DNA of 64,000 nt from Deltaproteobacteria bacterium (GCA_016930075.1 JAFGHS010000012.1:1-64000); one strand, 5' to 3'; positions 1-64,000 are shown, numbered from the stretch's first letter. A program made the numbers and translations. Notes: generated from the letters alone by a model not told the origin.

Positions 1-129
1 ATTGCCCTCAAACATGTAGCCGCCGACAGTCGGCGTAACGGAAAACGCACCGGGCCTTATTTGACATAAACCTGTACCGACCATTCCGATGGTCAAAAAC
101 ATGACAATAAGAAACATCATTTTTTTCAT
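1..129 (-). CDS. Outer-membrane protein N-terminus (partial, runs off left edge)
   Basis: Only the first 43 codons are in the window. They start at an ATG preceded by AGGAGG (141-146 on the complementary strand) and encode a typical signal peptide: MKKMM, a hydrophobic stretch FLIVMFLTIGMVGTG and a probable cleavage site after LCQ. The mature start (PGAFSVTPTVGGYMFEGN) resembles the beginning of the beta-barrel domain of OmpA/porin-like proteins of Desulfobacterota, which often open with a similar SVSP-GGY-FEG pattern. An OmpA-family outer-membrane protein is therefore likely, but the diagnostic C-terminal domain lies outside the window. It is transcribed away from the ferredoxin gene. Confidence 0.6.
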   Translation of the reverse strand, partial: MKKMMFLIVMFLTIGMVGTGLCQIRPGAFSVTPTVGGYMFEGN

Positions 130-296
130 GGCAAACGTTACCTCCTATAAAATGAATTTTATAAATAACCTTGACAAAATATTTAGGGAGATTAAAAAAT
201 TAACCCCACTAATCCTTAAACATGATGTTATGATATTTTATACAATACTGTATTGCCATCGAGTATGCAACTTTTTTTTAAAATTTTTAAATAGTC

Positions 297-326
297 TTGA
301 CATTCAAAATCCCCTTCCCCTATAAT
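297..326 (+). promoter_or_regulatory. Sigma70-type promoter of the ferredoxin gene
   Basis: Consensus -35 TTGACA (297-302) and consensus -10 TATAAT (321-326) with an 18-base spacer, in an AT-rich stretch. It would give a leader of about 100 bases before the ferredoxin start at 433. Both hexamers being perfect suggests strong constitutive expression. Confidence 0.75.
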
Positions 327-432
327 CCGCATGCATGGAACGGCCCCGCGATCCTATATATCGGAGGTCGATAATCCGGCCGTCAGCCCCGTTCGATGGT
401 CCATCATTATATTGAAAAGGAGGAAATGATAA

Positions 433-678
433 ATGGCGTACAAAATCGGCGAAGACTGTACCTGTTGCGGAGCGTGTGAATCGGAATGCCCCAATGAAGC
501 AATCTCCGAGGGCGTCGATACTTATGTCATCGATCCTGACAAATGCACAGAATGTGTCGGACAGTTCGATGAGTCGCAATGCGCTGAAATCTGTCCGGTA
601 GAGGCCTGTAAGCCCGATCCCGATCATAAGGAAACCCGCGCACAGCTTGAGGCAAAATACAAGAAACTGCATCCTTGA
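433..678 (+). CDS. 2[4Fe-4S] ferredoxin, Allochromatium (Alvin) type
   Basis: Low-potential electron carrier of 81 residues with two [4Fe-4S] clusters. The first motif is [12 protein letters not shown] (Cys-x2-Cys-x2-Cys-x3-Cys-Pro). The second is [18 protein letters not shown], in which extra residues separate the second and third cysteines; together with the C-terminal tail (to KKLHP) this marks the Alvin/YfhL-type ferredoxins, known for very negative redox potentials. The start is well placed after AAAGGAGG (416-423). The gene stands alone behind a perfect promoter and is followed by a GC-rich hairpin, so it is probably a monocistronic, abundant carrier serving the anaerobic metabolism of the cell. 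Its specific redox partners cannot be told from context. Confidence 0.9.
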
Positions 679-831
679 AGATGGAACTCGATTGAAAGGA
701 TGCCGGCCTTGACGACGTTTGCATCACCAAGCATGACTTGTTTTAGGATTCGCCGGAGATTGAGAATTTAAGACAGCATCCTGATTTTCTAATATTGCCG
801 TGCGTTGATGCGCCGATTGAATTTGCGGGGC

Positions 832-864
832 GTCGGCGGCAGCGATGCTCATACCGCCGCCGAC
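832..864. terminator. Hairpin between convergent genes (probable terminator)
   Basis: A perfect 9-bp stem, GTCGGCGGC (832-840) with GCCGCCGAC (856-864), sits in the gap between the ferredoxin (ending 678) and the convergent CoA-ligase gene (ending 969). On the plus strand a run of eight T lies at 882-889, rather far from the stem, so this is a structured, possibly bidirectional terminator rather than a textbook one. Confidence 0.4.
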
Positions 865-968
865 ATAGGATCATCCGCCACTTTTTTTTAAAAACCATCA
901 GAACCCTTGACGACCTCTTGACTTGAGAAAGCGACTCGGCCCATCATTCAAATAAATCGTTCTTTCCT

Positions 969-2384
969 TCAAGAGGCCATTAAAAGCGTCTTGAGTCTGT
1001 AATATTCATAAGCATTTCTCATGGCACGGGCGCCCCGTTCAATGGACGGGAAAACCGGTATGCCTTTATCCTGAAACCGCTGCGATGCCTCCGCCGCTAT
1101 TTTTAAATCTTCGTTGTTGCTGCTCGCAATGATGGACATGACGGGCTTTTTCCTGCTGTCCCTTGCGTCTGCAAGCATTTCAATAAAATCATCAAGCTGG
1201 CCGTTGCGCATGATGAATCGTGCCAGGGACAGCAAAACAACATTATCAATGTTGGTGTCTTGCGCCAGAATATCGATGATCCGTTTCATCTGAAATCGAT
1301 TCTGATTGCCCGTATCGACAGGGTTGCGGAAACCGCCGCCGACGATGCTGTAGAATTCGCGCAATTTATCATAGGACTGCTCTGTCAGGGCAGGCAGTCT
1401 CAAACCGACTTCAGCAAAGGCATCGGCGATGTTGACGGATTGACCGCCCGACCCGCCGGTCACCGCTACCCTGATGCCGGTTATCGGCGGCATGTATATC
1501 AAGGCCTTCGCCGTATCGATCAGATCGTCCATCGTCGGCACGCTGATGCCGCCGTGCTGCCTGATCACGGCATCCCATACGGCAAGCGGCACGGCCATGG
1601 AACCGGTGTGAGATGCGATGGCAAAACTCCCCTCTTCCGTCCGGCCGCCTTTCCAAATAATGACCGGTTTTTTCAGCGACGCTTCCTTTAAGACTTTCAG
1701 GAATCTGCGCCCGTCTTTGACTCCCTCCAGGTACATGGCTACGGCTTTGATCTCCGGGTCCTGGGCAAAATATTCAAGAAAATCCGCCGAATCGAGGAGT
1801 GTTCCGTTACCAAAGCTCGCCGACTTATTGATGTATAAACCCTGTGCATAAGCATCCAGACTGAAATTAATGGCATGACCGCCGCTCTGCGAAATAACAC
1901 CCAAAGCGCCCGACATTCCGACGGGTTGCTCAGGAAACTGCCGGATGCCGACCATCGCATTGTAAAGCCCCATGCAATTGGGACCGATGACCTGTAAATT
2001 GGCTGCCTCAGCCTGCGCCTTGAGTTTCTTTTCCGCCTCGATGCCCTCCGCCATTTCCGTTTCACTGAAGCCCGCAGTAAACATATGGACGCCGGCCACG
2101 TTCTTGCGAATACAGTCATCCAGTACCTGCGGAACGATCGCCCTCGGAACGGCAACAATAACCAGGTCTATGGGTTCGGGCACATCAAGCAAACTCGTAT
2201 AGTTCGTCACACCCATGGCCTTGATGTCTTCGATGGATTGTGGATTGACGGCTACGGAATAGAGCTTCCCTTTAAACGTCAGCTGACTGCTCAACCATTG
2301 ATATTCGTTTTGTTTACTGGCCCCGACCACGACCAGAGAGCGTGGATTGAACGCCCTGTCCAATTTTTTAAAATCTACTTTCAA
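969..2384 (-). CDS. Acyl-CoA synthetase (NDP-forming) alpha-type protein, CoA-binding
   Basis: A 471-residue protein with the domain order of the alpha subunit of ADP-forming acetyl/acyl-CoA synthetases: an N-terminal CoA-binding Rossmann domain (FNPRSLVVVGAS near residue 12, IGPNCMGLYN near 135), then two succinyl-CoA-ligase-like flavodoxin domains. The phosphorylatable histidine of the family is present in IASHTGSMA (about residue 260). Length matches free-standing alpha subunits (about 460) and there is no ATP-grasp (beta) domain. In the family the alpha subunit makes the acyl-phosphate/phosphohistidine step that links thioester energy to ATP. Its paralogue lies just upstream; neither is followed by a beta subunit here, so the partner must be encoded elsewhere or the role has changed. 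A GGAGGG Shine-Dalgarno precedes the ATG. Confidence 0.8.
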   Translation of the reverse strand: MKVDFKKLDRAFNPRSLVVVGASKQNEYQWLSSQLTFKGKLYSVAVNPQSIEDIKAMGVTNYTSLLDVPEPIDLVIVAVPRAIVPQVLDDCIRKNVAGVHMFTAGFSETEMAEGIEAEKKLKAQAEAANLQVIGPNCMGLYNAMVGIRQFPEQPVGMSGALGVISQSGGHAINFSLDAYAQGLYINKSASFGNGTLLDSADFLEYFAQDPEIKAVAMYLEGVKDGRRFLKVLKEASLKKPVIIWKGGRTEEGSFAIASHTGSMAVPLAVWDAVIRQHGGISVPTMDDLIDTAKALIYMPPITGIRVAVTGGSGGQSVNIADAFAEVGLRLPALTEQSYDKLREFYSIVGGGFRNPVDTGNQNRFQMKRIIDILAQDTNIDNVVLLSLARFIMRNGQLDDFIEMLADARDSRKKPVMSIIASSNNEDLKIAAEASQRFQDKGIPVFPSIERGARAMRNAYEYYRLKTLLMAS

Positions 2385-2920
2385 TTTACCTAATCCCTCC
2401 TGTTGTTGCCTGTGAATCTTAAGACATCAGCCGTTATGAACAGAGATGTTGACGGTCAAAACAACCGAATACTTGTCCGTTCCAAAAACCGGGAATAAAT
2501 CAATATGAGTATTACGTGATACGTACATTCTTCCTTTACGGAACATTGATGTATTGTATTAATAAATCAACGGTTTCAATATTGATAACGGGTTGAATAA
2601 GAGTTCAACTTGGCTCTGCTAATGTAATCAAGAAAACAACCTGGGCATAGTCCGAGAGCCGGTCTTGAGGAATACCTGAACCGGCTTTATCCATTGTTAT
2701 TTATATGATGATTCATTTGTTATTTCTATGCTCAAGCACCCCTGTGCGCAAAAAAAATACAACCATAAAGACTCTTGCCGCTGTCACTATACGATAACAC
2801 CCCCCGTGTCAAGCGGATTTGACGATGGCTGGTTCAGCCGACAGGGACGGTACATTTACCCTGATGCCGCCGCTTATCAGTCATGAGGATTTGTTATTCC
2901 CCATCACAAACACGGCAACA
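2385..2920. other. Intergenic region between the two CoA-ligase paralogues
   Basis: 536 bases without a supported gene. It holds a likely minus-strand promoter (2786-2812) for the downstream paralogue and a symmetrical hairpin, AGCCGGT (2657-2663) with ACCGGCT (2680-2686), containing a small inner stem AGG/CCT. The hairpin has no adjacent T run, so its role (attenuation, mRNA end or operator) is open. Confidence 0.5.
2786..2812 (-). promoter_or_regulatory. Candidate sigma70 promoter for the 969-2384 gene
   Basis: On the minus strand TTGACA (2807-2812) and TATAGT (2786-2791) are separated by 15 bases. The hexamers are very good but the spacer is short. It would give a leader of about 390 bases that includes the 2657-2686 hairpin. 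Confidence 0.4.
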
Positions 2921-4336
2921 CTATACTCTGCTTTCGTAATAGCCGATCATTTTGCTCAGAGCCCTGGCCGCCCGGCTTATGGTCGGGTAAACGGCAAACC
3001 TGTTATCAATCAGTTTTTGCTTCATATCGGCCGTCAGTTTAAGAAGCTGTTTCAATTCTCTGGTCCGGCCTTTGACCATTTCCTGAAATACGAAAACCGT
3101 CGGTTTCCCATCTTCGAGATAAGTGAAAAATTGTTCAACATGTTCATCCATAGAAAATTTTTCGCCCACCTTGTTCCAGGGAATGCTGGTAAACGCCATA
3201 ATCGCATCGAAGGCCGGATGCTCCACCATCATTCTTCCGATTTGGATGGCGGCTTCCCTCTCTCCCATGGATATGGAGAAATCGGCGGGATTTCCGATCC
3301 AATCCCAGATGGAACTGCCTTCTTTTCTTAAACGGTCTCTGATATCCCGGGGAAAAGGGATGACATTCAGACCGGCTTCTTCACACTGATCGGCAGCCAG
3401 AACACTGCTTCCGCCGCTGCCGCCGACAACTGCAAGATTTCGGCCGGAACAGGACGGCAGAAAATAGAAGGCGACGGCCAGGTCCACCAGATCTTCAAGA
3501 TTATCGCAGCTGATCGCCCCAGTCTGTTTAAACAGGGCCTGCCAGACCTGCTGCGAACCGGCCATGGAAGCGGTGTGCGACGCTGTGGCACGGGTTCCTG
3601 CGCTTCCCCTCCCCCCTTTGACGATGACGACGGGCTTCAAGGCTGTCGCCCTTTTGAGCGATTCAAAAAATCTGACACCGTCCCTAACACCTTCGATATA
3701 CATGAGAATCATCGTCGTCTCTGTATCTTGCGCAAGATACTCGAGATAGTCGCATTCATTCAAATCGACGGCGTTGCCGTAACTGATCGCCTTGCTGAAG
3801 CGGACGCCGCGCCGGGCCGCAAAATTAACAACCTCGCCGACCACCTGACCGCTTTGCGATATAAAACCCACGCCGCCGGTCTCTTTCGGCCAGCCCGTAT
3901 TAAAGGCAATGCCCATTTTGGGGTAATAGACCCCCATGCAATTGGGGCCGATAATTCGAATATCAGCGGCTCTGGCCCTTTTTAGCACTTCATATTCCAA
4001 CTCCGTGGCATCCTTCCTTCCTGTTTCACTGAAACGGGCTGTAAAAAGATGGATGGCCCTGACGTTCTTTTGGGCGCAGTCCTCTATCAAATCCAAAATA
4101 AACTGTGAGGGTATGGAAGAGATGACATAATCAACGGGACCCGGGATAGCGCTGACTTTGGGATAGGCCTTGAGCCCCCCGATTTTTTCATATTTCGGAT
4201 TAACGGGATACAATTTCCCCTTAAAGGGCATTTCCTGAAGGGGCCTGAGAAACCCTCCCCCCCGGCCGACATCGGAAGCACCAACAATAGCGATAGACCT
4301 TGGGTGCAGAACTTCCTCCAGTGAATAAAGAGACAT
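2921..4336 (-). CDS. Acyl-CoA synthetase (NDP-forming) alpha-type protein, second paralogue
   Basis: A second 471-residue protein of the same architecture as the 969-2384 product: CoA-binding domain (HPRSIAIVGASDVGRGG near residue 11, IGPNCMGVYYP near 133), flavodoxin-like ligase domains and the conserved histidine in TASHTASMAG (about residue 263). The sequence GYGN-type stretch ISYGNAVDLNECDYLEYLAQD is clearly homologous to the paralogue's SFGNGTLLDSADFLEYFAQD, but overall identity is moderate, so this is an old duplication rather than a recent one. No ATP-grasp beta domain is fused or adjacent. The neighbouring 3-hydroxyacyl-CoA dehydrogenase suggests a role in acyl-CoA metabolism. The start follows AGGGAGG. 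It has its own promoter-like sequence at 4390-4419. Confidence 0.8.
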   Translation of the reverse strand: MSLYSLEEVLHPRSIAIVGASDVGRGGGFLRPLQEMPFKGKLYPVNPKYEKIGGLKAYPKVSAIPGPVDYVISSIPSQFILDLIEDCAQKNVRAIHLFTARFSETGRKDATELEYEVLKRARAADIRIIGPNCMGVYYPKMGIAFNTGWPKETGGVGFISQSGQVVGEVVNFAARRGVRFSKAISYGNAVDLNECDYLEYLAQDTETTMILMYIEGVRDGVRFFESLKRATALKPVVIVKGGRGSAGTRATASHTASMAGSQQVWQALFKQTGAISCDNLEDLVDLAVAFYFLPSCSGRNLAVVGGSGGSSVLAADQCEEAGLNVIPFPRDIRDRLRKEGSSIWDWIGNPADFSISMGEREAAIQIGRMMVEHPAFDAIMAFTSIPWNKVGEKFSMDEHVEQFFTYLEDGKPTVFVFQEMVKGRTRELKQLLKLTADMKQKLIDNRFAVYPTISRAARALSKMIGYYESRV

Positions 4337-4389
4337 AAAACCTCCCTAAAAATAACGGTTTTGGAACCGGTTTAGATATTTGGCTGGTT

Positions 4390-4419
4390 CATGTAGGATA
4401 AAATAATGCCTTCTGTCAA
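4390..4419 (-). promoter_or_regulatory. Candidate sigma70 promoter for the 2921-4336 gene
   Basis: Perfect -35 TTGACA (4414-4419, minus strand), 18-base spacer, weak -10 TACATG (4390-4395). It lies downstream of the terminator of the dehydrogenase gene, consistent with an independent unit. Confidence 0.4.
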
Positions 4420-4472
4420 GGAAAGAGAAAAAAATCTATGATGTAAAAGCGTCTGATTTGTTCACAGAAAAG

Positions 4473-4502
4473 AAAAGGAGGCGATAACAATCGCCCCCTT
4501 TT
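4473..4502 (-). terminator. Rho-independent terminator of the dehydrogenase gene
   Basis: On the minus strand a strong stem formed by AAAAGGGGGCGAT and ATCGCCTCCTTTT closes over a four-base loop and runs into TTTTCTTTT. It lies about 70 bases after the stop codon at 4575. Confidence 0.75.
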
Positions 4503-4574
4503 AAATTGCTTAATACAAAAAACCGCTCGTCTGCAAATATGGACGCTCGATCCTTACGTCCGATTCCTCAATGG

Positions 4575-5342
4575 TTATTTCCAGCCGCCGCGTGCGCCTT
4601 TACCCATTCCCAAGGGGCCGGCCGGCCAGTTGAAGCCCGTCATCATGACGTTATCAACGTCTTCCGCCGTGGCAATGCCTTCCTGGACGATTTTCATCGC
4701 TTCCATCGTCAGAACGCGGTAGATGCGGTTGCCGATAAAGCCGGTGTCGCCGGGGACGTCTTTCACTTTTACCGTCAGTTTGCCCATCTTGCGGCCCAAC
4801 TCCATAATAATGTCTACGACCTCGGGAAGAACCTCAGCCGTATAAATGACCTCACAGCCCTTCATGATGCTGGCGGGGCTGAAGAAGTGCATGCCGAGGA
4901 AACGGTCTTTGCGGTTCGTTACCGCTGCGATGTCGGCGATGGTGTAGAAAGAGGTGTTGCTGGCAAAAATGGCTTCTTTTTTGACAACAGCATCCAGTTC
5001 CTTCCAGACTTTGAGTTTCAGGTCCTTGTTTTCCATCTGGCCGGGAGGACCACCAATCGCTTCGATTACGAAATCGCAATCCTTCAGGTCTTCAACTTTC
5101 GTGGTAACGCTCAGCAGGGCCGCTGCCTTGTCGACCTGTTCCTGGGTGAATTTTCCACGCTGGACGCCGCCGGCCAGTCCATAACGGCCGTTGATAATGC
5201 TGTCCTTTGTTTTGGCGACGATCTCGTCCGTCAGATCGCGGATAATCACTTTATACCCTGCCAGGATGGCCGACTGGCCGATTCCCTGGCCCATGATACC
5301 GCCACCGATTATCCCTATTGTTTTGATGTCGTCAATCTTCAT
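4575..5342 (-). CDS. hbd: 3-hydroxyacyl-CoA (3-hydroxybutyryl-CoA) dehydrogenase, C-terminally short
   Basis: NAD(H)-dependent oxidation of 3-hydroxyacyl-CoA, or the reverse reduction, in beta-oxidation or butyrate-type pathways. The N-terminal Rossmann fold is clear (IGIIGGGIMGQGIGQSA, residues 9-25). Catalytic features are present: SNTSFYTIADIA, the histidine in GMHFFSPASIMKGCEVI and the asparagine in GFIGNRI. At 255 residues it is about 25-30 residues shorter than most family members: after GFNWPAGPLGMG it ends in KGARGGWK instead of continuing through the last helices of the dimerisation domain. The following bases do not restore that domain in another frame, so this looks like a natural short variant. 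Promoter at 5540-5567 and terminator at 4473-4502 make it a single-gene unit. Confidence 0.85.
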   Translation of the reverse strand: MKIDDIKTIGIIGGGIMGQGIGQSAILAGYKVIIRDLTDEIVAKTKDSIINGRYGLAGGVQRGKFTQEQVDKAAALLSVTTKVEDLKDCDFVIEAIGGPPGQMENKDLKLKVWKELDAVVKKEAIFASNTSFYTIADIAAVTNRKDRFLGMHFFSPASIMKGCEVIYTAEVLPEVVDIIMELGRKMGKLTVKVKDVPGDTGFIGNRIYRVLTMEAMKIVQEGIATAEDVDNVMMTGFNWPAGPLGMGKGARGGWK

Positions 5343-5655
5343 TCCTTACCTCCTTGTTTTTATTGTTTTCATTACCAGGCGCTTATCCGATACACCTTAT
5401 CAACATAGCTCTGGCTTAAAAATCTTTTTTTTTGGAACTCCTTATTGAACCTTGTCGGTAACCACGTCTGTTTTTCTATTCCAACCGGAAGGGCTTCGCA
5501 ATGGTCTATTTTTTCCGGACATTTTCAACGATCATGTAAGTTATAAGGGAACCGTGTTATATGTCAAGTAAATATTCTATTGATGCATTAAATTTTTCCG
5601 ATTGCTTTTTTAACGCCCCTCCGCCATGGATTTCCCCCTCCTGCTTAAATGTGCA
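5343..5655. other. Intergenic region upstream of the dehydrogenase
   Basis: 313 bases with no supported gene. It contains the minus-strand promoter at 5540-5567 and a leader of roughly 190 bases before the start at 5342. I see no clear terminator for the upstream methyltransferase-like gene. Confidence 0.5.
5540..5567 (-). promoter_or_regulatory. Sigma70-type promoter of the dehydrogenase gene
   Basis: Minus strand TTGACA (5562-5567), 16-base spacer, TATAAC (5540-5545). Confidence 0.55.
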
Positions 5656-6513
5656 TCATTCAGGTATACCGCCGATCCTTGCGGCATGCCATTTGTAATC
5701 CTTCCCTTTTTTTGTAAAGCTGCCTTGCATCCTTTTGCCGTCAACCATTCCCTTGTATGTTGCATCGCCGATGCGGAAGCTGATCATATTCCCGACAAGC
5801 AATCCATCCTTAACAGGTTTTTTATCCGCACCATCCTTAAGTTCCCCCTTAAAATTCTGATACCGCTGCCTGAAGACAACCCTGCCTTTCGGCATCTTCC
5901 AGACACCCTCTATTTTTGCCGGAACGACCCAGAAAAAGGCCTCGCAAAAAAATTCCGTACACCCCTCCTCTTCCGTAATGGAAACCTTCGCATCAGGAAA
6001 CCAGTCACCCATGTCAAAAGAATTGGACGCCACACGAACACCGGGCTTCATTTCCAGAATAATCGGGCGCAGCCTGAAATTAAGCTCCGGCAGCAGAAAC
6101 ATTGTAAGAACCGTCGCTTTGGAAAAATCGCTTTCAAAAATATCGCCCTGAATAAACTGAGCCTTATCGGCAACGCCTTCCTTAAGGGCATTGCGTCTTG
6201 ACAGGGCCACAAGATCCGGGTTGTATTCTATGCCCAAAGCGTTTGCGCCCCGTTTTGCAGCCTCAATGACAATCCGCCCGTCGCCGGAACCCAGATCGAT
6301 GACATAATCCTTCGACGTGACCTGGGCCAGATTCAGCATTTTTTCCGCAAGTTTGTACTCCGTCGGCACCCAGACGACATCCTTCCCCTCCTGGAAAAGC
6401 AGCGGCTGATAATCGTCGCCGCTTGATGGAGACTGGGCAAACAACAAAGAGGTAAAAAATAAAAGAGCAATGATGCACAATGGGGCCATCCACCGGAATC
6501 TTTCTATCTGCAT
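5656..6513 (-). CDS. Exported SAM-dependent methyltransferase-like protein
   Basis: 285 residues. The N-terminus is a secretory signal (basic MQIERFRW, hydrophobic APLCIIALLFFTSLLF, AQS cleavage site). It is followed by a class I methyltransferase fold: motif I is VIDLGSGDGRIVIEAAKRG (about residues 71-89), the acidic end of strand beta2 is GIEYNPDLV and a further motif is FIQGDIFESDF. The C-terminal third (from about residue 195) is not recognised; it contains repeated short beta-like segments such as GVWKMPKGRVVF and GDATYKGMVDGKRMQGSF. An S-adenosylmethionine enzyme outside the cytoplasm would be unusual; alternatives are that the segment acts as a membrane anchor with a cytoplasmic domain, or that the domain no longer uses SAM. 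Neighbours give no clue to the substrate. Confidence 0.65.
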   Translation of the reverse strand: MQIERFRWMAPLCIIALLFFTSLLFAQSPSSGDDYQPLLFQEGKDVVWVPTEYKLAEKMLNLAQVTSKDYVIDLGSGDGRIVIEAAKRGANALGIEYNPDLVALSRRNALKEGVADKAQFIQGDIFESDFSKATVLTMFLLPELNFRLRPIILEMKPGVRVASNSFDMGDWFPDAKVSITEEEGCTEFFCEAFFWVVPAKIEGVWKMPKGRVVFRQRYQNFKGELKDGADKKPVKDGLLVGNMISFRIGDATYKGMVDGKRMQGSFTKKGKDYKWHAARIGGIPE

Positions 6514-6820
6514 ATAGGTCTCCTGTCGTTTTATTCATATTTACCGGAATCGGAACAGGGCTTTCCCAAACCGGCCTCTTTTCGGTCACTGGAAATTTTT
6601 GGATGATTGATAGAACAAATAAAGATGCGGGATTTTAAAAAAAAGGGAACAGAGTGTCAAGAAAGATGGAAAGGGCGACACGGCGCACCCCAAGACACGT
6701 TTGCTTTCCTTGACATCTCATAACGATTAGACTATACAACACCGCATAAAAAAGGAACGCCCTTTTTCACTCTCCAAATCCAAAAACGGTTCAATCCTCT
6801 TTCGAAAGGTAACATAATAT
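6514..6820. other. Intergenic region between divergent methyltransferase-like gene and carB
   Basis: 307 bases without a gene. It contains the carB promoter at 6710-6738. I did not see a PyrR-type or other recognisable regulatory hairpin in the roughly 75-base carB leader. Confidence 0.5.
6710..6738 (+). promoter_or_regulatory. Sigma70-type promoter of carB
   Basis: TTGACA (6710-6715), 17-base spacer, TATACA (6733-6738); predicted start of transcription about 75 bases before the carB ATG. Confidence 0.65.
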
Positions 6821-9800
6821 ATGCCAAAACGAAGCGACATCCATAAGGTCATGATCATCGGCTCCGGCCCTATCGTCATCGGCCAGGCCTGCGAATTCGA
6901 CTATTCGGGGACTCAGGCCTGCAAGGCATTGAGGAGTCTCGGCTACAAGATCATCCTGGTCAATTCAAATCCTGCCACCATTATGACGGACCCTGGCATG
7001 GCCGATACGACCTACATCGAGCCCCTCAACCTCCAATCGATGATTGAGATCATCGAAAATGAACGCCCTGACGCACTTCTGCCGAATCTCGGCGGTCAGA
7101 CCGGATTGAACCTGACGTCGGAACTGGCAAAAAACGGCATTCTTGAAAAATACGGCGTTAAAGTCATCGGCGTCCAGGTTGACGCCATCGAACGCGGGGA
7201 AGATCGCATCGCCTTTAAGGAAACCATGAACGGCCTCGGCATCGAAATGCCGAAAAGCGAACCGGCCTATACCGTCGAGGACGCGGAAAAAATCGCCGCC
7301 GCCCTGGGATATCCCGTCGTCGTCCGCCCGGCATACACCATGGGCGGCGCCGGCGGCGGTCTCGTCTTTAATGTTGAAGAATTGAGGGTGGTTGCCGCCC
7401 GCGGCATATCCGCCAGCCTGGTGGGGCAGATTCTCATTGAAGAATCCGTCCTCGGTTGGGAGGAACTGGAACTGGAGGTCGTCCGGGATGCAAAGAACCA
7501 GATGATCACCGTCTGCTTTATAGAAAATGTCGATGCCATGGGCGTCCACACGGGCGATTCCTATTGTACGGCCCCCATGCTGACCATTGCGCACGATCTC
7601 CAGCAACGACTCCAAAAATATTCCTATGACATCGTGGAGGCCATCCAGGTCATCGGCGGGACCAATATTCAATTCGCCCACGATCCCAAAACAGGACGCG
7701 TTGTGGTCATTGAAATCAATCCCCGGACATCCCGGTCTTCGGCCCTGGCGTCGAAAGCCACAGGATTCCCCATTGCCCTCGTTTCATCCCTTCTGGCCGG
7801 CGGCCTGACCCTGGATGAGATTCCCTATTGGCGGGCCGGCACCCTCGACAAATACACCCCCTGGGGCGAATACGTTGTGGTGAAGTTTGCCCGCTGGGAC
7901 TTTGAAAAATTTCCCGGGGCCATCGATAAGCTGGGCACCCAGATGCGCGCCGTAGGCGAGGTCATGAGTATCGGCAAAACCTATAAAGAGGCCCTCCAGA
8001 AATCCATCCGCTCGCTTGAAAAGGGCCGTTACGGGCTTGGCTTTGCAAAGGATTTTCATCAGAAATCTCTCAACGAGCTGATGGAACTTCTTGCTGAACC
8101 CTCCAGCGAGCGCCAGTTTATCATGTATGAGGCCCTGCGCAAGGGGGCGGACATTGAAACCCTGTACAAAAGAACGTTTATCAAGCCTTGGTTTATCTCC
8201 CAGATGAAGGAACTGGTCGATCTTGAAGAGAAGATCCTCGCCTGGAAGGGTAAAATACCACCTGACGATTTGTTGATCACAGCAAAAAAGGACGGTTTCG
8301 CGGACCGTTACCTGAGCTTTATCCTCGGCGTGCCGGAGGACGCCGTCCGATCGCGGCGCATCGCCCTCGGCATTGTCGAAGCCTGGGAACCTGTGCCCGT
8401 GAGCGGCGTTGAAAACGCAGCCTATTATTTTTCCACCTATAACGCCCCAAATAAGGTTTCAACCACAAACCGGAAAAAAATCATGGTCCTGGGCGGCGGG
8501 CCGAATCGGATCGGTCAGGGCATCGAATTTGATTACTGCTGCGTCCATGCCGCCTTTACGCTGCGCGATGAAGGCTATGAGTCAATCATGGTCAACTGCA
8601 ATCCCGAAACTGTTTCCACGGATTACGATACATCCGACAAGCTCTATTTCGAACCTCTGACGATCGAAGACGTCCTGAGCATTTACAATTTTGAAAAGCC
8701 GGAGGGGGTTATCGTCCAGTTCGGCGGCCAGACGCCCCTCAATATCGCTGCGGAACTGGCTAAAAACGGCGTCAAAATCATCGGCACGTCGCCTGAAACC
8801 ATCGATCTGGCCGAAGATCGGGACCGTTTTCGACAAATGATGAATAAGCTTGGCATCCCTATGCCCGAATCGGGCATGGCGACGACCATTCAGGAGGCCA
8901 TTGAGATCGCCGGAAAGATCGGCTACCCCCTGATGGTGAGACCCTCCTATGTGCTGGGGGGACGGGGCATGGAAGTGGTGCATGACGAAGAGATGCTGCG
9001 GCGCTATATGGCGGCGGCCGTTGGGGTTACGCCGGAGCGGCCCATCCTCATTGATCGTTTTCTGGTCAATGCCATCGAGGCGGAAGCAGACGCCATTTCT
9101 GATGGAGTCGAGGTTTTCGTTCCTGCCGTTATGGAGCACATCGAACTGGCGGGCATCCATTCCGGCGACTCAGCCTGCGTCATTCCGCCCATCAGCATTC
9201 CGGCCCGTCACATTGACACCATTACCGAGTACACCCGCAAAATTGCCGCCGAGTTAGGCGTTGTCGGTCTGATGAATATGCAGTACGCCATCGCCCAGGA
9301 TGTTGTCTATGTCCTGGAAGCCAATCCGCGGGCATCTCGCACCGTTCCTCTCGTATCCAAGGTCTGCGGCATTTCCATGGCCCGTCTGGCCACCCAGGTC
9401 ATGCTGGGGAAAAAGATTTCCGATCTCAATCTCAAGCAGAAAACCTTCTCCCATTTCGGCGTTAAGGAGGCTGTCTTCCCCTTCAATATGTACCAGGAAG
9501 TGGATCCCATTCTGGGGCCGGAAATGCGTTCCACCGGCGAAGTACTGGGTCTGGCCGATTCCTTCGGTCTGGCTTATTACAAATCCCAGGAGGCGGCGCA
9601 ACAGACCCTGCCTAAGGAAGGCACCGTGCTTCTGACCGTGGAGGATAAGGACAAATCGGCGATTATCAATGTCGCCAAGCAATTCAGCGATCTCGGTTTC
9701 CGCATTGTCGCCACGCAGAAGACCAATCATTTTCTTCTGTCGAACGGCATACCGTCGCACCCCATCCTGAAAATGCATGAAGGCAGACCGAATATTGTCG

Positions 9801-10021
9801 ACGGCATTATGAACAACGAAATCCAGTTGATCATCAATACGCCCAGCGGAAAAATGAGCAGCCACGACGACTCCTACATACGCAAGGCCGCCATCAAATA
9901 CAAAATCCCCTACATTACCACAACAGCGGCAGCCGTCGCGGCGGTCAAGGGAATCGCCGTGGTGCGGAAGGGGCACGGCAGAGCGAAGTCCCTGCACAGC
10001 TATCATGCGGAGATAAAGTAA
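6821..10021 (+). CDS. carB: Carbamoyl-phosphate synthase large subunit
   Basis: 1,066 residues, full family length. Catalyses ATP-dependent formation of carbamoyl phosphate from bicarbonate and ammonia supplied by CarA, feeding pyrimidine and arginine synthesis in the cytoplasm. The two homologous halves are obvious: MIIGSGPIVIGQACEFDYSG near residue 11 and MVLGGGPNRIGQGIEFDYCC near residue 555, each followed by an ATP-grasp domain (VRPAYTMGGAGGG; VRPSYVLGGRGMEVV). The C-terminal MGS-like allosteric domain (about 930-1066) follows, with FRIVATQKT and INTPSGK. The gene is not linked to carA or other pyrimidine genes here; pyrG lies 10 kb away in a different unit. The stop codon abuts, without any spacer, the stop of the convergent gene at 10022. 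Confidence 0.98.
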   Translation: MPKRSDIHKVMIIGSGPIVIGQACEFDYSGTQACKALRSLGYKIILVNSNPATIMTDPGMADTTYIEPLNLQSMIEIIENERPDALLPNLGGQTGLNLTSELAKNGILEKYGVKVIGVQVDAIERGEDRIAFKETMNGLGIEMPKSEPAYTVEDAEKIAAALGYPVVVRPAYTMGGAGGGLVFNVEELRVVAARGISASLVGQILIEESVLGWEELELEVVRDAKNQMITVCFIENVDAMGVHTGDSYCTAPMLTIAHDLQQRLQKYSYDIVEAIQVIGGTNIQFAHDPKTGRVVVIEINPRTSRSSALASKATGFPIALVSSLLAGGLTLDEIPYWRAGTLDKYTPWGEYVVVKFARWDFEKFPGAIDKLGTQMRAVGEVMSIGKTYKEALQKSIRSLEKGRYGLGFAKDFHQKSLNELMELLAEPSSERQFIMYEALRKGADIETLYKRTFIKPWFISQMKELVDLEEKILAWKGKIPPDDLLITAKKDGFADRYLSFILGVPEDAVRSRRIALGIVEAWEPVPVSGVENAAYYFSTYNAPNKVSTTNRKKIMVLGGGPNRIGQGIEFDYCCVHAAFTLRDEGYESIMVNCNPETVSTDYDTSDKLYFEPLTIEDVLSIYNFEKPEGVIVQFGGQTPLNIAAELAKNGVKIIGTSPETIDLAEDRDRFRQMMNKLGIPMPESGMATTIQEAIEIAGKIGYPLMVRPSYVLGGRGMEVVHDEEMLRRYMAAAVGVTPERPILIDRFLVNAIEAEADAISDGVEVFVPAVMEHIELAGIHSGDSACVIPPISIPARHIDTITEYTRKIAAELGVVGLMNMQYAIAQDVVYVLEANPRASRTVPLVSKVCGISMARLATQVMLGKKISDLNLKQKTFSHFGVKEAVFPFNMYQEVDPILGPEMRSTGEVLGLADSFGLAYYKSQEAAQQTLPKEGTVLLTVEDKDKSAIINVAKQFSDLGFRIVATQKTNHFLLSNGIPSHPILKMHEGRPNIVDGIMNNEIQLIINTPSGKMSSHDDSYIRKAAIKYKIPYITTTAAAVAAVKGIAVVRKGHGRAKSLHSYHAEIK

Positions 10022-10852
10022 CTATTGCAGGTATGCCGGCAGGTCCTTCACATCCTTGCCCTGAAAACTGCAAGGGATGAAGCACGTTTTACACGGCGTT
10101 TTGGCTGCCGGCAGGGGCGGTTCGCCCTTGATCTTCTCTTCCATAAATGTCATGCATTTATTGACTTGTGCGTCAGGACCTTCAACAACGATCGTCACGC
10201 ATCCCTCCGCCCCGCCCCAACCGCCGGAGGCGAAATGGACCGCTGCAATATCGAATATATCCTCAATCGCATCAACCTCTGTAAACACGCGGCCATCTGC
10301 AACACAGGCCATGCCGACTTTTGCGCCGATCGTTCTGCCGAGGGTCATAGTGCCGGCATATTGCGCCGCCAGTTCAACGGACGGGATCAGTTTTTCAAGA
10401 CCTACGGGATAGATAATTTCCAGGCCTCTGGCCTTCATGGCCATATAAAACTGTCCCATCGTGCCTCCGGCCGGGCTGGCCATGGCGACGCCGACATTTC
10501 CCTGTGCATCGACAGCATTGGCGCCCTTGAGCAGAATATCGCCGGGCGCCAGTTTATCCAGAACCGTATTCGGTTCAACGGACAAAACCTCTCCCTTGTG
10601 GAAAATCACCGGTTTTGTCCGTTCCTCCGGCCCTAAAACACAAAATACGCCTTTAATCACCTGACCGGCAACATATCCTTCTTTTTTTATCCTTTTGCCC
10701 AGCAGTTCTTCGACGATATAGGCATTCGTCGAACCTCTGCCGATAAGAAGATAACCGTTTTTCTTAGCCTGTCTTACCTCCGGAAGAGCGGCTATGCCTT
10801 TGGCAATTAACCTTTTCGACTCTGCCGGCGTGAGGGTAAAAAGCGCCTGCAT
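10022..10852 (-). CDS. Conserved-looking protein of unknown function with C-terminal Cys cluster
   Basis: 276 residues, not recognised with confidence. The start follows AAGGAG with good spacing and the frame is the last of a seven-gene run. It has no signal peptide or membrane segment. GYLLIGRGSTNAYIVEELLG (about residues 33-52) recalls the phosphate-binding GxGST turn of sugar-isomerase/CoA-transferase-like folds, and GNVGVAMASPAGGTMGQF and TLGRTIGAKVGMA are glycine-rich loops. The C-terminus carries CKTCFIPC (Cys-x2-Cys-x3-Cys), which could bind metal or an Fe-S cluster. Its position behind Fe-S assembly genes fits a sulfur or cluster-related role, but that is inference only. Confidence 0.6.
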   Translation of the reverse strand: MQALFTLTPAESKRLIAKGIAALPEVRQAKKNGYLLIGRGSTNAYIVEELLGKRIKKEGYVAGQVIKGVFCVLGPEERTKPVIFHKGEVLSVEPNTVLDKLAPGDILLKGANAVDAQGNVGVAMASPAGGTMGQFYMAMKARGLEIIYPVGLEKLIPSVELAAQYAGTMTLGRTIGAKVGMACVADGRVFTEVDAIEDIFDIAAVHFASGGWGGAEGCVTIVVEGPDAQVNKCMTFMEEKIKGEPPLPAAKTPCKTCFIPCSFQGKDVKDLPAYLQ

Positions 10853-10872
10853 GGCATTTTCTCCTTATCAGT

Positions 10873-11178
10873 TTATTTGGTTTCCGGGCTTTCCTTTTTT
10901 AATAAGGATGACGCCTTGCTTCCCAGCTCCTCGATTTTTTCGCCGGCGGCTGCTTCCAGCTTGCTGAGACGATTGAGGGCCGCATCATACGCCTGCCTGC
11001 TTTTTTCCACGGCTTCCTGATATTCCTCCTTTGCCTTGTTCAGGACGTCTTCTGCTTTTTCACCCAGTTCTTCGCGAAGCTCACGGCCGCTCTTGGGCGC
11101 AAATAAAACACCGACCACCGCGCCGATGACGCCGCCGATGATCACTCCCATTAAAAAATTTTCCGTTCTGTTCGACAT
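10873..11178 (-). CDS. YtxH-domain small membrane protein
   Basis: 101 residues. A single N-terminal transmembrane glycine-rich segment (GVIIGGVIGAVVGVLFAP) is followed by KSGRELREELGEK and a long charged amphipathic helix with heptad character to the C-terminus. This is the usual layout of the YtxH family, small stress-associated membrane proteins of poorly defined function. The Shine-Dalgarno AAAGGAGG is ideal. It lies 20 bases upstream of the 276-residue protein and 33 bases after the cupin, so it is probably co-transcribed. Confidence 0.75.
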   Translation of the reverse strand: MSNRTENFLMGVIIGGVIGAVVGVLFAPKSGRELREELGEKAEDVLNKAKEEYQEAVEKSRQAYDAALNRLSKLEAAAGEKIEELGSKASSLLKKESPETK

Positions 11179-11211
11179 TCCAGACCTCCTTTAGTTGCGT
11201 TTGATCGTTTC

Positions 11212-11943
11212 TTATTCCCGACTTGCATTCAGCCTGACGAGAGACAACTCCACTTCATTCTTCAGGAGGTCTTCAATAGGCTGATTTTGCATGTCTTCCA
11301 AAACATTTTTCGCCGTATCGCCCTCCATAAAACCGAGCGTCTTAACAGCAAGGGCCGCCCTGTACAGAGGGTATACGTATGCTCGTGAAACCGTTTTATT
11401 CTGAAAATTGTAATAGTGAAGGTACCCCTGCCGCAAGGACTTCCCGTAAACATTGATGGAAATGGCATTTTCCGTGAGATTCTCCATGCGATGGATGCCT
11501 TTGTCCATTTCCCTGACAAACGTCGTTTCACCGGGCAGTACGAGCTTATGGGATACTTCCTCAAGCTTTGCGTATCCGTCTTTCGTCCCTTCGTCAACGC
11601 GCCGATACTTTCGTTCGCTCACTCTGCCGCCCAGGGTGCCGATGATGCCCCAGGAATTATGATCATGAATGACGTCAATCTGATAGGGTTCCCAGATGTA
11701 AGCCAATACAACAAAATTGCCGGAAGGACTGCGATGCAGCAAATACTCGTTGAGCCACCGGGAGGGTTTCTGCTGCTGACGGAAAGAGGCATCAAGAATG
11801 ATTCTTTTTAGAAATTCCTGAAACCAATCCGTCCTTCCCATAAGTTCGGAAAGAAGAACCCGTCCTTCTTGAATAACATTATCAATGTCCTCTTCTTTTT
11901 TAAAAACATCCTCAAACTGATTGCAAAACTGTTCCAAGTCCAT
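11212..11943 (-). CDS. Cysteine dioxygenase-like cupin protein
   Basis: 243 residues from the ATG at 11943 (MDLEQFCNQ). A longer frame back to 12024 is open but overlaps the preceding gene, so the inner start is preferred although its Shine-Dalgarno is weak. The cupin core carries the metal-binding motif of the thiol dioxygenase family: HDHNSWGIIGTLGGRVSER (about residues 108-126), with a further histidine in DKGIHRMENL. Known family members use Fe(II) and O2 to oxidise cysteine or 3-mercaptopropionate to a sulfinate. The setting, next to nifS (a cysteine-consuming enzyme) and an Fe-S protein in an apparent anaerobe, is striking; the protein may scavenge trace oxygen, act on another thiol, or not be an oxygenase. 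Confidence 0.7.
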   Translation of the reverse strand: MDLEQFCNQFEDVFKKEEDIDNVIQEGRVLLSELMGRTDWFQEFLKRIILDASFRQQQKPSRWLNEYLLHRSPSGNFVVLAYIWEPYQIDVIHDHNSWGIIGTLGGRVSERKYRRVDEGTKDGYAKLEEVSHKLVLPGETTFVREMDKGIHRMENLTENAISINVYGKSLRQGYLHYYNFQNKTVSRAYVYPLYRAALAVKTLGFMEGDTAKNVLEDMQNQPIEDLLKNEVELSLVRLNASRE

Positions 11944-11974
11944 TGTTCTTCTCTCTTTCGTCGTTCGTAAGCGA

Positions 11975-12832
11975 CTACATATTTTTCTTGACAGCTTCTT
12001 TGACGACGCCATAAGCCCGAACATGCTGCCATGGTCTATATTCCGGGTGATTGCCGTCCCGCAAAAGGGCTTCTTTTTCCTTCAAATATTTTTTTCTCAT
12101 ACCCTTTTGCTTATACAGGCGCCTGTCCAAACCGACGGGGCAGACTTTGATGCACACGCCGCAGGGATAACAGCGCCTGGCCGTCAGTTCTTCCGCCTTT
12201 TCCAGACAGGCTGTTTTATTGTAATCGCCGATGACCTGATCCGGCCGCATGGCAATGCATGCATTGGGACAACAGGCCGCACAGTCGCCGCACTTGATGC
12301 ACAGCTCTCTTTCAAGCATGGCGTCCGGCGGGATATCGGCTTGTGTAAAGACGGAAACCAATCGAACCCGCGGACCGAATTCTTTAGTCAAAAGACAATG
12401 GCTCACACCAATAGTTCCCAGCCCCGCGTATTTTGCCGCCATCACATGACTGAAGGCGGCAAAATTCTTCTCACGCAGGGCCCTCAGGCTTCCATAACCG
12501 TCCCGCGTAAAGAAAAAAGACGCAAATCCAAGACGGTTGAGATTGCGCATCAGATTGACCGCCATGCGATCCAGTTCGGCGTTCACCGTCTTGTAAAGCT
12601 CCGTATGTAAAACGGATGGCGTCGTCTCCACAATGGGCAAAGGCATCGCAATCCCTAAAACGATGACGGTTTTTGCGGGCGGCCACAAGGCCTGCGGGCG
12701 AAAATCCGGCGGCACTTCGTTGTACTGTTCCCACCGCCCGACAGGGGCAAAACCGATCAGGTCGGCGCCCTGCTCCTTGCCGTAACGGATAATAAAATCT
12801 TTAAGTTCCTGAACGACCACGGTTAACCTCAT
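11975..12832 (-). CDS. QueG-like (epoxyqueuosine reductase family) 4Fe-4S protein
   Basis: 285 residues from the ATG at 12832, four bases after the nifS stop; the open frame continues upstream through nifS but that part has no family similarity. The middle has the typical QueG/COG1600 segment KYAGLGTIGVSHCLLTKEFG (about residues 156-175). Two [4Fe-4S] motifs follow: CIKCGDCAACCPNAC and CYPCGVCIKVCPVG. It is much shorter than true QueG (about 370 residues) and lacks the C-terminal HEAT-like region. QueG needs cobalamin for queuosine synthesis; short homologues like this are common in anaerobes and may be other Fe-S oxidoreductases. Operon partners supply cysteine sulfur and cluster scaffolds. 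Confidence 0.75.
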   Translation of the reverse strand: MRLTVVVQELKDFIIRYGKEQGADLIGFAPVGRWEQYNEVPPDFRPQALWPPAKTVIVLGIAMPLPIVETTPSVLHTELYKTVNAELDRMAVNLMRNLNRLGFASFFFTRDGYGSLRALREKNFAAFSHVMAAKYAGLGTIGVSHCLLTKEFGPRVRLVSVFTQADIPPDAMLERELCIKCGDCAACCPNACIAMRPDQVIGDYNKTACLEKAEELTARRCYPCGVCIKVCPVGLDRRLYKQKGMRKKYLKEKEALLRDGNHPEYRPWQHVRAYGVVKEAVKKNM

Positions 12833-12836
12833 TGCG

Positions 12837-14018
12837 TCACTGAACCGTACAAATCTCCTGACCCGAATGCCAGTAGGGAGACATGCTGCGCAGTCTGTCG
12901 ATAATGGGAGGCAATTTTTCAATAACGAAATCAATCTCTGATTCCGTATTATAAATGCTTAAACTCAAGCGGATCGACCCGTGGGCCATGGTAAAAGGAA
13001 CGCCCATGGCGCGCAAAACATGGGACGGCTGCAGCGATCCGGACGTACAGGCCGAACCGGAAGACGCGCAAATCCCGTGTTCGTCAAGCAGCAGCAGGAT
13101 GCCTTCTCCCTCGACAAATTCAAAGCTGATGTTGGTGGTATTGGGAAGCCGGTTTTGAATGTCGCCGTTAACACGGCTTGATTTAATGCGGCTTAATAAC
13201 GCGGTCTCCAGTTTATCCCTTAATAATTTTACTTTTGTCATCTCCGCCGACATGTTTTTCGCCGCCAGCTCGCATGCCCTGCCCAGTCCAATGATACTGG
13301 GCGTATTTTCCGTGCCGCCCCGGCGACCCTTTTCCTGATGACCGCCGATCATAAAGGGAGTAAACTTTGTCCCCCTGCGGATATAGAGGACGCCGATCCC
13401 TTTCGGCGCGTGCAGCTTATGGCCGGAGAGGGAAAGCATATCGATGGCATTATGGGTCATGTTGATCGGCAGCTTGCCTGCGGCCTGAACCGCATCGGTA
13501 TGGAAAAGGATGTTTCTCTCGCGGGCAATCCGGGCCGCCGTCTCAACGGGAAAAATAACGCCCGTTTCGTTGTTTGCCCACATGAGACTCACAATAGCCG
13601 TATCCGGCGTGAGACTCTTTTCATATTGGTCCATATCGAGAAGGCCGTTTTTATCCACCGGCAGCTCCGTGACGCGATAGCCCTGCGTCGCCAGATTCGC
13701 GCACAGAGCTTTTATGGCGGGATGCTCCACCCGGCTCGTTACAATGTGGCGCTTTTCAGGATTCGTTGACACGGCTGATCGGATGGCGGCATTGTCGCTT
13801 TCCGTCCCGCAACTTGTAAAGATGATCTCTTCGGGACTCGCGCCGAGGAAGGCCGCTGTTTTTTCCCTCGCTTCTTGAATTTTACGCCCCACCTGACCGC
13901 CGAAGGCGTGCATGCTGGAGGGGTTCCCGTAATACATATGGAAATACGGCATCATTTCTTCCAGGACTTCTGCGGACACCATTGTGGTTGCATTGTTGTC
14001 AAGATAGACGACTTTCAT
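12837..14018 (-). CDS. nifS: Cysteine desulfurase, NifS type
   Basis: 393 residues. A PLP enzyme that removes sulfur from cysteine and passes it as persulfide to the scaffold for Fe-S cluster assembly. The start is YLDNNATT; the PLP lysine lies in SLSGHKLHAPKG (about residue 203); the persulfide-forming cysteine lies in SSGSACTSGSLQPSHVLRAMG (about residue 325), the form typical of NifS/IscS group I enzymes. The start codon overlaps the nifU stop by four bases (ATGA) and follows GAGGAGG, so the two are translationally coupled. There are no nitrogenase genes nearby, so this is most likely the general Fe-S assembly pair, as in many Desulfobacterota. Confidence 0.95.
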   Translation of the reverse strand: MKVVYLDNNATTMVSAEVLEEMMPYFHMYYGNPSSMHAFGGQVGRKIQEAREKTAAFLGASPEEIIFTSCGTESDNAAIRSAVSTNPEKRHIVTSRVEHPAIKALCANLATQGYRVTELPVDKNGLLDMDQYEKSLTPDTAIVSLMWANNETGVIFPVETAARIARERNILFHTDAVQAAGKLPINMTHNAIDMLSLSGHKLHAPKGIGVLYIRRGTKFTPFMIGGHQEKGRRGGTENTPSIIGLGRACELAAKNMSAEMTKVKLLRDKLETALLSRIKSSRVNGDIQNRLPNTTNISFEFVEGEGILLLLDEHGICASSGSACTSGSLQPSHVLRAMGVPFTMAHGSIRLSLSIYNTESEIDFVIEKLPPIIDRLRSMSPYWHSGQEICTVQ

Positions 14019-14839
14019 GACCGGGCCTCCTCAATGACCAGATCCGGAGAAACCAGGTCCCGCAACTTCAATTCCACAAAGTGTTTTAGTGTAATATCCG
14101 ATGCTTTGCATACAGCGCATGCACCTCGCGCGGCAACAATGACCCGGTTGCCGATCACATCGATCAGTTCGATATCTCCCCCGTCGTGCTTCAGCGACGG
14201 CCTGATTTCCCTTTCCAGCGTTTCCTCAATCATTTTGATTTTCTGAATATTTGTCAATTTTGCTTTTACAGCCGGCCGCACTTCGGCACGCACACGATCG
14301 ATGATCTCCTGAATTTTTTCATGACAATTCCCGCATCCGCCTCCCGCCTTTGTGTAATTCGTCACATCCTCTACGGAGACAAGATTGTTTTCGCGAACGG
14401 CACGCTCTATCTCCGTGTCCGTAACGCCAAAACATTCGCAAACAATCTGAGCGCCCTCTTCCAATACCGGTTTGCCGTAGTAATTGGCAATGGCCTTTTC
14501 CAGGGCCTCCTTGCCCATGACGGAGCAGTGCATCTTTTCATCCGGAAGACCACCCAGATAGGCGGCAATATCTTTGTTGGTCAGTTTCATGGCCTCCTCG
14601 AGGCTCATGCCCTTGATCATCTCCGTGAGAGCGGATGACGACGCGATGGCGCTGGCGCAGCCGAAGGTTTTGAATTTAACATCCTTAATCCGCTTATTTT
14701 CGTCAAGCTTAAAAGAGAGCTTCAAGGCGTCTCCGCATGCCATGGACCCGACTTCAGCTACGGCATCCGGCTGCTCAACCTCTCCGACGTTGCGCGGATT
14801 GAGAAAATGATCTCTAACCTTATCCGTATATTCCCACAT
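14015..14839 (-). CDS. nifU: Fe-S cluster assembly scaffold NifU, three-domain
   Basis: 274 residues with the full NifU layout. The N-terminal IscU-like scaffold has its three cysteines in SMACGDALKL, FKTFGCASAIASSSALTEM and MHCSVMG. The central Bfd-like [2Fe-2S] domain has CECFG and GGGCGNCHEKI (about residues 135-175). The C-terminal Nfu domain has GACAVCKAS (about residue 245). It receives sulfur from NifS, builds transient clusters and transfers them to apoproteins in the cytoplasm. AGGAGG precedes the ATG and the gene lies 10 bases after the gamma-carbonic-anhydrase-like gene. Confidence 0.95.
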   Translation of the reverse strand: MWEYTDKVRDHFLNPRNVGEVEQPDAVAEVGSMACGDALKLSFKLDENKRIKDVKFKTFGCASAIASSSALTEMIKGMSLEEAMKLTNKDIAAYLGGLPDEKMHCSVMGKEALEKAIANYYGKPVLEEGAQIVCECFGVTDTEIERAVRENNLVSVEDVTNYTKAGGGCGNCHEKIQEIIDRVRAEVRPAVKAKLTNIQKIKMIEETLEREIRPSLKHDGGDIELIDVIGNRVIVAARGACAVCKASDITLKHFVELKLRDLVSPDLVIEEARS

Positions 14840-14849
14840 AAAACACCTC

Positions 14850-15368
14850 CTACACCCTGTCTCCTAACCCGTGCCGTTTATGCTTCTGTGCGTATTCCGC
14901 ATACCCGATGCCGCCTGCTTTCAGGCGCAGTATTTGCTTTTCCGTCAATGTCCCGGTTATCACCGCCGGGACGCCCATCACCATGGAACCTGCCGGTATT
15001 TTCATCCCCGGCACGACCAGCGACCCGGCTGCTATGATACAATAATCACCGATTTCTACGCCGTCAAGGAGGGTGGCATGACTGCCGATGAGAATATGGC
15101 TGCCGACCCTGGCGCAATGGACAACAGCGCCATGACCGCAGATAATGTTGTCGCCCATGGAAAGCGGCATCCCGCAATGAACGACAGAATTATCTTCTAT
15201 ATGAACGTAACTGCCGATGACAATGCCGGCATAATCGCCTCTGATCACAGCGCCCGGCCAGACGCTTGAATACTCGCCGATCTCGACATGGCCCACAACA
15301 TAAGCCGCTTCGCTGATAAAAGCAGATGCTGCAATTTTCGGGGTCTTGTCCTCAAAAGATCTTATCAT
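14850..15368 (-). CDS. Gamma-carbonic anhydrase-like hexapeptide-repeat protein
   Basis: 172 residues forming a left-handed beta-helix of repeated [LIV]-G-x4 turns (for example VVGHVEIGEYSSVWPGAVIRGD, here residues about 24-45). The family's metal-site pattern is visible: R-G-D, HIEDNSVVHC, and ICGHGAVVHCARVG with its histidines. This is the YrdA/CaiE/PaaY family; some members are Zn or Fe carbonic anhydrases, others have no proven activity. It is the first gene of the minus-strand run leading into nifU-nifS, with Shine-Dalgarno AGAGGT. A weak TTTACA/TATATG pair with a 15-base spacer (15453-15479) could be the operon promoter. Confidence 0.85.
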   Translation of the reverse strand: MIRSFEDKTPKIAASAFISEAAYVVGHVEIGEYSSVWPGAVIRGDYAGIVIGSYVHIEDNSVVHCGMPLSMGDNIICGHGAVVHCARVGSHILIGSHATLLDGVEIGDYCIIAAGSLVVPGMKIPAGSMVMGVPAVITGTLTEKQILRLKAGGIGYAEYAQKHKRHGLGDRV

Positions 15369-15523
15369 TTATACCTCTTCATCCGTCGCATCCGACCGTC
15401 GCGAATACCCCCGCAACCTTTGTCCGTCGCCGCTTATCATCTTTTGGAAAAACATATACTATGGGTAAAAATATGTAAATATAAAAAGAAACCGAGCATT
15501 CCGCCAACGCATCATCCGCAGAA

Positions 15524-15753
15524 CTAACCGGCATTGTCGTATGCGCCAACATCTTTTCCGTTTGGTACGACGTGTCTAAAGGTCTTTTTCAAACCGACAA
15601 TCTCAATCGCATCATGGGTACAAATGACCCGGCACAGTTCATCCCCCCCCCCCAGTTATTCTCGAATACCGGGGGACTGACGGAGACGTCGATGCTTTTC
15701 GGGGGACAATAGTCGATGCAGAACGTGCATTTCGGATAGGCGCACTTGGACAA
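15524..15753 (-). pseudogene. Frameshifted ferredoxin-like gene with 11-base homopolymer tract
   Basis: Minus-strand remains of a 4Fe-4S protein. From a TTG at 15753 the frame reads SKCAYPKCTFCIDYCPPKS, a ferredoxin motif (Cys-x4-Cys-x2-Cys-x3-Cys-Pro), then SIDVSVSPPVFENNW. At this point 11 consecutive G (C on the plus strand, 15643-15653) put the frame out; shifting by one base gives DELCRVICTHDAIEIVGLKK and ends at a TAG at 15524. One more G, or two fewer, would restore a single frame. The second cluster motif also seems to have lost cysteines, so real decay is likely, although slipped-strand variation or a sequencing error in the homopolymer is possible. No convincing start or Shine-Dalgarno is present. 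Confidence 0.65.
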
Positions 15754-15823
15754 AGGTAAAACTCATTTTTCCGTCCATATGCGGCATGTTTTGAATAAAC
15801 GCCCAGAAAGATTAAAAAAACTA

Positions 15824-15852
15824 TTTACATCAATGCGCTCAATGCTTAAAGT
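15824..15852 (+). promoter_or_regulatory. Candidate promoter of copZ-copA
   Basis: TTTACA (15824-15829), 17-base spacer, TAAAGT (15847-15852), about 85 bases before the copZ start. Spacing is of ordinary sigma70 type, not the stretched 19-base form used by CueR-like regulators, and no obvious copper-regulator dyad was seen. Confidence 0.4.
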
Positions 15853-15939
15853 AAGGCTTCAGGCAACAGGCATAAGACGACGGCAATTGCCCGTTAATGT
15901 CTGCACGGTAAATATCTTACTAAAACGGAGGAGGACTTG

Positions 15940-16137
15940 ATGAAAACGATCAAGATAGAAGGCATGTCTTGCAACCATTGCGTTATGGCCGTCACGAAGG
16001 CACTACAGGGCATTGACGGCATCGAAAACGTCAAGGTGAACCTGGAAAAAGGCGAAGCCCGGTTCGATGAAAAAAAACCCGTCGATCCGGACATCATTAA
16101 AGCGAAAATTAAAAAAGCGGGGTTCGACGTTGTCTGA
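15940..16137 (+). CDS. copZ: Heavy-metal-associated domain copper chaperone (CopZ)
   Basis: 65 residues consisting of one HMA ferredoxin-like domain, with the metal site GMSCNHC near the N-terminus and the family's later residues [15 protein letters not shown]. It is expected to bind Cu(I) in the cytoplasm and deliver it to the P-type ATPase encoded next. The ATG follows GGAGGAGG (15927-15934) with a five-base spacer. The gene overlaps copA by eight bases. Confidence 0.92.
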
Positions 16138-18388
16138 TCAAAAGACGGAAAAAACAACCATATCCGTGGGCGGCATGACCTGTGCGGCCTGTGTACGGCG
16201 CGTCGAAAATGCCCTGAAGGATGTTTCCGGCGTGAAAGAGGTGAATGTCAACCTCGCCACGGCAAAGGCCACGGTGTTTCATGATCCGGAATGGGCCGGC
16301 GTCGGCGTCCTTAAGGACGTCATCCTCAATCAGGGGTACGAATACCTCGGTGTCCAGGATGACACGAAGGAGGACCCTATTGCGGCAGCCCGTGAAAAAG
16401 ACATCAGAGACCTGAAAATCAGATTTACCGTCGGGGCGGTTCTGAGTGTCGTCATTTTCATGGGATCCATGCAGCATTGGTTCCATTTCCTGATGGTCAT
16501 TCCCCGACAGGCCATGCTCATCGCTATGTTCATTCTTACGGCACCTGCGGTTTTCTGGGTCGGAAGCCGGTTTTATATTGGCGCCGTCAAGGCGGCCCGG
16601 CAAAAAACCACGGATATGAACACCCTGGTTGCCGTCGGCGCTTTGGCCGCTTATCTCTACTCCACCCTGGCGACTTTCTTTCCCCGTTTTTTTTCCGAAA
16701 CGGGCATGGCTCTCCATGTCTATTATGACGGCGCGGCCATGATCATTACCCTGATTATCCTTGGCAGGCTTCTGGAGGCCGTGGCCAGGGGGAAGACCTC
16801 CGCGGCTATTCAGAAGTTGATGGGATTGAAGCCAAAGACGGCGCGGGTGCTGCGCAACGGCGAGGAATCGGATGTCCCCGTGGATGAGGTACTGAAAGGC
16901 GATCTGATTATCGTGCGGCCGGGAGAAAAAATCCCCACGGACGGGGTGGTCGTCTCCGGACAATCGTCCGTCGACGAATCCATGCTGACCGGCGAAAGCA
17001 TGCCCGTGGGCAAGGGGAAAGGCGATACGGTTTTTGCCGCAACGATCAACAAAACGGGAAACTTCACCTTTGAAGCGACAAAGATTGGCCGAGAAACGGC
17101 CCTGGCACAGATCATCCGCCTCGTCGAGGAGGCACAGGGCTCCAAAGCCCCCGTTCAGCGCCTGGCCGACAAAATCGCATCCATTTTTGTCCCTGTCGTC
17201 TTCGGAATTGCGGCAGTTACTTTTATTATTTGGTACTGGTTCGTCCCGGAAGCCGTTTTCAGCCGAGCCCTTCTCAATGCCATCTCCGTTCTGGTCATTG
17301 CCTGCCCCTGCGCCCTGGGCCTGGCAACGCCCACAGCCGTCATGATCGGCACGGGTCTCGGGGCGGAAAACGGGATCCTCATCAAGGGCGCGGAAAGTCT
17401 GGAGAGGGCCTACAAGCTCACGACCGTCGTTTTCGATAAAACGGGCACCCTGACCAAAGGAGAACCGGAAGTGACGGACATCATCCCGGCATCGCATGAA
17501 ACACAGGAAATCCTTTTGAAGGCGGCCGTGTCCATTGAGGCGGCTTCCGAGCATCCCCTGGGGCAATCCATTTTAAAAAGAGGCCAAAAAGAAAATATCT
17601 TTCCTGACCCGATTGAACAATTCGAGGCGTTGACGGGCCTCGGCGCTAAAGCCGTCGTCAGGAATCAGCTCTCCTATCTGGGGAACCTGCGGTTGATGGA
17701 AAAGGAAGGCATCGATCTGAACGGTATGGGAGATGCGGCCTTGAAACTGGCCGCCGCAGGAAAGACATGCGTCTATGTGGCAGCAAATCATCGCGTTTTG
17801 GGCGTCATCGGCTTATCCGACGTTCCCAGGGAATCAGCAAAAGAAACCGTTATCCTGCTCAAAAAGATGGGACTTCAAGTGGCCATGATCACGGGAGACA
17901 ACCGCAAAACCGCCCAGGCCATCGGCGCATCTCTCCATATTGATCAGATCATGGCCGACGTCCTTCCCGGCGACAAGGCTGCGGAAATAAAACGCCTCCA
18001 GGCTCAGGGCCAGGTGGTGGCCATGGTGGGCGACGGCATTAATGACGCCCCCGCTCTAGCGGCCGCCGACATCGGCATCGCCGTCGGTGCGGGAACGGAC
18101 GTGGCGATTGAAGCGAGCGACATTACCCTCGTCAAAGACGATCTGCGTTCCGTCGCTCAGGCCATCAAACTGTCGCTTGCCACGATGAAAACGATCCGGC
18201 AGAACCTCTTCTGGGCCTTTATTTACAATATTGTCGGCATCCCCCTGGCTGCGGGCGCCCTGTATCCCTTTTTCGGCATCCTCCTCAATCCGGAATTCGC
18301 CGCCGCTGCCATGGCCGCCAGTTCCGTATCCGTCGTCAGCAATTCCCTGCGGCTCCGGAGAACATCATCCCTCTTTCTCAAAGTCTGA
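16130..18388 (+). CDS. copA: Copper-translocating P1B-type ATPase
   Basis: About 752 residues if started at the TTG at 16130, which overlaps the copZ stop; the longer open frame back to 16067 lies inside copZ and is unlikely. Exports Cu(I) across the inner membrane at the cost of ATP. Order of features: one N-terminal HMA domain with GMTCAACV (about residue 15), transmembrane helices, the actuator motif TGES, the metal site CPC (about residues 392-394, in [11 protein letters not shown]), the phosphorylated aspartate in DKTGTLT (about 436), SEHPLG and [10 protein letters not shown]. The last helices carry [11 protein letters not shown] and [17 protein letters not shown], the Cu(I)-specific YN and MxxSS signatures. 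The 3' end overlaps the convergent flavoredoxin gene by 24 bases. Confidence 0.95.
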
Positions 18389-19057
18389 TTTGCCAGCGCC
18401 GCAAACCGGACAGGTCCAGTCGTCAGGCAGGTCTTCAAATTTCGTCCCCGGTTTAATGCCGCCTTCAGGATCGCCCTTTTCGGGATTATAAACGTAGCCG
18501 CAGACGCTGCATGTGTAACTGGCCGATTTTTCGGCGGTTTGCTTGGGCTCTTCCTTCAGATACGTCGGGGCCGTCTTGGGGGCCTTGCCGCGTTTGACCT
18601 CATGGTAATAGGCATACGTCATGGGCTCTTCGTTGTTGTCGAGGACATCGCAATTTGTAACTTTGCCGATAAAGATCGTGTGGGTGCCGCAATCCAATGC
18701 GTTGATCACCTCCGCTTCAATATAAGCAATAATGGTATCCAGCAAAACAGGAACGCCCGTTTCTCCCATCTTAAAGTTCATCTCGGCAAATTTATTCATA
18801 TCCCTTCCGGATTTGAAACCGAATGTCCCGATAAACGGCATGGGCGTTGACTTCGATATGACCGACACGGAAAATTTCCGGCTGTCCTGAATGTATTCAT
18901 GCGTCAGATTCTGCTTGTTGATGCTGACGCCGATGGTTGGCGGTTCCGATGTCACCTGAAAAACCGTATTGGCGATCTGGCCGTTCATTTTTTCACCCTT
19001 GATGGAACTGATGACATAGAGGCCGTAACTGATCTTATGAAAAGCTGCCGTATTCAT
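18365..19057 (-). CDS. Flavin reductase-rubredoxin fusion (high-molecular-weight rubredoxin type)
   Basis: 230 residues from the ATG at 19057, which follows AAAGGAGA; a further upstream ATG would place the Shine-Dalgarno inside the gene. Residues 1-165 form a flavin-reductase-like FMN-binding domain (starting [15 protein letters not shown]). After a linker rich in Lys/Pro comes a complete rubredoxin: [17 protein letters not shown] and [14 protein letters not shown], supplying the Fe(SCys)4 site. The same fusion (Hrb of Moorella) passes electrons to flavodiiron proteins that reduce NO or O2. A defence role against O2/NO in an anaerobe is the likely function; the flavodiiron partner is not in the window. 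The 3' end overlaps copA. Confidence 0.88.
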
Positions 19058-19131
19058 GATTAAATCATCTCCTTTCAATGCTTTATCAAACTGTCCACCC
19101 GATTTTTTTGAGGGATCGGTCCTGTAAGAAT

Positions 19132-19160
19132 TTGATATAGGAGAAGAGGGGGCCTGTCAA
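19132..19160 (-). promoter_or_regulatory. Candidate promoter of the flavin reductase-rubredoxin gene
   Basis: Minus-strand TTGACA (19155-19160) followed 15 bases later by TATATC (19134-19139), or 17 bases later by TATCAA (19132-19137), about 75 bases before the start codon. Confidence 0.45.
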
Positions 19161-19273
19161 TCTTTTTCAACCATGCCGTCCCTGATATGGACATGCATTT
19201 TCTTTCTTGCACTTCGCTTGGCAGACATGATATGACGCAAACCGTCAAACGACAGTAGGGAAGCTGATGTCTC

Positions 19274-20329
19274 ATGAAACGTATTGAATCATTGCTGATT
19301 AAAGGGGAAACCCTTTCGAACGTGAAGAAACTCAAAGCCATGGCAAAGGAAACCGATTCTTTTGCCGTTTTGATTTTTGGGAGTCCCGATCCGGATGCCA
19401 TTGCATCCGGCATGGCTCTGCGCGAAATCATCCGGAAAAACGGCGCTTTGGTAAACTGCGATTTCATTGCAACCGAACCCGTCACGCGTCAGCAGAATAT
19501 CGAATTCATGCGGGCCATGAAGGTTCAAATCAAGCTTCTTCATACGGTTGATCTCAAATCCTATTGTCTTATTGCCGTTGTGGATGCGCAACCGTCTTTT
19601 TTCAACTCCCATTTAAACGGCATTAAGCCGCGCATCGTCCTGGATCACCACCCGAAAAAAAACGGCTGCGACGCGGAGCTTGTCGACATTCGCGACCATT
19701 ATGGCGCGCTGTCCACGATGATGACCGAATACCTCCTGGCCGCAAAAATCAAGATACCACGGAAATTATCCACCGCCCTGCTGTACGGGATCAAGTCGGA
19801 TACAAACAATTTTGAGCGGGACACGATTATTGAAGACGTCAGCGCCTATCGTCTCAACTACCGTCATGCCAACCGCCAACTTATCCGAAGAATCGAATTG
19901 AATCAGATACCAAACCCATATCTTAAATACTATGACCACGCCTTTCACCACCGGCGCCGTTACCGGGACAGAATCACCTGTTTTCTCGGCAAGGTGGAAA
20001 GCCCGGATGCCTGCGTCCAGGTGGCGGATTTCTTTCTTCATTTCATCGACATCTATTATGTCGTCATTGCCGGCATCGTAAAAGACAGATTGATCATTAC
20101 ATTCCGGGGAGACGGCTATCGCCAGGACTGCGGCGCCATTGCCGCCAAGGCATTCGAACGCTACGGCAGCGCCGGGGGACATAAGAGCGCCGCCAGGGTG
20201 GAAATCCCCTTAGAGACCCTCCGTGAAATCATTGGGGATGATTTTTCTCAAGGCGCTGTAGATCATTTTCTATTGAATCGCCTGCGGCGCAAAAGGGGCG
20301 ATACCACAAACGGCAAGAAAAACGGCTGA
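19274..20329 (+). CDS. DHH-family phosphoesterase (DHH-DHHA1)
   Basis: 351 residues. The N-terminal DHH domain shows FGSPDPDAIASGMAL (motif I), VVDAQP (motif II), LDHHPKK (the DHH motif, about residue 124) and GIKSDT (motif IV), all metal-binding positions of the NrnA/RecJ superfamily. The C-terminal DHHA1 substrate-binding domain ends in the expected GSAGGHKSAA (about residue 300). Family members hydrolyse short oligonucleotides, cyclic dinucleotide products or pAp. Motif I lacks the usual preceding histidine (H-x-x-x-D-x-D). The substrate cannot be told from context: the gene is transcribed alone, divergently from the rubredoxin fusion and convergently with pyrG. Confidence 0.8.
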   Translation: MKRIESLLIKGETLSNVKKLKAMAKETDSFAVLIFGSPDPDAIASGMALREIIRKNGALVNCDFIATEPVTRQQNIEFMRAMKVQIKLLHTVDLKSYCLIAVVDAQPSFFNSHLNGIKPRIVLDHHPKKNGCDAELVDIRDHYGALSTMMTEYLLAAKIKIPRKLSTALLYGIKSDTNNFERDTIIEDVSAYRLNYRHANRQLIRRIELNQIPNPYLKYYDHAFHHRRRYRDRITCFLGKVESPDACVQVADFFLHFIDIYYVVIAGIVKDRLIITFRGDGYRQDCGAIAAKAFERYGSAGGHKSAARVEIPLETLREIIGDDFSQGAVDHFLLNRLRRKRGDTTNGKKNG

Positions 20330-20367
20330 TTCGGGCGCCAGGGGTGGTGGATCAGCGGCCAGCAGGA

Positions 20368-22007
<1,640 letters not shown>

Positions 22008-25000
22008 CTATCGACCCTGTAAGGATTCTTTGATTTGTTCCGCAACAACCTCGACCGGCTCCCCAATGAGGACATCAAGAGGCACCCGATTCAGGTATTC
22101 ATCATGCCAGGTCATATTATATTCGTTGATCAGGTTGCGAATATCGTTGAAGCGATCCCCGATGATCTCCTTCTTTTCCCCGATGGTCAGGGCCTCATTG
22201 AAGGAAACATGGAGGAGGAGCAGATGAGCGATTCCGACCCCCTCGCCGAGAAGGGGGATGATGACAATCGCCGCACCGTCCGATTTCCCTTTGCCGACAT
22301 AAACAGCGCCGGTCCGGACAATGGTTTTTTTCGTCCCCATCAGGACGCCTGATGTATCCACCCGTGACGTCATTTCACGGGCAATGCCGCTTTTCTCCCG
22401 GATGGCAATAGTGGAACCATCGTTGGGCTTTCCTTCGGCATCCAGATGATCAACATCATACAGGGTATAACCGCTGACGGCCGCGATGGCCTTCTGCATT
22501 CTGCCCATGGCCAGGACATTTCCGCCGGCAACGGCCTTTGCCGGAAAGGCCAGCGCCGCCAGGAGGTCGAAGATAACGCCCCTGAGGGGCTGTTCCTTCC
22601 GGCTGGTGCCGACGGTAACCGTTTTGGCCTGATGCTTGATGGCGTCTATGGGCCGCGACGTTTCATCGACGGCATGCCCCAAAGCAACATCGAGCAGATC
22701 GATGGGCGATGCCAATCCGTCATCCGCCTTGAAATCGTGCCGGAAATCTTCAAGGAGAAGTTTGCCGACGGCGTATTTTAAAAGAAGCGCAATATCGGCA
22801 ATGGTTTTGCTGTTCATAAAGGCAAAAGCGCCGTCATTTCTGCGCTGATTAAAATTGACGGCAAACTCGCCGACGATGCGGCGGAAATTTGCGTCAAAAA
22901 GCCGGTCATAGAGGGAATAATTCTTCCGGCTCTGCTCCCGGATGGCCAGGTCGAGGCGCGTCCGGAACTCACGGAAAAACCAGGCATCCTCGTCAATGGT
23001 GCAGGCGGCGTAATATCCCCACAGGTGACCGGCCAGGGTGTTCAGGATTACCGACCGGTGTGCATCCGCTTTGGGAAGACCGATCACGGTATCGGCAATC
23101 TTGTCGAAGCGGTTTTCGCCTTCATCGGCAAAGACGACGACCGACGCCTTGTGGGCTTTGAAAATGGCCGCATCTTTGATGATGTCTCCGATGACGGTTT
23201 CCTGATTCCCGCCGGCGCAGACAAGGATCAGCGGCTCTGCCGACAGATCGATATGTTTCTTGTTTTCCACCACATCGGAAGAAATTGTTTTGTAGCACAA
23301 TTCGCTCAATTTGATCCTGATTTCATCCGCCGCCACCTTATTGGGGCCGCTGCCCACAATGGCCCAGTATTTTTTTTGACCGGCCATCCGCCGGGCCGAT
23401 TCCCGTATCTTATCCTTTTTCGCCAGGACATCATTCATCATGGCAGGGACTTTCTCAAGATTGACAAGTTCCTGGGCAATCACATCGTCGGAGACCGTTT
23501 TCAACAACTGGGCAAAAAACAAGGCCAGGACGCTTCCCGCGATGATTTGGGAATAGAACGCCTTGGTGGACGCGACGGACATTTCGATGTCCCGGCCGTC
23601 GCTTGTATAAAACACCCCCTGAGTTTTGGTTGTAATGTCCGACTGCCGCCGGTTCACAACGGCAATGGCCGAAGCCCCCCGTTCGACGGCCATAGCGACG
23701 GCGCGATTGGTGTCCGTTGTCGTTCCCGACTGGGTAATGGGGATAATCAGGGTGTCCCGGAAATCGTCCTTCAGGCAAAAACCGCTCAACTCGGAGGCGA
23801 TCTTGGCCCCGATCTTAATGGCTTTTCCCCCAAGATACCGTTCCATGGCGCCGGCAACAGCCGACGCCGCCACCGCCGCCGTCCCGTGACCGATGACGAA
23901 AATCTGTTTGATGCCGCCGGCAACAAGGGATGCCTTGAGCTTATCGGGAACAACATCGGCGCCGAGATTGAAGGCGACCTGCCTTTGGCCGTTTTCATCT
24001 GCGGAGATGCGATATTTGCCGCGAAGCGTTTTGCGGACGGATTGGGCGGCTTCCGTCACTTCTTTGAGGAAATAATGAGGGTAATGACCCCTGTCGATGT
24101 CCCGCGTTGTGATTTCGGCCCTGCGGATCTCCGTCTCGTCGATTTTAAGCGGTGTGCCGTCATAGAAAAATGCTGTGATCCCTTCCGTACCCCCGGCGGA
24201 TTCCTGGTCAAGGATGAAGACCTGACCGGCCTGGTCGGGATTTTTCCCGGGCGACGGCATCTCTCCATCCATCTTGAAAAAAAGAGGCGTCCCTTCCACG
24301 AGACCGTAAAGCTCGGAAGAAAAGATGTATTGATCGGGCGCAACGCCGATATAGATGGACTGGCCGCTTCCGCGGAGGGCCAGAAATACCTTGCCCGGCT
24401 CCACATTGCTTACCATGGCGATGGCGTGGGAGCCCTCAAAATCATTGACGGCCAGGCGGAAGGCCTCCGCCAGGTCATGACCGATATAAAGATATTTTTC
24501 AATCTGCAAGGGGATCATCTTGGTATCCGTCGTCAATTCCGGGGCGATGGCATCTCCCGCATCCAGTGTGTGGCGGAGCGTTTCGTAATTGTCGATGTCG
24601 CCGTTCAAAACGCAACTGACGGACCAGTCGCCGGCGCCGTAATGGGGATATGACCTGACCGGTGAATGCCCCTGCGTAAAATTATTGACGGGATGGCCGT
24701 TTTCCTCTGTTATCGATCCGACAGACGCCCATCGGGTGTGGGCGATAGACGCTTCAAAAGACACCACCTGACCGGCAAATTCCTGGAATATGCGATCCCG
24801 GGAAATCGCCTCACGCAAATCGCGGCAATTGAGCCCCAACTCGCCGATAATGGAGGATGTCTTGTAAGTAAAGGATATGGCCGTGTCCGCCGGTGCAGGT
24901 TTCTTCTTGGGTGCTCTCACCGTTAATCCGATGGAACCGCTTATCAGATCGGAAGGTTTTGTCCTTGCTGTAAATAGCTCATAGAGCCCTTTTCGTTTAA

Positions 25001-25847
25001 GCTTTTCTACGACCTGGGAAAATGCCTTGCCGTCTTCAAGGGTAAACGACAATTGGACGCCCGCCGAATCCCTTCCCCTGACCTCAAGGCGGTCCAGACA
25101 GTTCAGGAGGAAATTCATTTCGCGGTATTTCTTCAGGGCTGCAGGCGATAACATGCCGACCGTATCGACACCGGCAAGCTTCTTGATGCTGTCGACATTT
25201 TCCAGAATGTCTTTCTTCACGGCCCAGGCGACGTCTTTGAGGGCGATCAGCCTTGCGTTGATCACCTCCATATCGGCCGTGTAAAAGCGCCCGGCGTTCT
25301 CTTCGAGGATTATGTCCTCCTGTTTGAGGAACAAATCCATCTTCGCCGACAGGTCGGATAATTGCCCCGTTTTTTGGACATCGAAGAAGAGATGCTCGAA
25401 GGGAAGCGCACTTTTTAAAAGCAAAATATTCTTGTCCATCTCCGTGATGGCATCGTCGCCGCCAAGGTAGCGATCCGAACCGACGGCGCCGGAAAGCACG
25501 CTTTGCAGGTCATATTTCAGGGCATGGGCAAAATATTTAGAGAGGCTCGCACCGGCATCTGCCGCTTTGGATTTCCTTTTTGACTTCTCAACGGGCCTGT
25601 TGACGGAAAGGATTCCGGCCAGACCGCAAAAGAAGACATGTTTTAAAAAAGGGAAAAGAATGATGGAAGGCGCCGGTGCGCTGCAGGGATTGCGGCCGAT
25701 GCAGATCGGCCACCGGGTCAAAAAATCGAAAATTTTATGTACTACATTCAACGTCCTCAACCTCAAGGCGCAGCCGAAAACCCGGGCGCCACATATGGCG
25801 CAAAATCTTCTTTTCCGTCCCTGAGACGGATAGATAATCGCCTTCAT
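22008..25847 (-). CDS. Giant GlmS-like protein: split class II amidotransferase plus two SIS domains
   Basis: The open frame has 1,279 codons, but conserved sequence begins only at FFCGLAGILS, whose cysteine codon is at 25626-25628 (codon 74); the first 73 codons look non-coding and contain no other ATG. From that Cys the protein has about 1,206 residues, twice normal GlmS. The cysteine resembles the Cys2 nucleophile of class II amidotransferases. The next amidotransferase motifs, AHTRWASVG and LNGDIDNYE, appear only about 295 residues later (about 70 in GlmS), so roughly 225 residues are inserted within the glutaminase domain. Two SIS domains follow (FVIGHGTAAVAASA; WAIVGSGPNKVAADE). RPIDAIKHQAKTVTVG resembles the GlmS C-terminus that carries the catalytic lysine, after which about 200 further residues are not recognised. 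Most likely activity is glutamine-dependent amino-sugar formation or a derivative of it. Confidence 0.75.
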   Translation of the reverse strand: MKAIIYPSQGRKRRFCAICGARVFGCALRLRTLNVVHKIFDFLTRWPICIGRNPCSAPAPSIILFPFLKHVFFCGLAGILSVNRPVEKSKRKSKAADAGASLSKYFAHALKYDLQSVLSGAVGSDRYLGGDDAITEMDKNILLLKSALPFEHLFFDVQKTGQLSDLSAKMDLFLKQEDIILEENAGRFYTADMEVINARLIALKDVAWAVKKDILENVDSIKKLAGVDTVGMLSPAALKKYREMNFLLNCLDRLEVRGRDSAGVQLSFTLEDGKAFSQVVEKLKRKGLYELFTARTKPSDLISGSIGLTVRAPKKKPAPADTAISFTYKTSSIIGELGLNCRDLREAISRDRIFQEFAGQVVSFEASIAHTRWASVGSITEENGHPVNNFTQGHSPVRSYPHYGAGDWSVSCVLNGDIDNYETLRHTLDAGDAIAPELTTDTKMIPLQIEKYLYIGHDLAEAFRLAVNDFEGSHAIAMVSNVEPGKVFLALRGSGQSIYIGVAPDQYIFSSELYGLVEGTPLFFKMDGEMPSPGKNPDQAGQVFILDQESAGGTEGITAFFYDGTPLKIDETEIRRAEITTRDIDRGHYPHYFLKEVTEAAQSVRKTLRGKYRISADENGQRQVAFNLGADVVPDKLKASLVAGGIKQIFVIGHGTAAVAASAVAGAMERYLGGKAIKIGAKIASELSGFCLKDDFRDTLIIPITQSGTTTDTNRAVAMAVERGASAIAVVNRRQSDITTKTQGVFYTSDGRDIEMSVASTKAFYSQIIAGSVLALFFAQLLKTVSDDVIAQELVNLEKVPAMMNDVLAKKDKIRESARRMAGQKKYWAIVGSGPNKVAADEIRIKLSELCYKTISSDVVENKKHIDLSAEPLILVCAGGNQETVIGDIIKDAAIFKAHKASVVVFADEGENRFDKIADTVIGLPKADAHRSVILNTLAGHLWGYYAACTIDEDAWFFREFRTRLDLAIREQSRKNYSLYDRLFDANFRRIVGEFAVNFNQRRNDGAFAFMNSKTIADIALLLKYAVGKLLLEDFRHDFKADDGLASPIDLLDVALGHAVDETSRPIDAIKHQAKTVTVGTSRKEQPLRGVIFDLLAALAFPAKAVAGGNVLAMGRMQKAIAAVSGYTLYDVDHLDAEGKPNDGSTIAIREKSGIAREMTSRVDTSGVLMGTKKTIVRTGAVYVGKGKSDGAAIVIIPLLGEGVGIAHLLLLHVSFNEALTIGEKKEIIGDRFNDIRNLINEYNMTWHDEYLNRVPLDVLIGEPVEVVAEQIKESLQGR
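25694..25711 (-). promoter_or_regulatory. Structured leader before the GlmS-like gene (three hairpins)
   Basis: Ahead of the first conserved codon (25628) the transcript could form three separate hairpins: GGCCGAT/ATCGGCC at 25694-25711, GCGCCA/TGGCGC at 25786-25801 and TCCGTC/GACGGA at 25814-25830. They do not match the glmS ribozyme core as I remember it. The arrangement suggests a regulated leader, but no function is demonstrated. Confidence 0.3.
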
Positions 25848-25929
25848 TACACATATCCCAAAGCATCAGCAAGTTATGTACCATAAATATCGTTATGGGA
25901 AAATCGTCTAAAAACACGAAATAATTCAT
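25735..25929 (-). CDS. Possible small ORF in the leader of the GlmS-like gene
   Basis: A 64-codon frame starting MNYFVFLDDFPITIFMVH and ending VEDVECST. Amino-acid composition is protein-like and it fills the otherwise empty leader, overlapping (in another frame) the doubtful N-terminal extension of the GlmS-like frame. There is no convincing Shine-Dalgarno and I recognise no family, so it is recorded only as a candidate, for instance a leader peptide or a decayed fragment. Confidence 0.2.
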   Translation of the reverse strand: MNYFVFLDDFPITIFMVHNLLMLWDMCNEGDYLSVSGTEKKILRHMWRPGFRLRLEVEDVECST

Positions 25930-26029
25930 GATTGTTTCAGGGGCGATGCACAGAAGAAAACATTTTTGTTCAACGGGGCCGTCAATGACACATATTTGTA
26001 TTTCAAAACTCCGTTTAGTATGTATGGAA

Positions 26030-27310
26030 TCACCGCTCTGAATAAGACGGCAGACAGTTCATGGCTTTTTCGACGATTCCGTCACAAATATTCCGGAGCC
26101 ATTGGGTTCCCAGGGCCGTCAATGCGGAATCCAACCCCTGAACGACCTCAATATAACCGCCGCCCTTGTCCATGGCCGGTTTAAGCCCCTCAATAAAAAG
26201 CTTTCTGTTTCCCCCGTCGATCTCGTCCTCGCAGGCGGCAGTAAAGCACGCCTTTAATTGCGGCCAATTTTCCATCAGCTCATTGTACTGCCTAAGAAGG
26301 GTTTTCTTTTTATGGCCCTTCAAGATCTGCCCGCCAATGCCGATCGAGGCCTTCATCTTTTCTGAAAGAGCCTGGAACCTCGTCAACCTCTCATCAACAG
26401 CCGATTGCAGGACCTCCATCGCCCCCTCGTATAGCGGCAGCCCCATGTCCTGCGTTGCAAAAAAAGGTTTCCGGACATGGATGTACCATTGCTTCAGGGC
26501 CAACAGATTGGCAAGGTAGCAGCAATTATTATACACCCGCCGCTTGACATCGCCGTAAAACCCCATGTGAAATGCTTTTTCCGGGGAACCGATACTTCCA
26601 TTTTGCATTCCCAGAAGTTTCCCGCCCTCCGGGCTGTCGCCGCGATAGACGGTCCCTGCCGCGATCAGAGTCCCGTAGCCGATCCTTGCGGGGCCGACGA
26701 TCCCCCCCTGACCGCCGAGGAAGATAGGCGGCTGATTCAGCATGACGCCCCTGGGGACGTCGCCGATCAGGGATGCCGTCGCCTTATCCTGATTGGGCGT
26801 ATAATTGAAATGAATGTAGGAACTCCCCACTTCGCTGTGATTCTTCCGGCTCGTACCGCCCGCCATGAGACAATCACAAAAGTTGATCAAACTGCCCAAG
26901 GTAACGAAGGGAAAAAGGATGGTCTGCTTCAGACCGACCGTATGGCTGCCGTTGGCCTCCTCTTCAAGAAGACATCCCTCCCGAACCTGCGCCCCGCAGG
27001 CCATATTGGCTTTTTCCAGAAAAACCGACGCCTTGAAAAATCCCCCTTTGAGTTCCACTTTCGGACCCAGTTGACAATCGGCAACCGTGACGGGAGACTC
27101 ATAACCCAGTTTAACACCTGCGGATATCAGTGTTTTAGGGCCGTATATCTTCGTCCCGCTATATAAGGCCACGCCGCTTCCCGAAATCCTTTCGATCTGT
27201 ACATCCCCGCCGATTTCCACGGCATGGGGATTGGGGATATGGACGCCTTTATCCATGAGGCGAATAACCTGTCCCGACAGGATACCGGCATTGGATTCTA
27301 TTGAATTCAT
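26030..27310 (-). CDS. GlmU-like left-handed beta-helix (hexapeptide repeat) protein
   Basis: 426 residues. Residues about 30-260 are a series of hexapeptide-type turns resembling the acetyltransferase half of GlmU, with HSEVGSSYIHFNYTPNQDKA, LIGDVPRGV and VGPARIGYGTLIAAGTVYRGD in the order and spacing expected for the GlmU active-site region. There is no N-terminal nucleotidyltransferase domain. The last 170 residues are predicted largely helical and unrecognised. It probably acts on an amino-sugar or nucleotide-sugar substrate, as the gene stands directly upstream of the giant GlmS-like gene. The start follows AAGGA and lies five bases after the stop of a Fis-type regulator. Confidence 0.65.
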   Translation of the reverse strand: MNSIESNAGILSGQVIRLMDKGVHIPNPHAVEIGGDVQIERISGSGVALYSGTKIYGPKTLISAGVKLGYESPVTVADCQLGPKVELKGGFFKASVFLEKANMACGAQVREGCLLEEEANGSHTVGLKQTILFPFVTLGSLINFCDCLMAGGTSRKNHSEVGSSYIHFNYTPNQDKATASLIGDVPRGVMLNQPPIFLGGQGGIVGPARIGYGTLIAAGTVYRGDSPEGGKLLGMQNGSIGSPEKAFHMGFYGDVKRRVYNNCCYLANLLALKQWYIHVRKPFFATQDMGLPLYEGAMEVLQSAVDERLTRFQALSEKMKASIGIGGQILKGHKKKTLLRQYNELMENWPQLKACFTAACEDEIDGGNRKLFIEGLKPAMDKGGGYIEVVQGLDSALTALGTQWLRNICDGIVEKAMNCLPSYSER

Positions 27311-27315
27311 TGTTT

Positions 27316-27618
27316 TTATTCCTTGCGGCCGTCTAAACCCAATTTCACCATTTTGCTTTGGAAAGTGTTTCTGTTGATGCCCAGATACGCGGCGGCGGCT
27401 GTTTTGACGTTATTGCTGTTTTTCAGGGCCGTCTTGAAAAGGCAGCGTTCCACCATGGTGATGATTTCGTCGTACAACCTGCTTTTCCCCATACCCGCAG
27501 AGCAAAGAACGGTTGCGATTTCTTCCAGTTTTTTTTCAATAATGGCATCGACGACGCATGGCGGCTTTTCCTTAACGCCCCTGGATGCAACAGCACTCCC
27601 GGAATTTTTTTCACTCAT
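27316..27618 (-). CDS. Fis-type helix-turn-helix DNA-binding protein
   Basis: About 100 residues. The C-terminal half is a Fis/NtrC-C-terminal type helix-turn-helix (ALKNSNNVKTAAAAYLGINRNTFQSKMVKLGL), with an N-terminal variable part. It has no AAA+ or receiver domain, so it is a stand-alone Fis-like regulator or nucleoid protein. A TTG at 27624 is better spaced from the GAAGGG sequence than the ATG at 27618, so the true start could be two codons earlier. Its position immediately ahead of the GlmU-like gene suggests it may control this operon. Confidence 0.75.
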   Translation of the reverse strand: MSEKNSGSAVASRGVKEKPPCVVDAIIEKKLEEIATVLCSAGMGKSRLYDEIITMVERCLFKTALKNSNNVKTAAAAYLGINRNTFQSKMVKLGLDGRKE

Positions 27619-27667
27619 GATCAATGAATTCCCTTCTCAAAACGAATATGAATTGAAATAAATGATG

Positions 27668-28189
27668 TTATGACAAAGGATAAAATTTTGTGACCATAAT
27701 TCCGCATATGACAAGCGCGGCCACCCACATCAAAATCATGTTGGATATATCCCGAACGGGATGTTCTATCTGCTCCATTAATTGTTCTTCGACTTTTTCT
27801 TTATCCAAATGATCGCAAATATCCTTCACCAGGCCGGAAAAATTTTCATAGGCATTGGATACGATATGAAATCCTTTGACCGTTGTGAGAAGGACATAAA
27901 CTTTTTTTCGGATGATGAGATGTCCCGCATGGGTAATATCTTCCCAGAGGAGGTCTTTGACGCGGAATAATTTTTGGATAACCAGCCCCTCATGGCTGAT
28001 CGTGACTTTGCGATAAAGCCCCTCAAGAAAAAAATAAAGAAACGGGACAACAAGAACAATAAGGACGACCCATTCCGTTGTCGAACCTTTGAAAAAAATG
28101 GAGACGAAAAGGAGTGCAAAAAGGAGGACGATATCAATGCCGAGCGGCACTAATAATCCCTTCCTTATTTTATAAAGATGTGGAGTCAT
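27668..28189 (-). CDS. Membrane protein with PH-like domain
   Basis: 173 residues. Two hydrophobic helices near the N-terminus (LLVPLGIDIVLLFALLFVSIF and WVVLIVLVVPFLYFFLEGLY, positions about 11-31 and 40-60) are followed by a soluble beta-rich stretch (KVTISHEGLVIQKLF, DLLWEDITHAGHLII, VYVLLTTVKGFHIVS), as in YcxB/bacterial PH-domain membrane proteins. A third helix (ISNMILMWVAALVICGIMV) closes the protein. No catalytic motif is seen. It lies between moaC and the Fis-type gene with gaps of about 45 bases, so it is likely co-transcribed; function unknown. Confidence 0.65.
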   Translation of the reverse strand: MTPHLYKIRKGLLVPLGIDIVLLFALLFVSIFFKGSTTEWVVLIVLVVPFLYFFLEGLYRKVTISHEGLVIQKLFRVKDLLWEDITHAGHLIIRKKVYVLLTTVKGFHIVSNAYENFSGLVKDICDHLDKEKVEEQLMEQIEHPVRDISNMILMWVAALVICGIMVTKFYPLS

Positions 28190-28232
28190 CGCGTGATATC
28201 TTCTGAAGTAAAAGGCCGATTAAAAAAGAAAT

Positions 28233-28712
28233 TTACACGTTTCTCACAAAAAAGCCGCTTTTGCCGCCGCGCTTTTTCATTAATCTGATATCTGATATGA
28301 CCATCCCCCGATCAGCCGCCTTGCACATATCGTAGATGGTCAGGGCCGCAACGGCGACAGCCGTCATGGCTTCCATTTCCACACCCGTTCTGCCGACAGA
28401 TGTCGCTTTTGCCTCAATACGGATCTCACCCTGTTTAACGTCGCATTCAAATTGAACATCTACATCCGTCAGTTCCAGAGGATGGCACAAAGGAATAAGA
28501 TCACCGGTTTTTTTCGCCGCCATGATCCCGGCAATTCGGGCAGCGCCGAAAACGTCCCCCTTGGGCATGCCGTCTTCCGCTATCAAAGCTGCTGTCTCCG
28601 GGCTCATCAAAACCCTTCCTTCGGCAACCGCCTCGCGGACCGTCGGGGCTTTGGCTGTCACATCGACCATTTTTGCCTTACCTTTTGCATCAAGGTGGGA
28701 TAATGCAGCCAT
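28233..28712 (-). CDS. moaC: Cyclic pyranopterin monophosphate synthase MoaC
   Basis: 159 residues, family length. Converts the MoaA product to cyclic pyranopterin monophosphate in molybdenum/tungsten cofactor synthesis. Conserved segments are present: [16 protein letters not shown] near the N-terminus, [13 protein letters not shown] (about residue 75), [23 protein letters not shown] (the most conserved part, positions about 112-134) and a C-terminal lysine-rich [12 protein letters not shown]. No other moa genes are adjacent. A promoter-like sequence lies directly upstream (28768-28796), so the minus-strand run through pyrG may begin here. Confidence 0.96.
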
Positions 28713-28767
28713 GAGATATACCGTCCCGCAGAATCAGGAAATCACTCCCGGTTGGAAATTTTGGCAA

Positions 28768-28796
28768 AACTTAGCACAGGCGATTTGCCCAGTCAA
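28768..28796 (-). promoter_or_regulatory. Candidate sigma70 promoter of moaC
   Basis: Minus-strand TTGACT (28791-28796), 17-base spacer, TAAGTT (28768-28773), about 55 bases before the moaC start. Confidence 0.5.
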
Positions 28797-28857
28797 GCAG
28801 GTTTAAAAATATTTTTTTTGCAACCCGGATCATTAAAATATTCCCGTCCCTTATCCA

Positions 28858-29841
28858 TCAATCAGGGATATGACCGACCTCTCTGATGAGCCGCAGGTGC
28901 AATGCATCTTCCGGGCAGACATGGGTACAAATGCCGCATCCTATGCATGCGCCGCCCGTCTCTGCCTGATTTTCGGCATTCAACATGATGTTCTTCATGG
29001 GACACTCATCGATACACAGGCCGCAGCCCCTGCAGGCGTCCATTTCCACGAAGGACCGGTATCCGTTGGGGTTGACCTGGCCCCACAACGACCCCGCGGT
29101 GTTGTTTCTTTCAAAGGACAGGGCAACGCAGCAGCAGCCGCAGCAGTTGCAGATAACCGTCCCCATAGCGGCCCGATTCTTCGGCCTTCCGGAGAATCGC
29201 CTTGGCTTCATGAAGATCGATTTTCCGGTCCGTGCCCCGCTTGATTGCATAATTGGCGCCTTTGTTCATTTGCATGTCTCAAGGGGCTTGTTGCAGTTAC
29301 CCATGATCAGCCGGCAGGGACAGTTCGCCACAGCAAGGCTTGCTGCTTTTTCCAGAATGCTGACGGCATCTTCATAGGCCAAGACCTGATTTTTTACTTC
29401 AATCATTTCGTTGATGGGAATGACGCGAAAAACGGGATTCCGGTTTGATGACACGCGAAACGCATGGTATTGCAGGTATTCCTCTTCAATATAAAGCCGC
29501 CATGTCTTTATCATGTCCGGCGGCGCCTCGGGTCAGAGGGACGTTAAGTCGTGGAATTGGATAATGCTTCTGCACATGTGGTAACCCTTCGAGCCTTCAT
29601 AAAGCAAGCCTTTGCGGAATAACAGCCGGGTCATTTGATCAATTTCAACCACCGGTTTTCCGAAACGATCAGCCAAGTCCTGCCCTGTCGCCGGCAAGGC
29701 GTTGAGCAGTTCCGCCTCTTCCGGCCAACAGAGAGTCTTCCAGATTTCCGGGACGTATTTGGATTTCTCAATACCAATCTTTTTCGTTAATTCCTCAGAA
29801 ACATCCGTTGTCATCATAACCCCATTATGAGTTTCATTCAT
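28858..29841 (-). pseudogene. Degraded gene for a 4Fe-4S electron-transfer protein
   Basis: Three consecutive minus-strand fragments make one ancestral protein of about 328 residues. The first (29841-29533) begins MNETHNGVMM, contains KYVPEIWKTLCWPEEAELL and ends FHDLTSL at a TGA; translation resumes in the same frame with PEAPPDMIKTWRLYIEEEY, so a Trp codon (TGG) has probably become TGA. The second fragment ends after NCNKPLETCK at about 29266; here the frame shifts to NKGANYAIKRGTDRK and IDLHEAKAILRKAEESG, then shifts back near 29165 to TVICNCCGCCCVALSF. The last part has two ferredoxin motifs, CRGCGLCIDECP and CIGCGICTHVCPEDA. Total length is divisible by three because the two shifts compensate. 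Related intact proteins are common in Desulfobacterota; their exact function is not known to me. Confidence 0.8.
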
Positions 29842-29947
29842 TCAATATCAAGAATTCCCGCCGACAGACGTTTCTTCATAACTGATGGTGATTGAGCATT
29901 GGATTAACGTCAATTTGTGTCAAAAAAACTTTGATACGGTAAACTTT

Positions 29948-32900
29948 CTACTCTATATTCCAATTCAAATTTTTGGCTTTGAATAACTCATCATAGGGTG
30001 GAACTCCGGCAAAAAGCCTGTAAAAGTTGTTGATATCCGTAATGTTCAAAGTATACATGATTTGATACATATCAAGGATGTTGGTAAAAATGATCAGCGC
30101 CCCATTATGATAGCTGATGGCATAATTGTCGTAATTAGCGGTCAGACCGCCGGGGGTAATGGTGTAACCGCCGGGAGTGATTGCTCCCTGCGAGTTGCCG
30201 CCGTAGACCAGAGTGCCGGTAAGTACAGAGGATGTCTCGCCGTTGATAAGGCCGCTGTAGCGTACGCCGTTGCCGCCGTTGTAGGGCAGGCCGTCGTAAA
30301 CCTTGCCGTCCACATTGGCGGTGATGCTTAGCGCTGCCGGGTTCACCGCCAGTACCCCGTGATGATAGCTGATGGCGTAGTTGCCGTGATTGGCCGTCAG
30401 TCCCCGGGGAACGATGGTGTAGCTGCCGGTATTGATGGCGCCCTGCGAGTTGCCGCCATAGGCCAGGGAGCCGCCCAGCACGGAGGAGGTCTCGCCGTTG
30501 ACAAATCCGCTGTAGAGGACACCGTTGCCGCCCCTGTAAGCCAGGCCGTCGTAGGTCTTGCTGTCCGCATTGGCAGTAACGCTCAATGCGGCGGGGTTTA
30601 CCGTCAGTGTGCCGTCAATAAAGCTGATGGTATAGTTGCCGTGATAAGCCGTCAGTCCGCTGGGGATAATGGTATAGTCGCCGGTATTGAGGGCGCCCTG
30701 CGAGTTACCCCCATAAGCCAAAGCGCCTCCCAGGACAGAGGATGTCTCGCCGTTGACGAATCCACTGTAGCTTACGCCGTTGCCGCCGGAGTAGGCCAGG
30801 CCGTTATAGGTCTTGCTGAAATCATTGGCCGTAACGTTCAGAAGAGCAGGATTGACTGTCAGCGTGCCGTCCATAAAGCTGATGGTATAGTTGCCGGAGG
30901 ACAGCCCACCCGGGGTGATGGCATAACTGCCGGTGTTGATTGCGCCCTGTGAATTGCCGCCATAGGCCAGAGAGCCGGACAGCACGGAAGATGTCTCGCC
31001 GTTGACAAAACCGCTATAGAGGACACCGTTACCGCCCCTGAAAGCCAGACCGTTATAGGTCTTGCTGAAATCATTGGCCGTAATAGTCAGGGTAGCGGGA
31101 TTGACCATCAGCGTGCCGTTACGATAGCGGATGGTGTAGTTGCCGTGATTGGCCGTCAGTCCGCCGGGGGTGATGGTGTAGCCGCCGGTGTTGATTGCGC
31201 CCTGCGAATTGCCGCCATAGGCCACTGTGCCGGAAAGGACGGAGGTGGATGTCTCGCCGTTGACGAAGCCGCTGTAGAACACGCCGTTGCCGCCTAAGTA
31301 CGCCAGGCCGTTGTAGGTCTTGCTGAAATCATTGGCCGTAACGTTCAGAAGAGCAGGATTGATCGTCAGCGTCCCGTCCATAAAGCTGATGGTGTAGTTG
31401 CCGTGATTGGCCGTCAGTCCGCCGGGGGTGATGGTGTAGCCGCCGGCGTTGATGGCGCCCTGCGAATTGCCGCCATAGGCCAGTGTGCCGGAAAGGACAG
31501 AGGAGGACGTCTCGCCATTGACGAAGCCGCGATAGATTACGCCGTTGCCGCCGCTGTAAGCAAGGCCGTTATAGGTTTTTCTAAAATCATTGGCCGTAAC
31601 GTTCAGAAGAGCAGGATTGATCGTCAGTGTTCCTTCGATAAAGCTGATCGTGTAGTTGCCATGCTTGGCTGTAAGTCCACTGGGAATAATATCATAGCTG
31701 CCGGCATTGGTGGCGCCCTGTGAGTCGCCGCTGTAGGCCAGTGTGCCGGTCAGAACGGAGGATGTCTCGCCGTTGACGAATCCGCTGTAGCTTACGCCGT
31801 TGCCGCCCAGGTAATACAGACCATTATAGGTTTTACTGAAATCGTTGGCGATAACGCTGAGCGGAGCGGGGTTGATGGTGAAAGCCGTAGCGTTGCCCGC
31901 AGCCTGCATGAACACGTAGTTGCCGTGATTGGCGATGAGACCCGAGCCGATGATGCTATAGCTGCCGACATTGCTGGTACTGATCGCGTTGGTTGTAAAT
32001 GTTGCCGCTCCGGTAGTGACGTCAGCAAGCAATTCGCCGTTGACAAAGCCGGTTACACTGCCCGTAAGTGCAGGATTGGCCGCGCCATACAGGCGGTCAG
32101 CCTCATTTGCGCTATACGTCAGAATGGCAGGGGTCACTGTCAGCATTCCGTTAATAAATCTGATGGTGTAGTTGCCGTCATTGGCGGTCAAACCGCCGGG
32201 GATGATGGTGTAATTGCCGGCGTTGATCGCCCCCTGCGATGTTCCTCCATAAGAAAGAGAGCCGCCAAGCACGGAGGATGTCTCGCCGTTGACAAAGCCG
32301 CTATAGATGACGCCGTTTCCGCCGCTGTAGGCCAGTCCATCATAGGTCTTTCTGAAATCCCTGGCAGTGACGGTCAGCGCGGCGGGGTTGATCGTCAGGG
32401 CGCCATTGACATAGCTGATCGTGTAATTGCCGTCATTGGCGGTCAGTCCGCCTGGGATGATCGTGTAGTTGCCTACGTTTTTCGCGCCCTGTGATGTTCC
32501 GCCGTAGGAAAGAGAACCGCCCAGTACGGAAGATGTTTCCCCGTTGACGAAGCCGCTGTAGACCACGCCGTTTCCGCCGAAGTAAGCCAGACCGTTATAG
32601 GTTTTGCTGAAATCATTGGCCGTGACGGTCAGCGCGGCGGGGTTGATGGTCAGGGTGTTATCGACGTAGCCGATATCATAGCCCTGTTGATGAGAGTAAT
32701 AGCCGCCGGGGGTAATGTCATATAAACCTGCGTTAATTCCTTCCGGCGGGTCGACGTTGTAGACCAGTGTCCCGAGCAGCATGGAAGGTGAAGGTGTTTC
32801 TCCATTGGCAAAGCCGCTGTAGGTTACACCGGCGTCACTGCTGTAGGCCTGTCCGTCATAGGTCTTGCTATACGGGTTGGCGGTCACCGTCAGGGGGGTG

Positions 32901-35875
32901 AGGAAACTTCTCAGCAATGGATAGGTGTTGCCCTCATAGATGCGCCATATTTTGCCGGTGCTCCCGGCGTCGTCGATGTCCCAGGAAGCGGAAACGTCAG
33001 GGGGAACAGGAGGTATAACAGTGAAGGTGGCAAGTTGCTTCATCTCGATGGTGCTCTTTGGCGTGCCTATGCCGTTGTCGACGAATGGGGGGGGATTGAC
33101 TGTCTGGTCCCAGAACGAGTAGTTGACGGTGCCGCCGTTTCCTCCAACCAGCCCGCCGACGTTGGAGTTACCAATGACAGGGCCGGCGGCGTACGTGTTG
33201 CTAATCGTGCCGCCTCCGATGAAAGTAGAAGTTACGCTGTCAAAATAGCCATTTCCTCCGACCAGACCGCCGACAGTGTCGTCACCGGTCACTGCACCCG
33301 TGGCATAAGAGTTGATGATTGTACCACCGACATTGATAACATCATCCAATTGGACCAGTATGCCGGGGTCATCGATTGGACCGTCTACAGATTGACCCAC
33401 GTTCAATCCAACCAAACCGCCGACATAGCAGTCACCATTGACAGAACCGGTGGCGTAAGTGTTACTAATCGTGCCGCCTGAGATATAATAATATTCATAC
33501 CAATAAGGGTCATAATAATAGTAGCCGTTGCCCCCAACCAGACCGCCAACGGCTTCGGTACCTGTCACTGCACCCGTTGCATAAGAATTGGTGATTGTGC
33601 CACCGGCAACAGGAACCGGATCCACGCTAAATACAACAAAGTCATTGTTTTGGGGATCGCCGACATTTTGGCCAACATTCAATCCGACCAGCCCACCGAC
33701 ACCAAATAATCCAGAGACGTTGCCCGTGGCATAAGTGTTATGAATCGTACCGCTGTTTCCTCCGACCAGCCCACCGACACCGCGGTAAGAGTCGAAAAAA
33801 TCCCCGATATCGATATCGTTAATGAGAAAATTGCCACGACCAATAGGAACACCGATGACATTGCCCGTTGCGTAAGAGTTGATGATAGTGCCGTCGTTGA
33901 CCCTCAATGGTAACGGTGACCCGTCGAAGACGTTGATGTTGACAGTGGTTTGTCTTTCGCCCATCCAGCCGTTGTATCCGACCAGCCCGCCGATGTAGCT
34001 TCCGAATCCTCTCACATCGACTGAGGCATAGGCATTGCTGACCGTGCCTTGGTTGGCTCCGGCCAACCCGCCGACGTAGTAGCTGCCGCTGACACTGCTC
34101 TCCACCAGTCCCACGTTGCTCACTGCACCGGAGTGTTCTATGAATTCAAACGGTTCGAATGATATTATTTCTAGATCCCAACCGATGCTTCCGAACAAAC
34201 CCACGTAGTCCTCGAGAGGCCGGTTGATGGTGAGATTGGTGATGGTGTGGCCCAAGCCGTCGAATCGGCCGGTAAAGCCGGCGTTCCACAAAAAACTGCC
34301 AACGGGGGTAAAACCCTCGCCACCGTTCCATTCCTCTGTTATCTCAGCGTCAATATTGCTGCCGAGGGCGTAATATCCTGTAAGGTTGTTCTTCATACCC
34401 TGCAGGGTTGTCTGGGTCGCATCATTTGCAACACCCAGAGAAGTAATGACATAGTAGTTCTTTGCTCCTCCATCAGAGCCAAGCGTGGTTGAAAAGTTTA
34501 AACCTTCAGAGAGATTTACCGGGGCATTGACAGTATAGGTCGCGGTGTTGCCGGCTGCTATGGCGCCCTGTCCATAGAAGAGGGCAAGTTTCGCCCCGCC
34601 CGAACCGAATAATTCGCTGTTGATTTCAATGTTGCGATATGCATTCAGAGTCAGTGAATGGACCGACCAGGTAATGCTGTCGTTGACGAAGATGTCGCCA
34701 TTGCCTGCTTCCGTACCTGTACCGCAGCTCGCTCCTGTACAAGAAGTGGAGTCTAAAAGCGTTTGGATGGTAACATCATTGAAGACCAATGCAGCGGTCA
34801 ATACAGCTCCTGTAACATCGCCGCCAATGGCAGCAACGGTGAAGTCATACGGATCGATCAGCCATGTTCCTGTTGTTCCTCCAGGTGCGGCCGTGGTGAC
34901 TTTGGCGTCATCGGCCACTTTGATTTTCGCTGCTGAGGTTTCGACAAAACCACCGTCCCCTCCTTTAGGGGCGGATGCGTCAAGCATGCCGCCGACATGG
35001 ACGGTGTTTGTTTCCATGCCGCCCAGGAGTTTGATGATGCCTTTTTTGTTCTCGATGGTCTGTGCCTGGATGATGCCCTCATTGTTTACGACAGTCTTTA
35101 AAACGTCGCCCGCGGCCTTTGCGGAAAGGATGACCTCGCCTCCGTTGGCGATAAGGGTTCCGGTGTTTTTTATGCCCAGGGCATCTTCCGCTGTTGCCTT
35201 GTCAATCGTAAAGCCGATAAGGTCATTCCCGGCAAAGTTGAGCGTTACTTCATCGCCTGATGCAAGGTATGTTTTACCGGAATTTGCCGTGATGTTTCCC
35301 GCGTTAGTGATGGAAGGAGAGATAAAAGCCACATAGCCACCCCCAGCTGCATTGATGTCTCCCTGATGGGTTATGGATGACAGGGACCCCGAGGGGTTGA
35401 TGAACTTGTAATTGCCGTTCATAAAGTCGTCATGATTGATGTCCAATGTCGCACCGAGAAAACTTCCCACATTTATTTTGGCGCTTTGACCAATGAGCAG
35501 GCCATTGGGGTTTATGACCCATACCCGGCCGTTGGCAGACAGCTGGCCATAGATTAGGGAGGGGTCTGAACCTATAACACGGTTTAAGGATATGGCGGTG
35601 CTGCCCGGCTGGAAATACCGGACGGTTTCGTTGGCGTTTATGCCGTATCCCTGCCAGTTGATGATGGATTTATCCGTTGTCTGGTTGATGTGCAGGGTTG
35701 CACTGTCGGGCCGGGAAAGGGTGGATGCGCCCGCGATGACCTGCCCATCATTCGGCAAAGCCCCGGCTGTTGTTGCCCAACACACTGATATGGCGAGCAT
35801 TGCCCCGAGTAGAATCTTTATTCTTTGATGTATTTTCTTATACATAACGGCCTCATTTGTGGGAGTTTTTTCCAT
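29948..35875 (-). CDS. TpsA-type secreted exoprotein (haemagglutination-activity domain, GLUG and MBG/YDG repeats)
   Basis: 1,975 residues, secreted partner of a two-partner secretion system. An N-terminal signal region (KKIHQRIKILLGAMLAISV, cleavage near TAGA) is followed by the TPS secretion domain (about 45-300) with NRVIGSDPSLIYGQL and the diagnostic VWVINPNGLLIGQSA. Residues about 595-925 hold eight GLUG-type repeats (GGLVGxN...GTIxNSYATG). From about residue 994 to 1930 come eleven repeats of about 84 residues: ten YDG type (SKTYNGLAYSGGNGVSYSGF) and one MBG_2 type (LTYSANEADRLYGAANPALTG). The C-terminal 45 residues (starting FTNILDMYQIMY) are unlike the rest. Probably a long surface or released adhesin. 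An inner ATG at 35845 is an alternative start. It lies nine bases after its transporter gene. Confidence 0.92.
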   Translation of the reverse strand: MEKTPTNEAVMYKKIHQRIKILLGAMLAISVCWATTAGALPNDGQVIAGASTLSRPDSATLHINQTTDKSIINWQGYGINANETVRYFQPGSTAISLNRVIGSDPSLIYGQLSANGRVWVINPNGLLIGQSAKINVGSFLGATLDINHDDFMNGNYKFINPSGSLSSITHQGDINAAGGGYVAFISPSITNAGNITANSGKTYLASGDEVTLNFAGNDLIGFTIDKATAEDALGIKNTGTLIANGGEVILSAKAAGDVLKTVVNNEGIIQAQTIENKKGIIKLLGGMETNTVHVGGMLDASAPKGGDGGFVETSAAKIKVADDAKVTTAAPGGTTGTWLIDPYDFTVAAIGGDVTGAVLTAALVFNDVTIQTLLDSTSCTGASCGTGTEAGNGDIFVNDSITWSVHSLTLNAYRNIEINSELFGSGGAKLALFYGQGAIAAGNTATYTVNAPVNLSEGLNFSTTLGSDGGAKNYYVITSLGVANDATQTTLQGMKNNLTGYYALGSNIDAEITEEWNGGEGFTPVGSFLWNAGFTGRFDGLGHTITNLTINRPLEDYVGLFGSIGWDLEIISFEPFEFIEHSGAVSNVGLVESSVSGSYYVGGLAGANQGTVSNAYASVDVRGFGSYIGGLVGYNGWMGERQTTVNINVFDGSPLPLRVNDGTIINSYATGNVIGVPIGRGNFLINDIDIGDFFDSYRGVGGLVGGNSGTIHNTYATGNVSGLFGVGGLVGLNVGQNVGDPQNNDFVVFSVDPVPVAGGTITNSYATGAVTGTEAVGGLVGGNGYYYYDPYWYEYYYISGGTISNTYATGSVNGDCYVGGLVGLNVGQSVDGPIDDPGILVQLDDVINVGGTIINSYATGAVTGDDTVGGLVGGNGYFDSVTSTFIGGGTISNTYAAGPVIGNSNVGGLVGGNGGTVNYSFWDQTVNPPPFVDNGIGTPKSTIEMKQLATFTVIPPVPPDVSASWDIDDAGSTGKIWRIYEGNTYPLLRSFLTPLTVTANPYSKTYDGQAYSSDAGVTYSGFANGETPSPSMLLGTLVYNVDPPEGINAGLYDITPGGYYSHQQGYDIGYVDNTLTINPAALTVTANDFSKTYNGLAYFGGNGVVYSGFVNGETSSVLGGSLSYGGTSQGAKNVGNYTIIPGGLTANDGNYTISYVNGALTINPAALTVTARDFRKTYDGLAYSGGNGVIYSGFVNGETSSVLGGSLSYGGTSQGAINAGNYTIIPGGLTANDGNYTIRFINGMLTVTPAILTYSANEADRLYGAANPALTGSVTGFVNGELLADVTTGAATFTTNAISTSNVGSYSIIGSGLIANHGNYVFMQAAGNATAFTINPAPLSVIANDFSKTYNGLYYLGGNGVSYSGFVNGETSSVLTGTLAYSGDSQGATNAGSYDIIPSGLTAKHGNYTISFIEGTLTINPALLNVTANDFRKTYNGLAYSGGNGVIYRGFVNGETSSSVLSGTLAYGGNSQGAINAGGYTITPGGLTANHGNYTISFMDGTLTINPALLNVTANDFSKTYNGLAYLGGNGVFYSGFVNGETSTSVLSGTVAYGGNSQGAINTGGYTITPGGLTANHGNYTIRYRNGTLMVNPATLTITANDFSKTYNGLAFRGGNGVLYSGFVNGETSSVLSGSLAYGGNSQGAINTGSYAITPGGLSSGNYTISFMDGTLTVNPALLNVTANDFSKTYNGLAYSGGNGVSYSGFVNGETSSVLGGALAYGGNSQGALNTGDYTIIPSGLTAYHGNYTISFIDGTLTVNPAALSVTANADSKTYDGLAYRGGNGVLYSGFVNGETSSVLGGSLAYGGNSQGAINTGSYTIVPRGLTANHGNYAISYHHGVLAVNPAALSITANVDGKVYDGLPYNGGNGVRYSGLINGETSSVLTGTLVYGGNSQGAITPGGYTITPGGLTANYDNYAISYHNGALIIFTNILDMYQIMYTLNITDINNFYRLFAGVPPYDELFKAKNLNWNIE
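30090..32896 (-). repeat. Eleven tandem MBG/YDG-coding repeats, period about 252 bp
   Basis: DNA-level direct repeats inside the exoprotein gene. Near-identical blocks such as the segment coding NDFSKTYNGLAY recur at roughly 252-base intervals (for example around 30830, 31330, 31580 and 32620). Conservation at the DNA level among the central copies indicates recent unequal recombination or gene conversion, so copy number may vary between strains. Confidence 0.8.
33110..34090 (-). repeat. GLUG-repeat coding region of the exoprotein
   Basis: About eight imperfect repeats encoding GGLVGGN...GTIxNTYATGxVxG, with variable inserts such as a tyrosine-rich loop (YYYYDPYWYEYYY) and acidic/valine loops after GLNVGQ. 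Even- and odd-numbered repeats resemble each other more closely, suggesting duplication in pairs. Confidence 0.7.
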
Positions 35876-35884
35876 TAATCTATC

Positions 35885-37615
35885 CTAAAAACTAAAAACT
35901 GTTTGCACATATATCTCGGAGTTTCCTGTCTTATATTTACCGTCTACAGAAGGCACCGCATAATCCAGGCGGGCGGAAAAATATTTGCCCGCGTATATCC
36001 TTATGCCCGCGCCGATGCCGGTTAAATAAGCGTTTTTATCTTCGCCGGGATGGACATCATTTCTGAATACCCCGCCATGGTCGGCAAATAAAACGAATTT
36101 GATTGTGTTGCCAAGGTCTTGATGAAATATCTTTGTTTCGGGATAGGGAGGCGCCAAATAGAGTTCCGCGGAAAGGGAATAGCCTGAGTCTCCGCTTTTT
36201 GATGACGATGCAAAACCTCTTATGCTGCTCACCCCCCCAAGATAGAACTGCTCGGCCACAAACAGGGCGTCTTTTGAATACTGCCCGCCGGCTTTGAACA
36301 TGAGATGGTTGTATCCGGGAAGCTTTTGGAACCTTACCGCATCGACGGTCCCTTTGCTGAAGCCTCCGTCTGCATTTAACCGGCTTGTGCCGGCGTCATT
36401 CCTGCCGTTTCCTCCCAGGATGTCTCTTACGCCCTGATGGTATGTGAGATTTATGACGTTTCTGCCATAAAGCCTGTCGATGACGTTGTAGGTCATTCCC
36501 AGGTTGAAGACCCGAATGTTGTCTTGGCTCCTTGAATCACCAAGCAGGTACTCATAAACATCTTTGTGGTCAAAACCAAACCTGACATCCAATGCCTGAT
36601 CCCTGGTTTTTATGATCGGATGGGCGACGTAAACTCCTGCCACGCGTGCTTTCCCATTGATATCAAGGACGGTAAACTGCTCGCCTGCCTCATATACGCT
36701 GTTTGTGTAGTAAATCCCTGCTTTCGTTCCGTTGTAACATACGGGAATGAGATACTCCGCCCGTCCATAGGAAAGATTTTTTAAATCGATCCTGTCCAGC
36801 CCCGTTAAACCTCTGAACATCAGCAAATCTCCGCTCGCAAGGAGGTTGCCGATATTGAATTCAGCGCTTAATCTGTGTTTGCTTGTTGTGTCTGTGCCGA
36901 AGTTATCATAAGACAAACTTCCCGATATGGGCAAACTGTCTTTTGTTTGTGCGGTGATGTCGGTTGTGCCGAACGCTTTGCCTGCCTTCAGTAACGCTTT
37001 AACGTCGAGGGACGGGTATTCATTGAGGATGAGCAATGCCCGCTCCAGCGTATTTTCTTTGAGGGAGGGATCCTTTTTGATCTTTTCAAGATGCTTCCGG
37101 ATGAACTTGCTGCTGTATGATTTATTTCCTGTTACGGTGATTTCTCCTGTTTTTCCTTCTATGATCCCGATTTCCAATATGCCGTCTTTAATTTCCTGCT
37201 GAGCGATATAAGCATAGGCAAGAATATGACCGTGCGCGCGGTAGTTTGCCGTTATGTCTTCGGCTATCCGGTTTATTTCCGGCAGGGTGAGTTCCCTGTT
37301 TTCATACTTGGAGGTGATTGCCCTGATTGCTTCCGGGGCAAGCAGGGGCTTTTCCCCATCCCGGCTTTTGTTTCGGACAGTCACTATGATTTGCTTGATG
37401 AGGATTTTTTGGCCGGCGGGTATCGGTTGCGGCTTTTCTTCCTTTTTCTCAATGATGGGTGTTGCAGGTGTTCTTGGAACAATTTCTTTTTTCTCAAGCT
37501 GCTTTAACACCTCGCCGGCCTTTTCCTGTGCTGATGCAGGAGAAGTGATCATGAAAATAAGGACGGCAACGACAATCGTGGATGAGACAAAGGTTTTTCT
37601 GACAATGGTGACCAT
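35885..37615 (-). CDS. TpsB outer-membrane transporter (FhaC/ShlB family)
   Basis: 576 residues from the ATG at 37615, preceded by AGGGGGC; the open frame runs 24 codons further but without a Shine-Dalgarno. A signal peptide (TFVSSTIVVAVLIFMITSPASA) leads to a Pro/Lys-rich linker, two POTRA domains (about 75-230; the first with AITSKYENRELTLPEINRIAE, the second ITVTGNKSYSSKFIRKHL) and a 16-strand beta-barrel. The barrel carries GGVSSIRGF, the conserved VRGY-like motif of Omp85/TpsB proteins, and ends in a typical outer-membrane C-terminal phenylalanine (VQTVFSF). It secretes the TpsA protein encoded nine bases downstream. Confidence 0.93.
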   Translation of the reverse strand: MVTIVRKTFVSSTIVVAVLIFMITSPASAQEKAGEVLKQLEKKEIVPRTPATPIIEKKEEKPQPIPAGQKILIKQIIVTVRNKSRDGEKPLLAPEAIRAITSKYENRELTLPEINRIAEDITANYRAHGHILAYAYIAQQEIKDGILEIGIIEGKTGEITVTGNKSYSSKFIRKHLEKIKKDPSLKENTLERALLILNEYPSLDVKALLKAGKAFGTTDITAQTKDSLPISGSLSYDNFGTDTTSKHRLSAEFNIGNLLASGDLLMFRGLTGLDRIDLKNLSYGRAEYLIPVCYNGTKAGIYYTNSVYEAGEQFTVLDINGKARVAGVYVAHPIIKTRDQALDVRFGFDHKDVYEYLLGDSRSQDNIRVFNLGMTYNVIDRLYGRNVINLTYHQGVRDILGGNGRNDAGTSRLNADGGFSKGTVDAVRFQKLPGYNHLMFKAGGQYSKDALFVAEQFYLGGVSSIRGFASSSKSGDSGYSLSAELYLAPPYPETKIFHQDLGNTIKFVLFADHGGVFRNDVHPGEDKNAYLTGIGAGIRIYAGKYFSARLDYAVPSVDGKYKTGNSEIYVQTVFSF

Positions 37616-37664
37616 GGATTGCCCCCTGAATAAAAAAGAATTTTGTTGGGTTGAATTGAGGGTG

Positions 37665-37694
37665 ATTGTAATCCTCAAGGGATACAAATATCAA
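37665..37694 (-). promoter_or_regulatory. Candidate promoter of the tpsB-tpsA operon
   Basis: Minus-strand TTGATA (37689-37694), 18-base spacer, TACAAT (37665-37670), about 50 bases before the tpsB start. Confidence 0.5.
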
Positions 37695-37792
37695 GTAAAT
37701 ATTTCTGCTTAAATTACCTCAAACCAAAAGACAAGAAAAGGGGAACATCAAAAAAACGCTTGCGCTTATGAGACTTCTTATATAAGGGTTTT

Positions 37793-37810
37793 CACAGTAT
37801 GCACAGTATG
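37793..37810 (+). repeat. Tandem 9-base repeat upstream of comM
   Basis: CACAGTATG occurs twice head to tail (37793-37801, 37802-37810) in the promoter region between the divergent tpsB and comM genes, shortly after TATAAG (37781-37786) and before CATAATT. It could be an operator, but no known site is matched. Confidence 0.35.
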
Positions 37811-37873
37811 AACAACCCATAATTTGGAACGCCTGTCATTTTCCACTGTTTGAACGGCAAAAGATGACGAATC

Positions 37874-39457
37874 ATGACAGGCAGTAATCACGCGGTTTAC
37901 AGAAGCTGTCCTGTTGCGGATGGAGCATTGATCGTTAAGGTTATCAGCGCCGCCGTTGTCGGCATCGAATCCTATCCCGTTGATGTGGAAGTCGACATAT
38001 CGCAGGGGCTTCCCCAATTTTCAACAGTGGGTCTGCCGGATGTGGCCGTCCGGGAAAGCAAAGACCGCATCAAGGCGGCCATTAAAAATTCCGGTTATTC
38101 TTTCCCCGGGACCCACGTCACCGTCAATCTGGCGCCGGCGGATGTTAAAAAAGAAGGCACCGGATTCGATCTTCCCATTGCCGTCGGCATCCTGACCGCC
38201 GAGGGCATGATTAAGTCGAACGACTTACTAAATTACATCCTCATCGGCGAGCTGTCTCTCGACGGCGCCGTTAAGGGCGTCCAGGGCGTTCTCTCGGCAG
38301 CCTTCAAGGCGAAGGAAATGGGCATCCGGGGCATTATCGTTGCCCGCGAGAACGCCTCTGAAGCCGCTATGGTGGAGGCCATCGACGTCATCCCGGTTGA
38401 CACGCTCCCCCATGTGGTGGAATTCCTGCGCGGCGCTTTGGCAATACAGCCCTTTCACTCGGATATTGCCGACCTTTTTAAAAAAAGTCTCGATTACCCT
38501 TTCGATTTCAATGAAATCAGCGGACAGGAACAGGCAAAGCGGGCTCTGGAAATTGCCGCTGCCGGCAGGCACAATATCATCATGATCGGTCCGCCCGGAT
38601 CGGGTAAGACCATGCTGGCCCAGCGTCTTGCCACAATCCTTCCGGGGCTTTCCTTTGAGGAAGCCATTGAAACCACGAAAATATATTCCGTCGCCGGCAT
38701 GCTTGACAAAAATGAAGTCATTATCGGAACAAGACCCTTCCGGGCGCCCCATCATACCATCTCCGACGTCGGGCTCGTAGGGGGCGGGCAGAGCCCCAAA
38801 CCGGGAGAAATCAGCCTCGCCCATCACGGCGTCCTTTTTCTTGACGAACTGCCGGAATTCAGAAAGAATGTCCTCGAAGCCCTCCGTCAGCCCATGGAAA
38901 ACGGTCACATTACCATTACCCGTTCCAACTACAAAGCCACCTACCCTGCAGGCTTCATGCTTGTCGCCGCCATGAATCCCTGCCCCTGCGGCTATTACGG
39001 AGATTCACGGCGGGCGTGCCGCTGCAGCGCCCAACAGATTCGCCAGTATCAATCCAGAATCTCCGGCCCTCTGATGGATAGAATCGACATCCATATTGAA
39101 GTACCTTCCGTTCAGTACCGGGACCTCACAAAAAAGGCGGCAGGGGAATCGTCGGCAAGCGTCAAGGATCGCATCAATAAGGCCATCGTGAGACAACAGA
39201 ACCGGTTCACCCAAGGAAAAACCGTTGTAAACGCCCGCATGTCGGAAAGACAGATCAAACAATACTGCAAAATTGATGAGGAATCGCAAAAATTGCTGGA
39301 GATGGCCGTCGATAAATTGGGCCTGAGCGCCCGCGCCTATACGCGCATCCTGAAAGTGGCCCGAACCATCGCCGATATCGAAGACGAAGATCATATCCAG
39401 CCCTCTCACTGCGCGGAAGCTATCCAGTATAGAAATCTTGATCGAAAAATGATTTAG
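37874..39457 (+). CDS. comM: ComM/YifB family Mg-chelatase-like AAA+ ATPase
   Basis: 527 residues. The N-terminal S5-like/ChlI domain (starting KVISAAVVGIESYPVDVEVD) is followed by an AAA+ core with Walker A IGPPGSGKTMLAQRL (about residues 237-251), Walker B LFLDELPEF (about 319) and the zinc-like CPCGYYGDSRRACRCS loop, then a Mg_chelatase C-terminal domain. ComM is a hexameric branch-migration helicase that helps integrate DNA in natural transformation. A TTG at 37928 would give the N-terminus usual for the family (about 18 residues shorter than from the ATG at 37874); neither start has a clear Shine-Dalgarno. It stands alone, divergent from the secretion operon. Confidence 0.92.
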   Translation: MTGSNHAVYRSCPVADGALIVKVISAAVVGIESYPVDVEVDISQGLPQFSTVGLPDVAVRESKDRIKAAIKNSGYSFPGTHVTVNLAPADVKKEGTGFDLPIAVGILTAEGMIKSNDLLNYILIGELSLDGAVKGVQGVLSAAFKAKEMGIRGIIVARENASEAAMVEAIDVIPVDTLPHVVEFLRGALAIQPFHSDIADLFKKSLDYPFDFNEISGQEQAKRALEIAAAGRHNIIMIGPPGSGKTMLAQRLATILPGLSFEEAIETTKIYSVAGMLDKNEVIIGTRPFRAPHHTISDVGLVGGGQSPKPGEISLAHHGVLFLDELPEFRKNVLEALRQPMENGHITITRSNYKATYPAGFMLVAAMNPCPCGYYGDSRRACRCSAQQIRQYQSRISGPLMDRIDIHIEVPSVQYRDLTKKAAGESSASVKDRINKAIVRQQNRFTQGKTVVNARMSERQIKQYCKIDEESQKLLEMAVDKLGLSARAYTRILKVARTIADIEDEDHIQPSHCAEAIQYRNLDRKMI

Positions 39458-39545
39458 TGGTAAGCATTTCGACCTAAGTTTACTTTGGATTGGATCTGCT
39501 TTCAGGGAAGCAAGTTAAATCGCCATAATAAGGAGGACAGGGAAG

Positions 39546-40622
39546 ATGGACATCAGGATTATCCAGGCAACGCCGGATAAATTGAAACAAAAGCCGACGG
39601 ATGAATCACAATTGGGATTCGGCAAGATTTTTACGGATCATTTCTTTACCGTGAAATATCATACCGGAAAGGGGTGGTATGATCCGGCCATCGAGCCTTA
39701 TCGCCCCATCGCACTTGACCCCACGGCAATGTGCCTGCACTACGGACAGGAAATATTCGAGGGGCTCAAGGCATATCGGGGAAAAGACGACCGCATCTAC
39801 CTTTTCCGGCCCACGGAAAATATCAAAAGGATGAACGCCTCCGCCGAGCGGCTCTGCATGCCGGTCATGGATACCGACCTTTTTATGGACGCCTTGAAAA
39901 AACTGGTCCTTCTCGAAAAAGACTGGATTCCCCGTGGTGAGGGAACATCTCTGTACATCCGGCCCACCATGATCGCTACAGAGGCTGCTCTCGGCGTTCA
40001 TCCCTCCAATGAGTATCTTTTTTTCATCGTTGTAGGACCTGTTGGGGCATACTATTCCGAAGGATTCAGTCCGACAAAGATTTTTGTCAGCGATGAATAT
40101 GTCCGCGCCGTCCGCGGGGGCATCGGCGCCATTAAGGCGGCGGGCAATTACGCAGCCAGCCTTTATGCCAGCAGAATCGCCATCGAACAAGGCTATACGC
40201 AGGTGCTGTGGCTTGATGCAAACCAGAGAAAATATGTCGAAGAAGTGGGAACCAGCAATATCTTTTTTGTCATCGGCGATGAACTCGTCACGCCGCCCCT
40301 GGCGGGAACGATTCTTCCGGGCATTACCCGCGATTCCGTTATTCGCCTCGCTAAAAGCTGGAACGTGAAGGTCAGCGAAAAGCCTCTGTCCATGGATGAG
40401 ATCATCACCGCCCAGGCAAATGGGACACTCAAGGAATCTTTTGCATCGGGAACAGCGGCTATCGTATCTCCCGTCGGACAGATTAACTTCAAGGGGGAGG
40501 TTTATGTCATCAACGGCGGCAAGATCGGCGGACTCACACAGAAGTTATACAACGAGATACTGCAAATCCAGTATGGACAAAAGGAAGACCCCTTCGGATG
40601 GCGTGTGAAGATTGCCGGATAG
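39546..40622 (+). CDS. ilvE: Branched-chain amino acid aminotransferase
   Basis: 358 residues, fold-type IV PLP enzyme. It interconverts Leu/Ile/Val and their 2-keto acids with glutamate/2-oxoglutarate. The sequence MDIRIIQATPDKLKQKP and LHYGQEIFEGLKAYRG are typical of the longer eukaryote-like BCAT subgroup; the PLP lysine lies in GAIKAAGNYAASL (about residue 197) and the glutamate and phosphate-binding residues in YVEEVGTSNIFFV and LPGITRDSV. The start follows AAGGAGG (39530-39536). It is transcribed in the same direction as comM with an 88-base gap, but no other branched-chain biosynthesis gene is nearby. Confidence 0.95.
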   Translation: MDIRIIQATPDKLKQKPTDESQLGFGKIFTDHFFTVKYHTGKGWYDPAIEPYRPIALDPTAMCLHYGQEIFEGLKAYRGKDDRIYLFRPTENIKRMNASAERLCMPVMDTDLFMDALKKLVLLEKDWIPRGEGTSLYIRPTMIATEAALGVHPSNEYLFFIVVGPVGAYYSEGFSPTKIFVSDEYVRAVRGGIGAIKAAGNYAASLYASRIAIEQGYTQVLWLDANQRKYVEEVGTSNIFFVIGDELVTPPLAGTILPGITRDSVIRLAKSWNVKVSEKPLSMDEIITAQANGTLKESFASGTAAIVSPVGQINFKGEVYVINGGKIGGLTQKLYNEILQIQYGQKEDPFGWRVKIAG

Positions 40623-40680
40623 GGATATTGAATACGATATTTCACTTTATACGGATACTTGGCGATGAAATCCACAGAGA

Positions 40681-40713
40681 TGTTGAAAAGCCTGTTGATA
40701 ATCTTGTTGATAA
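40681..40713 (+). repeat. Three 12-base direct repeats (TGTTGATAA-like) next to AT-rich DNA
   Basis: TGTTGAAAA (40681), TGTTGATAA (40693) and TGTTGATAA (40705) recur with an exact 12-base period and are followed, about 60-120 bases on, by a very AT-rich stretch (about 40775-40830). The 9-mers differ at one position from the complement of the DnaA box. The rest of the 294-base gap between ilvE and lolA holds no supported gene. Confidence 0.4.
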
Positions 40714-40916
40714 AGGCCCTAAGTCTTCAATTGTTACGATTTTATACCGGATTGCATAAGCTTTGGGCAGGGAATAATATCAATAATTACAATATGATAG
40801 ATAATACGTCGATATATCTTAGCTTTATCCCCGTCAACGGCATTGAGATATTAACTCATTGAAAAAATTGTGCCATGTTGGGCCATTTTCAGACATAACC
40901 GAAAAATAAATTTATT

Positions 40917-41615
40917 ATGCCACTTTTTACACATAAAATCCGGCGATTAATTAAAAGAATCGTGTTGATTCATGCTTTCCTAGGTCTTTTGTGGATGCCG
41001 GGTTCCCCGGGGACCGTATGTGCGGCCACAGTGGAAGAGGTCATCGACCGCATGCAGAATAACTACGAGAAGATCGCAGATTTCAAGGCGCGCTTTGTCC
41101 AGGAGGTGACGGTCAAGACATTAAATAAAACCGAGCGCGAGGAGGGGGTCGTCTATTTTAAAAATCCACAGAGGATGTTATGGGATTACACCAAACCGAA
41201 GGCCAAAAAACTGATCATCAATCCCAAGCAGGCGTGGCTGTACATGCCGGAGGACCGCATCGTTTACCTGCAAAGCTCAGAAAGCATCTTTAAATCGCGG
41301 GTGATTATCAAATTTTTAACAGGCGTAGGGAAAATCAGCGACGATTTCCTGATCTCTTTTTCTCAGCCTGATTCCATCGACGGCAGCGGCAACTATCGCC
41401 TGACCCTCGCAGCCAAGGATCATGATCTCGGCGTAAGACAGCTTTACCTGACTGTCGGCAAAGATTCCTATCAAATTATACAGTGCCGGTTTACCGACGA
41501 GTACGGCAATGTGACACAGATCTCCTTTCGGGATATGGAAATCAACAAGCAAATTCCCGATCGTTTCTTTATCTTTAAACCGCCGGAAGGCGTTGAAATT
41601 TTCCAGACGCCTTGA
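40917..41615 (+). CDS. lolA: Outer-membrane lipoprotein carrier LolA-like protein
   Basis: 232 residues. A signal peptide (basic HKIRRLIKR, hydrophobic IVLIHAFLGLLWMPG, cleavage near CAA) precedes the LolA fold: VEEVIDRMQNNYEKIADFKARFVQEV, VVYFKNPQRMLWDYTKPKAK and WLYMPEDRIVYLQ, with the aromatic and basic residues typical of the lipoprotein-binding cavity. It ferries lipoproteins through the periplasm from LolCDE to LolB or directly to the outer membrane. The start codon has no clear Shine-Dalgarno but fits the signal peptide. The following glycogen genes are functionally unrelated. Confidence 0.88.
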   Translation: MPLFTHKIRRLIKRIVLIHAFLGLLWMPGSPGTVCAATVEEVIDRMQNNYEKIADFKARFVQEVTVKTLNKTEREEGVVYFKNPQRMLWDYTKPKAKKLIINPKQAWLYMPEDRIVYLQSSESIFKSRVIIKFLTGVGKISDDFLISFSQPDSIDGSGNYRLTLAAKDHDLGVRQLYLTVGKDSYQIIQCRFTDEYGNVTQISFRDMEINKQIPDRFFIFKPPEGVEIFQTP

Positions 41616-41688
41616 AGCTTCGGTCTTGTTCCTTTAACCGTGTGCCTCCAAACGAGCCCCCATGCCCGTGGGGCACAACAAAGCATGA

Positions 41689-41766
41689 GAATACAGAAGT
41701 CGGGAGCCAGGAGCCAGAATAACCATAATATTGTTTTTCTTCTGTATTCTTTATTCTGTATTCTCC
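41689..41766. repeat. Intergenic short repeats with an inverted 11-mer
   Basis: GAATACAGAAG (41689-41699) is repeated in inverted form as CTTCTGTATTC (41739-41749), followed by ATTCTGTATTCTCC (41753-41766); between them GGGAGCCAGGAGCCAG is a direct duplication. The arrangement is typical of small non-coding repeats scattered in Desulfobacterota genomes. It lies between lolA and the debranching enzyme and may act as a transcript end. Confidence 0.6.
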
Positions 41767-41783
41767 TATAAAAGGCATCCTCA

Positions 41784-43793
41784 ATGATTCATATCAACTT
41801 TCAAGATGCCTCCGATACGGATCGGGAACCGCTGAATCTGGAATGGATCGATACGAACGGCAGAGGAGGCTACGCATCCAGCACACTGGCAAATTGCCAC
41901 ACACGTAAATATCACGGTCTTCTTGTCGCAAACCTCCCATCGCCGCCGGGTAGGTACGTGCTCCTGTCCAAGTTTGAAGATTCCATCTTCATAAACGGAA
42001 AGGAACTTTTTCTCTCTCAACACCTGTATCCCGGTTTTTTATTCCCTGCCCATGAACCAATGCTTGCGGAATTCATCCTTGAGAGCTGCCCGCAATTTAT
42101 TTACCGGATGCAAGGTCTTCAGATCCGTAAATCCATTATGATGATGCAGGGGCACGACTGTGTTCTTGTAAGGTACGACCTGGAAGACGGCCCGTCTTCC
42201 TGCGTCCTGCGCATCAAACCTTTTCTGGCCTATCGGGATTATCACGGACTTGCCGTCGAGAATCCATTTTTACAAACAACCGCAGTTTCCCGGAACAACG
42301 GATTTAAAATCGTGCCTTACGAAAGCATGCCGCCGCTTATCTTTGAAACAAATATGACCGCCCAGTTTTCACCCTCCCCTGTCTGGTACAAGCAATTTGA
42401 ATACCCCACGGAAAAAGAAAGAGGCTTTCCTTATCACGAAGATCTGTTCCTGCCAGGCATTCTCGACATTCAAGTCCATAAGGGGACTTCTGTGATTATC
42501 TCGGCCGCTGCATCGGATATTCCTGATGAAAGTCCGCTTGCCATAAAATGGTCGGAGGAAACGGCAAGGCGCAGGGGCGAGGTCCGGCAGTCGAAGAAAA
42601 TCACAGAGGCATTTGAAACGGACGAAGACCGGCATCATATGGCTCAATTAATGACGGCGGGCGGTCAATTCCTGATTCATACGCCGTCGGGCAGACCGGC
42701 TATCGTTGCCGGTTATCACTGGTTTAGTGATTGGGGACGGGACACCCTCATTTCTCTTCCCGGCCTTACCTTCTGCAGCAACCGCAGCGAAGACGGAATC
42801 GCCATCCTCGCCATGCTTGGAAAACACGAGAAAGACGGTCTTCTGCCTAATTATTTCTCCGAAAATGAAAAGAAAATCGCCTACAACTCCATGGATGCAT
42901 CCCTGTGGTACTTCTGGGCCGTTCAGCAGCTCCTCATCCATACGGACGACATTCGATTAATCGAAGAGCGGATGTGGCCCGTTATGAAAAATATCGTTAA
43001 GAATTTATTGGCCGGGACACCACGCAACTGCTTCGTAAACGGCGAGAACGGCCTTCTTCATGCAGGCAGTGAATCGACGCAACTCACATGGATGGATGCC
43101 GTGTCCAATGGAAAACCCGTCACACCACGATGGGGCTATGCCGTTGAAATAAACGCCCTGTGGTTCAACGCCCTTTGTTTTACCGGGGAGTTGGGAAATC
43201 GGTTCGGCGATCATGAACTATCCCTTTCCGACATGATCGATGTTACAAGCCAATCTTTTTCCGATGCTTTCTGGCTGGAAAAGGAGGGGTATCTGGCGGA
43301 TTGCTTCAATGAGGTGAACATTGACGCGTCCATCCGACCTAATCAGATCCTGGCGGTTTCCCTCCCCTACTCTCCCCTCACGCCCTCACAAGCCGCCGGG
43401 GTTGTCAATACGGTAAAGGAACACCTGTTGACGCCCGTGGGACTCAGAACGCTGTCCCCTTCCGACACAAAATACCGGGGCAGCTACCACGGAGACAGTG
43501 CTGAACGTGATGCGGCCTATCATCAGGGCACCGTCTGGCCCTGGTTGTTCGGCCATTTCGGTGAAGCTTACCTGAAGGTTTCCGGCAACGCAAAAACCGC
43601 CCGGGTGTTCCTGCTCAACGTTATTCGCTCGTTTTTGAATAATCATTTTCGTGATGCCGGATGCGGCACCATATCCGAGATTTTTGATGGAAGCCCGCCG
43701 CACAGACCCAATGGGTGCATTGCCCAGGCATGGAGCGTTGCCGAAATCATCAGGCTTTATACGATACTGAAGCGAAGCGGCGGCAAGGTTTAA
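41784..43793 (+). CDS. Glycogen debranching enzyme, archaeal/bacterial amylo-alpha-1,6-glucosidase type (GH133)
   Basis: 669 residues. The N-terminal GDE_N domain shows EWIDTNGRGGYASSTLANC and HGLLVANLPSPPGRYV; the C-terminal alpha/alpha-barrel domain contains GYHWFSDWGRDTLISLPG (about residue 309), NSMDASLWY, LTWMDA, RPNQILAVSLPYSPL and YHQGTVWPWLFG, all characteristic of GDE_C, including its acidic catalytic positions. It hydrolyses alpha-1,6 branch points of glycogen. First gene of a plus-strand alpha-glucan cluster, although a separate promoter precedes the next gene. Confidence 0.93.
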   Translation: MIHINFQDASDTDREPLNLEWIDTNGRGGYASSTLANCHTRKYHGLLVANLPSPPGRYVLLSKFEDSIFINGKELFLSQHLYPGFLFPAHEPMLAEFILESCPQFIYRMQGLQIRKSIMMMQGHDCVLVRYDLEDGPSSCVLRIKPFLAYRDYHGLAVENPFLQTTAVSRNNGFKIVPYESMPPLIFETNMTAQFSPSPVWYKQFEYPTEKERGFPYHEDLFLPGILDIQVHKGTSVIISAAASDIPDESPLAIKWSEETARRRGEVRQSKKITEAFETDEDRHHMAQLMTAGGQFLIHTPSGRPAIVAGYHWFSDWGRDTLISLPGLTFCSNRSEDGIAILAMLGKHEKDGLLPNYFSENEKKIAYNSMDASLWYFWAVQQLLIHTDDIRLIEERMWPVMKNIVKNLLAGTPRNCFVNGENGLLHAGSESTQLTWMDAVSNGKPVTPRWGYAVEINALWFNALCFTGELGNRFGDHELSLSDMIDVTSQSFSDAFWLEKEGYLADCFNEVNIDASIRPNQILAVSLPYSPLTPSQAAGVVNTVKEHLLTPVGLRTLSPSDTKYRGSYHGDSAERDAAYHQGTVWPWLFGHFGEAYLKVSGNAKTARVFLLNVIRSFLNNHFRDAGCGTISEIFDGSPPHRPNGCIAQAWSVAEIIRLYTILKRSGGKV

Positions 43794-43868
43794 GAAACAG
43801 GGTTGAGATGGGTTAATCGTCTTCAAGGATGCCCTTATTGTTTGGCGGTGAGGGACTTTTTTTCTCTC

Positions 43869-43897
43869 TTGACTTTGTGATGCGTCAAGTTTATAAA
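43869..43897 (+). promoter_or_regulatory. Promoter of the GT4-GH57-synthase/phosphorylase genes
   Basis: TTGACT (43869-43874), 17-base spacer, TATAAA (43892-43897). The 266-base gap after the debranching gene also contains a leader of about 155 bases rich in A/T with direct ATTAA/TTAAC patterns. Confidence 0.6.
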
Positions 43898-44059
43898 TAC
43901 AGACAATATCAAGAAATTAATAGTTATTTAACCTTTTGTTTCTCCTTGAGTGTTCGGCATAATGGTTGCGTATTCATTAACCGATTGCTAACCCGGACGC
44001 AATTTAGTAACTTACTTAACAAATCCGATTTAATTCATCCGAAAAAAGGGGGTATAGAC

Positions 44060-45379
44060 ATGAGAGTCCTTATGTTTGGATGGGAATTTCCGCCCCACAT
44101 GAGCGGCGGCCTCGGCACGGCCTGTTTCGGGATGACAAAGGCCATAACAGATCTCGGCCATGATGTAATTTTTGTCCTGCCCAAGGTCAACGGGGTAAAG
44201 GAAAAGACGCATGTGAAACTGGTTTCGGCGGCCGACATCCCCGTTTCAACCCGAACGGCGGAATCATCCGATACAGACGTCGCTTTGACATCCGGCCTTG
44301 TCGATTTTGGGAGGCTGACGATCAGACCGATCCATTCGGTTCTCAGCCCCTATCTTACGAGCTTTCAGTATGAAAATCTGCTGCAGCATTCGTCAACGGG
44401 CATTGTGGACCGTGAGCAGGCCGCAGAATATAAATGGTTCCTTGGGAATGCCGGCGGTTACGGGCCGAATTTGCTTGCCGAGGTGGCCCGTTATGGCGAT
44501 GTGGCGGGCGCCGTGGCGACGCAATACGCTTTCGATATCATTCACGCCCATGACTGGATGACCGTGTTCGCCGGATTGATTGCTAAAAAAGCCAGCGGCA
44601 AACCGCTTGTTTTGCATATCCATGCCCTGGAGTTCGACCGCAGCGGCGAGAATATCAATCAGGATATTTATGAAATCGAGCGCTCCGGCATGGAGGGTGC
44701 CGACCGGATCATCGCCGTCAGCAATTATACGAAACAAAGAATCGTCAGCCTCTATAACATCGATCCCCGTCGGATTTCGGTTATTCATAACGCCGTTTCA
44801 CAGGTAGAGGCGCGTCAAATCTATCATATGCCGAGTAAAAACGGCGGCAGGAAAGTCGTCCTGTTCCTGGGCAGAATTACGTTTCAGAAAGGCCCGGATT
44901 ATTTTATCGAGGCGGCCGCAAAAGTTTTGAAGGTTCTTCCCGACATAACATTTGTTATGGCCGGTACGGGCGACATGATGCCGCGCATGGTCGAACGGGT
45001 CGCCGAGTTGGGGCTGGGGAAGAATTTCCATTTCACGGGTTTCCTGCGAGGCGCTGATGTGGAGCAGATGTTCGCCGCAAGCGACCTCTATGTCATGCCG
45101 AGCGTATCGGAACCCTTCGGCATATCGCCTCTTGAAGCGATGCTCTACGATGTCCCTGTCATTATCTCGAAACAGTCGGGCGTGACGGAAATCCTGAAGC
45201 ATGCATTAAAAGTTGATTTCTGGGATGTCGATGAGATGGCCAACAAAATCATCGCCGTCCTGAAATACCCGGTGCTTTTCGACGACATCGTTGAGCGGTC
45301 CCGGGAGGAAATAAAACATATCCGGTGGGAAGCGGCTGCCGGAAAAATCGTTGATGTGTATCGGGATCTTATGCATTAG
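44060..45379 (+). CDS. GT4-family glycosyltransferase, glycogen/starch synthase-like
   Basis: 439 residues from the ATG at 44060, seven bases after AAAGGGGG; an upstream open frame to 43829 crosses the promoter and is not used. The N-terminus FGWEFPPHMSGGLGTACFG resembles the glycine loop of glycogen synthases, and the C-terminal Rossmann domain has FLGRITFQKGPDYFIEAA and the EX7E motif SEPFGISPLEAMLYDVPV (about residue 350). GT-B retaining enzymes like this transfer glucose from nucleotide sugars. It is followed 11 bases later by a GH57 gene; its acceptor is probably alpha-glucan. Confidence 0.85.
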   Translation: MRVLMFGWEFPPHMSGGLGTACFGMTKAITDLGHDVIFVLPKVNGVKEKTHVKLVSAADIPVSTRTAESSDTDVALTSGLVDFGRLTIRPIHSVLSPYLTSFQYENLLQHSSTGIVDREQAAEYKWFLGNAGGYGPNLLAEVARYGDVAGAVATQYAFDIIHAHDWMTVFAGLIAKKASGKPLVLHIHALEFDRSGENINQDIYEIERSGMEGADRIIAVSNYTKQRIVSLYNIDPRRISVIHNAVSQVEARQIYHMPSKNGGRKVVLFLGRITFQKGPDYFIEAAAKVLKVLPDITFVMAGTGDMMPRMVERVAELGLGKNFHFTGFLRGADVEQMFAASDLYVMPSVSEPFGISPLEAMLYDVPVIISKQSGVTEILKHALKVDFWDVDEMANKIIAVLKYPVLFDDIVERSREEIKHIRWEAAAGKIVDVYRDLMH

Positions 45380-45390
45380 AGGACGGGAAA

Positions 45391-46653
45391 ATGCCGGGTA
45401 TCTGCTTTTATTTCCAGGTTCATCAGCCTTTGCGTCTAAGGCATTATTCGTACTTCGATATCGATCATGTCCATGCCTATGGGGACATGGAACAGAACCG
45501 GGCGATTCTCAACAAGGTCTCCGAGAAATGTTATCTTCCCGCCAACAGGATGATGTTCGACCTGATCGAAAGGCATGAAGGGGCGTTCCGCATTGCCTAT
45601 TCCCTAAGCGGGATTCTTCTCGATCAGTTGGAGACATATCGCCCGGATGTCCTGGACAGTTTCAGGCAGCTTGCCGACACCGGTTGCGTCGAATTTCTCA
45701 ATGAAACATACTACCACTCCCTCGCCTTTATCTTTTCCCCTGAGGAATTTAAAAAACAGGTTATGCTCCACAAGGACAGGATTAAAACCCTTTTCGGACA
45801 AACTGCCGATACATTCCGTCACACTGAATTTATCTATAACAACGATTTGGCCGCCGCGGCGGAAGATATGGGCTACAAATGCATCCTTACCGAAGGAGCC
45901 GATAAAATCCTCGGGTGGAGAAGCCCTGACTTCGTCTATCAGCCTCAGGGATGCCGACATTTGAAGCTGCTGTTGAGAAACTATCGTTTGTCCGACGACA
46001 TTGCGTTTCGCTTTTCCAATCGCCAGTGGCCCGAATATCCCCTGACGGTTGATAAATATGCCCATTGGATCCATAAAGCGGGCGAGGAGGGCCGGATCAT
46101 CAATCTGTTCATGGATTATGAAACCTTCGGAGAACATCAATGGCAGGAAACGGGCATTTTTGAATTCATGAAAAATCTTCCTGATGCACTCCTGAAGCAA
46201 CCGGGGTTTCAGTTCCAGACACCGCGGGAAATCGCGGCGGATCAATCGCCTGTCGCATCGCTCGATGTGCCCCAATTCATATCCTGGGCGGACGTGGAAA
46301 GAAACCTGACCGCCTGGCTGGGAAATGCCCTGCAGCGGGATGCAAGCCGGACGTTATATGACCTGGAACAAAGCGTCGTTTCTTGTGGGGATGAGCAACT
46401 CCTCCACATCTGGCGCTGCCTTCAGACATCGGATCATCTGTATTACATGTGCACAAAATGGTTTTCCGACGGAGACGTCCATAAATACTTCAACCCTTAT
46501 CCGTCGCCCTATGACGCCTATATCAACTTTATGAACATCATGGATGATTTCTCACGACAGCTCGACAAGAAGCGATCAAACGATCCGAATCATATCAACA
46601 CAACCAAAAGGAGCCTCAGTAATGACAACAAGCCGGCAGGGTTATCTATTTGA
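45391..46653 (+). CDS. GH57-family alpha-glucan hydrolase/transferase
   Basis: 420 residues. GH57 signatures are in order: YFQVHQPLRL (motif 1, residues 6-15), LNETYYHSLA (motif 2-like, about 110), RHTEFIYNNDLAAA (the nucleophile glutamate region, about 147) and DYETFGEHQW (with the acid/base aspartate, about 243). The family contains alpha-amylases, amylopullulanases, 4-alpha-glucanotransferases and branching enzymes; this short (420) form resembles the alpha-amylase-like group found beside glycogen genes in anaerobes. The start follows GAGGACGGG, and the 3' end overlaps the next gene by 32 bases, indicating translational coupling. Confidence 0.88.
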   Translation: MPGICFYFQVHQPLRLRHYSYFDIDHVHAYGDMEQNRAILNKVSEKCYLPANRMMFDLIERHEGAFRIAYSLSGILLDQLETYRPDVLDSFRQLADTGCVEFLNETYYHSLAFIFSPEEFKKQVMLHKDRIKTLFGQTADTFRHTEFIYNNDLAAAAEDMGYKCILTEGADKILGWRSPDFVYQPQGCRHLKLLLRNYRLSDDIAFRFSNRQWPEYPLTVDKYAHWIHKAGEEGRIINLFMDYETFGEHQWQETGIFEFMKNLPDALLKQPGFQFQTPREIAADQSPVASLDVPQFISWADVERNLTAWLGNALQRDASRTLYDLEQSVVSCGDEQLLHIWRCLQTSDHLYYMCTKWFSDGDVHKYFNPYPSPYDAYINFMNIMDDFSRQLDKKRSNDPNHINTTKRSLSNDNKPAGLSI

Positions 46654-49600
46654 AGTCAGTTGGGAAATATGCAATAAGGTGGGTGGCATTTACACCGTCA
46701 TTCAAAGCAAGCTCCTTGAAGCAACCAGGGCCTATGGCGACCGCTGTATTCTCTTAGGACCCGATATCAAAACAAATCTTGAGTTTGAAGAGACGGATGA
46801 GCATTTCTGGGCAAAAATCCGGGAAGGAACAGCCATCAAAGAGATCCCCTGCCGTTTTGGCCGCTGGAAGGTCCCCGGAGAACCAAAGGCCATTCTGGTC
46901 GGATACGGCAAGAAATATAATAAAGATCAGTTGCTCTACCGGATATGGGAAGATTTCGGCGTCGATTCCATTGCCGGCGGGTGGGATTATATCGAACCGG
47001 TTATGTTCAGTTATGCCTGCGGCGAGGTCATCGAAACCGTCTATAATTGCATGGCGAAGCCCTTCGGTTTGCCGACCATCGCCCAGTTCCATGAGTGGAT
47101 GACCGGTGCCGGCCTTCTTTATCTCAAAAAGAACGTGCCTGCCATTGGGACCATCTTTACCACCCATGCCACTATCCTGGGTAGAAGCCTCGCCGGTTCC
47201 GGCGTTGATATTTATTCAAACATGGAGCGTATCTCCCCCCAGCGTGAAGCGAGCGCCCATAACGTTACCGCCAAGTATTCCATGGAGGCCGTAACGGCCC
47301 GCGAGGCGGATTGCTTCACGACGGTGAGCGACATAACCGCCATGGAAGCGAAAAACTTTCTCGGAAGACAACCGGATTTTATCACGCCAAACGGTTTGGA
47401 AATGGAACACATACCGGACTTCACGGACAACCGGACGCCGGCCTTGAATTCCAAGAAAAAACTTCTTGATGCCGCCGGAAGATTCCTCAGAAAGGATTTT
47501 TCCCTCAACACAAAGATATTCAGCATTTCAGGACGGTATGAATTCCACAACAAAGGCATTGATGTCTTTCTCTCTGCCTTGGGTCGCCTGGACAAGGAGA
47601 TTTCGGAATCTGTGATTGCGTATTTTTTTGTCCTCGGCGGATACACGGATTTGATCCCCGCCCTTCAGGGTGAATACGGCAAAACAGACCAGGGAACGCC
47701 CCCGCCGATCTCAACGCATCGCCTCCATTATGAAGCGTCGGACCCCATTCTGCAAACCTGCAACCGGATCGGGTTGAATAATGCGGCAAAAAACAAGGTG
47801 CATGTCATTTTTATCCCCGCTTATCTCAACGGCCACGACGGTCTTCTGAATATGACGTATTATGAAGCCTTATCCGGATGCGATCTCGGCGTCTTCCCGT
47901 CCTTTTATGAACCCTGGGGCTATACGCCGCAGGAAAGTGCGGCCTTCGCCGTTCCCACGGTGACAACCGATCAGGCCGGCTTTGGTCTTTGGGTGGAGAG
48001 GTCTGAAGGAGAAAACACCGGCGTCGTCCTGATCAGACGCCGGGGGCAGGACATGCCGACCATTGAAGAGACTCTCTATCAGGTTCTCAAAGATGCCTTG
48101 TCCTGGTCGGATATGGACATGCATAAAAGAAGAAAAAAGGCCCGCTCCATCGCCGTCAAGGCAACCTGGACAAATTTTTTCAAACAATATCTCAAGGCCT
48201 ATGACAAAGCCGAGCAGTGCGCTCGTGATCGCTCCGACCAACTGACCTCGGAAGAATATAAAGCGGAAAAGAAATACACCTACACCAGCGTTGTATCGAT
48301 GCAGCCCCACTTCCGTTCTTTCACCGCCATCGCCGATCTTCCGAAAAACGTGTCGCGGCTCCGCGAACTGGCCTATAATTTATGGTGGAGTTGGAATCCC
48401 CGATCCCTTGACGTCTTCGCAACCATTCAACCGAGATTGTGGCCGGAAATCGGCAACAACCCCGTCAAGATGCTGGAGGAAATTGCCTCGGAAAGGCTCG
48501 CCGCTTCTGCCGGCAATGCTTCCTATGTCAATCTATACGCCCGCGTCATGAAGGAGTTCGACGAATACATGGAGGATAAGACATCCACGGAACGACTCCA
48601 GAAATGCGACGACATACGGTGGTCGTCGCCCATTGCCTATTTTTCCACAGAATACGGGGTTCACGAAAGCATCCCGATTTACTCCGGCGGCTTGGGCGTC
48701 CTTTCGGGAGACCATCTGAAAACGGCCAGTGACTTGAACATCCCTATGGTCGGCATCGGGCTTCTCTACAAATATGGATTTTTCAAACAGGTCATCGACA
48801 AAAACGGCGTCCAGGTAACGCAGTATGCGGAAAATGATTTTTCCACCATGCCGATCACCATCGTCCAGGACGATCGGGGAAACGAGATCCAGATATCCAT
48901 CGAATTGCCCGGCCGCACGCTTTACGCGAATATCTGGCAGATAAAAATCGGCAGGGTTTCCTTATACCTGATGGATACGGACATACCAAGAAATACCATT
49001 CAGGACCGGAAGATAACGGCAAATCTTTATGTGGCCGACCAAAAGACAAGGATAGAGCAGGAAATACTCCTCGGGATCGGCGGAATCAGGCTGTTGCGAA
49101 GGCTGGGGATAGAACCCTCCGTGTATCACATCAATGAAGGGCATTCGGCTTTTCTGATCTTTGAGCGCATATCCCATCTGATGACGGAACAGGGTCTTTC
49201 CTTCGATGAGGCCGGTGAAGTGGTGCGCGGCAGCACAATTTTTACAACCCACACGCCGGTCGAAGCGGGAAACGAAAGATTTTCCAAAGACCTGATGGAA
49301 CATTACTTTTCCAACTTTGTTAAATGGTCCGGCATTTCGTGGTCTCAGTTTTGGGAATTGGGAAAAAAGGAAAGCGGCGAAGACAAACCTTTTTTTATGA
49401 CCATCCTGGCGTTGAAGCTTTCTCATATGAGCAATGCCGTGAGCCGGATACACGGCCAAATATCCAAGTCCATCTGGCGCAACGTCTGGAAGGGATTGCA
49501 CTACTCCGAAATCCCTATCAGAAACATTACCAACGGCGTCCATATGATGTCTTACGTCGCCCCGAGGATGAAGGATCTGCTGAATGCCTTCCTGGAAGCG

Positions 49601-50875
49601 GGATGGGACAAGGAAATCACCAGCAAGGAGAGATGGTCCAGAATCGAAAATATGTCTGACGATCTGCTGTGGCGCACCCGGTATGAACTAAAACAAAAAG
49701 CCATTAACGTCATCAGGGATCAAACCGTCAAGCAGTGGGCAAAATACGGCTATGCAAAAACATGGAGCGACGACATCTTCTCAAAGATAAACCCGTCAGC
49801 CTTGCTGATCGGATTTTCCCGACGTTTTGCCCCATACAAACGGGCGGACTTGCTTTTTTTCGATCTCAAGCGCCTCGACAAAATCTTAAACAATCCCAGC
49901 CGCCCCGTACATATCGTGTTTGCCGGAAAAGCGCATCCCAATGACGAGATGGGGAAAAACATCATCAAAAAAGTGATCGACATCAGCAAGGAAGAAAGAT
50001 TCCGCGGCAAAATCTTTTTCCTCGAGGATTACGACATCCACATCGCCCGTCAACTCATCCAGGGCGTCGATGTCTGGATGAACACGCCCCGCAGACCTTA
50101 CGAGGCCTGCGGCACAAGCGGACAAAAGGTCGCCATAAACGGCGTCCTCAATTTCAGCGTCTCCGACGGATGGTGGTCGGAAGGTTATGACGGTACAAAC
50201 GGCTGGACCATTGGCCCCGTGGCAAAGGATTATATGGATGAATCGCCGACGGCCGACGAGGAAGACAGCCAATCCCTTTACACCACTCTTGAAAATACGA
50301 TCATCCCTCTTTTCTACAATCGCGATGAAACAGGCCTTCCGGGAACATGGCTGTCCATGGTGAAAAGATCCATGCAGACCCTGATTCCCTGCTTCAATTC
50401 CGAGCGGATGCTCCTTGAATACTACAACGATATGTATGCGCCGACAGCGAAGAGACATTGCGAGCTGACAAAAGATTCCTTCGGGCTGGTCAAAGAAATT
50501 GCCGACTGGAAACTCAAAATACCCATGCGTTTTTCCTCTCTCAAGTTTTTAAACGTCATTGTCGAAGGCATTCACGGCGATAATATTTTTGTCGATCAGC
50601 CGCTGATCGTTAACGTAAGAATTGATCCGGGCAAACTGGACCCCGGTGAAATACTCGTTGAACTGGTCATCGGAAAGGTAGAAGGAACAAGTTTTACCGG
50701 CGACCTCGAATCCGTGCCCCTGCAAATCATCGACACATCGGAAGAAGGCATTCTCACGTTTACCGTTAAGTATAAAGTAAAGCATAACGGTTCATACAAC
50801 TACGGCATCCGCGTTTTCCCTTACAACAAAAAGCTGTCGTATAAATATGAAACAGGGTTGATTCTGTGGGGTTAA
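46622..50875 (+). CDS. glgP: Fusion of GT3 glycogen synthase and GT35 alpha-glucan phosphorylase
   Basis: 1,417 residues from the ATG at 46622 (AAAAGGAG upstream). Residues 1 to about 550 match the eukaryotic-type glycogen synthase family GT3: FEVSWEICNKVGGIYTVIQ at the start and PWGYTPQESAAFAVPTVTTD containing the catalytic EX7E glutamates. From about residue 556 an alpha-glucan phosphorylase of the shorter Thermotoga/Thermus type follows: LAYNLWWSWNPRSLDVF, YFSTEYGVHESIPIYSGGLG and the PLP lysine in CGTSGQKVAINGVLNFSV (about residue 1168). The C-terminal 120 residues form an extra beta-rich domain. Synthesis from a nucleotide sugar and phosphorolysis to glucose-1-phosphate would thus be carried by one polypeptide. 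Start overlaps the GH57 gene. Confidence 0.92.
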   Translation: MTTSRQGYLFEVSWEICNKVGGIYTVIQSKLLEATRAYGDRCILLGPDIKTNLEFEETDEHFWAKIREGTAIKEIPCRFGRWKVPGEPKAILVGYGKKYNKDQLLYRIWEDFGVDSIAGGWDYIEPVMFSYACGEVIETVYNCMAKPFGLPTIAQFHEWMTGAGLLYLKKNVPAIGTIFTTHATILGRSLAGSGVDIYSNMERISPQREASAHNVTAKYSMEAVTAREADCFTTVSDITAMEAKNFLGRQPDFITPNGLEMEHIPDFTDNRTPALNSKKKLLDAAGRFLRKDFSLNTKIFSISGRYEFHNKGIDVFLSALGRLDKEISESVIAYFFVLGGYTDLIPALQGEYGKTDQGTPPPISTHRLHYEASDPILQTCNRIGLNNAAKNKVHVIFIPAYLNGHDGLLNMTYYEALSGCDLGVFPSFYEPWGYTPQESAAFAVPTVTTDQAGFGLWVERSEGENTGVVLIRRRGQDMPTIEETLYQVLKDALSWSDMDMHKRRKKARSIAVKATWTNFFKQYLKAYDKAEQCARDRSDQLTSEEYKAEKKYTYTSVVSMQPHFRSFTAIADLPKNVSRLRELAYNLWWSWNPRSLDVFATIQPRLWPEIGNNPVKMLEEIASERLAASAGNASYVNLYARVMKEFDEYMEDKTSTERLQKCDDIRWSSPIAYFSTEYGVHESIPIYSGGLGVLSGDHLKTASDLNIPMVGIGLLYKYGFFKQVIDKNGVQVTQYAENDFSTMPITIVQDDRGNEIQISIELPGRTLYANIWQIKIGRVSLYLMDTDIPRNTIQDRKITANLYVADQKTRIEQEILLGIGGIRLLRRLGIEPSVYHINEGHSAFLIFERISHLMTEQGLSFDEAGEVVRGSTIFTTHTPVEAGNERFSKDLMEHYFSNFVKWSGISWSQFWELGKKESGEDKPFFMTILALKLSHMSNAVSRIHGQISKSIWRNVWKGLHYSEIPIRNITNGVHMMSYVAPRMKDLLNAFLEAGWDKEITSKERWSRIENMSDDLLWRTRYELKQKAINVIRDQTVKQWAKYGYAKTWSDDIFSKINPSALLIGFSRRFAPYKRADLLFFDLKRLDKILNNPSRPVHIVFAGKAHPNDEMGKNIIKKVIDISKEERFRGKIFFLEDYDIHIARQLIQGVDVWMNTPRRPYEACGTSGQKVAINGVLNFSVSDGWWSEGYDGTNGWTIGPVAKDYMDESPTADEEDSQSLYTTLENTIIPLFYNRDETGLPGTWLSMVKRSMQTLIPCFNSERMLLEYYNDMYAPTAKRHCELTKDSFGLVKEIADWKLKIPMRFSSLKFLNVIVEGIHGDNIFVDQPLIVNVRIDPGKLDPGEILVELVIGKVEGTSFTGDLESVPLQIIDTSEEGILTFTVKYKVKHNGSYNYGIRVFPYNKKLSYKYETGLILWG

Positions 50876-50880
50876 TTTAT

Positions 50881-52527
50881 TTAACGATTCTTTCTTCTTT
50901 CTGTTGAAATTTTATCGAAGAGATCGCATGCCGCTTTACGAAGATGTCGGCCTGCGTTGACTTCTTGACCGAATTCGAGGTGCTGATCGTCATCCGCCTT
51001 GTAATGAGGCCACATGGGAAGTCCTTCACCGTTGGGATTCCCCGTTTTTGCAAAGTTGACCCAGTAAGCGCTCATCTTGTCGGATAGAGCAAGGCGCTGC
51101 AAATCCGTCGGATTCATGCCCTGCTGCAGATTGCCGAACACATAAGGGATTTCGGCGCCATGATGGGCGCCCAGGGTCTCTCCCCATTTCCCAGTCGCCT
51201 TCATGGTGAAGTGGTAAAGATAAGCCTTGGATGCAACCGTACCCATCCCACGGGCAAAGGCGCGGGCGCCGGCCACAAAACCCAGGTCGCCCAGGCTGTC
51301 CGACAGGGCTTTTCGGACATGCGCCGGTTCGCTGACAGGGTACATGGCCAAAACATTATCCGCTGCACTGCCGTATAAAGCCTTGACCGCCATGCGATAC
51401 GCCTCGACGGTCTTAATCGGAGACCTCAGGGTAAACAAAGTCCCCTCGTCGGCATTGGCGCCGACCATGAGGGGAACGTCACGCTGTTTGCCTTGACTGA
51501 AAACCGTATGAATCTCATCGGGAATCACCCAGCCGTCCACCACAAAATTAAAATAATTCCCTTTTTCGCCGCCGACACCCAGTGTCGGTTTTGTAATCTC
51601 GATAATTTTTTCCGCGCTGAGGGCACGCAGCGCCTTCAGCGGATCCGCCGCATCAGCGACCCCGCACTCCTTCGCAATGCGCTCTCCCTGAGTCTCCATC
51701 GACTCCTGGCCGTACCACCGCTTTTGAAGATGCCGGTTGCGGCTGAAGGCATGACCGCTCTGGGCAATGGCGCCGTGAAAGAGCCCCTTCGCCAATGGAG
51801 ATGCCATAAGACAATTGACATTCAGCCCTCCTGCCGATTCTCCAAAAACGGTTACGCGTCTGGGATCGCCGCCAAAGGCCCGAATATTGCGCTGAACCCA
51901 CTTCAGGGCGGCAATCTGGTCAAGAAGACCGTAATTGCCCGACACATTGTACTTCGATTCTTTAGACAGGAGAGGATGGGCAAAAAAACCGAACGGACCC
52001 AAACGATAATTGATGCTTACGAGAACCACCCCTTTGCGGGCCAGCGACTTCCCGTCATAATAGGGCGTTGAAGCGGCGCCCTGGATATTGCCGCCCCCAT
52101 GAATCCAGACCATGACAGGGACCGCATCCTTCACACTTTTAGCTGGCGTCCAGACATTGAGGTACAGGCAATCCTCATTCATGTTATCATAATCCAAGCT
52201 CATGAAAAGTGAGGATTTGGTTTGCGGACATATGGGCCCGAATTCGCCGGTATGCCGGATCCCGTCCCAGGACTTGACCGGCTGCGGCGGCCTCCAGCGC
52301 AACCCACCGACAGGCGGCGCGGCATAAGGAATACCTTTGAATATGCGAATATCCGGTTCTGTCCCGGCATGCACGCCGGTGATCTTCCCCGCATCGAGCA
52401 AAACAGGTTCCGTCGTTTTGAGTTGCTCCGCCCCGGCGTTATCGACAACCGGGAAAAGCAGGAAAACCAAGGCAAATACCGGGACATATTTCACAAAACG
52501 GCGCAAGAATCCAAAATCGGCGATCAT
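50881..52527 (-). CDS. Secreted type-B carboxylesterase
   Basis: 548 residues from the ATG at 52527, preceded by GGGAGGAAG; the longer open frame lies inside plsB. A signal peptide (RRFVKYVPVFALVFLLFPVV, AGA cleavage) leads to an alpha/beta-hydrolase of the carboxylesterase/cholinesterase family: FKGIPYAAPPVGGLRW near residue 75, oxyanion hole HGGGN, the nucleophile elbow FGESAGGLN (Ser about 230), the acid in GANADEGTLF and the histidine in GAHHGAEIPYVFGN (about 450). It probably cleaves esters in the periplasm. It lies 19 bases after plsB, so lipid or ester turnover may be linked, and converges with the glycogen operon five bases beyond its stop. Confidence 0.9.
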   Translation of the reverse strand: MIADFGFLRRFVKYVPVFALVFLLFPVVDNAGAEQLKTTEPVLLDAGKITGVHAGTEPDIRIFKGIPYAAPPVGGLRWRPPQPVKSWDGIRHTGEFGPICPQTKSSLFMSLDYDNMNEDCLYLNVWTPAKSVKDAVPVMVWIHGGGNIQGAASTPYYDGKSLARKGVVLVSINYRLGPFGFFAHPLLSKESKYNVSGNYGLLDQIAALKWVQRNIRAFGGDPRRVTVFGESAGGLNVNCLMASPLAKGLFHGAIAQSGHAFSRNRHLQKRWYGQESMETQGERIAKECGVADAADPLKALRALSAEKIIEITKPTLGVGGEKGNYFNFVVDGWVIPDEIHTVFSQGKQRDVPLMVGANADEGTLFTLRSPIKTVEAYRMAVKALYGSAADNVLAMYPVSEPAHVRKALSDSLGDLGFVAGARAFARGMGTVASKAYLYHFTMKATGKWGETLGAHHGAEIPYVFGNLQQGMNPTDLQRLALSDKMSAYWVNFAKTGNPNGEGLPMWPHYKADDDQHLEFGQEVNAGRHLRKAACDLFDKISTERRKNR

Positions 52528-52546
52528 CTGCTTCCTCCCATATCTG

Positions 52547-55189
52547 TTACATAAATTGAAACAACCGGCGCCGGATGTGCTCAAAAACCGTCTTGTCCTC
52601 ATTGAGACAATAGGTTGTTCCATCGCGGCGGTCTGACTTCTTATCACTCTCATATTCGAGAATGACCCCTGATTCCTCAAGAAACAGCAGGGCGTTTTGA
52701 TAGTTGGCCTGGGACATGGCCTCGGCCCGCCGTATTTCTCCTTTCTTGAACATCCGCGCTCCAAGATTATTGAGTTTTTTCAAAAGGTCTTTTTGCGGGA
52801 GCGGGCTTTTTCTCAAATAGTTGCATCCCCTCATCACAACCCAGTATGATTCGATGTAATTACTGATCAAACCGGCAAACGGCATCAGGTTTGTTCGTCC
52901 CTTGCCTCTCACTTCGATCAGCGCCTCCGTATTTCCTTCATACCCGTAAATCATGTCTCGTCCGCCCAGATAAAGCAGAACATCGTCGATGTCGTCATCA
53001 TCGCTGCGGTCAATATCGAAGATAAATTCATTCCAGAACATCTTTTTGAAGAAACGATAATCTTCCGCAATCCGGGCATAAGGAATCATATCTTCACGAA
53101 AGGCAAGGATGGATTGCGCCACAAAACATATGGGAAGGAAAAAATGGAGGATGCCGTTTTTATAGTATTCGAGGTTCAACCTCTTATCATATTCCAGGGA
53201 ATAGACGGTTTGTTCAACATCATCGTCTTCATCTTCCTCCTCGGAACCCATCCGGGAGATGAGCTTGTCTTGATCAAGAAGCGCCAACGCGTCCTTTACG
53301 GCCTTCTCCCGGTTGTCCGACAGGGTTTCTGCGATTTTTGCCTTTCGCAGAGTCAAATAATCATGAAATTGCGATAAAATCTCCATCAAATCATTATGGG
53401 CAATGCCTCTCCGGTCATGACTGAGGAGCCCCGCAGAAATCAGGGCATAGGGCGTCACGACGGAAGCCTTGCTGATCTCGTGGACAATTTCATAACCCAT
53501 TTTTCTGTACAGACTTTGTCTCTCCTCAACGCTCATGGATTCCAAAGGATTTTCCTGGGCCTCCAGATACTCTTTCAAGAAAATCGGCCGGCCCACATTG
53601 ACGTAAACATGGCCATAACGCCGTCTGAGCAATTTTCGCGATTTGATGACATCGGATGCGCTTTCCGTTACTTTTTGTTCGCCGCCCAGTTCCCTCAAAT
53701 AAGACTTCTCCTCGATGACCTTGTCATAACCGATAAAGACAGGAATCGCCGCCAGATTATCGCAGGCCTTATCCTGATAGGCCTGAATAATCATGGACAA
53801 AACGCCGTATTTCGGCATCACCATCTTCCCCGTCCGGCTCCGGCCACCTTCGATGAAAAATTCCAGGGGAAGCCCTTCCTGAAGGAGCATCTTGACATAC
53901 TTGGCAAGGACTTTACTGTAAAGAACATTGCCCTTGAAACTCCGCCTGACGAAAAACGCCCCTGACTTGCGAAAGATATAGCCGATGAGAAAGTGGGACA
54001 GGTTATCCCCCGCCCAGATAAAGGGGAGTTGAATATTGTTCTTGTAAAAAACGTAGGAAAGGAGAAGGTAATCGATATGACTCCGGTGGCAGGGAATGAT
54101 GATAAAGGGCATCCTCTTGGAAATGTTGCGGATATTTGCCATGCCCTCCCGATCAAGGATAACGCCGTCGTAGATATTGTTCCACAACCAGGTTAAAACG
54201 ATATACCAGATATTAATGAGCATCTCTTTGTAATCGGATGCAATTTCTTTCAGATATTTTTTGGCCTCCTTGGCCAGCGCATCGTAATCGCGTTTTCCCT
54301 GGACCTCCAGTTCTTCCATGAATTCGACGAGGTCCTTATCATTGAGCACCATGCTGATCATTTCATCCCGTGATTTCAGATAGGGTCCGACGATAGCGGT
54401 CTTTTCCTCATCAATCCGGTCAAGGAGATCTCTCCTTATATCCTGAACCAACTGATCGTCCGAAAGATGGATATTCGCCTGCATAAATCCCGACAGATTG
54501 ATGGGTTCCGCGATGATCAGGTTCGTCTTGCCCGCAAGAGAATACCTCAGATAGGTAACGAGCCTTCGCAGCGGGCCCACATCCTCCGTCTGACTGAAGA
54601 GAATATCGATCAGATTTTCTCTTTCCTTCTCCCTTCTCCGCGAATAAGCAACAAAGACCGGAACGAGATAGATCGGCGCAGCCAGTATTTTTTGGGCTTC
54701 AATCAACTGGGCCAGGGCATCCGGCACCTTTGGATCTTCGAAATATTCCGATCCTCCCAGGTGGATAATCGCGCTTTGCCTGTCCTGTGTCATTCGTTTG
54801 AGGTATTTGGACTTGTATGGACTTAAAATGGTTTGTTTAAAGATGAGATAAAAAAGGGTGAAAAAAACAACGCACAAGGCCTTGGTAAAAGGCTGCCAGA
54901 ACATCAAGTTGACGCCATGGGAGTAAACAGGCCGGGGAATACCCTTTTGTGAGGCCGTTTCCCACACGATGAGGCTGTCGAGACGGCTTCTATATTTCAA
55001 GGCGTAAACAACCACCCCCTGTTCCGCCAGACTTCTGATGCATGCGACATCCTCATCGGCCAGTTGAACTCTGGAAAATGCCTTATCGACAAATCGGTAT
55101 AATGAGAAACTATGCTTTCCGTAAAGACTTTCGGCATAATATTCCTGTGTCTCATTCAACCACAGTTTTATGGCAGATAGGATTGACAT
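52547..55189 (-). CDS. plsB: Glycerol-3-phosphate 1-O-acyltransferase PlsB
   Basis: 880 residues from the ATG at 55189, one base after the ptsI stop; CAGGGATAAA supplies the Shine-Dalgarno. Catalyses the first acylation of glycerol-3-phosphate in phospholipid synthesis at the inner membrane. The acyltransferase motifs are present: IIPCHRSHIDYLLLSYVF (motif I, H-x4-D, about residue 368), FIEGGRSRTGK (motif III) and IPVFIGYDKVIEE. A second, degenerate acyltransferase-like half precedes the catalytic part, and a hydrophobic segment (TKALCVVFFTLFYLIF) may anchor the protein. An acidic stretch (SEEEDEDDDVEQ) lies near residue 670. Likely co-transcribed with ptsI. Confidence 0.92.
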   Translation of the reverse strand: MSILSAIKLWLNETQEYYAESLYGKHSFSLYRFVDKAFSRVQLADEDVACIRSLAEQGVVVYALKYRSRLDSLIVWETASQKGIPRPVYSHGVNLMFWQPFTKALCVVFFTLFYLIFKQTILSPYKSKYLKRMTQDRQSAIIHLGGSEYFEDPKVPDALAQLIEAQKILAAPIYLVPVFVAYSRRREKERENLIDILFSQTEDVGPLRRLVTYLRYSLAGKTNLIIAEPINLSGFMQANIHLSDDQLVQDIRRDLLDRIDEEKTAIVGPYLKSRDEMISMVLNDKDLVEFMEELEVQGKRDYDALAKEAKKYLKEIASDYKEMLINIWYIVLTWLWNNIYDGVILDREGMANIRNISKRMPFIIIPCHRSHIDYLLLSYVFYKNNIQLPFIWAGDNLSHFLIGYIFRKSGAFFVRRSFKGNVLYSKVLAKYVKMLLQEGLPLEFFIEGGRSRTGKMVMPKYGVLSMIIQAYQDKACDNLAAIPVFIGYDKVIEEKSYLRELGGEQKVTESASDVIKSRKLLRRRYGHVYVNVGRPIFLKEYLEAQENPLESMSVEERQSLYRKMGYEIVHEISKASVVTPYALISAGLLSHDRRGIAHNDLMEILSQFHDYLTLRKAKIAETLSDNREKAVKDALALLDQDKLISRMGSEEEDEDDDVEQTVYSLEYDKRLNLEYYKNGILHFFLPICFVAQSILAFREDMIPYARIAEDYRFFKKMFWNEFIFDIDRSDDDDIDDVLLYLGGRDMIYGYEGNTEALIEVRGKGRTNLMPFAGLISNYIESYWVVMRGCNYLRKSPLPQKDLLKKLNNLGARMFKKGEIRRAEAMSQANYQNALLFLEESGVILEYESDKKSDRRDGTTYCLNEDKTVFEHIRRRLFQFM

Positions 55190-55190
55190 T

Positions 55191-56975
55191 TTATCCCTGA
55201 TCGATTTCCGGAAATTCAGAGGGAAATCGTTTTTGCATGAAATCTTCCACATAGTCGCGGATTTCCACAGACGACTGGAACGACATCACCTTTTCCAACA
55301 GTTCTTTGGATTCCTTCACCGTGGCCCCTCTGATGATTTTTTTAACCTTCGGAATAGCCAGGGGATGCATGCTGAGTTCATCCAGTTCAAGGCCCAGAAG
55401 GATCATTGTGCAGACCGGATCGCCCGCCATTTCGCCGCACATGGCCACCCGGATGCCGGCGGCATGACCCACATCAACGACCCGCTTGACCAGCCTGAGA
55501 ACGGCCGGATGGAGCGGTTCGTACAGATAACTGACGCGGTCATTGATTCTGTCGATCGCCAGGGCATATTGAATCAGGTCGTTCGTTCCGATGCTGAAAA
55601 AATCGACCTCCTTTGCCAGTTCGTCGGCGATGACAACCGCCGAAGGGACTTCAATCATGATTCCAATTTCAATGTCCTCCCCGATCGGAATATCCGCCGC
55701 CGTCAACTCCCTTTTCACATCATGAAGGATACTTTTGGCCTCCCTGATCTCTTCAATGCCGGATATCATGGGAAACAGTATTTTTGTTTTTCCGTAAGCC
55801 GCGGAACGCAGAATGGCCCGTAACTGTACCTTGAACAGATCAACTTCCTTAAGGCAAAAACGGATCGCCCGGAGACCCATCTGGGGATTCATCTCTTTGG
55901 CAAGCTTGGGATCGGAGAAAAATTTATCACCCCCCAAATCGAACGTCCGTATGGTCGACCACGCCAGTCCCTCGACGCCGACAACGCGGCGATAGCTCGC
56001 AAAATGATCCTCTTCCGTGGGCAGTTGTTCCCGGTTGATGTAGATATATTCCGTCCGATAAAGCCCTATGCCTTCGGCGCCGTTGGCAATGGCCGACGGA
56101 ATCTCTTCGCTGAATTCAATATTGCCGCCGATCTCAACACGGTATTGATCAAGGGTAACGGCAGGAAGTTGGGCATGCTTCAGATATTCCTTCTTGCCTT
56201 CACGCTCGAGTTTTTTCTTTTCTTCGTAACGATGGAGGATTTCCGGATCGGGATTGACAATCACAACGCCGGAAGTCCCGTCGACAATGACATCATCATT
56301 GGTACGAACCACTTTGGTCAGGGTCTTGAGTCCAATGACCGCCGGTATTTCAATCGACCGCGCTACAATGGCTGTGTGGGACGTTTTTCCGCCGACATCC
56401 GTGGCAAAACCGAGAACCTGATCGAATTTCATCTGCGCCGTATCCGCCGGCGACAGGTCCTGGGCTATGATAATCACGCCCTCGCCAATGTCTTCTACGG
56501 TTTCCAGTTTTTTCCCCGCCAGATTTCTCAGGATCATCTGTGCAACATACTGAATATCGTTGAATCGTTTTCTGAGATAATCATCTTCAACTTTATCGAA
56601 AATTTCCCTGTATTTGTCGACGGTCATCCGGATAGCCCACTCCGCATTCACAAACATGTCCCGGATGCACTGCATTGTGTTGTTCATGAACGCCCCATCG
56701 TTCAGGATCATGATATGAACGTCGATGATATAAGACGGCTCGATTCCGCCGATGCTGCTCAGCTTATTTTTAACTTCGAGAAGTTCTTTTTCGGACTTTG
56801 CCACGGCATCCCTGAAACGCACGATTTCCGCCTCAACGAGGGCCGTGTCGTTCAGGGTGTAAAAGGAGATCAGCGAATCAAGGCGATCGAACAAATAAGC
56901 CTTGCCCATCACAATGCCGGGAGATGCGCCCATGCCCTTCAAAACAAACGTCTTTTTTGCATCATCCGGATACAT
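55191..56975 (-). CDS. ptsI: PTS enzyme I (phosphoenolpyruvate-protein phosphotransferase)
   Basis: 594 residues from the ATG at 56975, which is eight bases after AAAGGAG; an ATG six bases earlier is too close. Autophosphorylates from PEP and passes phosphate to HPr. The N-terminal swivelling domain starts LKGMGASPGIVMGKAYLF; the phosphorylated histidine lies in GGKTSHTAIVARS (about 187); the C-terminal PEP-binding TIM barrel has GLYRTEYIYINR, IGTNDLIQYALAIDR and the cysteine in MCGEMAGDP. Length is standard. It follows ptsH after about 35 bases; no sugar-specific EII genes are present, so the phosphorelay may be mainly regulatory, as proposed for many Desulfobacterota. Confidence 0.96.
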   Translation of the reverse strand: MYPDDAKKTFVLKGMGASPGIVMGKAYLFDRLDSLISFYTLNDTALVEAEIVRFRDAVAKSEKELLEVKNKLSSIGGIEPSYIIDVHIMILNDGAFMNNTMQCIRDMFVNAEWAIRMTVDKYREIFDKVEDDYLRKRFNDIQYVAQMILRNLAGKKLETVEDIGEGVIIIAQDLSPADTAQMKFDQVLGFATDVGGKTSHTAIVARSIEIPAVIGLKTLTKVVRTNDDVIVDGTSGVVIVNPDPEILHRYEEKKKLEREGKKEYLKHAQLPAVTLDQYRVEIGGNIEFSEEIPSAIANGAEGIGLYRTEYIYINREQLPTEEDHFASYRRVVGVEGLAWSTIRTFDLGGDKFFSDPKLAKEMNPQMGLRAIRFCLKEVDLFKVQLRAILRSAAYGKTKILFPMISGIEEIREAKSILHDVKRELTAADIPIGEDIEIGIMIEVPSAVVIADELAKEVDFFSIGTNDLIQYALAIDRINDRVSYLYEPLHPAVLRLVKRVVDVGHAAGIRVAMCGEMAGDPVCTMILLGLELDELSMHPLAIPKVKKIIRGATVKESKELLEKVMSFQSSVEIRDYVEDFMQKRFPSEFPEIDQG

Positions 56976-57010
56976 CGTCATTTCTCCTTTCAGGACAAGA
57001 AATCACCATA

Positions 57011-57298
57011 CTATTCTTCTCCAAACTTCTCCGCAATAAGTCTGCCCAGGCTTTCCAGGACATCATGTGCGTCATCACCTTCCGCCCTTATGGTAATCCG
57101 GCTCCCCTGCGGGCAGGCAAGAGTCAATATGCCGAGCAGACTCCTGCCGTTCACTTCCCTTCCATCCCTCTCAAAATATACATGCGACCGATACCTTTTT
57201 GAAATCTCAACCAGCTTGGCCGCGGGCCTCGCGTGAAGGCCCAGTTTGTTTATAATTTCAAATGTTTTTATTTCTACAGACACGCTGCCTAATTCCAC
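57011..57298 (-). CDS. ptsH: Phosphocarrier protein HPr
   Basis: 95 residues. HPr receives phosphate from enzyme I on the histidine in NKLGLHARPAAKLVEI (about residue 22) and carries a regulatory-type serine in VNGRSLLGILTLA (about 53), though without the bacillus-type kinase context. The start is a GTG at 57298; an in-frame GTG five codons later is an alternative, both having modest Shine-Dalgarno sequences (GAGG). It is the first gene of the ptsH-ptsI-plsB-esterase run. Confidence 0.93.
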   Translation of the reverse strand: MELGSVSVEIKTFEIINKLGLHARPAAKLVEISKRYRSHVYFERDGREVNGRSLLGILTLACPQGSRITIRAEGDDAHDVLESLGRLIAEKFGEE

Positions 57299-57488
57299 AT
57301 CCTCTCAAATTTTTTTCTTGACACAGCCATATTTTTTTGTTAGTTAGCCCAACCTTGTGTAGGATCGAGACGGGTGATGAAATGACTGCTTTTCCGCAGA
57401 GATAAATACAGTCCCTTCCCTTTGTCAAGCTATCCTTAGTAAAATTCATCGAGCAAATTAAAAATCTAATTAAAGAGGGGTGATACCT

Positions 57489-57770
57489 ATGATTTGTCAA
57501 ACAACCAAAGCCGGAATCGATTGTGCGTTCATGACCAAAAAAGGTTGTGGATTTAATGGAGGCACTTGTCATACGATTGTTGAACAATGTGAAAGCTGCA
57601 ATAAGATTATGACTCTTGCATCAGGCCAGTACTGCAAGATTTATCCTGATCCGGCCAGTAAATGGGTTACCGGAAGGTGCCCGCAGGCATCTCACGTCAA
57701 GAAGGAAGTTGCCGAGTCGTCGCAAAAGATCAATCCGCTTAAGGCCTCGAAAAGAGCAAATAAAAAATAA
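57489..57770 (+). CDS. PxxKW-family cysteine-rich protein
   Basis: 93 residues starting at the ATG after GAGGGGTGAT. It contains eight cysteines in MICQTTK, DCAFMTKKGCGF, GGTCHTIVEQCESC, QYCKIY and GRCPQ, and the name-giving DPASKW sequence (Pro-x2-Lys-Trp). The family occurs mostly in Desulfobacterota and is of unknown function; metal or Fe-S binding is plausible. The C-terminal 25 residues are lysine-rich (ASKRANKK). It stands alone, divergent from ptsH and convergent with the merR-like gene. Confidence 0.8.
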   Translation: MICQTTKAGIDCAFMTKKGCGFNGGTCHTIVEQCESCNKIMTLASGQYCKIYPDPASKWVTGRCPQASHVKKEVAESSQKINPLKASKRANKK

Positions 57771-57802
57771 TCTTTCCATTCGATCCTCGTCGCTCATTTC
57801 AC

Positions 57803-57848
57803 TAAAAAGGCCGATTATAAAACATCTTCGCATGTTCTTAATCGGCCT
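57803..57848 (-). terminator. Terminator of the thrS-...-merR operon
   Basis: Ten-base perfect stem AGGCCGATTA (57808-57817) / TAATCGGCCT (57839-57848) with an inner AACAT/ATGTT stem capped by CTTCGC. On the minus strand it is followed by five T, about 20 bases after the merR-like stop at 57870. Confidence 0.75.
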
Positions 57849-57869
57849 ATAACGAAAATCCATCGGGGA

Positions 57870-58211
57870 TCATCTCTGGCTCACCAAGTCTTTGATTTGC
57901 AGCAATCCCTCCTTAACTTGAGCGAGCAAATCCAGCGTTCCCCCATCTTCTTGACAAGCCTCGCTCCTCATCTTGGCAAGGTGGCGTTTAGCGCCCTTGA
58001 TGGTAAATGCCTCATCATACAGAAGCCGTTTGATCGTCATCAATGCCTCGACGTCCTTTTTCCGATACAGACGCTGGTCGGACGTTGTCCGGATGGGCCT
58101 GACGGATGTAAACTCCGATTCCCAGTACCTCAGTACGTAAGGTTCAACCTGAAGTATCTTACTGACCTCGCCGATGCGAAAATATGCCTTATCGGGAATC
58201 AATCCATCCAT
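57870..58211 (-). CDS. MerR-family transcriptional regulator
   Basis: 113 residues. The N-terminal winged helix-turn-helix reads YFRIGEVSKILQVEPYVLRYWESEF followed by RLYRKKDVEALMTIKRLLYDE, the typical MerR recognition region; residues to about 75 are conserved. The short C-terminal tail has a coiled-coil-like helix but no cysteine or other obvious effector site, so it may act without a metal ligand. A MerR-like gene directly after ihfA is also found in several other proteobacteria. It ends in the strong terminator at 57803-57848. Confidence 0.88.
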   Translation of the reverse strand: MDGLIPDKAYFRIGEVSKILQVEPYVLRYWESEFTSVRPIRTTSDQRLYRKKDVEALMTIKRLLYDEAFTIKGAKRHLAKMRSEACQEDGGTLDLLAQVKEGLLQIKDLVSQR

Positions 58212-58224
58212 TTTTCTCGACTTC

Positions 58225-58500
58225 TTAGTCGTTCAGGATCTTGCGAAGCACCTGGGATGACTTAAACGTCAACACTTTTCTGGCGGATATTTCTATTTCA
58301 TCACCTGTCTGGGGGTTCCTGCCCCGGCGCGATTTTTTGTCCTTAACGGCAAAATTGCCGAAGCCGGAAATCTTGATTTTTTCACCGCGGGCAAGGCTTT
58401 CCTTCATCAGATCAAAAACGGATTCCACAATCCTGGCGGCGTCTTTCTTGGAAAATCCCAATTTCTCATAAACTTCCTGGATAATATCGATTTTCGTCAT
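58225..58500 (-). CDS. ihfA: Integration host factor subunit alpha
   Basis: 91 residues, HU/IHF family length. It begins MTKIDIIQEVYEKLGF and carries the DNA-binding arm KDKKSRRGRNPQTGDEI and the signature GFGNFAVKDK. Position after pheT identifies it as IhfA rather than HU. It bends DNA as a heterodimer with IhfB in nucleoid organisation, transcription and recombination. The start follows GGGGGTAAAG. The gap of about 93 bases to pheT could hold an extra promoter, but none is clear. Confidence 0.95.
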   Translation of the reverse strand: MTKIDIIQEVYEKLGFSKKDAARIVESVFDLMKESLARGEKIKISGFGNFAVKDKKSRRGRNPQTGDEIEISARKVLTFKSSQVLRKILND

Positions 58501-58593
58501 CTTTACCCCCTAATTCATTAAATAATCCATCCCATTAAATTTCAAACCTGTTATTGCCTCACAATCAACCCCTGCTTTGTTACCCAACAAAAA

Positions 58594-61023
58594 TTAACGA
58601 TCGTCGCCCCTGATAACGGCCCCCGTGTGCGCAATGACGCTTTTTACCATGCGGCTGTGGACTTTATTGACTTCCTCATCCGTCAATGTGCGATCCGGAG
58701 CGCGATAGCAAAATCGAAGCCCCACACTCTTTTTCCCCGGCGAAATGCCTTTACCGTCATATACATCAAAAATACTAACTTTTTCAAGTAATTCTTCAGG
58801 GTCCGCCATAGCAGCGGAAATGACGGCATCCCCCTCCATTTCCTCACGGACGAGAAAGGCAACATCTCTCGTACTCGATGGAAAGCGGGAGAGCTCCTTA
58901 AACATCAAAACATCCGTATAGCAGGCCATAAGAACATCAATATCGATCTCGCTTATCTGGGCCGGATTTCTCAAATCCAGCCCATCCAAAAGATCAGGAT
59001 GCACCTCTCCCATGTATCCGAAGCATCTGTCATTTATCATCAAACTGCATGATCGGCCCGGATGGAGAAAAGGTTCATTCGCACCGGAAACAAATTTAAC
59101 CGACCCGATGTTCAAATTGTCAAAGATATTTTCCAGAGTCCCTTTCAAGTCATAAAAATCGCCCTGGAGATCTTTGAAATGCCAGAGGTCCTCATACCGG
59201 GCCCCTGTCAGCAGAAGGCCGAGTTTGTTGTTCTCTTCCGGCAATTTGCCGGATTGCTTTTGGATATAAGTTCTCCCCATCTCAAATATCTTGAGATCAA
59301 AAGTACCGGCATGGGAATTTTTCCGCATCGTCTCCAGGAGGCTATAGACAATCGTCGTCCTCATGACGGATTGGTCTTCCGTGAGGGGATTTCTGATCCT
59401 GACGACATTCCGTCTTTCATCATCTGCGTCAAGCCTCAGAAGATCGCAAGCCCTGAACGTCACAAAGCTGTAGTTGATCACTTCCGAATAGCCGCAGCCG
59501 TTGAGAATATTTTTAATCCTCTCGCTCAAGCGCTCCCGGCTGTTTTGCGTTATCGAAGCGGCGGTGACGGCAGGCATGGTCACCGGAATCCGGTCGTAAC
59601 CGTAGAGTCTCGCCACCTCTTCAATCAAGTCGATCTCGCGCGTCAAATCAACGCGAAATGCGGGCGGTGTGACCAGGAAAGTCTCTTCTTGGGCATGGCT
59701 GTCTTTCCTGACATCGATCTCGATGCTTTCGAGTGTCTTGACAATATCATCTGCGGAGACAGGGGCGCCGAGTGTGTCTCTTACCTTTTTTACACGCAAG
59801 GGAATATCCCTGATGGCCTCTATCGGCTTTGGACAGCAATTGATGGCATTTTTACAGATCGTTCCTCCTGAAAGGTCGGCCATCAACCGGGCCGCACGAT
59901 CCAACGCCATAAGCTGCCCCTGGGGATCGATGCCGCGTTCGAATCGGAATGCCGCATCCGTGGACATCTGGAGCCATTTCGAGGACCGGCGGATCGACAC
60001 GGGATTAAAATAGGCGCTTTCTATGAGAATCGTTTCCGTATCGTCCTTAACCTCCGAGTTAAGGCCTCCCATGATGCCGCCGATGGCCACGGGCTTGCGG
60101 CCGTCGCAGATCATGAGGGTATCATTGCGAAGGACGCGCTCCTTGCCGTCCAGCGATATGAAAGGTTCGCCGGGTTTGGAACGCCGAACCACAATGCGCC
60201 CCTCCTCCAGGAAACGGAAATCAAAGGCATGCAAAGGCTGCCCCATCTCCATCATGACGAAGTTGGTAACATCAACGATATTATTGATCGCCCGCAGGCC
60301 GACGGCTTCCAGACGCAGCCGCATCCAGAGAGGCGACGGTTTTATCGTCGCATTTTTGATGATCCGGGCCGTATATCGGGGGCACAGATCGGGATCGAGT
60401 ATCTCGACAAATGTAAGATTTTGGATGTCTTCATCATTTTCCGACAACCGGATCTCCGGATAACGGAGCGTTTTACCGGTAATCGCGGCAACCTCGCGGG
60501 CGATGCCGATCATGGAAAGACAGTCGGGACGGTTAGGTGTTACGCCAACATCCAATACCGTATCATGAAGTTCCAGGGCTTCAGCCAAATCAACACCCAG
60601 AGTCAGATTGCCGGGCAGGATCATGATGCCCGCGGCATCTTCTCCTATGGACAGCTCGGCTTCGGAGCAAAGCATACCCTCCGATACGACGCCTCTGATT
60701 TTCGAGAGTTTAATCGTGTAGCCGCCGGGAATCTGAGCGCCGACCGTCGCCAGGGGCACGACGTCGCCTTCTTTGATGTTTTTCGCGCCGCAGACAACGG
60801 GAAAAACACGATCTCCCGTTGAAACATCGCAAAGAACGAGCTTATCGGCATCGGGGTGGGCTTTGATGGAAAGAATTCTTGCCACAACGACGCCGCTGAA
60901 TGCCGGTTTCTTCTCCTCGACGGCGTCCACCTCCAGACCTGCCATCGTGAGGCGCTCGGCAAGTTCCGCCGCCGTGATTTCAATTTCCACAAAATCTTTA
61001 AGCCATCGAAGACTAACTAACAT
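58594..61023 (-). CDS. pheT: Phenylalanine-tRNA ligase beta subunit
   Basis: 809 residues, full length. The order of domains is as in bacterial PheT: an N-terminal tRNA-binding OB fold (VVARILSIKAHPDADKLVL), B3/4 editing domain, B5 domain, catalytic-like module and a C-terminal FDX-ACB anticodon-binding domain (ELSRFPSSTRDVAFLV, and the end RMVKSVIAHTGAVIRGD). It pairs with PheS as an alpha2beta2 enzyme that charges tRNA-Phe. It follows pheS by 12 bases in the classical operon. Confidence 0.98.
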   Translation of the reverse strand: MLVSLRWLKDFVEIEITAAELAERLTMAGLEVDAVEEKKPAFSGVVVARILSIKAHPDADKLVLCDVSTGDRVFPVVCGAKNIKEGDVVPLATVGAQIPGGYTIKLSKIRGVVSEGMLCSEAELSIGEDAAGIMILPGNLTLGVDLAEALELHDTVLDVGVTPNRPDCLSMIGIAREVAAITGKTLRYPEIRLSENDEDIQNLTFVEILDPDLCPRYTARIIKNATIKPSPLWMRLRLEAVGLRAINNIVDVTNFVMMEMGQPLHAFDFRFLEEGRIVVRRSKPGEPFISLDGKERVLRNDTLMICDGRKPVAIGGIMGGLNSEVKDDTETILIESAYFNPVSIRRSSKWLQMSTDAAFRFERGIDPQGQLMALDRAARLMADLSGGTICKNAINCCPKPIEAIRDIPLRVKKVRDTLGAPVSADDIVKTLESIEIDVRKDSHAQEETFLVTPPAFRVDLTREIDLIEEVARLYGYDRIPVTMPAVTAASITQNSRERLSERIKNILNGCGYSEVINYSFVTFRACDLLRLDADDERRNVVRIRNPLTEDQSVMRTTIVYSLLETMRKNSHAGTFDLKIFEMGRTYIQKQSGKLPEENNKLGLLLTGARYEDLWHFKDLQGDFYDLKGTLENIFDNLNIGSVKFVSGANEPFLHPGRSCSLMINDRCFGYMGEVHPDLLDGLDLRNPAQISEIDIDVLMACYTDVLMFKELSRFPSSTRDVAFLVREEMEGDAVISAAMADPEELLEKVSIFDVYDGKGISPGKKSVGLRFCYRAPDRTLTDEEVNKVHSRMVKSVIAHTGAVIRGDDR

Positions 61024-61035
61024 ATTTTCTCTATT

Positions 61036-62052
61036 CTAAAATTGCGCTAAAAAACGCCAGTCATTCTCGAACAATAATCGTAAATCGGAGATGCCGTATT
61101 TCAAAAGGGCGATTCGGTCGATACCCAGACCAAATGCAAAACCGGACACCTCTTCAGGGTCGTAATCCACATATTTGAAGACTGCCGGATCTACCATGCC
61201 TGATCCGAGTATCTCAATCCAGCCGCTCTGGCCGCATACACGGCAACCCTTACCGCGACACAGCATACACTGGATGTCGACTTCCGCACTGGGCTCCGTG
61301 AAGGGGAAAAAACTCGGGCGGAAGCGCAGCGCCGTATCGGGGCCGAATACCTCTTTGAGAAAATAGGTCAGGATGCCTTTTAAATCGCCGAAGGTAATCC
61401 CCCGATCCACGAGCAAACCCTCTACCTGATGAAACATGGGGGTATGGGACACGTCGGAGTCATGCCTGTACACGCGACCTGGACAAATGATCCTTACGGG
61501 GGGACGCATCTGCTCCATTCTTCTCACTTGAACGGGCGATGTGTGGGTGCGCAGGACGATGCCGTCATCAATATAGAATGTGGCCTGCATATCTCGTGCA
61601 GGATGATCCGCAGGGATATTGAGGGCTTCAAAATTGTAATATTCGAGTTCTACTTCCGGACCGTCAACAATGGTGAATCCCAGACCTGAAAAGATGTCGC
61701 AAATTTCCTTCCGAACCTGGGTAACCGGATGGATACGTCCATACCTTGTCCGGCGGCCTGGAAGTGTGGCATCAAGCTTCTGCTTCAGGAGAACATCGTC
61801 TTTCCGACGGGCGCCGGCTTCCGTCAAGGCCGCTTCGATCCATCCGGAAAGCGTTTCCTTGATCTCATTGCCGCGTTTGCCGAACTGCGCCCGCTCGTCC
61901 TGGGGAACAGCCGTAATATTGCGCAGCAGGGCCGTCAGAAGACCTTTTCTTCCCATATATTTCGTGCGCACGGCAAGGATATCATCCTGGGTTTGCGAAG
62001 CACGCAGGTCGGACTCCGCCTTTTCCAGGAGATCCTCAAGATCGCCCATCAT
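61036..62052 (-). CDS. pheS: Phenylalanine-tRNA ligase alpha subunit
   Basis: 338 residues, class II aminoacyl-tRNA synthetase catalytic subunit. An N-terminal coiled-coil (LLEKAESDLRASQ) binds tRNA; motif 1 and 2 lie around HPVTQVRKEICDIFSGLGF and GRVYRHDSDVSHTPMFHQVEG, motif 3 at GLGIDRIALLKYGISDLR. Four cysteines in CMLCRGKGCRVCGQ make a zinc-like site seen in many PheS proteins. The ATG overlaps the rplT stop by four bases, so the two are translationally coupled. Confidence 0.98.
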   Translation of the reverse strand: MMGDLEDLLEKAESDLRASQTQDDILAVRTKYMGRKGLLTALLRNITAVPQDERAQFGKRGNEIKETLSGWIEAALTEAGARRKDDVLLKQKLDATLPGRRTRYGRIHPVTQVRKEICDIFSGLGFTIVDGPEVELEYYNFEALNIPADHPARDMQATFYIDDGIVLRTHTSPVQVRRMEQMRPPVRIICPGRVYRHDSDVSHTPMFHQVEGLLVDRGITFGDLKGILTYFLKEVFGPDTALRFRPSFFPFTEPSAEVDIQCMLCRGKGCRVCGQSGWIEILGSGMVDPAVFKYVDYDPEEVSGFAFGLGIDRIALLKYGISDLRLLFENDWRFLAQF

Positions 62053-62408
62053 GCAGACGCCTCACCTTTTACAATCGTCACGATCTTCTTGAAGCCGTTG
62101 GGATCGGAAACGGCGATATCGGCCAGAACCTTTCTGTTCAGATCGACATGGGACTTTTTCATGCCGTCTATCAAACGGCTGTAGCTGATCTCGTTCATAC
62201 GGGCAGCCGCATTGATTCTTGCGATCCATAGTTTGCGAAAAGCCCTTTTTCTAACCCGTCTGTCACGATAGGCATATTTCAATGCCCGGTCTACGGCCAT
62301 TGTGGCTGTCTTCAGAAGACGCCGTCTTGCCCCGAAAAAACCCTTGGCCAGCTTGAATATCTTTCTTCTCTTTTTCTTTGCAGTCAGACTTCTCTTTACC
62401 CTTGGCAT
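62049..62408 (-). CDS. rplT: 50S ribosomal protein L20
   Basis: 119 residues, beginning MPRVKRSLTAKKKRRKIF with the long basic N-terminal extension and ending IVKGEASA. Binds 23S rRNA early in 50S assembly. In other bacteria L20 represses its own operon (infC-rpmI-rplT) by binding mRNA; the operon order is the same here. Confidence 0.98.
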   Translation of the reverse strand: MPRVKRSLTAKKKRRKIFKLAKGFFGARRRLLKTATMAVDRALKYAYRDRRVRKRAFRKLWIARINAAARMNEISYSRLIDGMKKSHVDLNRKVLADIAVSDPNGFKKIVTIVKGEASA

Positions 62409-62440
62409 ATCCTACAATTCTCCTAAGTTCATATATCTTG

Positions 62441-62638
62441 CTATAGATACGGAATAAGTCGCTTGACGCCCTTCTCGTCCCTATGGTCGAGAATGGCCGA
62501 CTTTCTGAGATTTCGTTTTCTTTTCTTTGTCTTCGTTGTGAGAATATGGCTTGCAAAGGCCTTATGCCTCTTGACCTTCCCCGTTCCCGTCAGGGAAAAT
62601 CGCTTTGCCGCTCCTCTGTTCGTCTTCAATTTTGGCAT
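62441..62638 (-). CDS. rpmI: 50S ribosomal protein L35
   Basis: 65 residues, [18 protein letters not shown] start typical of L35, very basic, with AGGAGT Shine-Dalgarno. It lies between infC and rplT in the classical order. Confidence 0.97.
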
Positions 62639-62673
62639 GTATTGACTCCTATTTCATATTTATTTCATCTGAA

Positions 62674-63180
62674 TCAGCGCTTCGGCGCCACCACCATAAC
62701 CATGCTCCGCCCTTCCAGCCTCGGCTGCTGTTCAATCGTGCATAAATCGGTCAAGGCGGTTTTGATATGCTCCATGATGTTTTTGCCCATATCCGCATAG
62801 GCGATTTCGCGCCCCCTGAACATCATAGATACTTTCACCTTGCTGTTTTCTTCAAGGAACCTCTTGATATGCTTGATCTTCACATCCAAATCATGTTCCT
62901 CGGTCTTCGGCCTCAGCCTGATTTCCTTGACCTGGATAACCGTCTGGCTCTTTTTGGCGACCTGAAGCTTTTTGCTCTGCTGGTAACGGAACTTTCCATA
63001 ATCCATAATCCTGCATACCGGCGGATCAGAATTGGGCGACACCTCTACCAGATCTTGTCCTGACCTGGCAGCTTCCGCAAGCGCATCAGCAAACGTCAGG
63101 ATGCCCAATTGATTCCCCTCGGCATCAATGACTCTGACACTGACGGCCCGAATCTCCTGGTTTGTTCTTAACTCCTTTAT
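62674..63180 (-). CDS. infC: Translation initiation factor IF-3
   Basis: 168 residues when started at the AUA codon at 63180, six bases after a perfect AGGAGG (63187-63192). The resulting N-terminus, (I)KELRTNQEIRAVSVRVIDAEG, matches the conserved start of IF-3; no ATG, GTG or TTG exists in frame before residue 25 and there is a stop (TGA) upstream. The C-terminal domain has KVKVSMMFRGREIAYADMG and ends VVAPKR. IF-3 binds the 30S subunit and rejects non-standard start codons; a rare codon (AUU in Escherichia coli) allows it to limit its own synthesis. The same logic with AUA is likely here. thrS lies 46 bases upstream. Confidence 0.93.
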   Translation of the reverse strand: MKELRTNQEIRAVSVRVIDAEGNQLGILTFADALAEAARSGQDLVEVSPNSDPPVCRIMDYGKFRYQQSKKLQVAKKSQTVIQVKEIRLRPKTEEHDLDVKIKHIKRFLEENSKVKVSMMFRGREIAYADMGKNIMEHIKTALTDLCTIEQQPRLEGRSMVMVVAPKR

Positions 63181-63182
63181 AT

Positions 63183-63192
63183 ATCACCTCCT
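63183..63192 (-). promoter_or_regulatory. Shine-Dalgarno that decides the infC start
   Basis: AGGAGGTGAT on the minus strand lies six bases before the AUA codon at 63180-63178 and well away from any standard start codon. Confidence 0.75.
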
Positions 63193-63226
63193 GCAGTTCT
63201 CTAAAACAATGGACCCCGCCGCCTTA

Positions 63227-64000
63227 TCATTGATAGGCAGCACATCTATCTCTGATCATATCGATAAAATCGCCAATATCCATCAACCCCAGATTTTTCC
63301 CGTCACGCTGCCGGGGGGCGATCCGCCCGGCTGCCATCTCTTTTTCTCCAATGACCAGCATGAAGGGAATCTTTTGCATCTGGGCCTCGCGGATCTTATA
63401 CCCGAGCTTCTCGTTACGGAAATCCCGCTCAACGCGGATACCTGCACCTAACAATCGTTGAAAAACCTCTTCACCGTAAGGAATGAATTGATCCGTCACC
63501 GTCAGAAGCGATGCCTGAACCGGCGCCAGCCACGTCGGAAAAGCCCCTGCGTAATGTTCGATCAGGACGCCTATAAATCGTTCGATGGACCCCAGGATAA
63601 CCCGGTGCAGCATGACAGGCCGGTGCTTTTCTCCATCCGTGCCGATATAGCTCAGATCGAAGCGTTCCGGCAAGGTAAAATCACATTGGATCGTCGCGCA
63701 CTGCCACTTTCTCTTCAAGGCATCTTTCAGCTTGAAATCGATCTTCGGCCCATAAAAGGCCCCATCGCCCTCGTTGATCTCATAGATCATCCGGCTATCG
63801 GCCAAAGCATTTTTCAAGGCCGTTGTTGCCAGGTCCCAATCTTCATCGGAGCCGATGGAATTGTCCGGCCTCGTGCTTAATTCCACCTCATACTCGAATC
63901 CGAAAACATCCATGGCATAACCGATAAAATCGGCAACCGCGCAAATTTCCGCATTCAGCTGTTCCGGCGTGCAGAGGATATGGGCATCGTCCTGGGTAAA
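63227..64000 (-). CDS. thrS: Threonine-tRNA ligase, C-terminal part (runs off right edge)
   Basis: 258 C-terminal residues of a class II synthetase; the frame continues past 64000. Visible are [47 protein letters not shown], the zinc-ligand histidine in [19 protein letters not shown] and the anticodon-binding domain with [27 protein letters not shown] and [10 protein letters not shown]. It charges tRNA-Thr. First visible gene of the thrS-infC-rpmI-rplT-pheS-pheT-ihfA operon. Confidence 0.97.

Follow-up and report, generated by a model that had tools for sequence, protein, structure and literature searches.

The giant GlmS locus

The gene that concerns us here lies on the minus strand of the window – the whole stretch of 64,000 nucleotides of deltaproteobacterial DNA that was analysed – where positions 22008–25847 form an intact open reading frame, recognised from its sequence and homologues as a giant GlmS (glutamine--fructose-6-phosphate amidotransferase). 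Read from the only upstream ATG, the product has 1279 amino acids; from its catalytic Cys to the stop codon it has 1,206 residues – the length that an earlier note on this DNA had given, and that translation bears out – compared with about 608 in standard GlmS. Within its own genome, the protein matches only itself. Next to it, also on the minus strand, lies a gene for a left-handed β-helix protein (26030–27310), discussed below.

The codon of the catalytic Cys1 (25626–25628, opening the motif CGLAGIL) is preceded by an N-terminal leader, a probable propeptide (25629–25751), delineated by sequence and by a motif in fixed register in 69 of 71 relatives; once the leader is removed, Cys1 is expected, from the relatives and the motif, to be the N-terminal nucleophile. 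Insertion 1 follows (25092–25592, mature residues about 13–179), all-helical in the predicted structure and without a known Pfam family, and then the RGRDSAG motif, whose R184 corresponds to R26 of Escherichia coli GlmS, with the region that holds insertion 2 (24735–25079; placed by predicted structure, Pfam and sequence). The glutaminase active-site block (24525–24743) – HTRWAS with R299 and W300, then H312, N342, G343 and D368 – was assigned from relatives and profile comparison. The earlier note had described a glutaminase domain split by some 225 residues, and such a split is indeed present: HTRW falls at mature residues 297–300 and NGD at 342–344, about 225 residues further along than their counterparts in E. 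coli GlmS, and the approximately 226 extra residues come in two pieces, 158 before RGRDSAG and 68 between RGRDSAG and HTRW.

The isomerase half (23001–24026), with the motifs TQSGTTTDT and SVASTKAF, the residues E769, K773 and E776, and H792, is supported by Pfam, NCBIfam, structure and profile comparison. Pfam finds one glutaminase and one SIS domain in the whole protein; both of the SIS domains proposed earlier are recovered by the NCBIfam GlmS models and by structure. Insertion 3 (22659–22992, from predicted structure and sequence) is helical; it adds about 111 residues to the stretch that leads from the second SIS domain to the GlmS-type C-tail RPIDAIKHQAKTVTVGTS (22605–22658, from conservation and motif), whose K1002 corresponds to E. 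coli Lys603. The lysine segment and the tail of about 200 residues seen in the earlier reading are both there, as AKTVTV at K1002 followed by 204 residues; insertion 3 and the conserved leader go beyond that reading. The final α/β domain (22011–22604) has no known Pfam family and shows, in structure searches, a weak resemblance to the GAF/PAS fold. This architecture is neither a product of chance nor a misassembly, because 55 of the 60 genomes from the order share it and the register of the leader is kept in 69 of 71 GTDB loci.

An Rfam scan of positions 19000–30000 gave no match, the glmS ribozyme included, and promoter and terminator scans of the region stayed near chance level. Two other minus-strand genes of the window deserve mention: positions 29948–35875 encode a secreted-adhesin-like protein of 1975 amino acids with a haemagglutinin-type N-terminus and many tandem repeats of the type NDFSKTYNGLAY, and positions 18365–19078 encode a protein that joins a flavin-reductase-like domain to a CxxC...CPVCG domain of the rubredoxin type.

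Catalytic residues and predicted fold

Profile alignment to E. coli GlmS equates R299, W300, H312, N342, G343 and D368 of the glutaminase half with R73, W74, H86, N98, G99 and D123, and E769, K773, E776 and H792 of the isomerase half with E481, K485, E488 and H504; C1 and R184 were matched to C1 and R26 by motif. K1002 lies in HQAKTVTV, the counterpart of the C-tail sequence NLAKSVTV of GlmS, and was assigned from the shared AK[ST]VTV motif. Thus the glutaminase residues (Cys1, R26, R73, W74, N98, G99, D123) and the isomerase residues (E481, K485, E488, H504) are complete, and Lys603 of the C-tail has a counterpart by motif, the place of K1002 in the active site being a prediction. Almost all catalytic residues that were checked are present, the replaced positions being H77 and S303 of E. 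coli GlmS (V303 and A584 in the giant protein). Across 55 relatives, with 43–64% identity to the window protein, the catalytic residues are invariant, as are K1002 and its neighbours. Roles in GlmS have been described for Lys485, Glu488, Trp74 and the C-tail (PMC7948480).

A profile built from 55 giant proteins matches standard GlmS with a probability of 100 (E 3e-53). The NCBIfam GlmS models cover both halves of the protein, albeit at about half their cut-offs: with 224.5 bits, it stays below the curated threshold of TIGR01135 (418 bits), a low score for which the insertions may account in part. The giant protein appears to do the same job as GlmS, yet it falls outside the NCBI equivalog as defined; because of this score the most fitting name for it is a new architectural variant, and for the same reason annotation of the TIGR01135 type will miss the GlmS step in these organisms.

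The AlphaFold2 model, which covers residues 1–1200 (mean pLDDT 85.5, pTM 0.75), has low confidence at 781–789 (the isomerase histidine loop) and at 1002–1013 (the C-tail, including K1002). Of the full-length matches, E. coli GlmS superposes best (2j6h, E 1e-25, TM 0.79 on the target), followed by human GFAT-1, and on the strength of these two matches the model contains the complete GlmS architecture as well as a fold of the glutaminase type – the outcome of the structural comparison that the earlier note had proposed.

The leader before Cys1

The conserved leader 5′ of Cys1 is about 41–60 residues long. Among the 71 GTDB loci with an uncut 5′ side, 69 have it in frame and in a gap-free register, with G-23 (64/69), P-20 (52/69), I/V-11 (69/69), F-9 (58/69) and P-8 (69/69); the window leader carries G-23, P-20, I-11, F-9 and P-8. 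None of these 69 loci has ATG, GTG or TTG directly before the Cys. Leaderless relatives are rare: three (L038, L111 and L002) start with ATG-TGC and a distant one (L130, 37% identity) with GTG-TGC, mostly with a ribosome-binding-site-like sequence upstream. In the window, TTG is the only kind of start codon between -31 and -46; since relatives have an ATG near -42 to -48, translation likely begins at one of the TTG codons at -41, -44 and -46 (25751, 25760 and 25766).

Class II amidotransferases work with a Cys at the N-terminus, from which the preceding residues are cleaved off (PMC9140057). Taken together with the conserved register and the leaderless relatives, this makes a propeptide the most likely role of the leader, whose cleavage we infer. 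The papers that we searched contain no report of a leader on GlmS.

Distribution and replacement of standard GlmS

Of 60 Syntrophales genomes, 55 carry the giant form, two of these 55 as remnants only. Among the best 80 of more than 500 relatives, named records include Syntrophus, Smithella and Syntrophaceae (Syntrophales) and, further afield, members of Desulfobacterales such as Desulfatitalea and Desulfosarcina. The genome-wide search for a normal glmS that had been suggested earlier found no standard GlmS above the curated cut-off in the own genome of the window (92% complete) or in any of the 60 genomes of the order, all 14 controls being positive; two genomes (G006 and G050) have neither form. 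In a broader set of 296 Desulfobacterota genomes, the giant form occurs in 38 and the standard form in 243, with both in one (37 giant only, about 242 standard only). Of the 38, eight belong to the order sample, where the standard form is absent, and 30 were searched singly, with G214 the only genome to have both. The two forms are thus mutually exclusive (Fisher p = 3e-33, with the kinship of the genomes uncorrected, the giant form being spread across many families).

The giant form fills the GlmS niche of its genome and, because no standard GlmS was found in this genome or in the 60 of the order, is most likely the housekeeping enzyme. For the same reason, the alternative or dedicated amino-sugar pathway that the earlier note had envisaged finds no support, whereas the placing of the GlmU-like gene in the same pathway does. 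Searches of the literature for a GlmS that bears insertions or a leader, or comes from Desulfobacterota, returned nothing relevant among the papers covered.

Several loci stand apart from this general pattern. The two remnants both lie beside CTP synthase: one (L129, G048:C5:3000-9003, about 4095–4699, minus strand) keeps the first approximately 50 and the last 140 residues, the other (L133, G002:C125, about 4027–4164) only the last 46. As no other GlmS was found in these two genomes, which belong to one Syntrophales genus, they have possibly lost amino-sugar synthesis. In the sole genome with both forms, the giant gene (L131, G214:C29:16000-26000) sits in a polysaccharide-type cluster with ATP-grasp, NAD-dependent epimerase and flippase-like genes, which suggests transfer for a special purpose. 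A distant branch with 37% identity comprises the leaderless L130 (G344:C102) and the family f73 (G147, G328); no β-helix gene was detected there.

A linked β-helix gene and an apparently split GlmU

The product of the neighbouring gene at 26030–27310 resembles, by NCBIfam, conservation and neighbourhood, the acetyltransferase half of GlmU without the uridylyltransferase domain. It matches NF010936 over positions 247–438 (E 1.6e-10; below the full-length cut-off, as expected), has a block (SRxNHSEVGSSYIHFN) that is nearly invariant across relatives, and extends at its C-terminus by about 190 further residues. In most Syntrophales loci, this gene lies beside or near the giant gene, together with a Fis-like gene and CTP synthase; in one genome (G036) it immediately precedes glmM and a NagB-like gene. 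It is present in 35 of 38 genomes with giant GlmS and in 31 of 258 others (p = 1e-23), and because of the latter it is associated with, rather than tied to, the giant form.

Eight genomes were searched for the subsequent enzymes. All eight have GlmM over the cut-off and none has a bifunctional GlmU over the cut-off; seven, among them the genome of the window, give a strong match to a stand-alone uridylyltransferase half (265–282 bits) and the eighth (G196) a weaker one (112 bits). In the genome of the window, GlmU appears to be split into two stand-alone genes, the uridylyltransferase match at G000:C104:10413-11117 and the β-helix gene at 26030–27310. Read from these genes, UDP-GlcNAc is reached by the usual pathway, in which two enzymes have been rebuilt.

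The added parts

In the AlphaFold2 model, a bundle of helices alone makes up insertion 1, insertion 3 is likewise helical, and the last domain has an α/β fold. Pfam searches with each inserted part and with 55 relatives gave no coherent family, PHROGs yielded a single GlmS-length family of unknown function, and a PDB sequence search with the C-terminal profile gave no significant relative. A structure search with the C-terminal 354 residues returned only weak matches, many of them to GAF, PAS/LOV and Cache sensor domains; the GAF/PAS matches in Foldseek lie at E 0.03–0.3 (best GAF match E 0.05, probability 0.85), and a library of viral structures also listed GAF proteins, equally weakly and none with E < 0.001. 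GAF identity was not accepted, because comparison with profiles of GAF domains from the same genome gave a P of 0.04, equal to that of a control pair. A sensor-like nature of the C-terminal part is thus weakly hinted at by the model: a lead, not a finding.

The earlier note had suggested that the insertion and tail might host a second activity or a regulatory domain. An additional catalytic activity within the insertions lacks support, since no Pfam or PDB relative was found; a regulatory role, at which the GAF/PAS-like matches of the last domain hint only faintly, is possible. The most likely role of the C-terminal domain and of the helical insertions lies in assembly or allosteric control and not in a further reaction, although this is the weakest step in our reasoning.

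Proposed function and its alternatives

Very probably, the giant GlmS is the only glucosamine-6-phosphate synthase of the cell, in an enlarged architecture and with a housekeeping role rather than one in a side pathway, its catalysis being predicted. It would be made with a leader of about 41–46 residues, whose removal – probably autocatalytic – would free Cys1 as the N-terminal nucleophile. Cys1, with R299, N342, G343 and D368, would then hydrolyse glutamine, and the ammonia would pass to the isomerase half, gated by W300 and the C-tail. There, as the conserved residues imply, E769, K773, E776, H792 and K1002 would convert fructose-6-phosphate into glucosamine-6-phosphate, from which UDP-GlcNAc would be reached through GlmM, the stand-alone uridylyltransferase and the linked β-helix acetyltransferase. 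A bolder version, which we find rather doubtful, extends this propeptide-activated GlmS with a C-terminal sensor domain that would bind a metabolite, perhaps UDP-GlcNAc, and would act jointly with the helical insertions to link GlmS to the two enzymes of the split GlmU, as an allosterically gated entry to cell-wall synthesis.

The large added domains and the low scores to GlmS models could also fit a paralogue with another amino-sugar product, for instance for a surface polysaccharide – the kind of cluster in which G214, a genome that also has standard GlmS, carries its giant gene – with glucosamine-6-phosphate coming from elsewhere, such as reverse NagB or scavenging. A NagB-like gene does lie 3′ of glmM in the genome of the window and in some relatives; however, NagB went undetected in 21 of 30 genomes with the giant form and over the cut-off in none of the 30. 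Along with the mutual exclusion between the giant and standard forms, the retention of the GlmS catalytic residues and the linkage to a GlmU-like acetyltransferase gene, this makes such a paralogue very unlikely.

Two further readings concern parts of the protein. That the region before Cys1 is no propeptide, either because the leader stays on or because an unusual start codon adjoins the Cys, might be entertained as the window offers only TTG between -31 and -46, but the leader motif keeps its register across families, start codons stand before the Cys in leaderless relatives and never in leader-bearing ones, and class II amidotransferases work with an N-terminal Cys, the preceding residues being removed (PMC9140057); we regard this reading as unlikely. 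Still less probable is a bifunctional protein whose insertions or C-terminal part form a second pathway enzyme: there are about 600 extra residues, and the C-terminal domain has conserved positions, but neither Pfam nor the PDB gave a relative for the added parts that were tested, separate genes encode GlmM and each half of GlmU, and the structural matches of the C-terminal part are weak and of the sensor type.

Peptidoglycan and lipopolysaccharide share a first committed precursor, which is the product of GlmS, an enzyme usually regarded as uniform across bacteria. Whole lineages of anaerobic Desulfobacterota – Syntrophales and many Desulfobacterales – appear to have swapped it for an enzyme of double size with a leader and added domains, along with a split GlmU. 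As a natural experiment, the giant form bears on how large insertions next to the active sites of a channelling enzyme can be accommodated and perhaps put to use.

Comparison with known systems

Eukaryotic GFAT (human GFAT-1/2, Candida albicans GFA) has the GlmS fold in common with the giant protein, as the structural match indicates. GFAT also contains an extra internal stretch, for which a regulatory role has been proposed (PMC7948480). In the human enzyme this stretch amounts to a single loop of about 46 residues at another site, whereas the giant GlmS has four larger additions and a leader. With bifunctional GlmU, the likeness is that of its acetyltransferase half to the linked β-helix protein, which differs in having no uridylyltransferase domain (apparently encoded by a separate gene) and in its approximately 190 extra C-terminal residues.

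Bacillus subtilis PurF and GltB are synthesised with a leader in front of the Cys, which becomes exposed once that leader has been taken off. As class II enzymes, PurF (amidophosphoribosyltransferase) and glutamate synthase GltB resemble the giant GlmS, whose own leader is probably likewise removed; their synthase domains differ, and the leaders are likened by description rather than by sequence.

With bacterial GlmS itself (TIGR01135 / PRK00331; E. coli GlmS, PDB 2j6h and 4amv), the giant form shares the domain order, the catalytic residues including the C-tail lysine, and the overall fold. By comparison, the giant protein is twice as long, has a leader before Cys1 and two insertions in the glutaminase domain, adds another insertion ahead of the C-tail and a domain behind it, and scores below the curated cut-offs. 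What is new in it is its size, its leader and its lineage-wide replacement of the standard enzyme.
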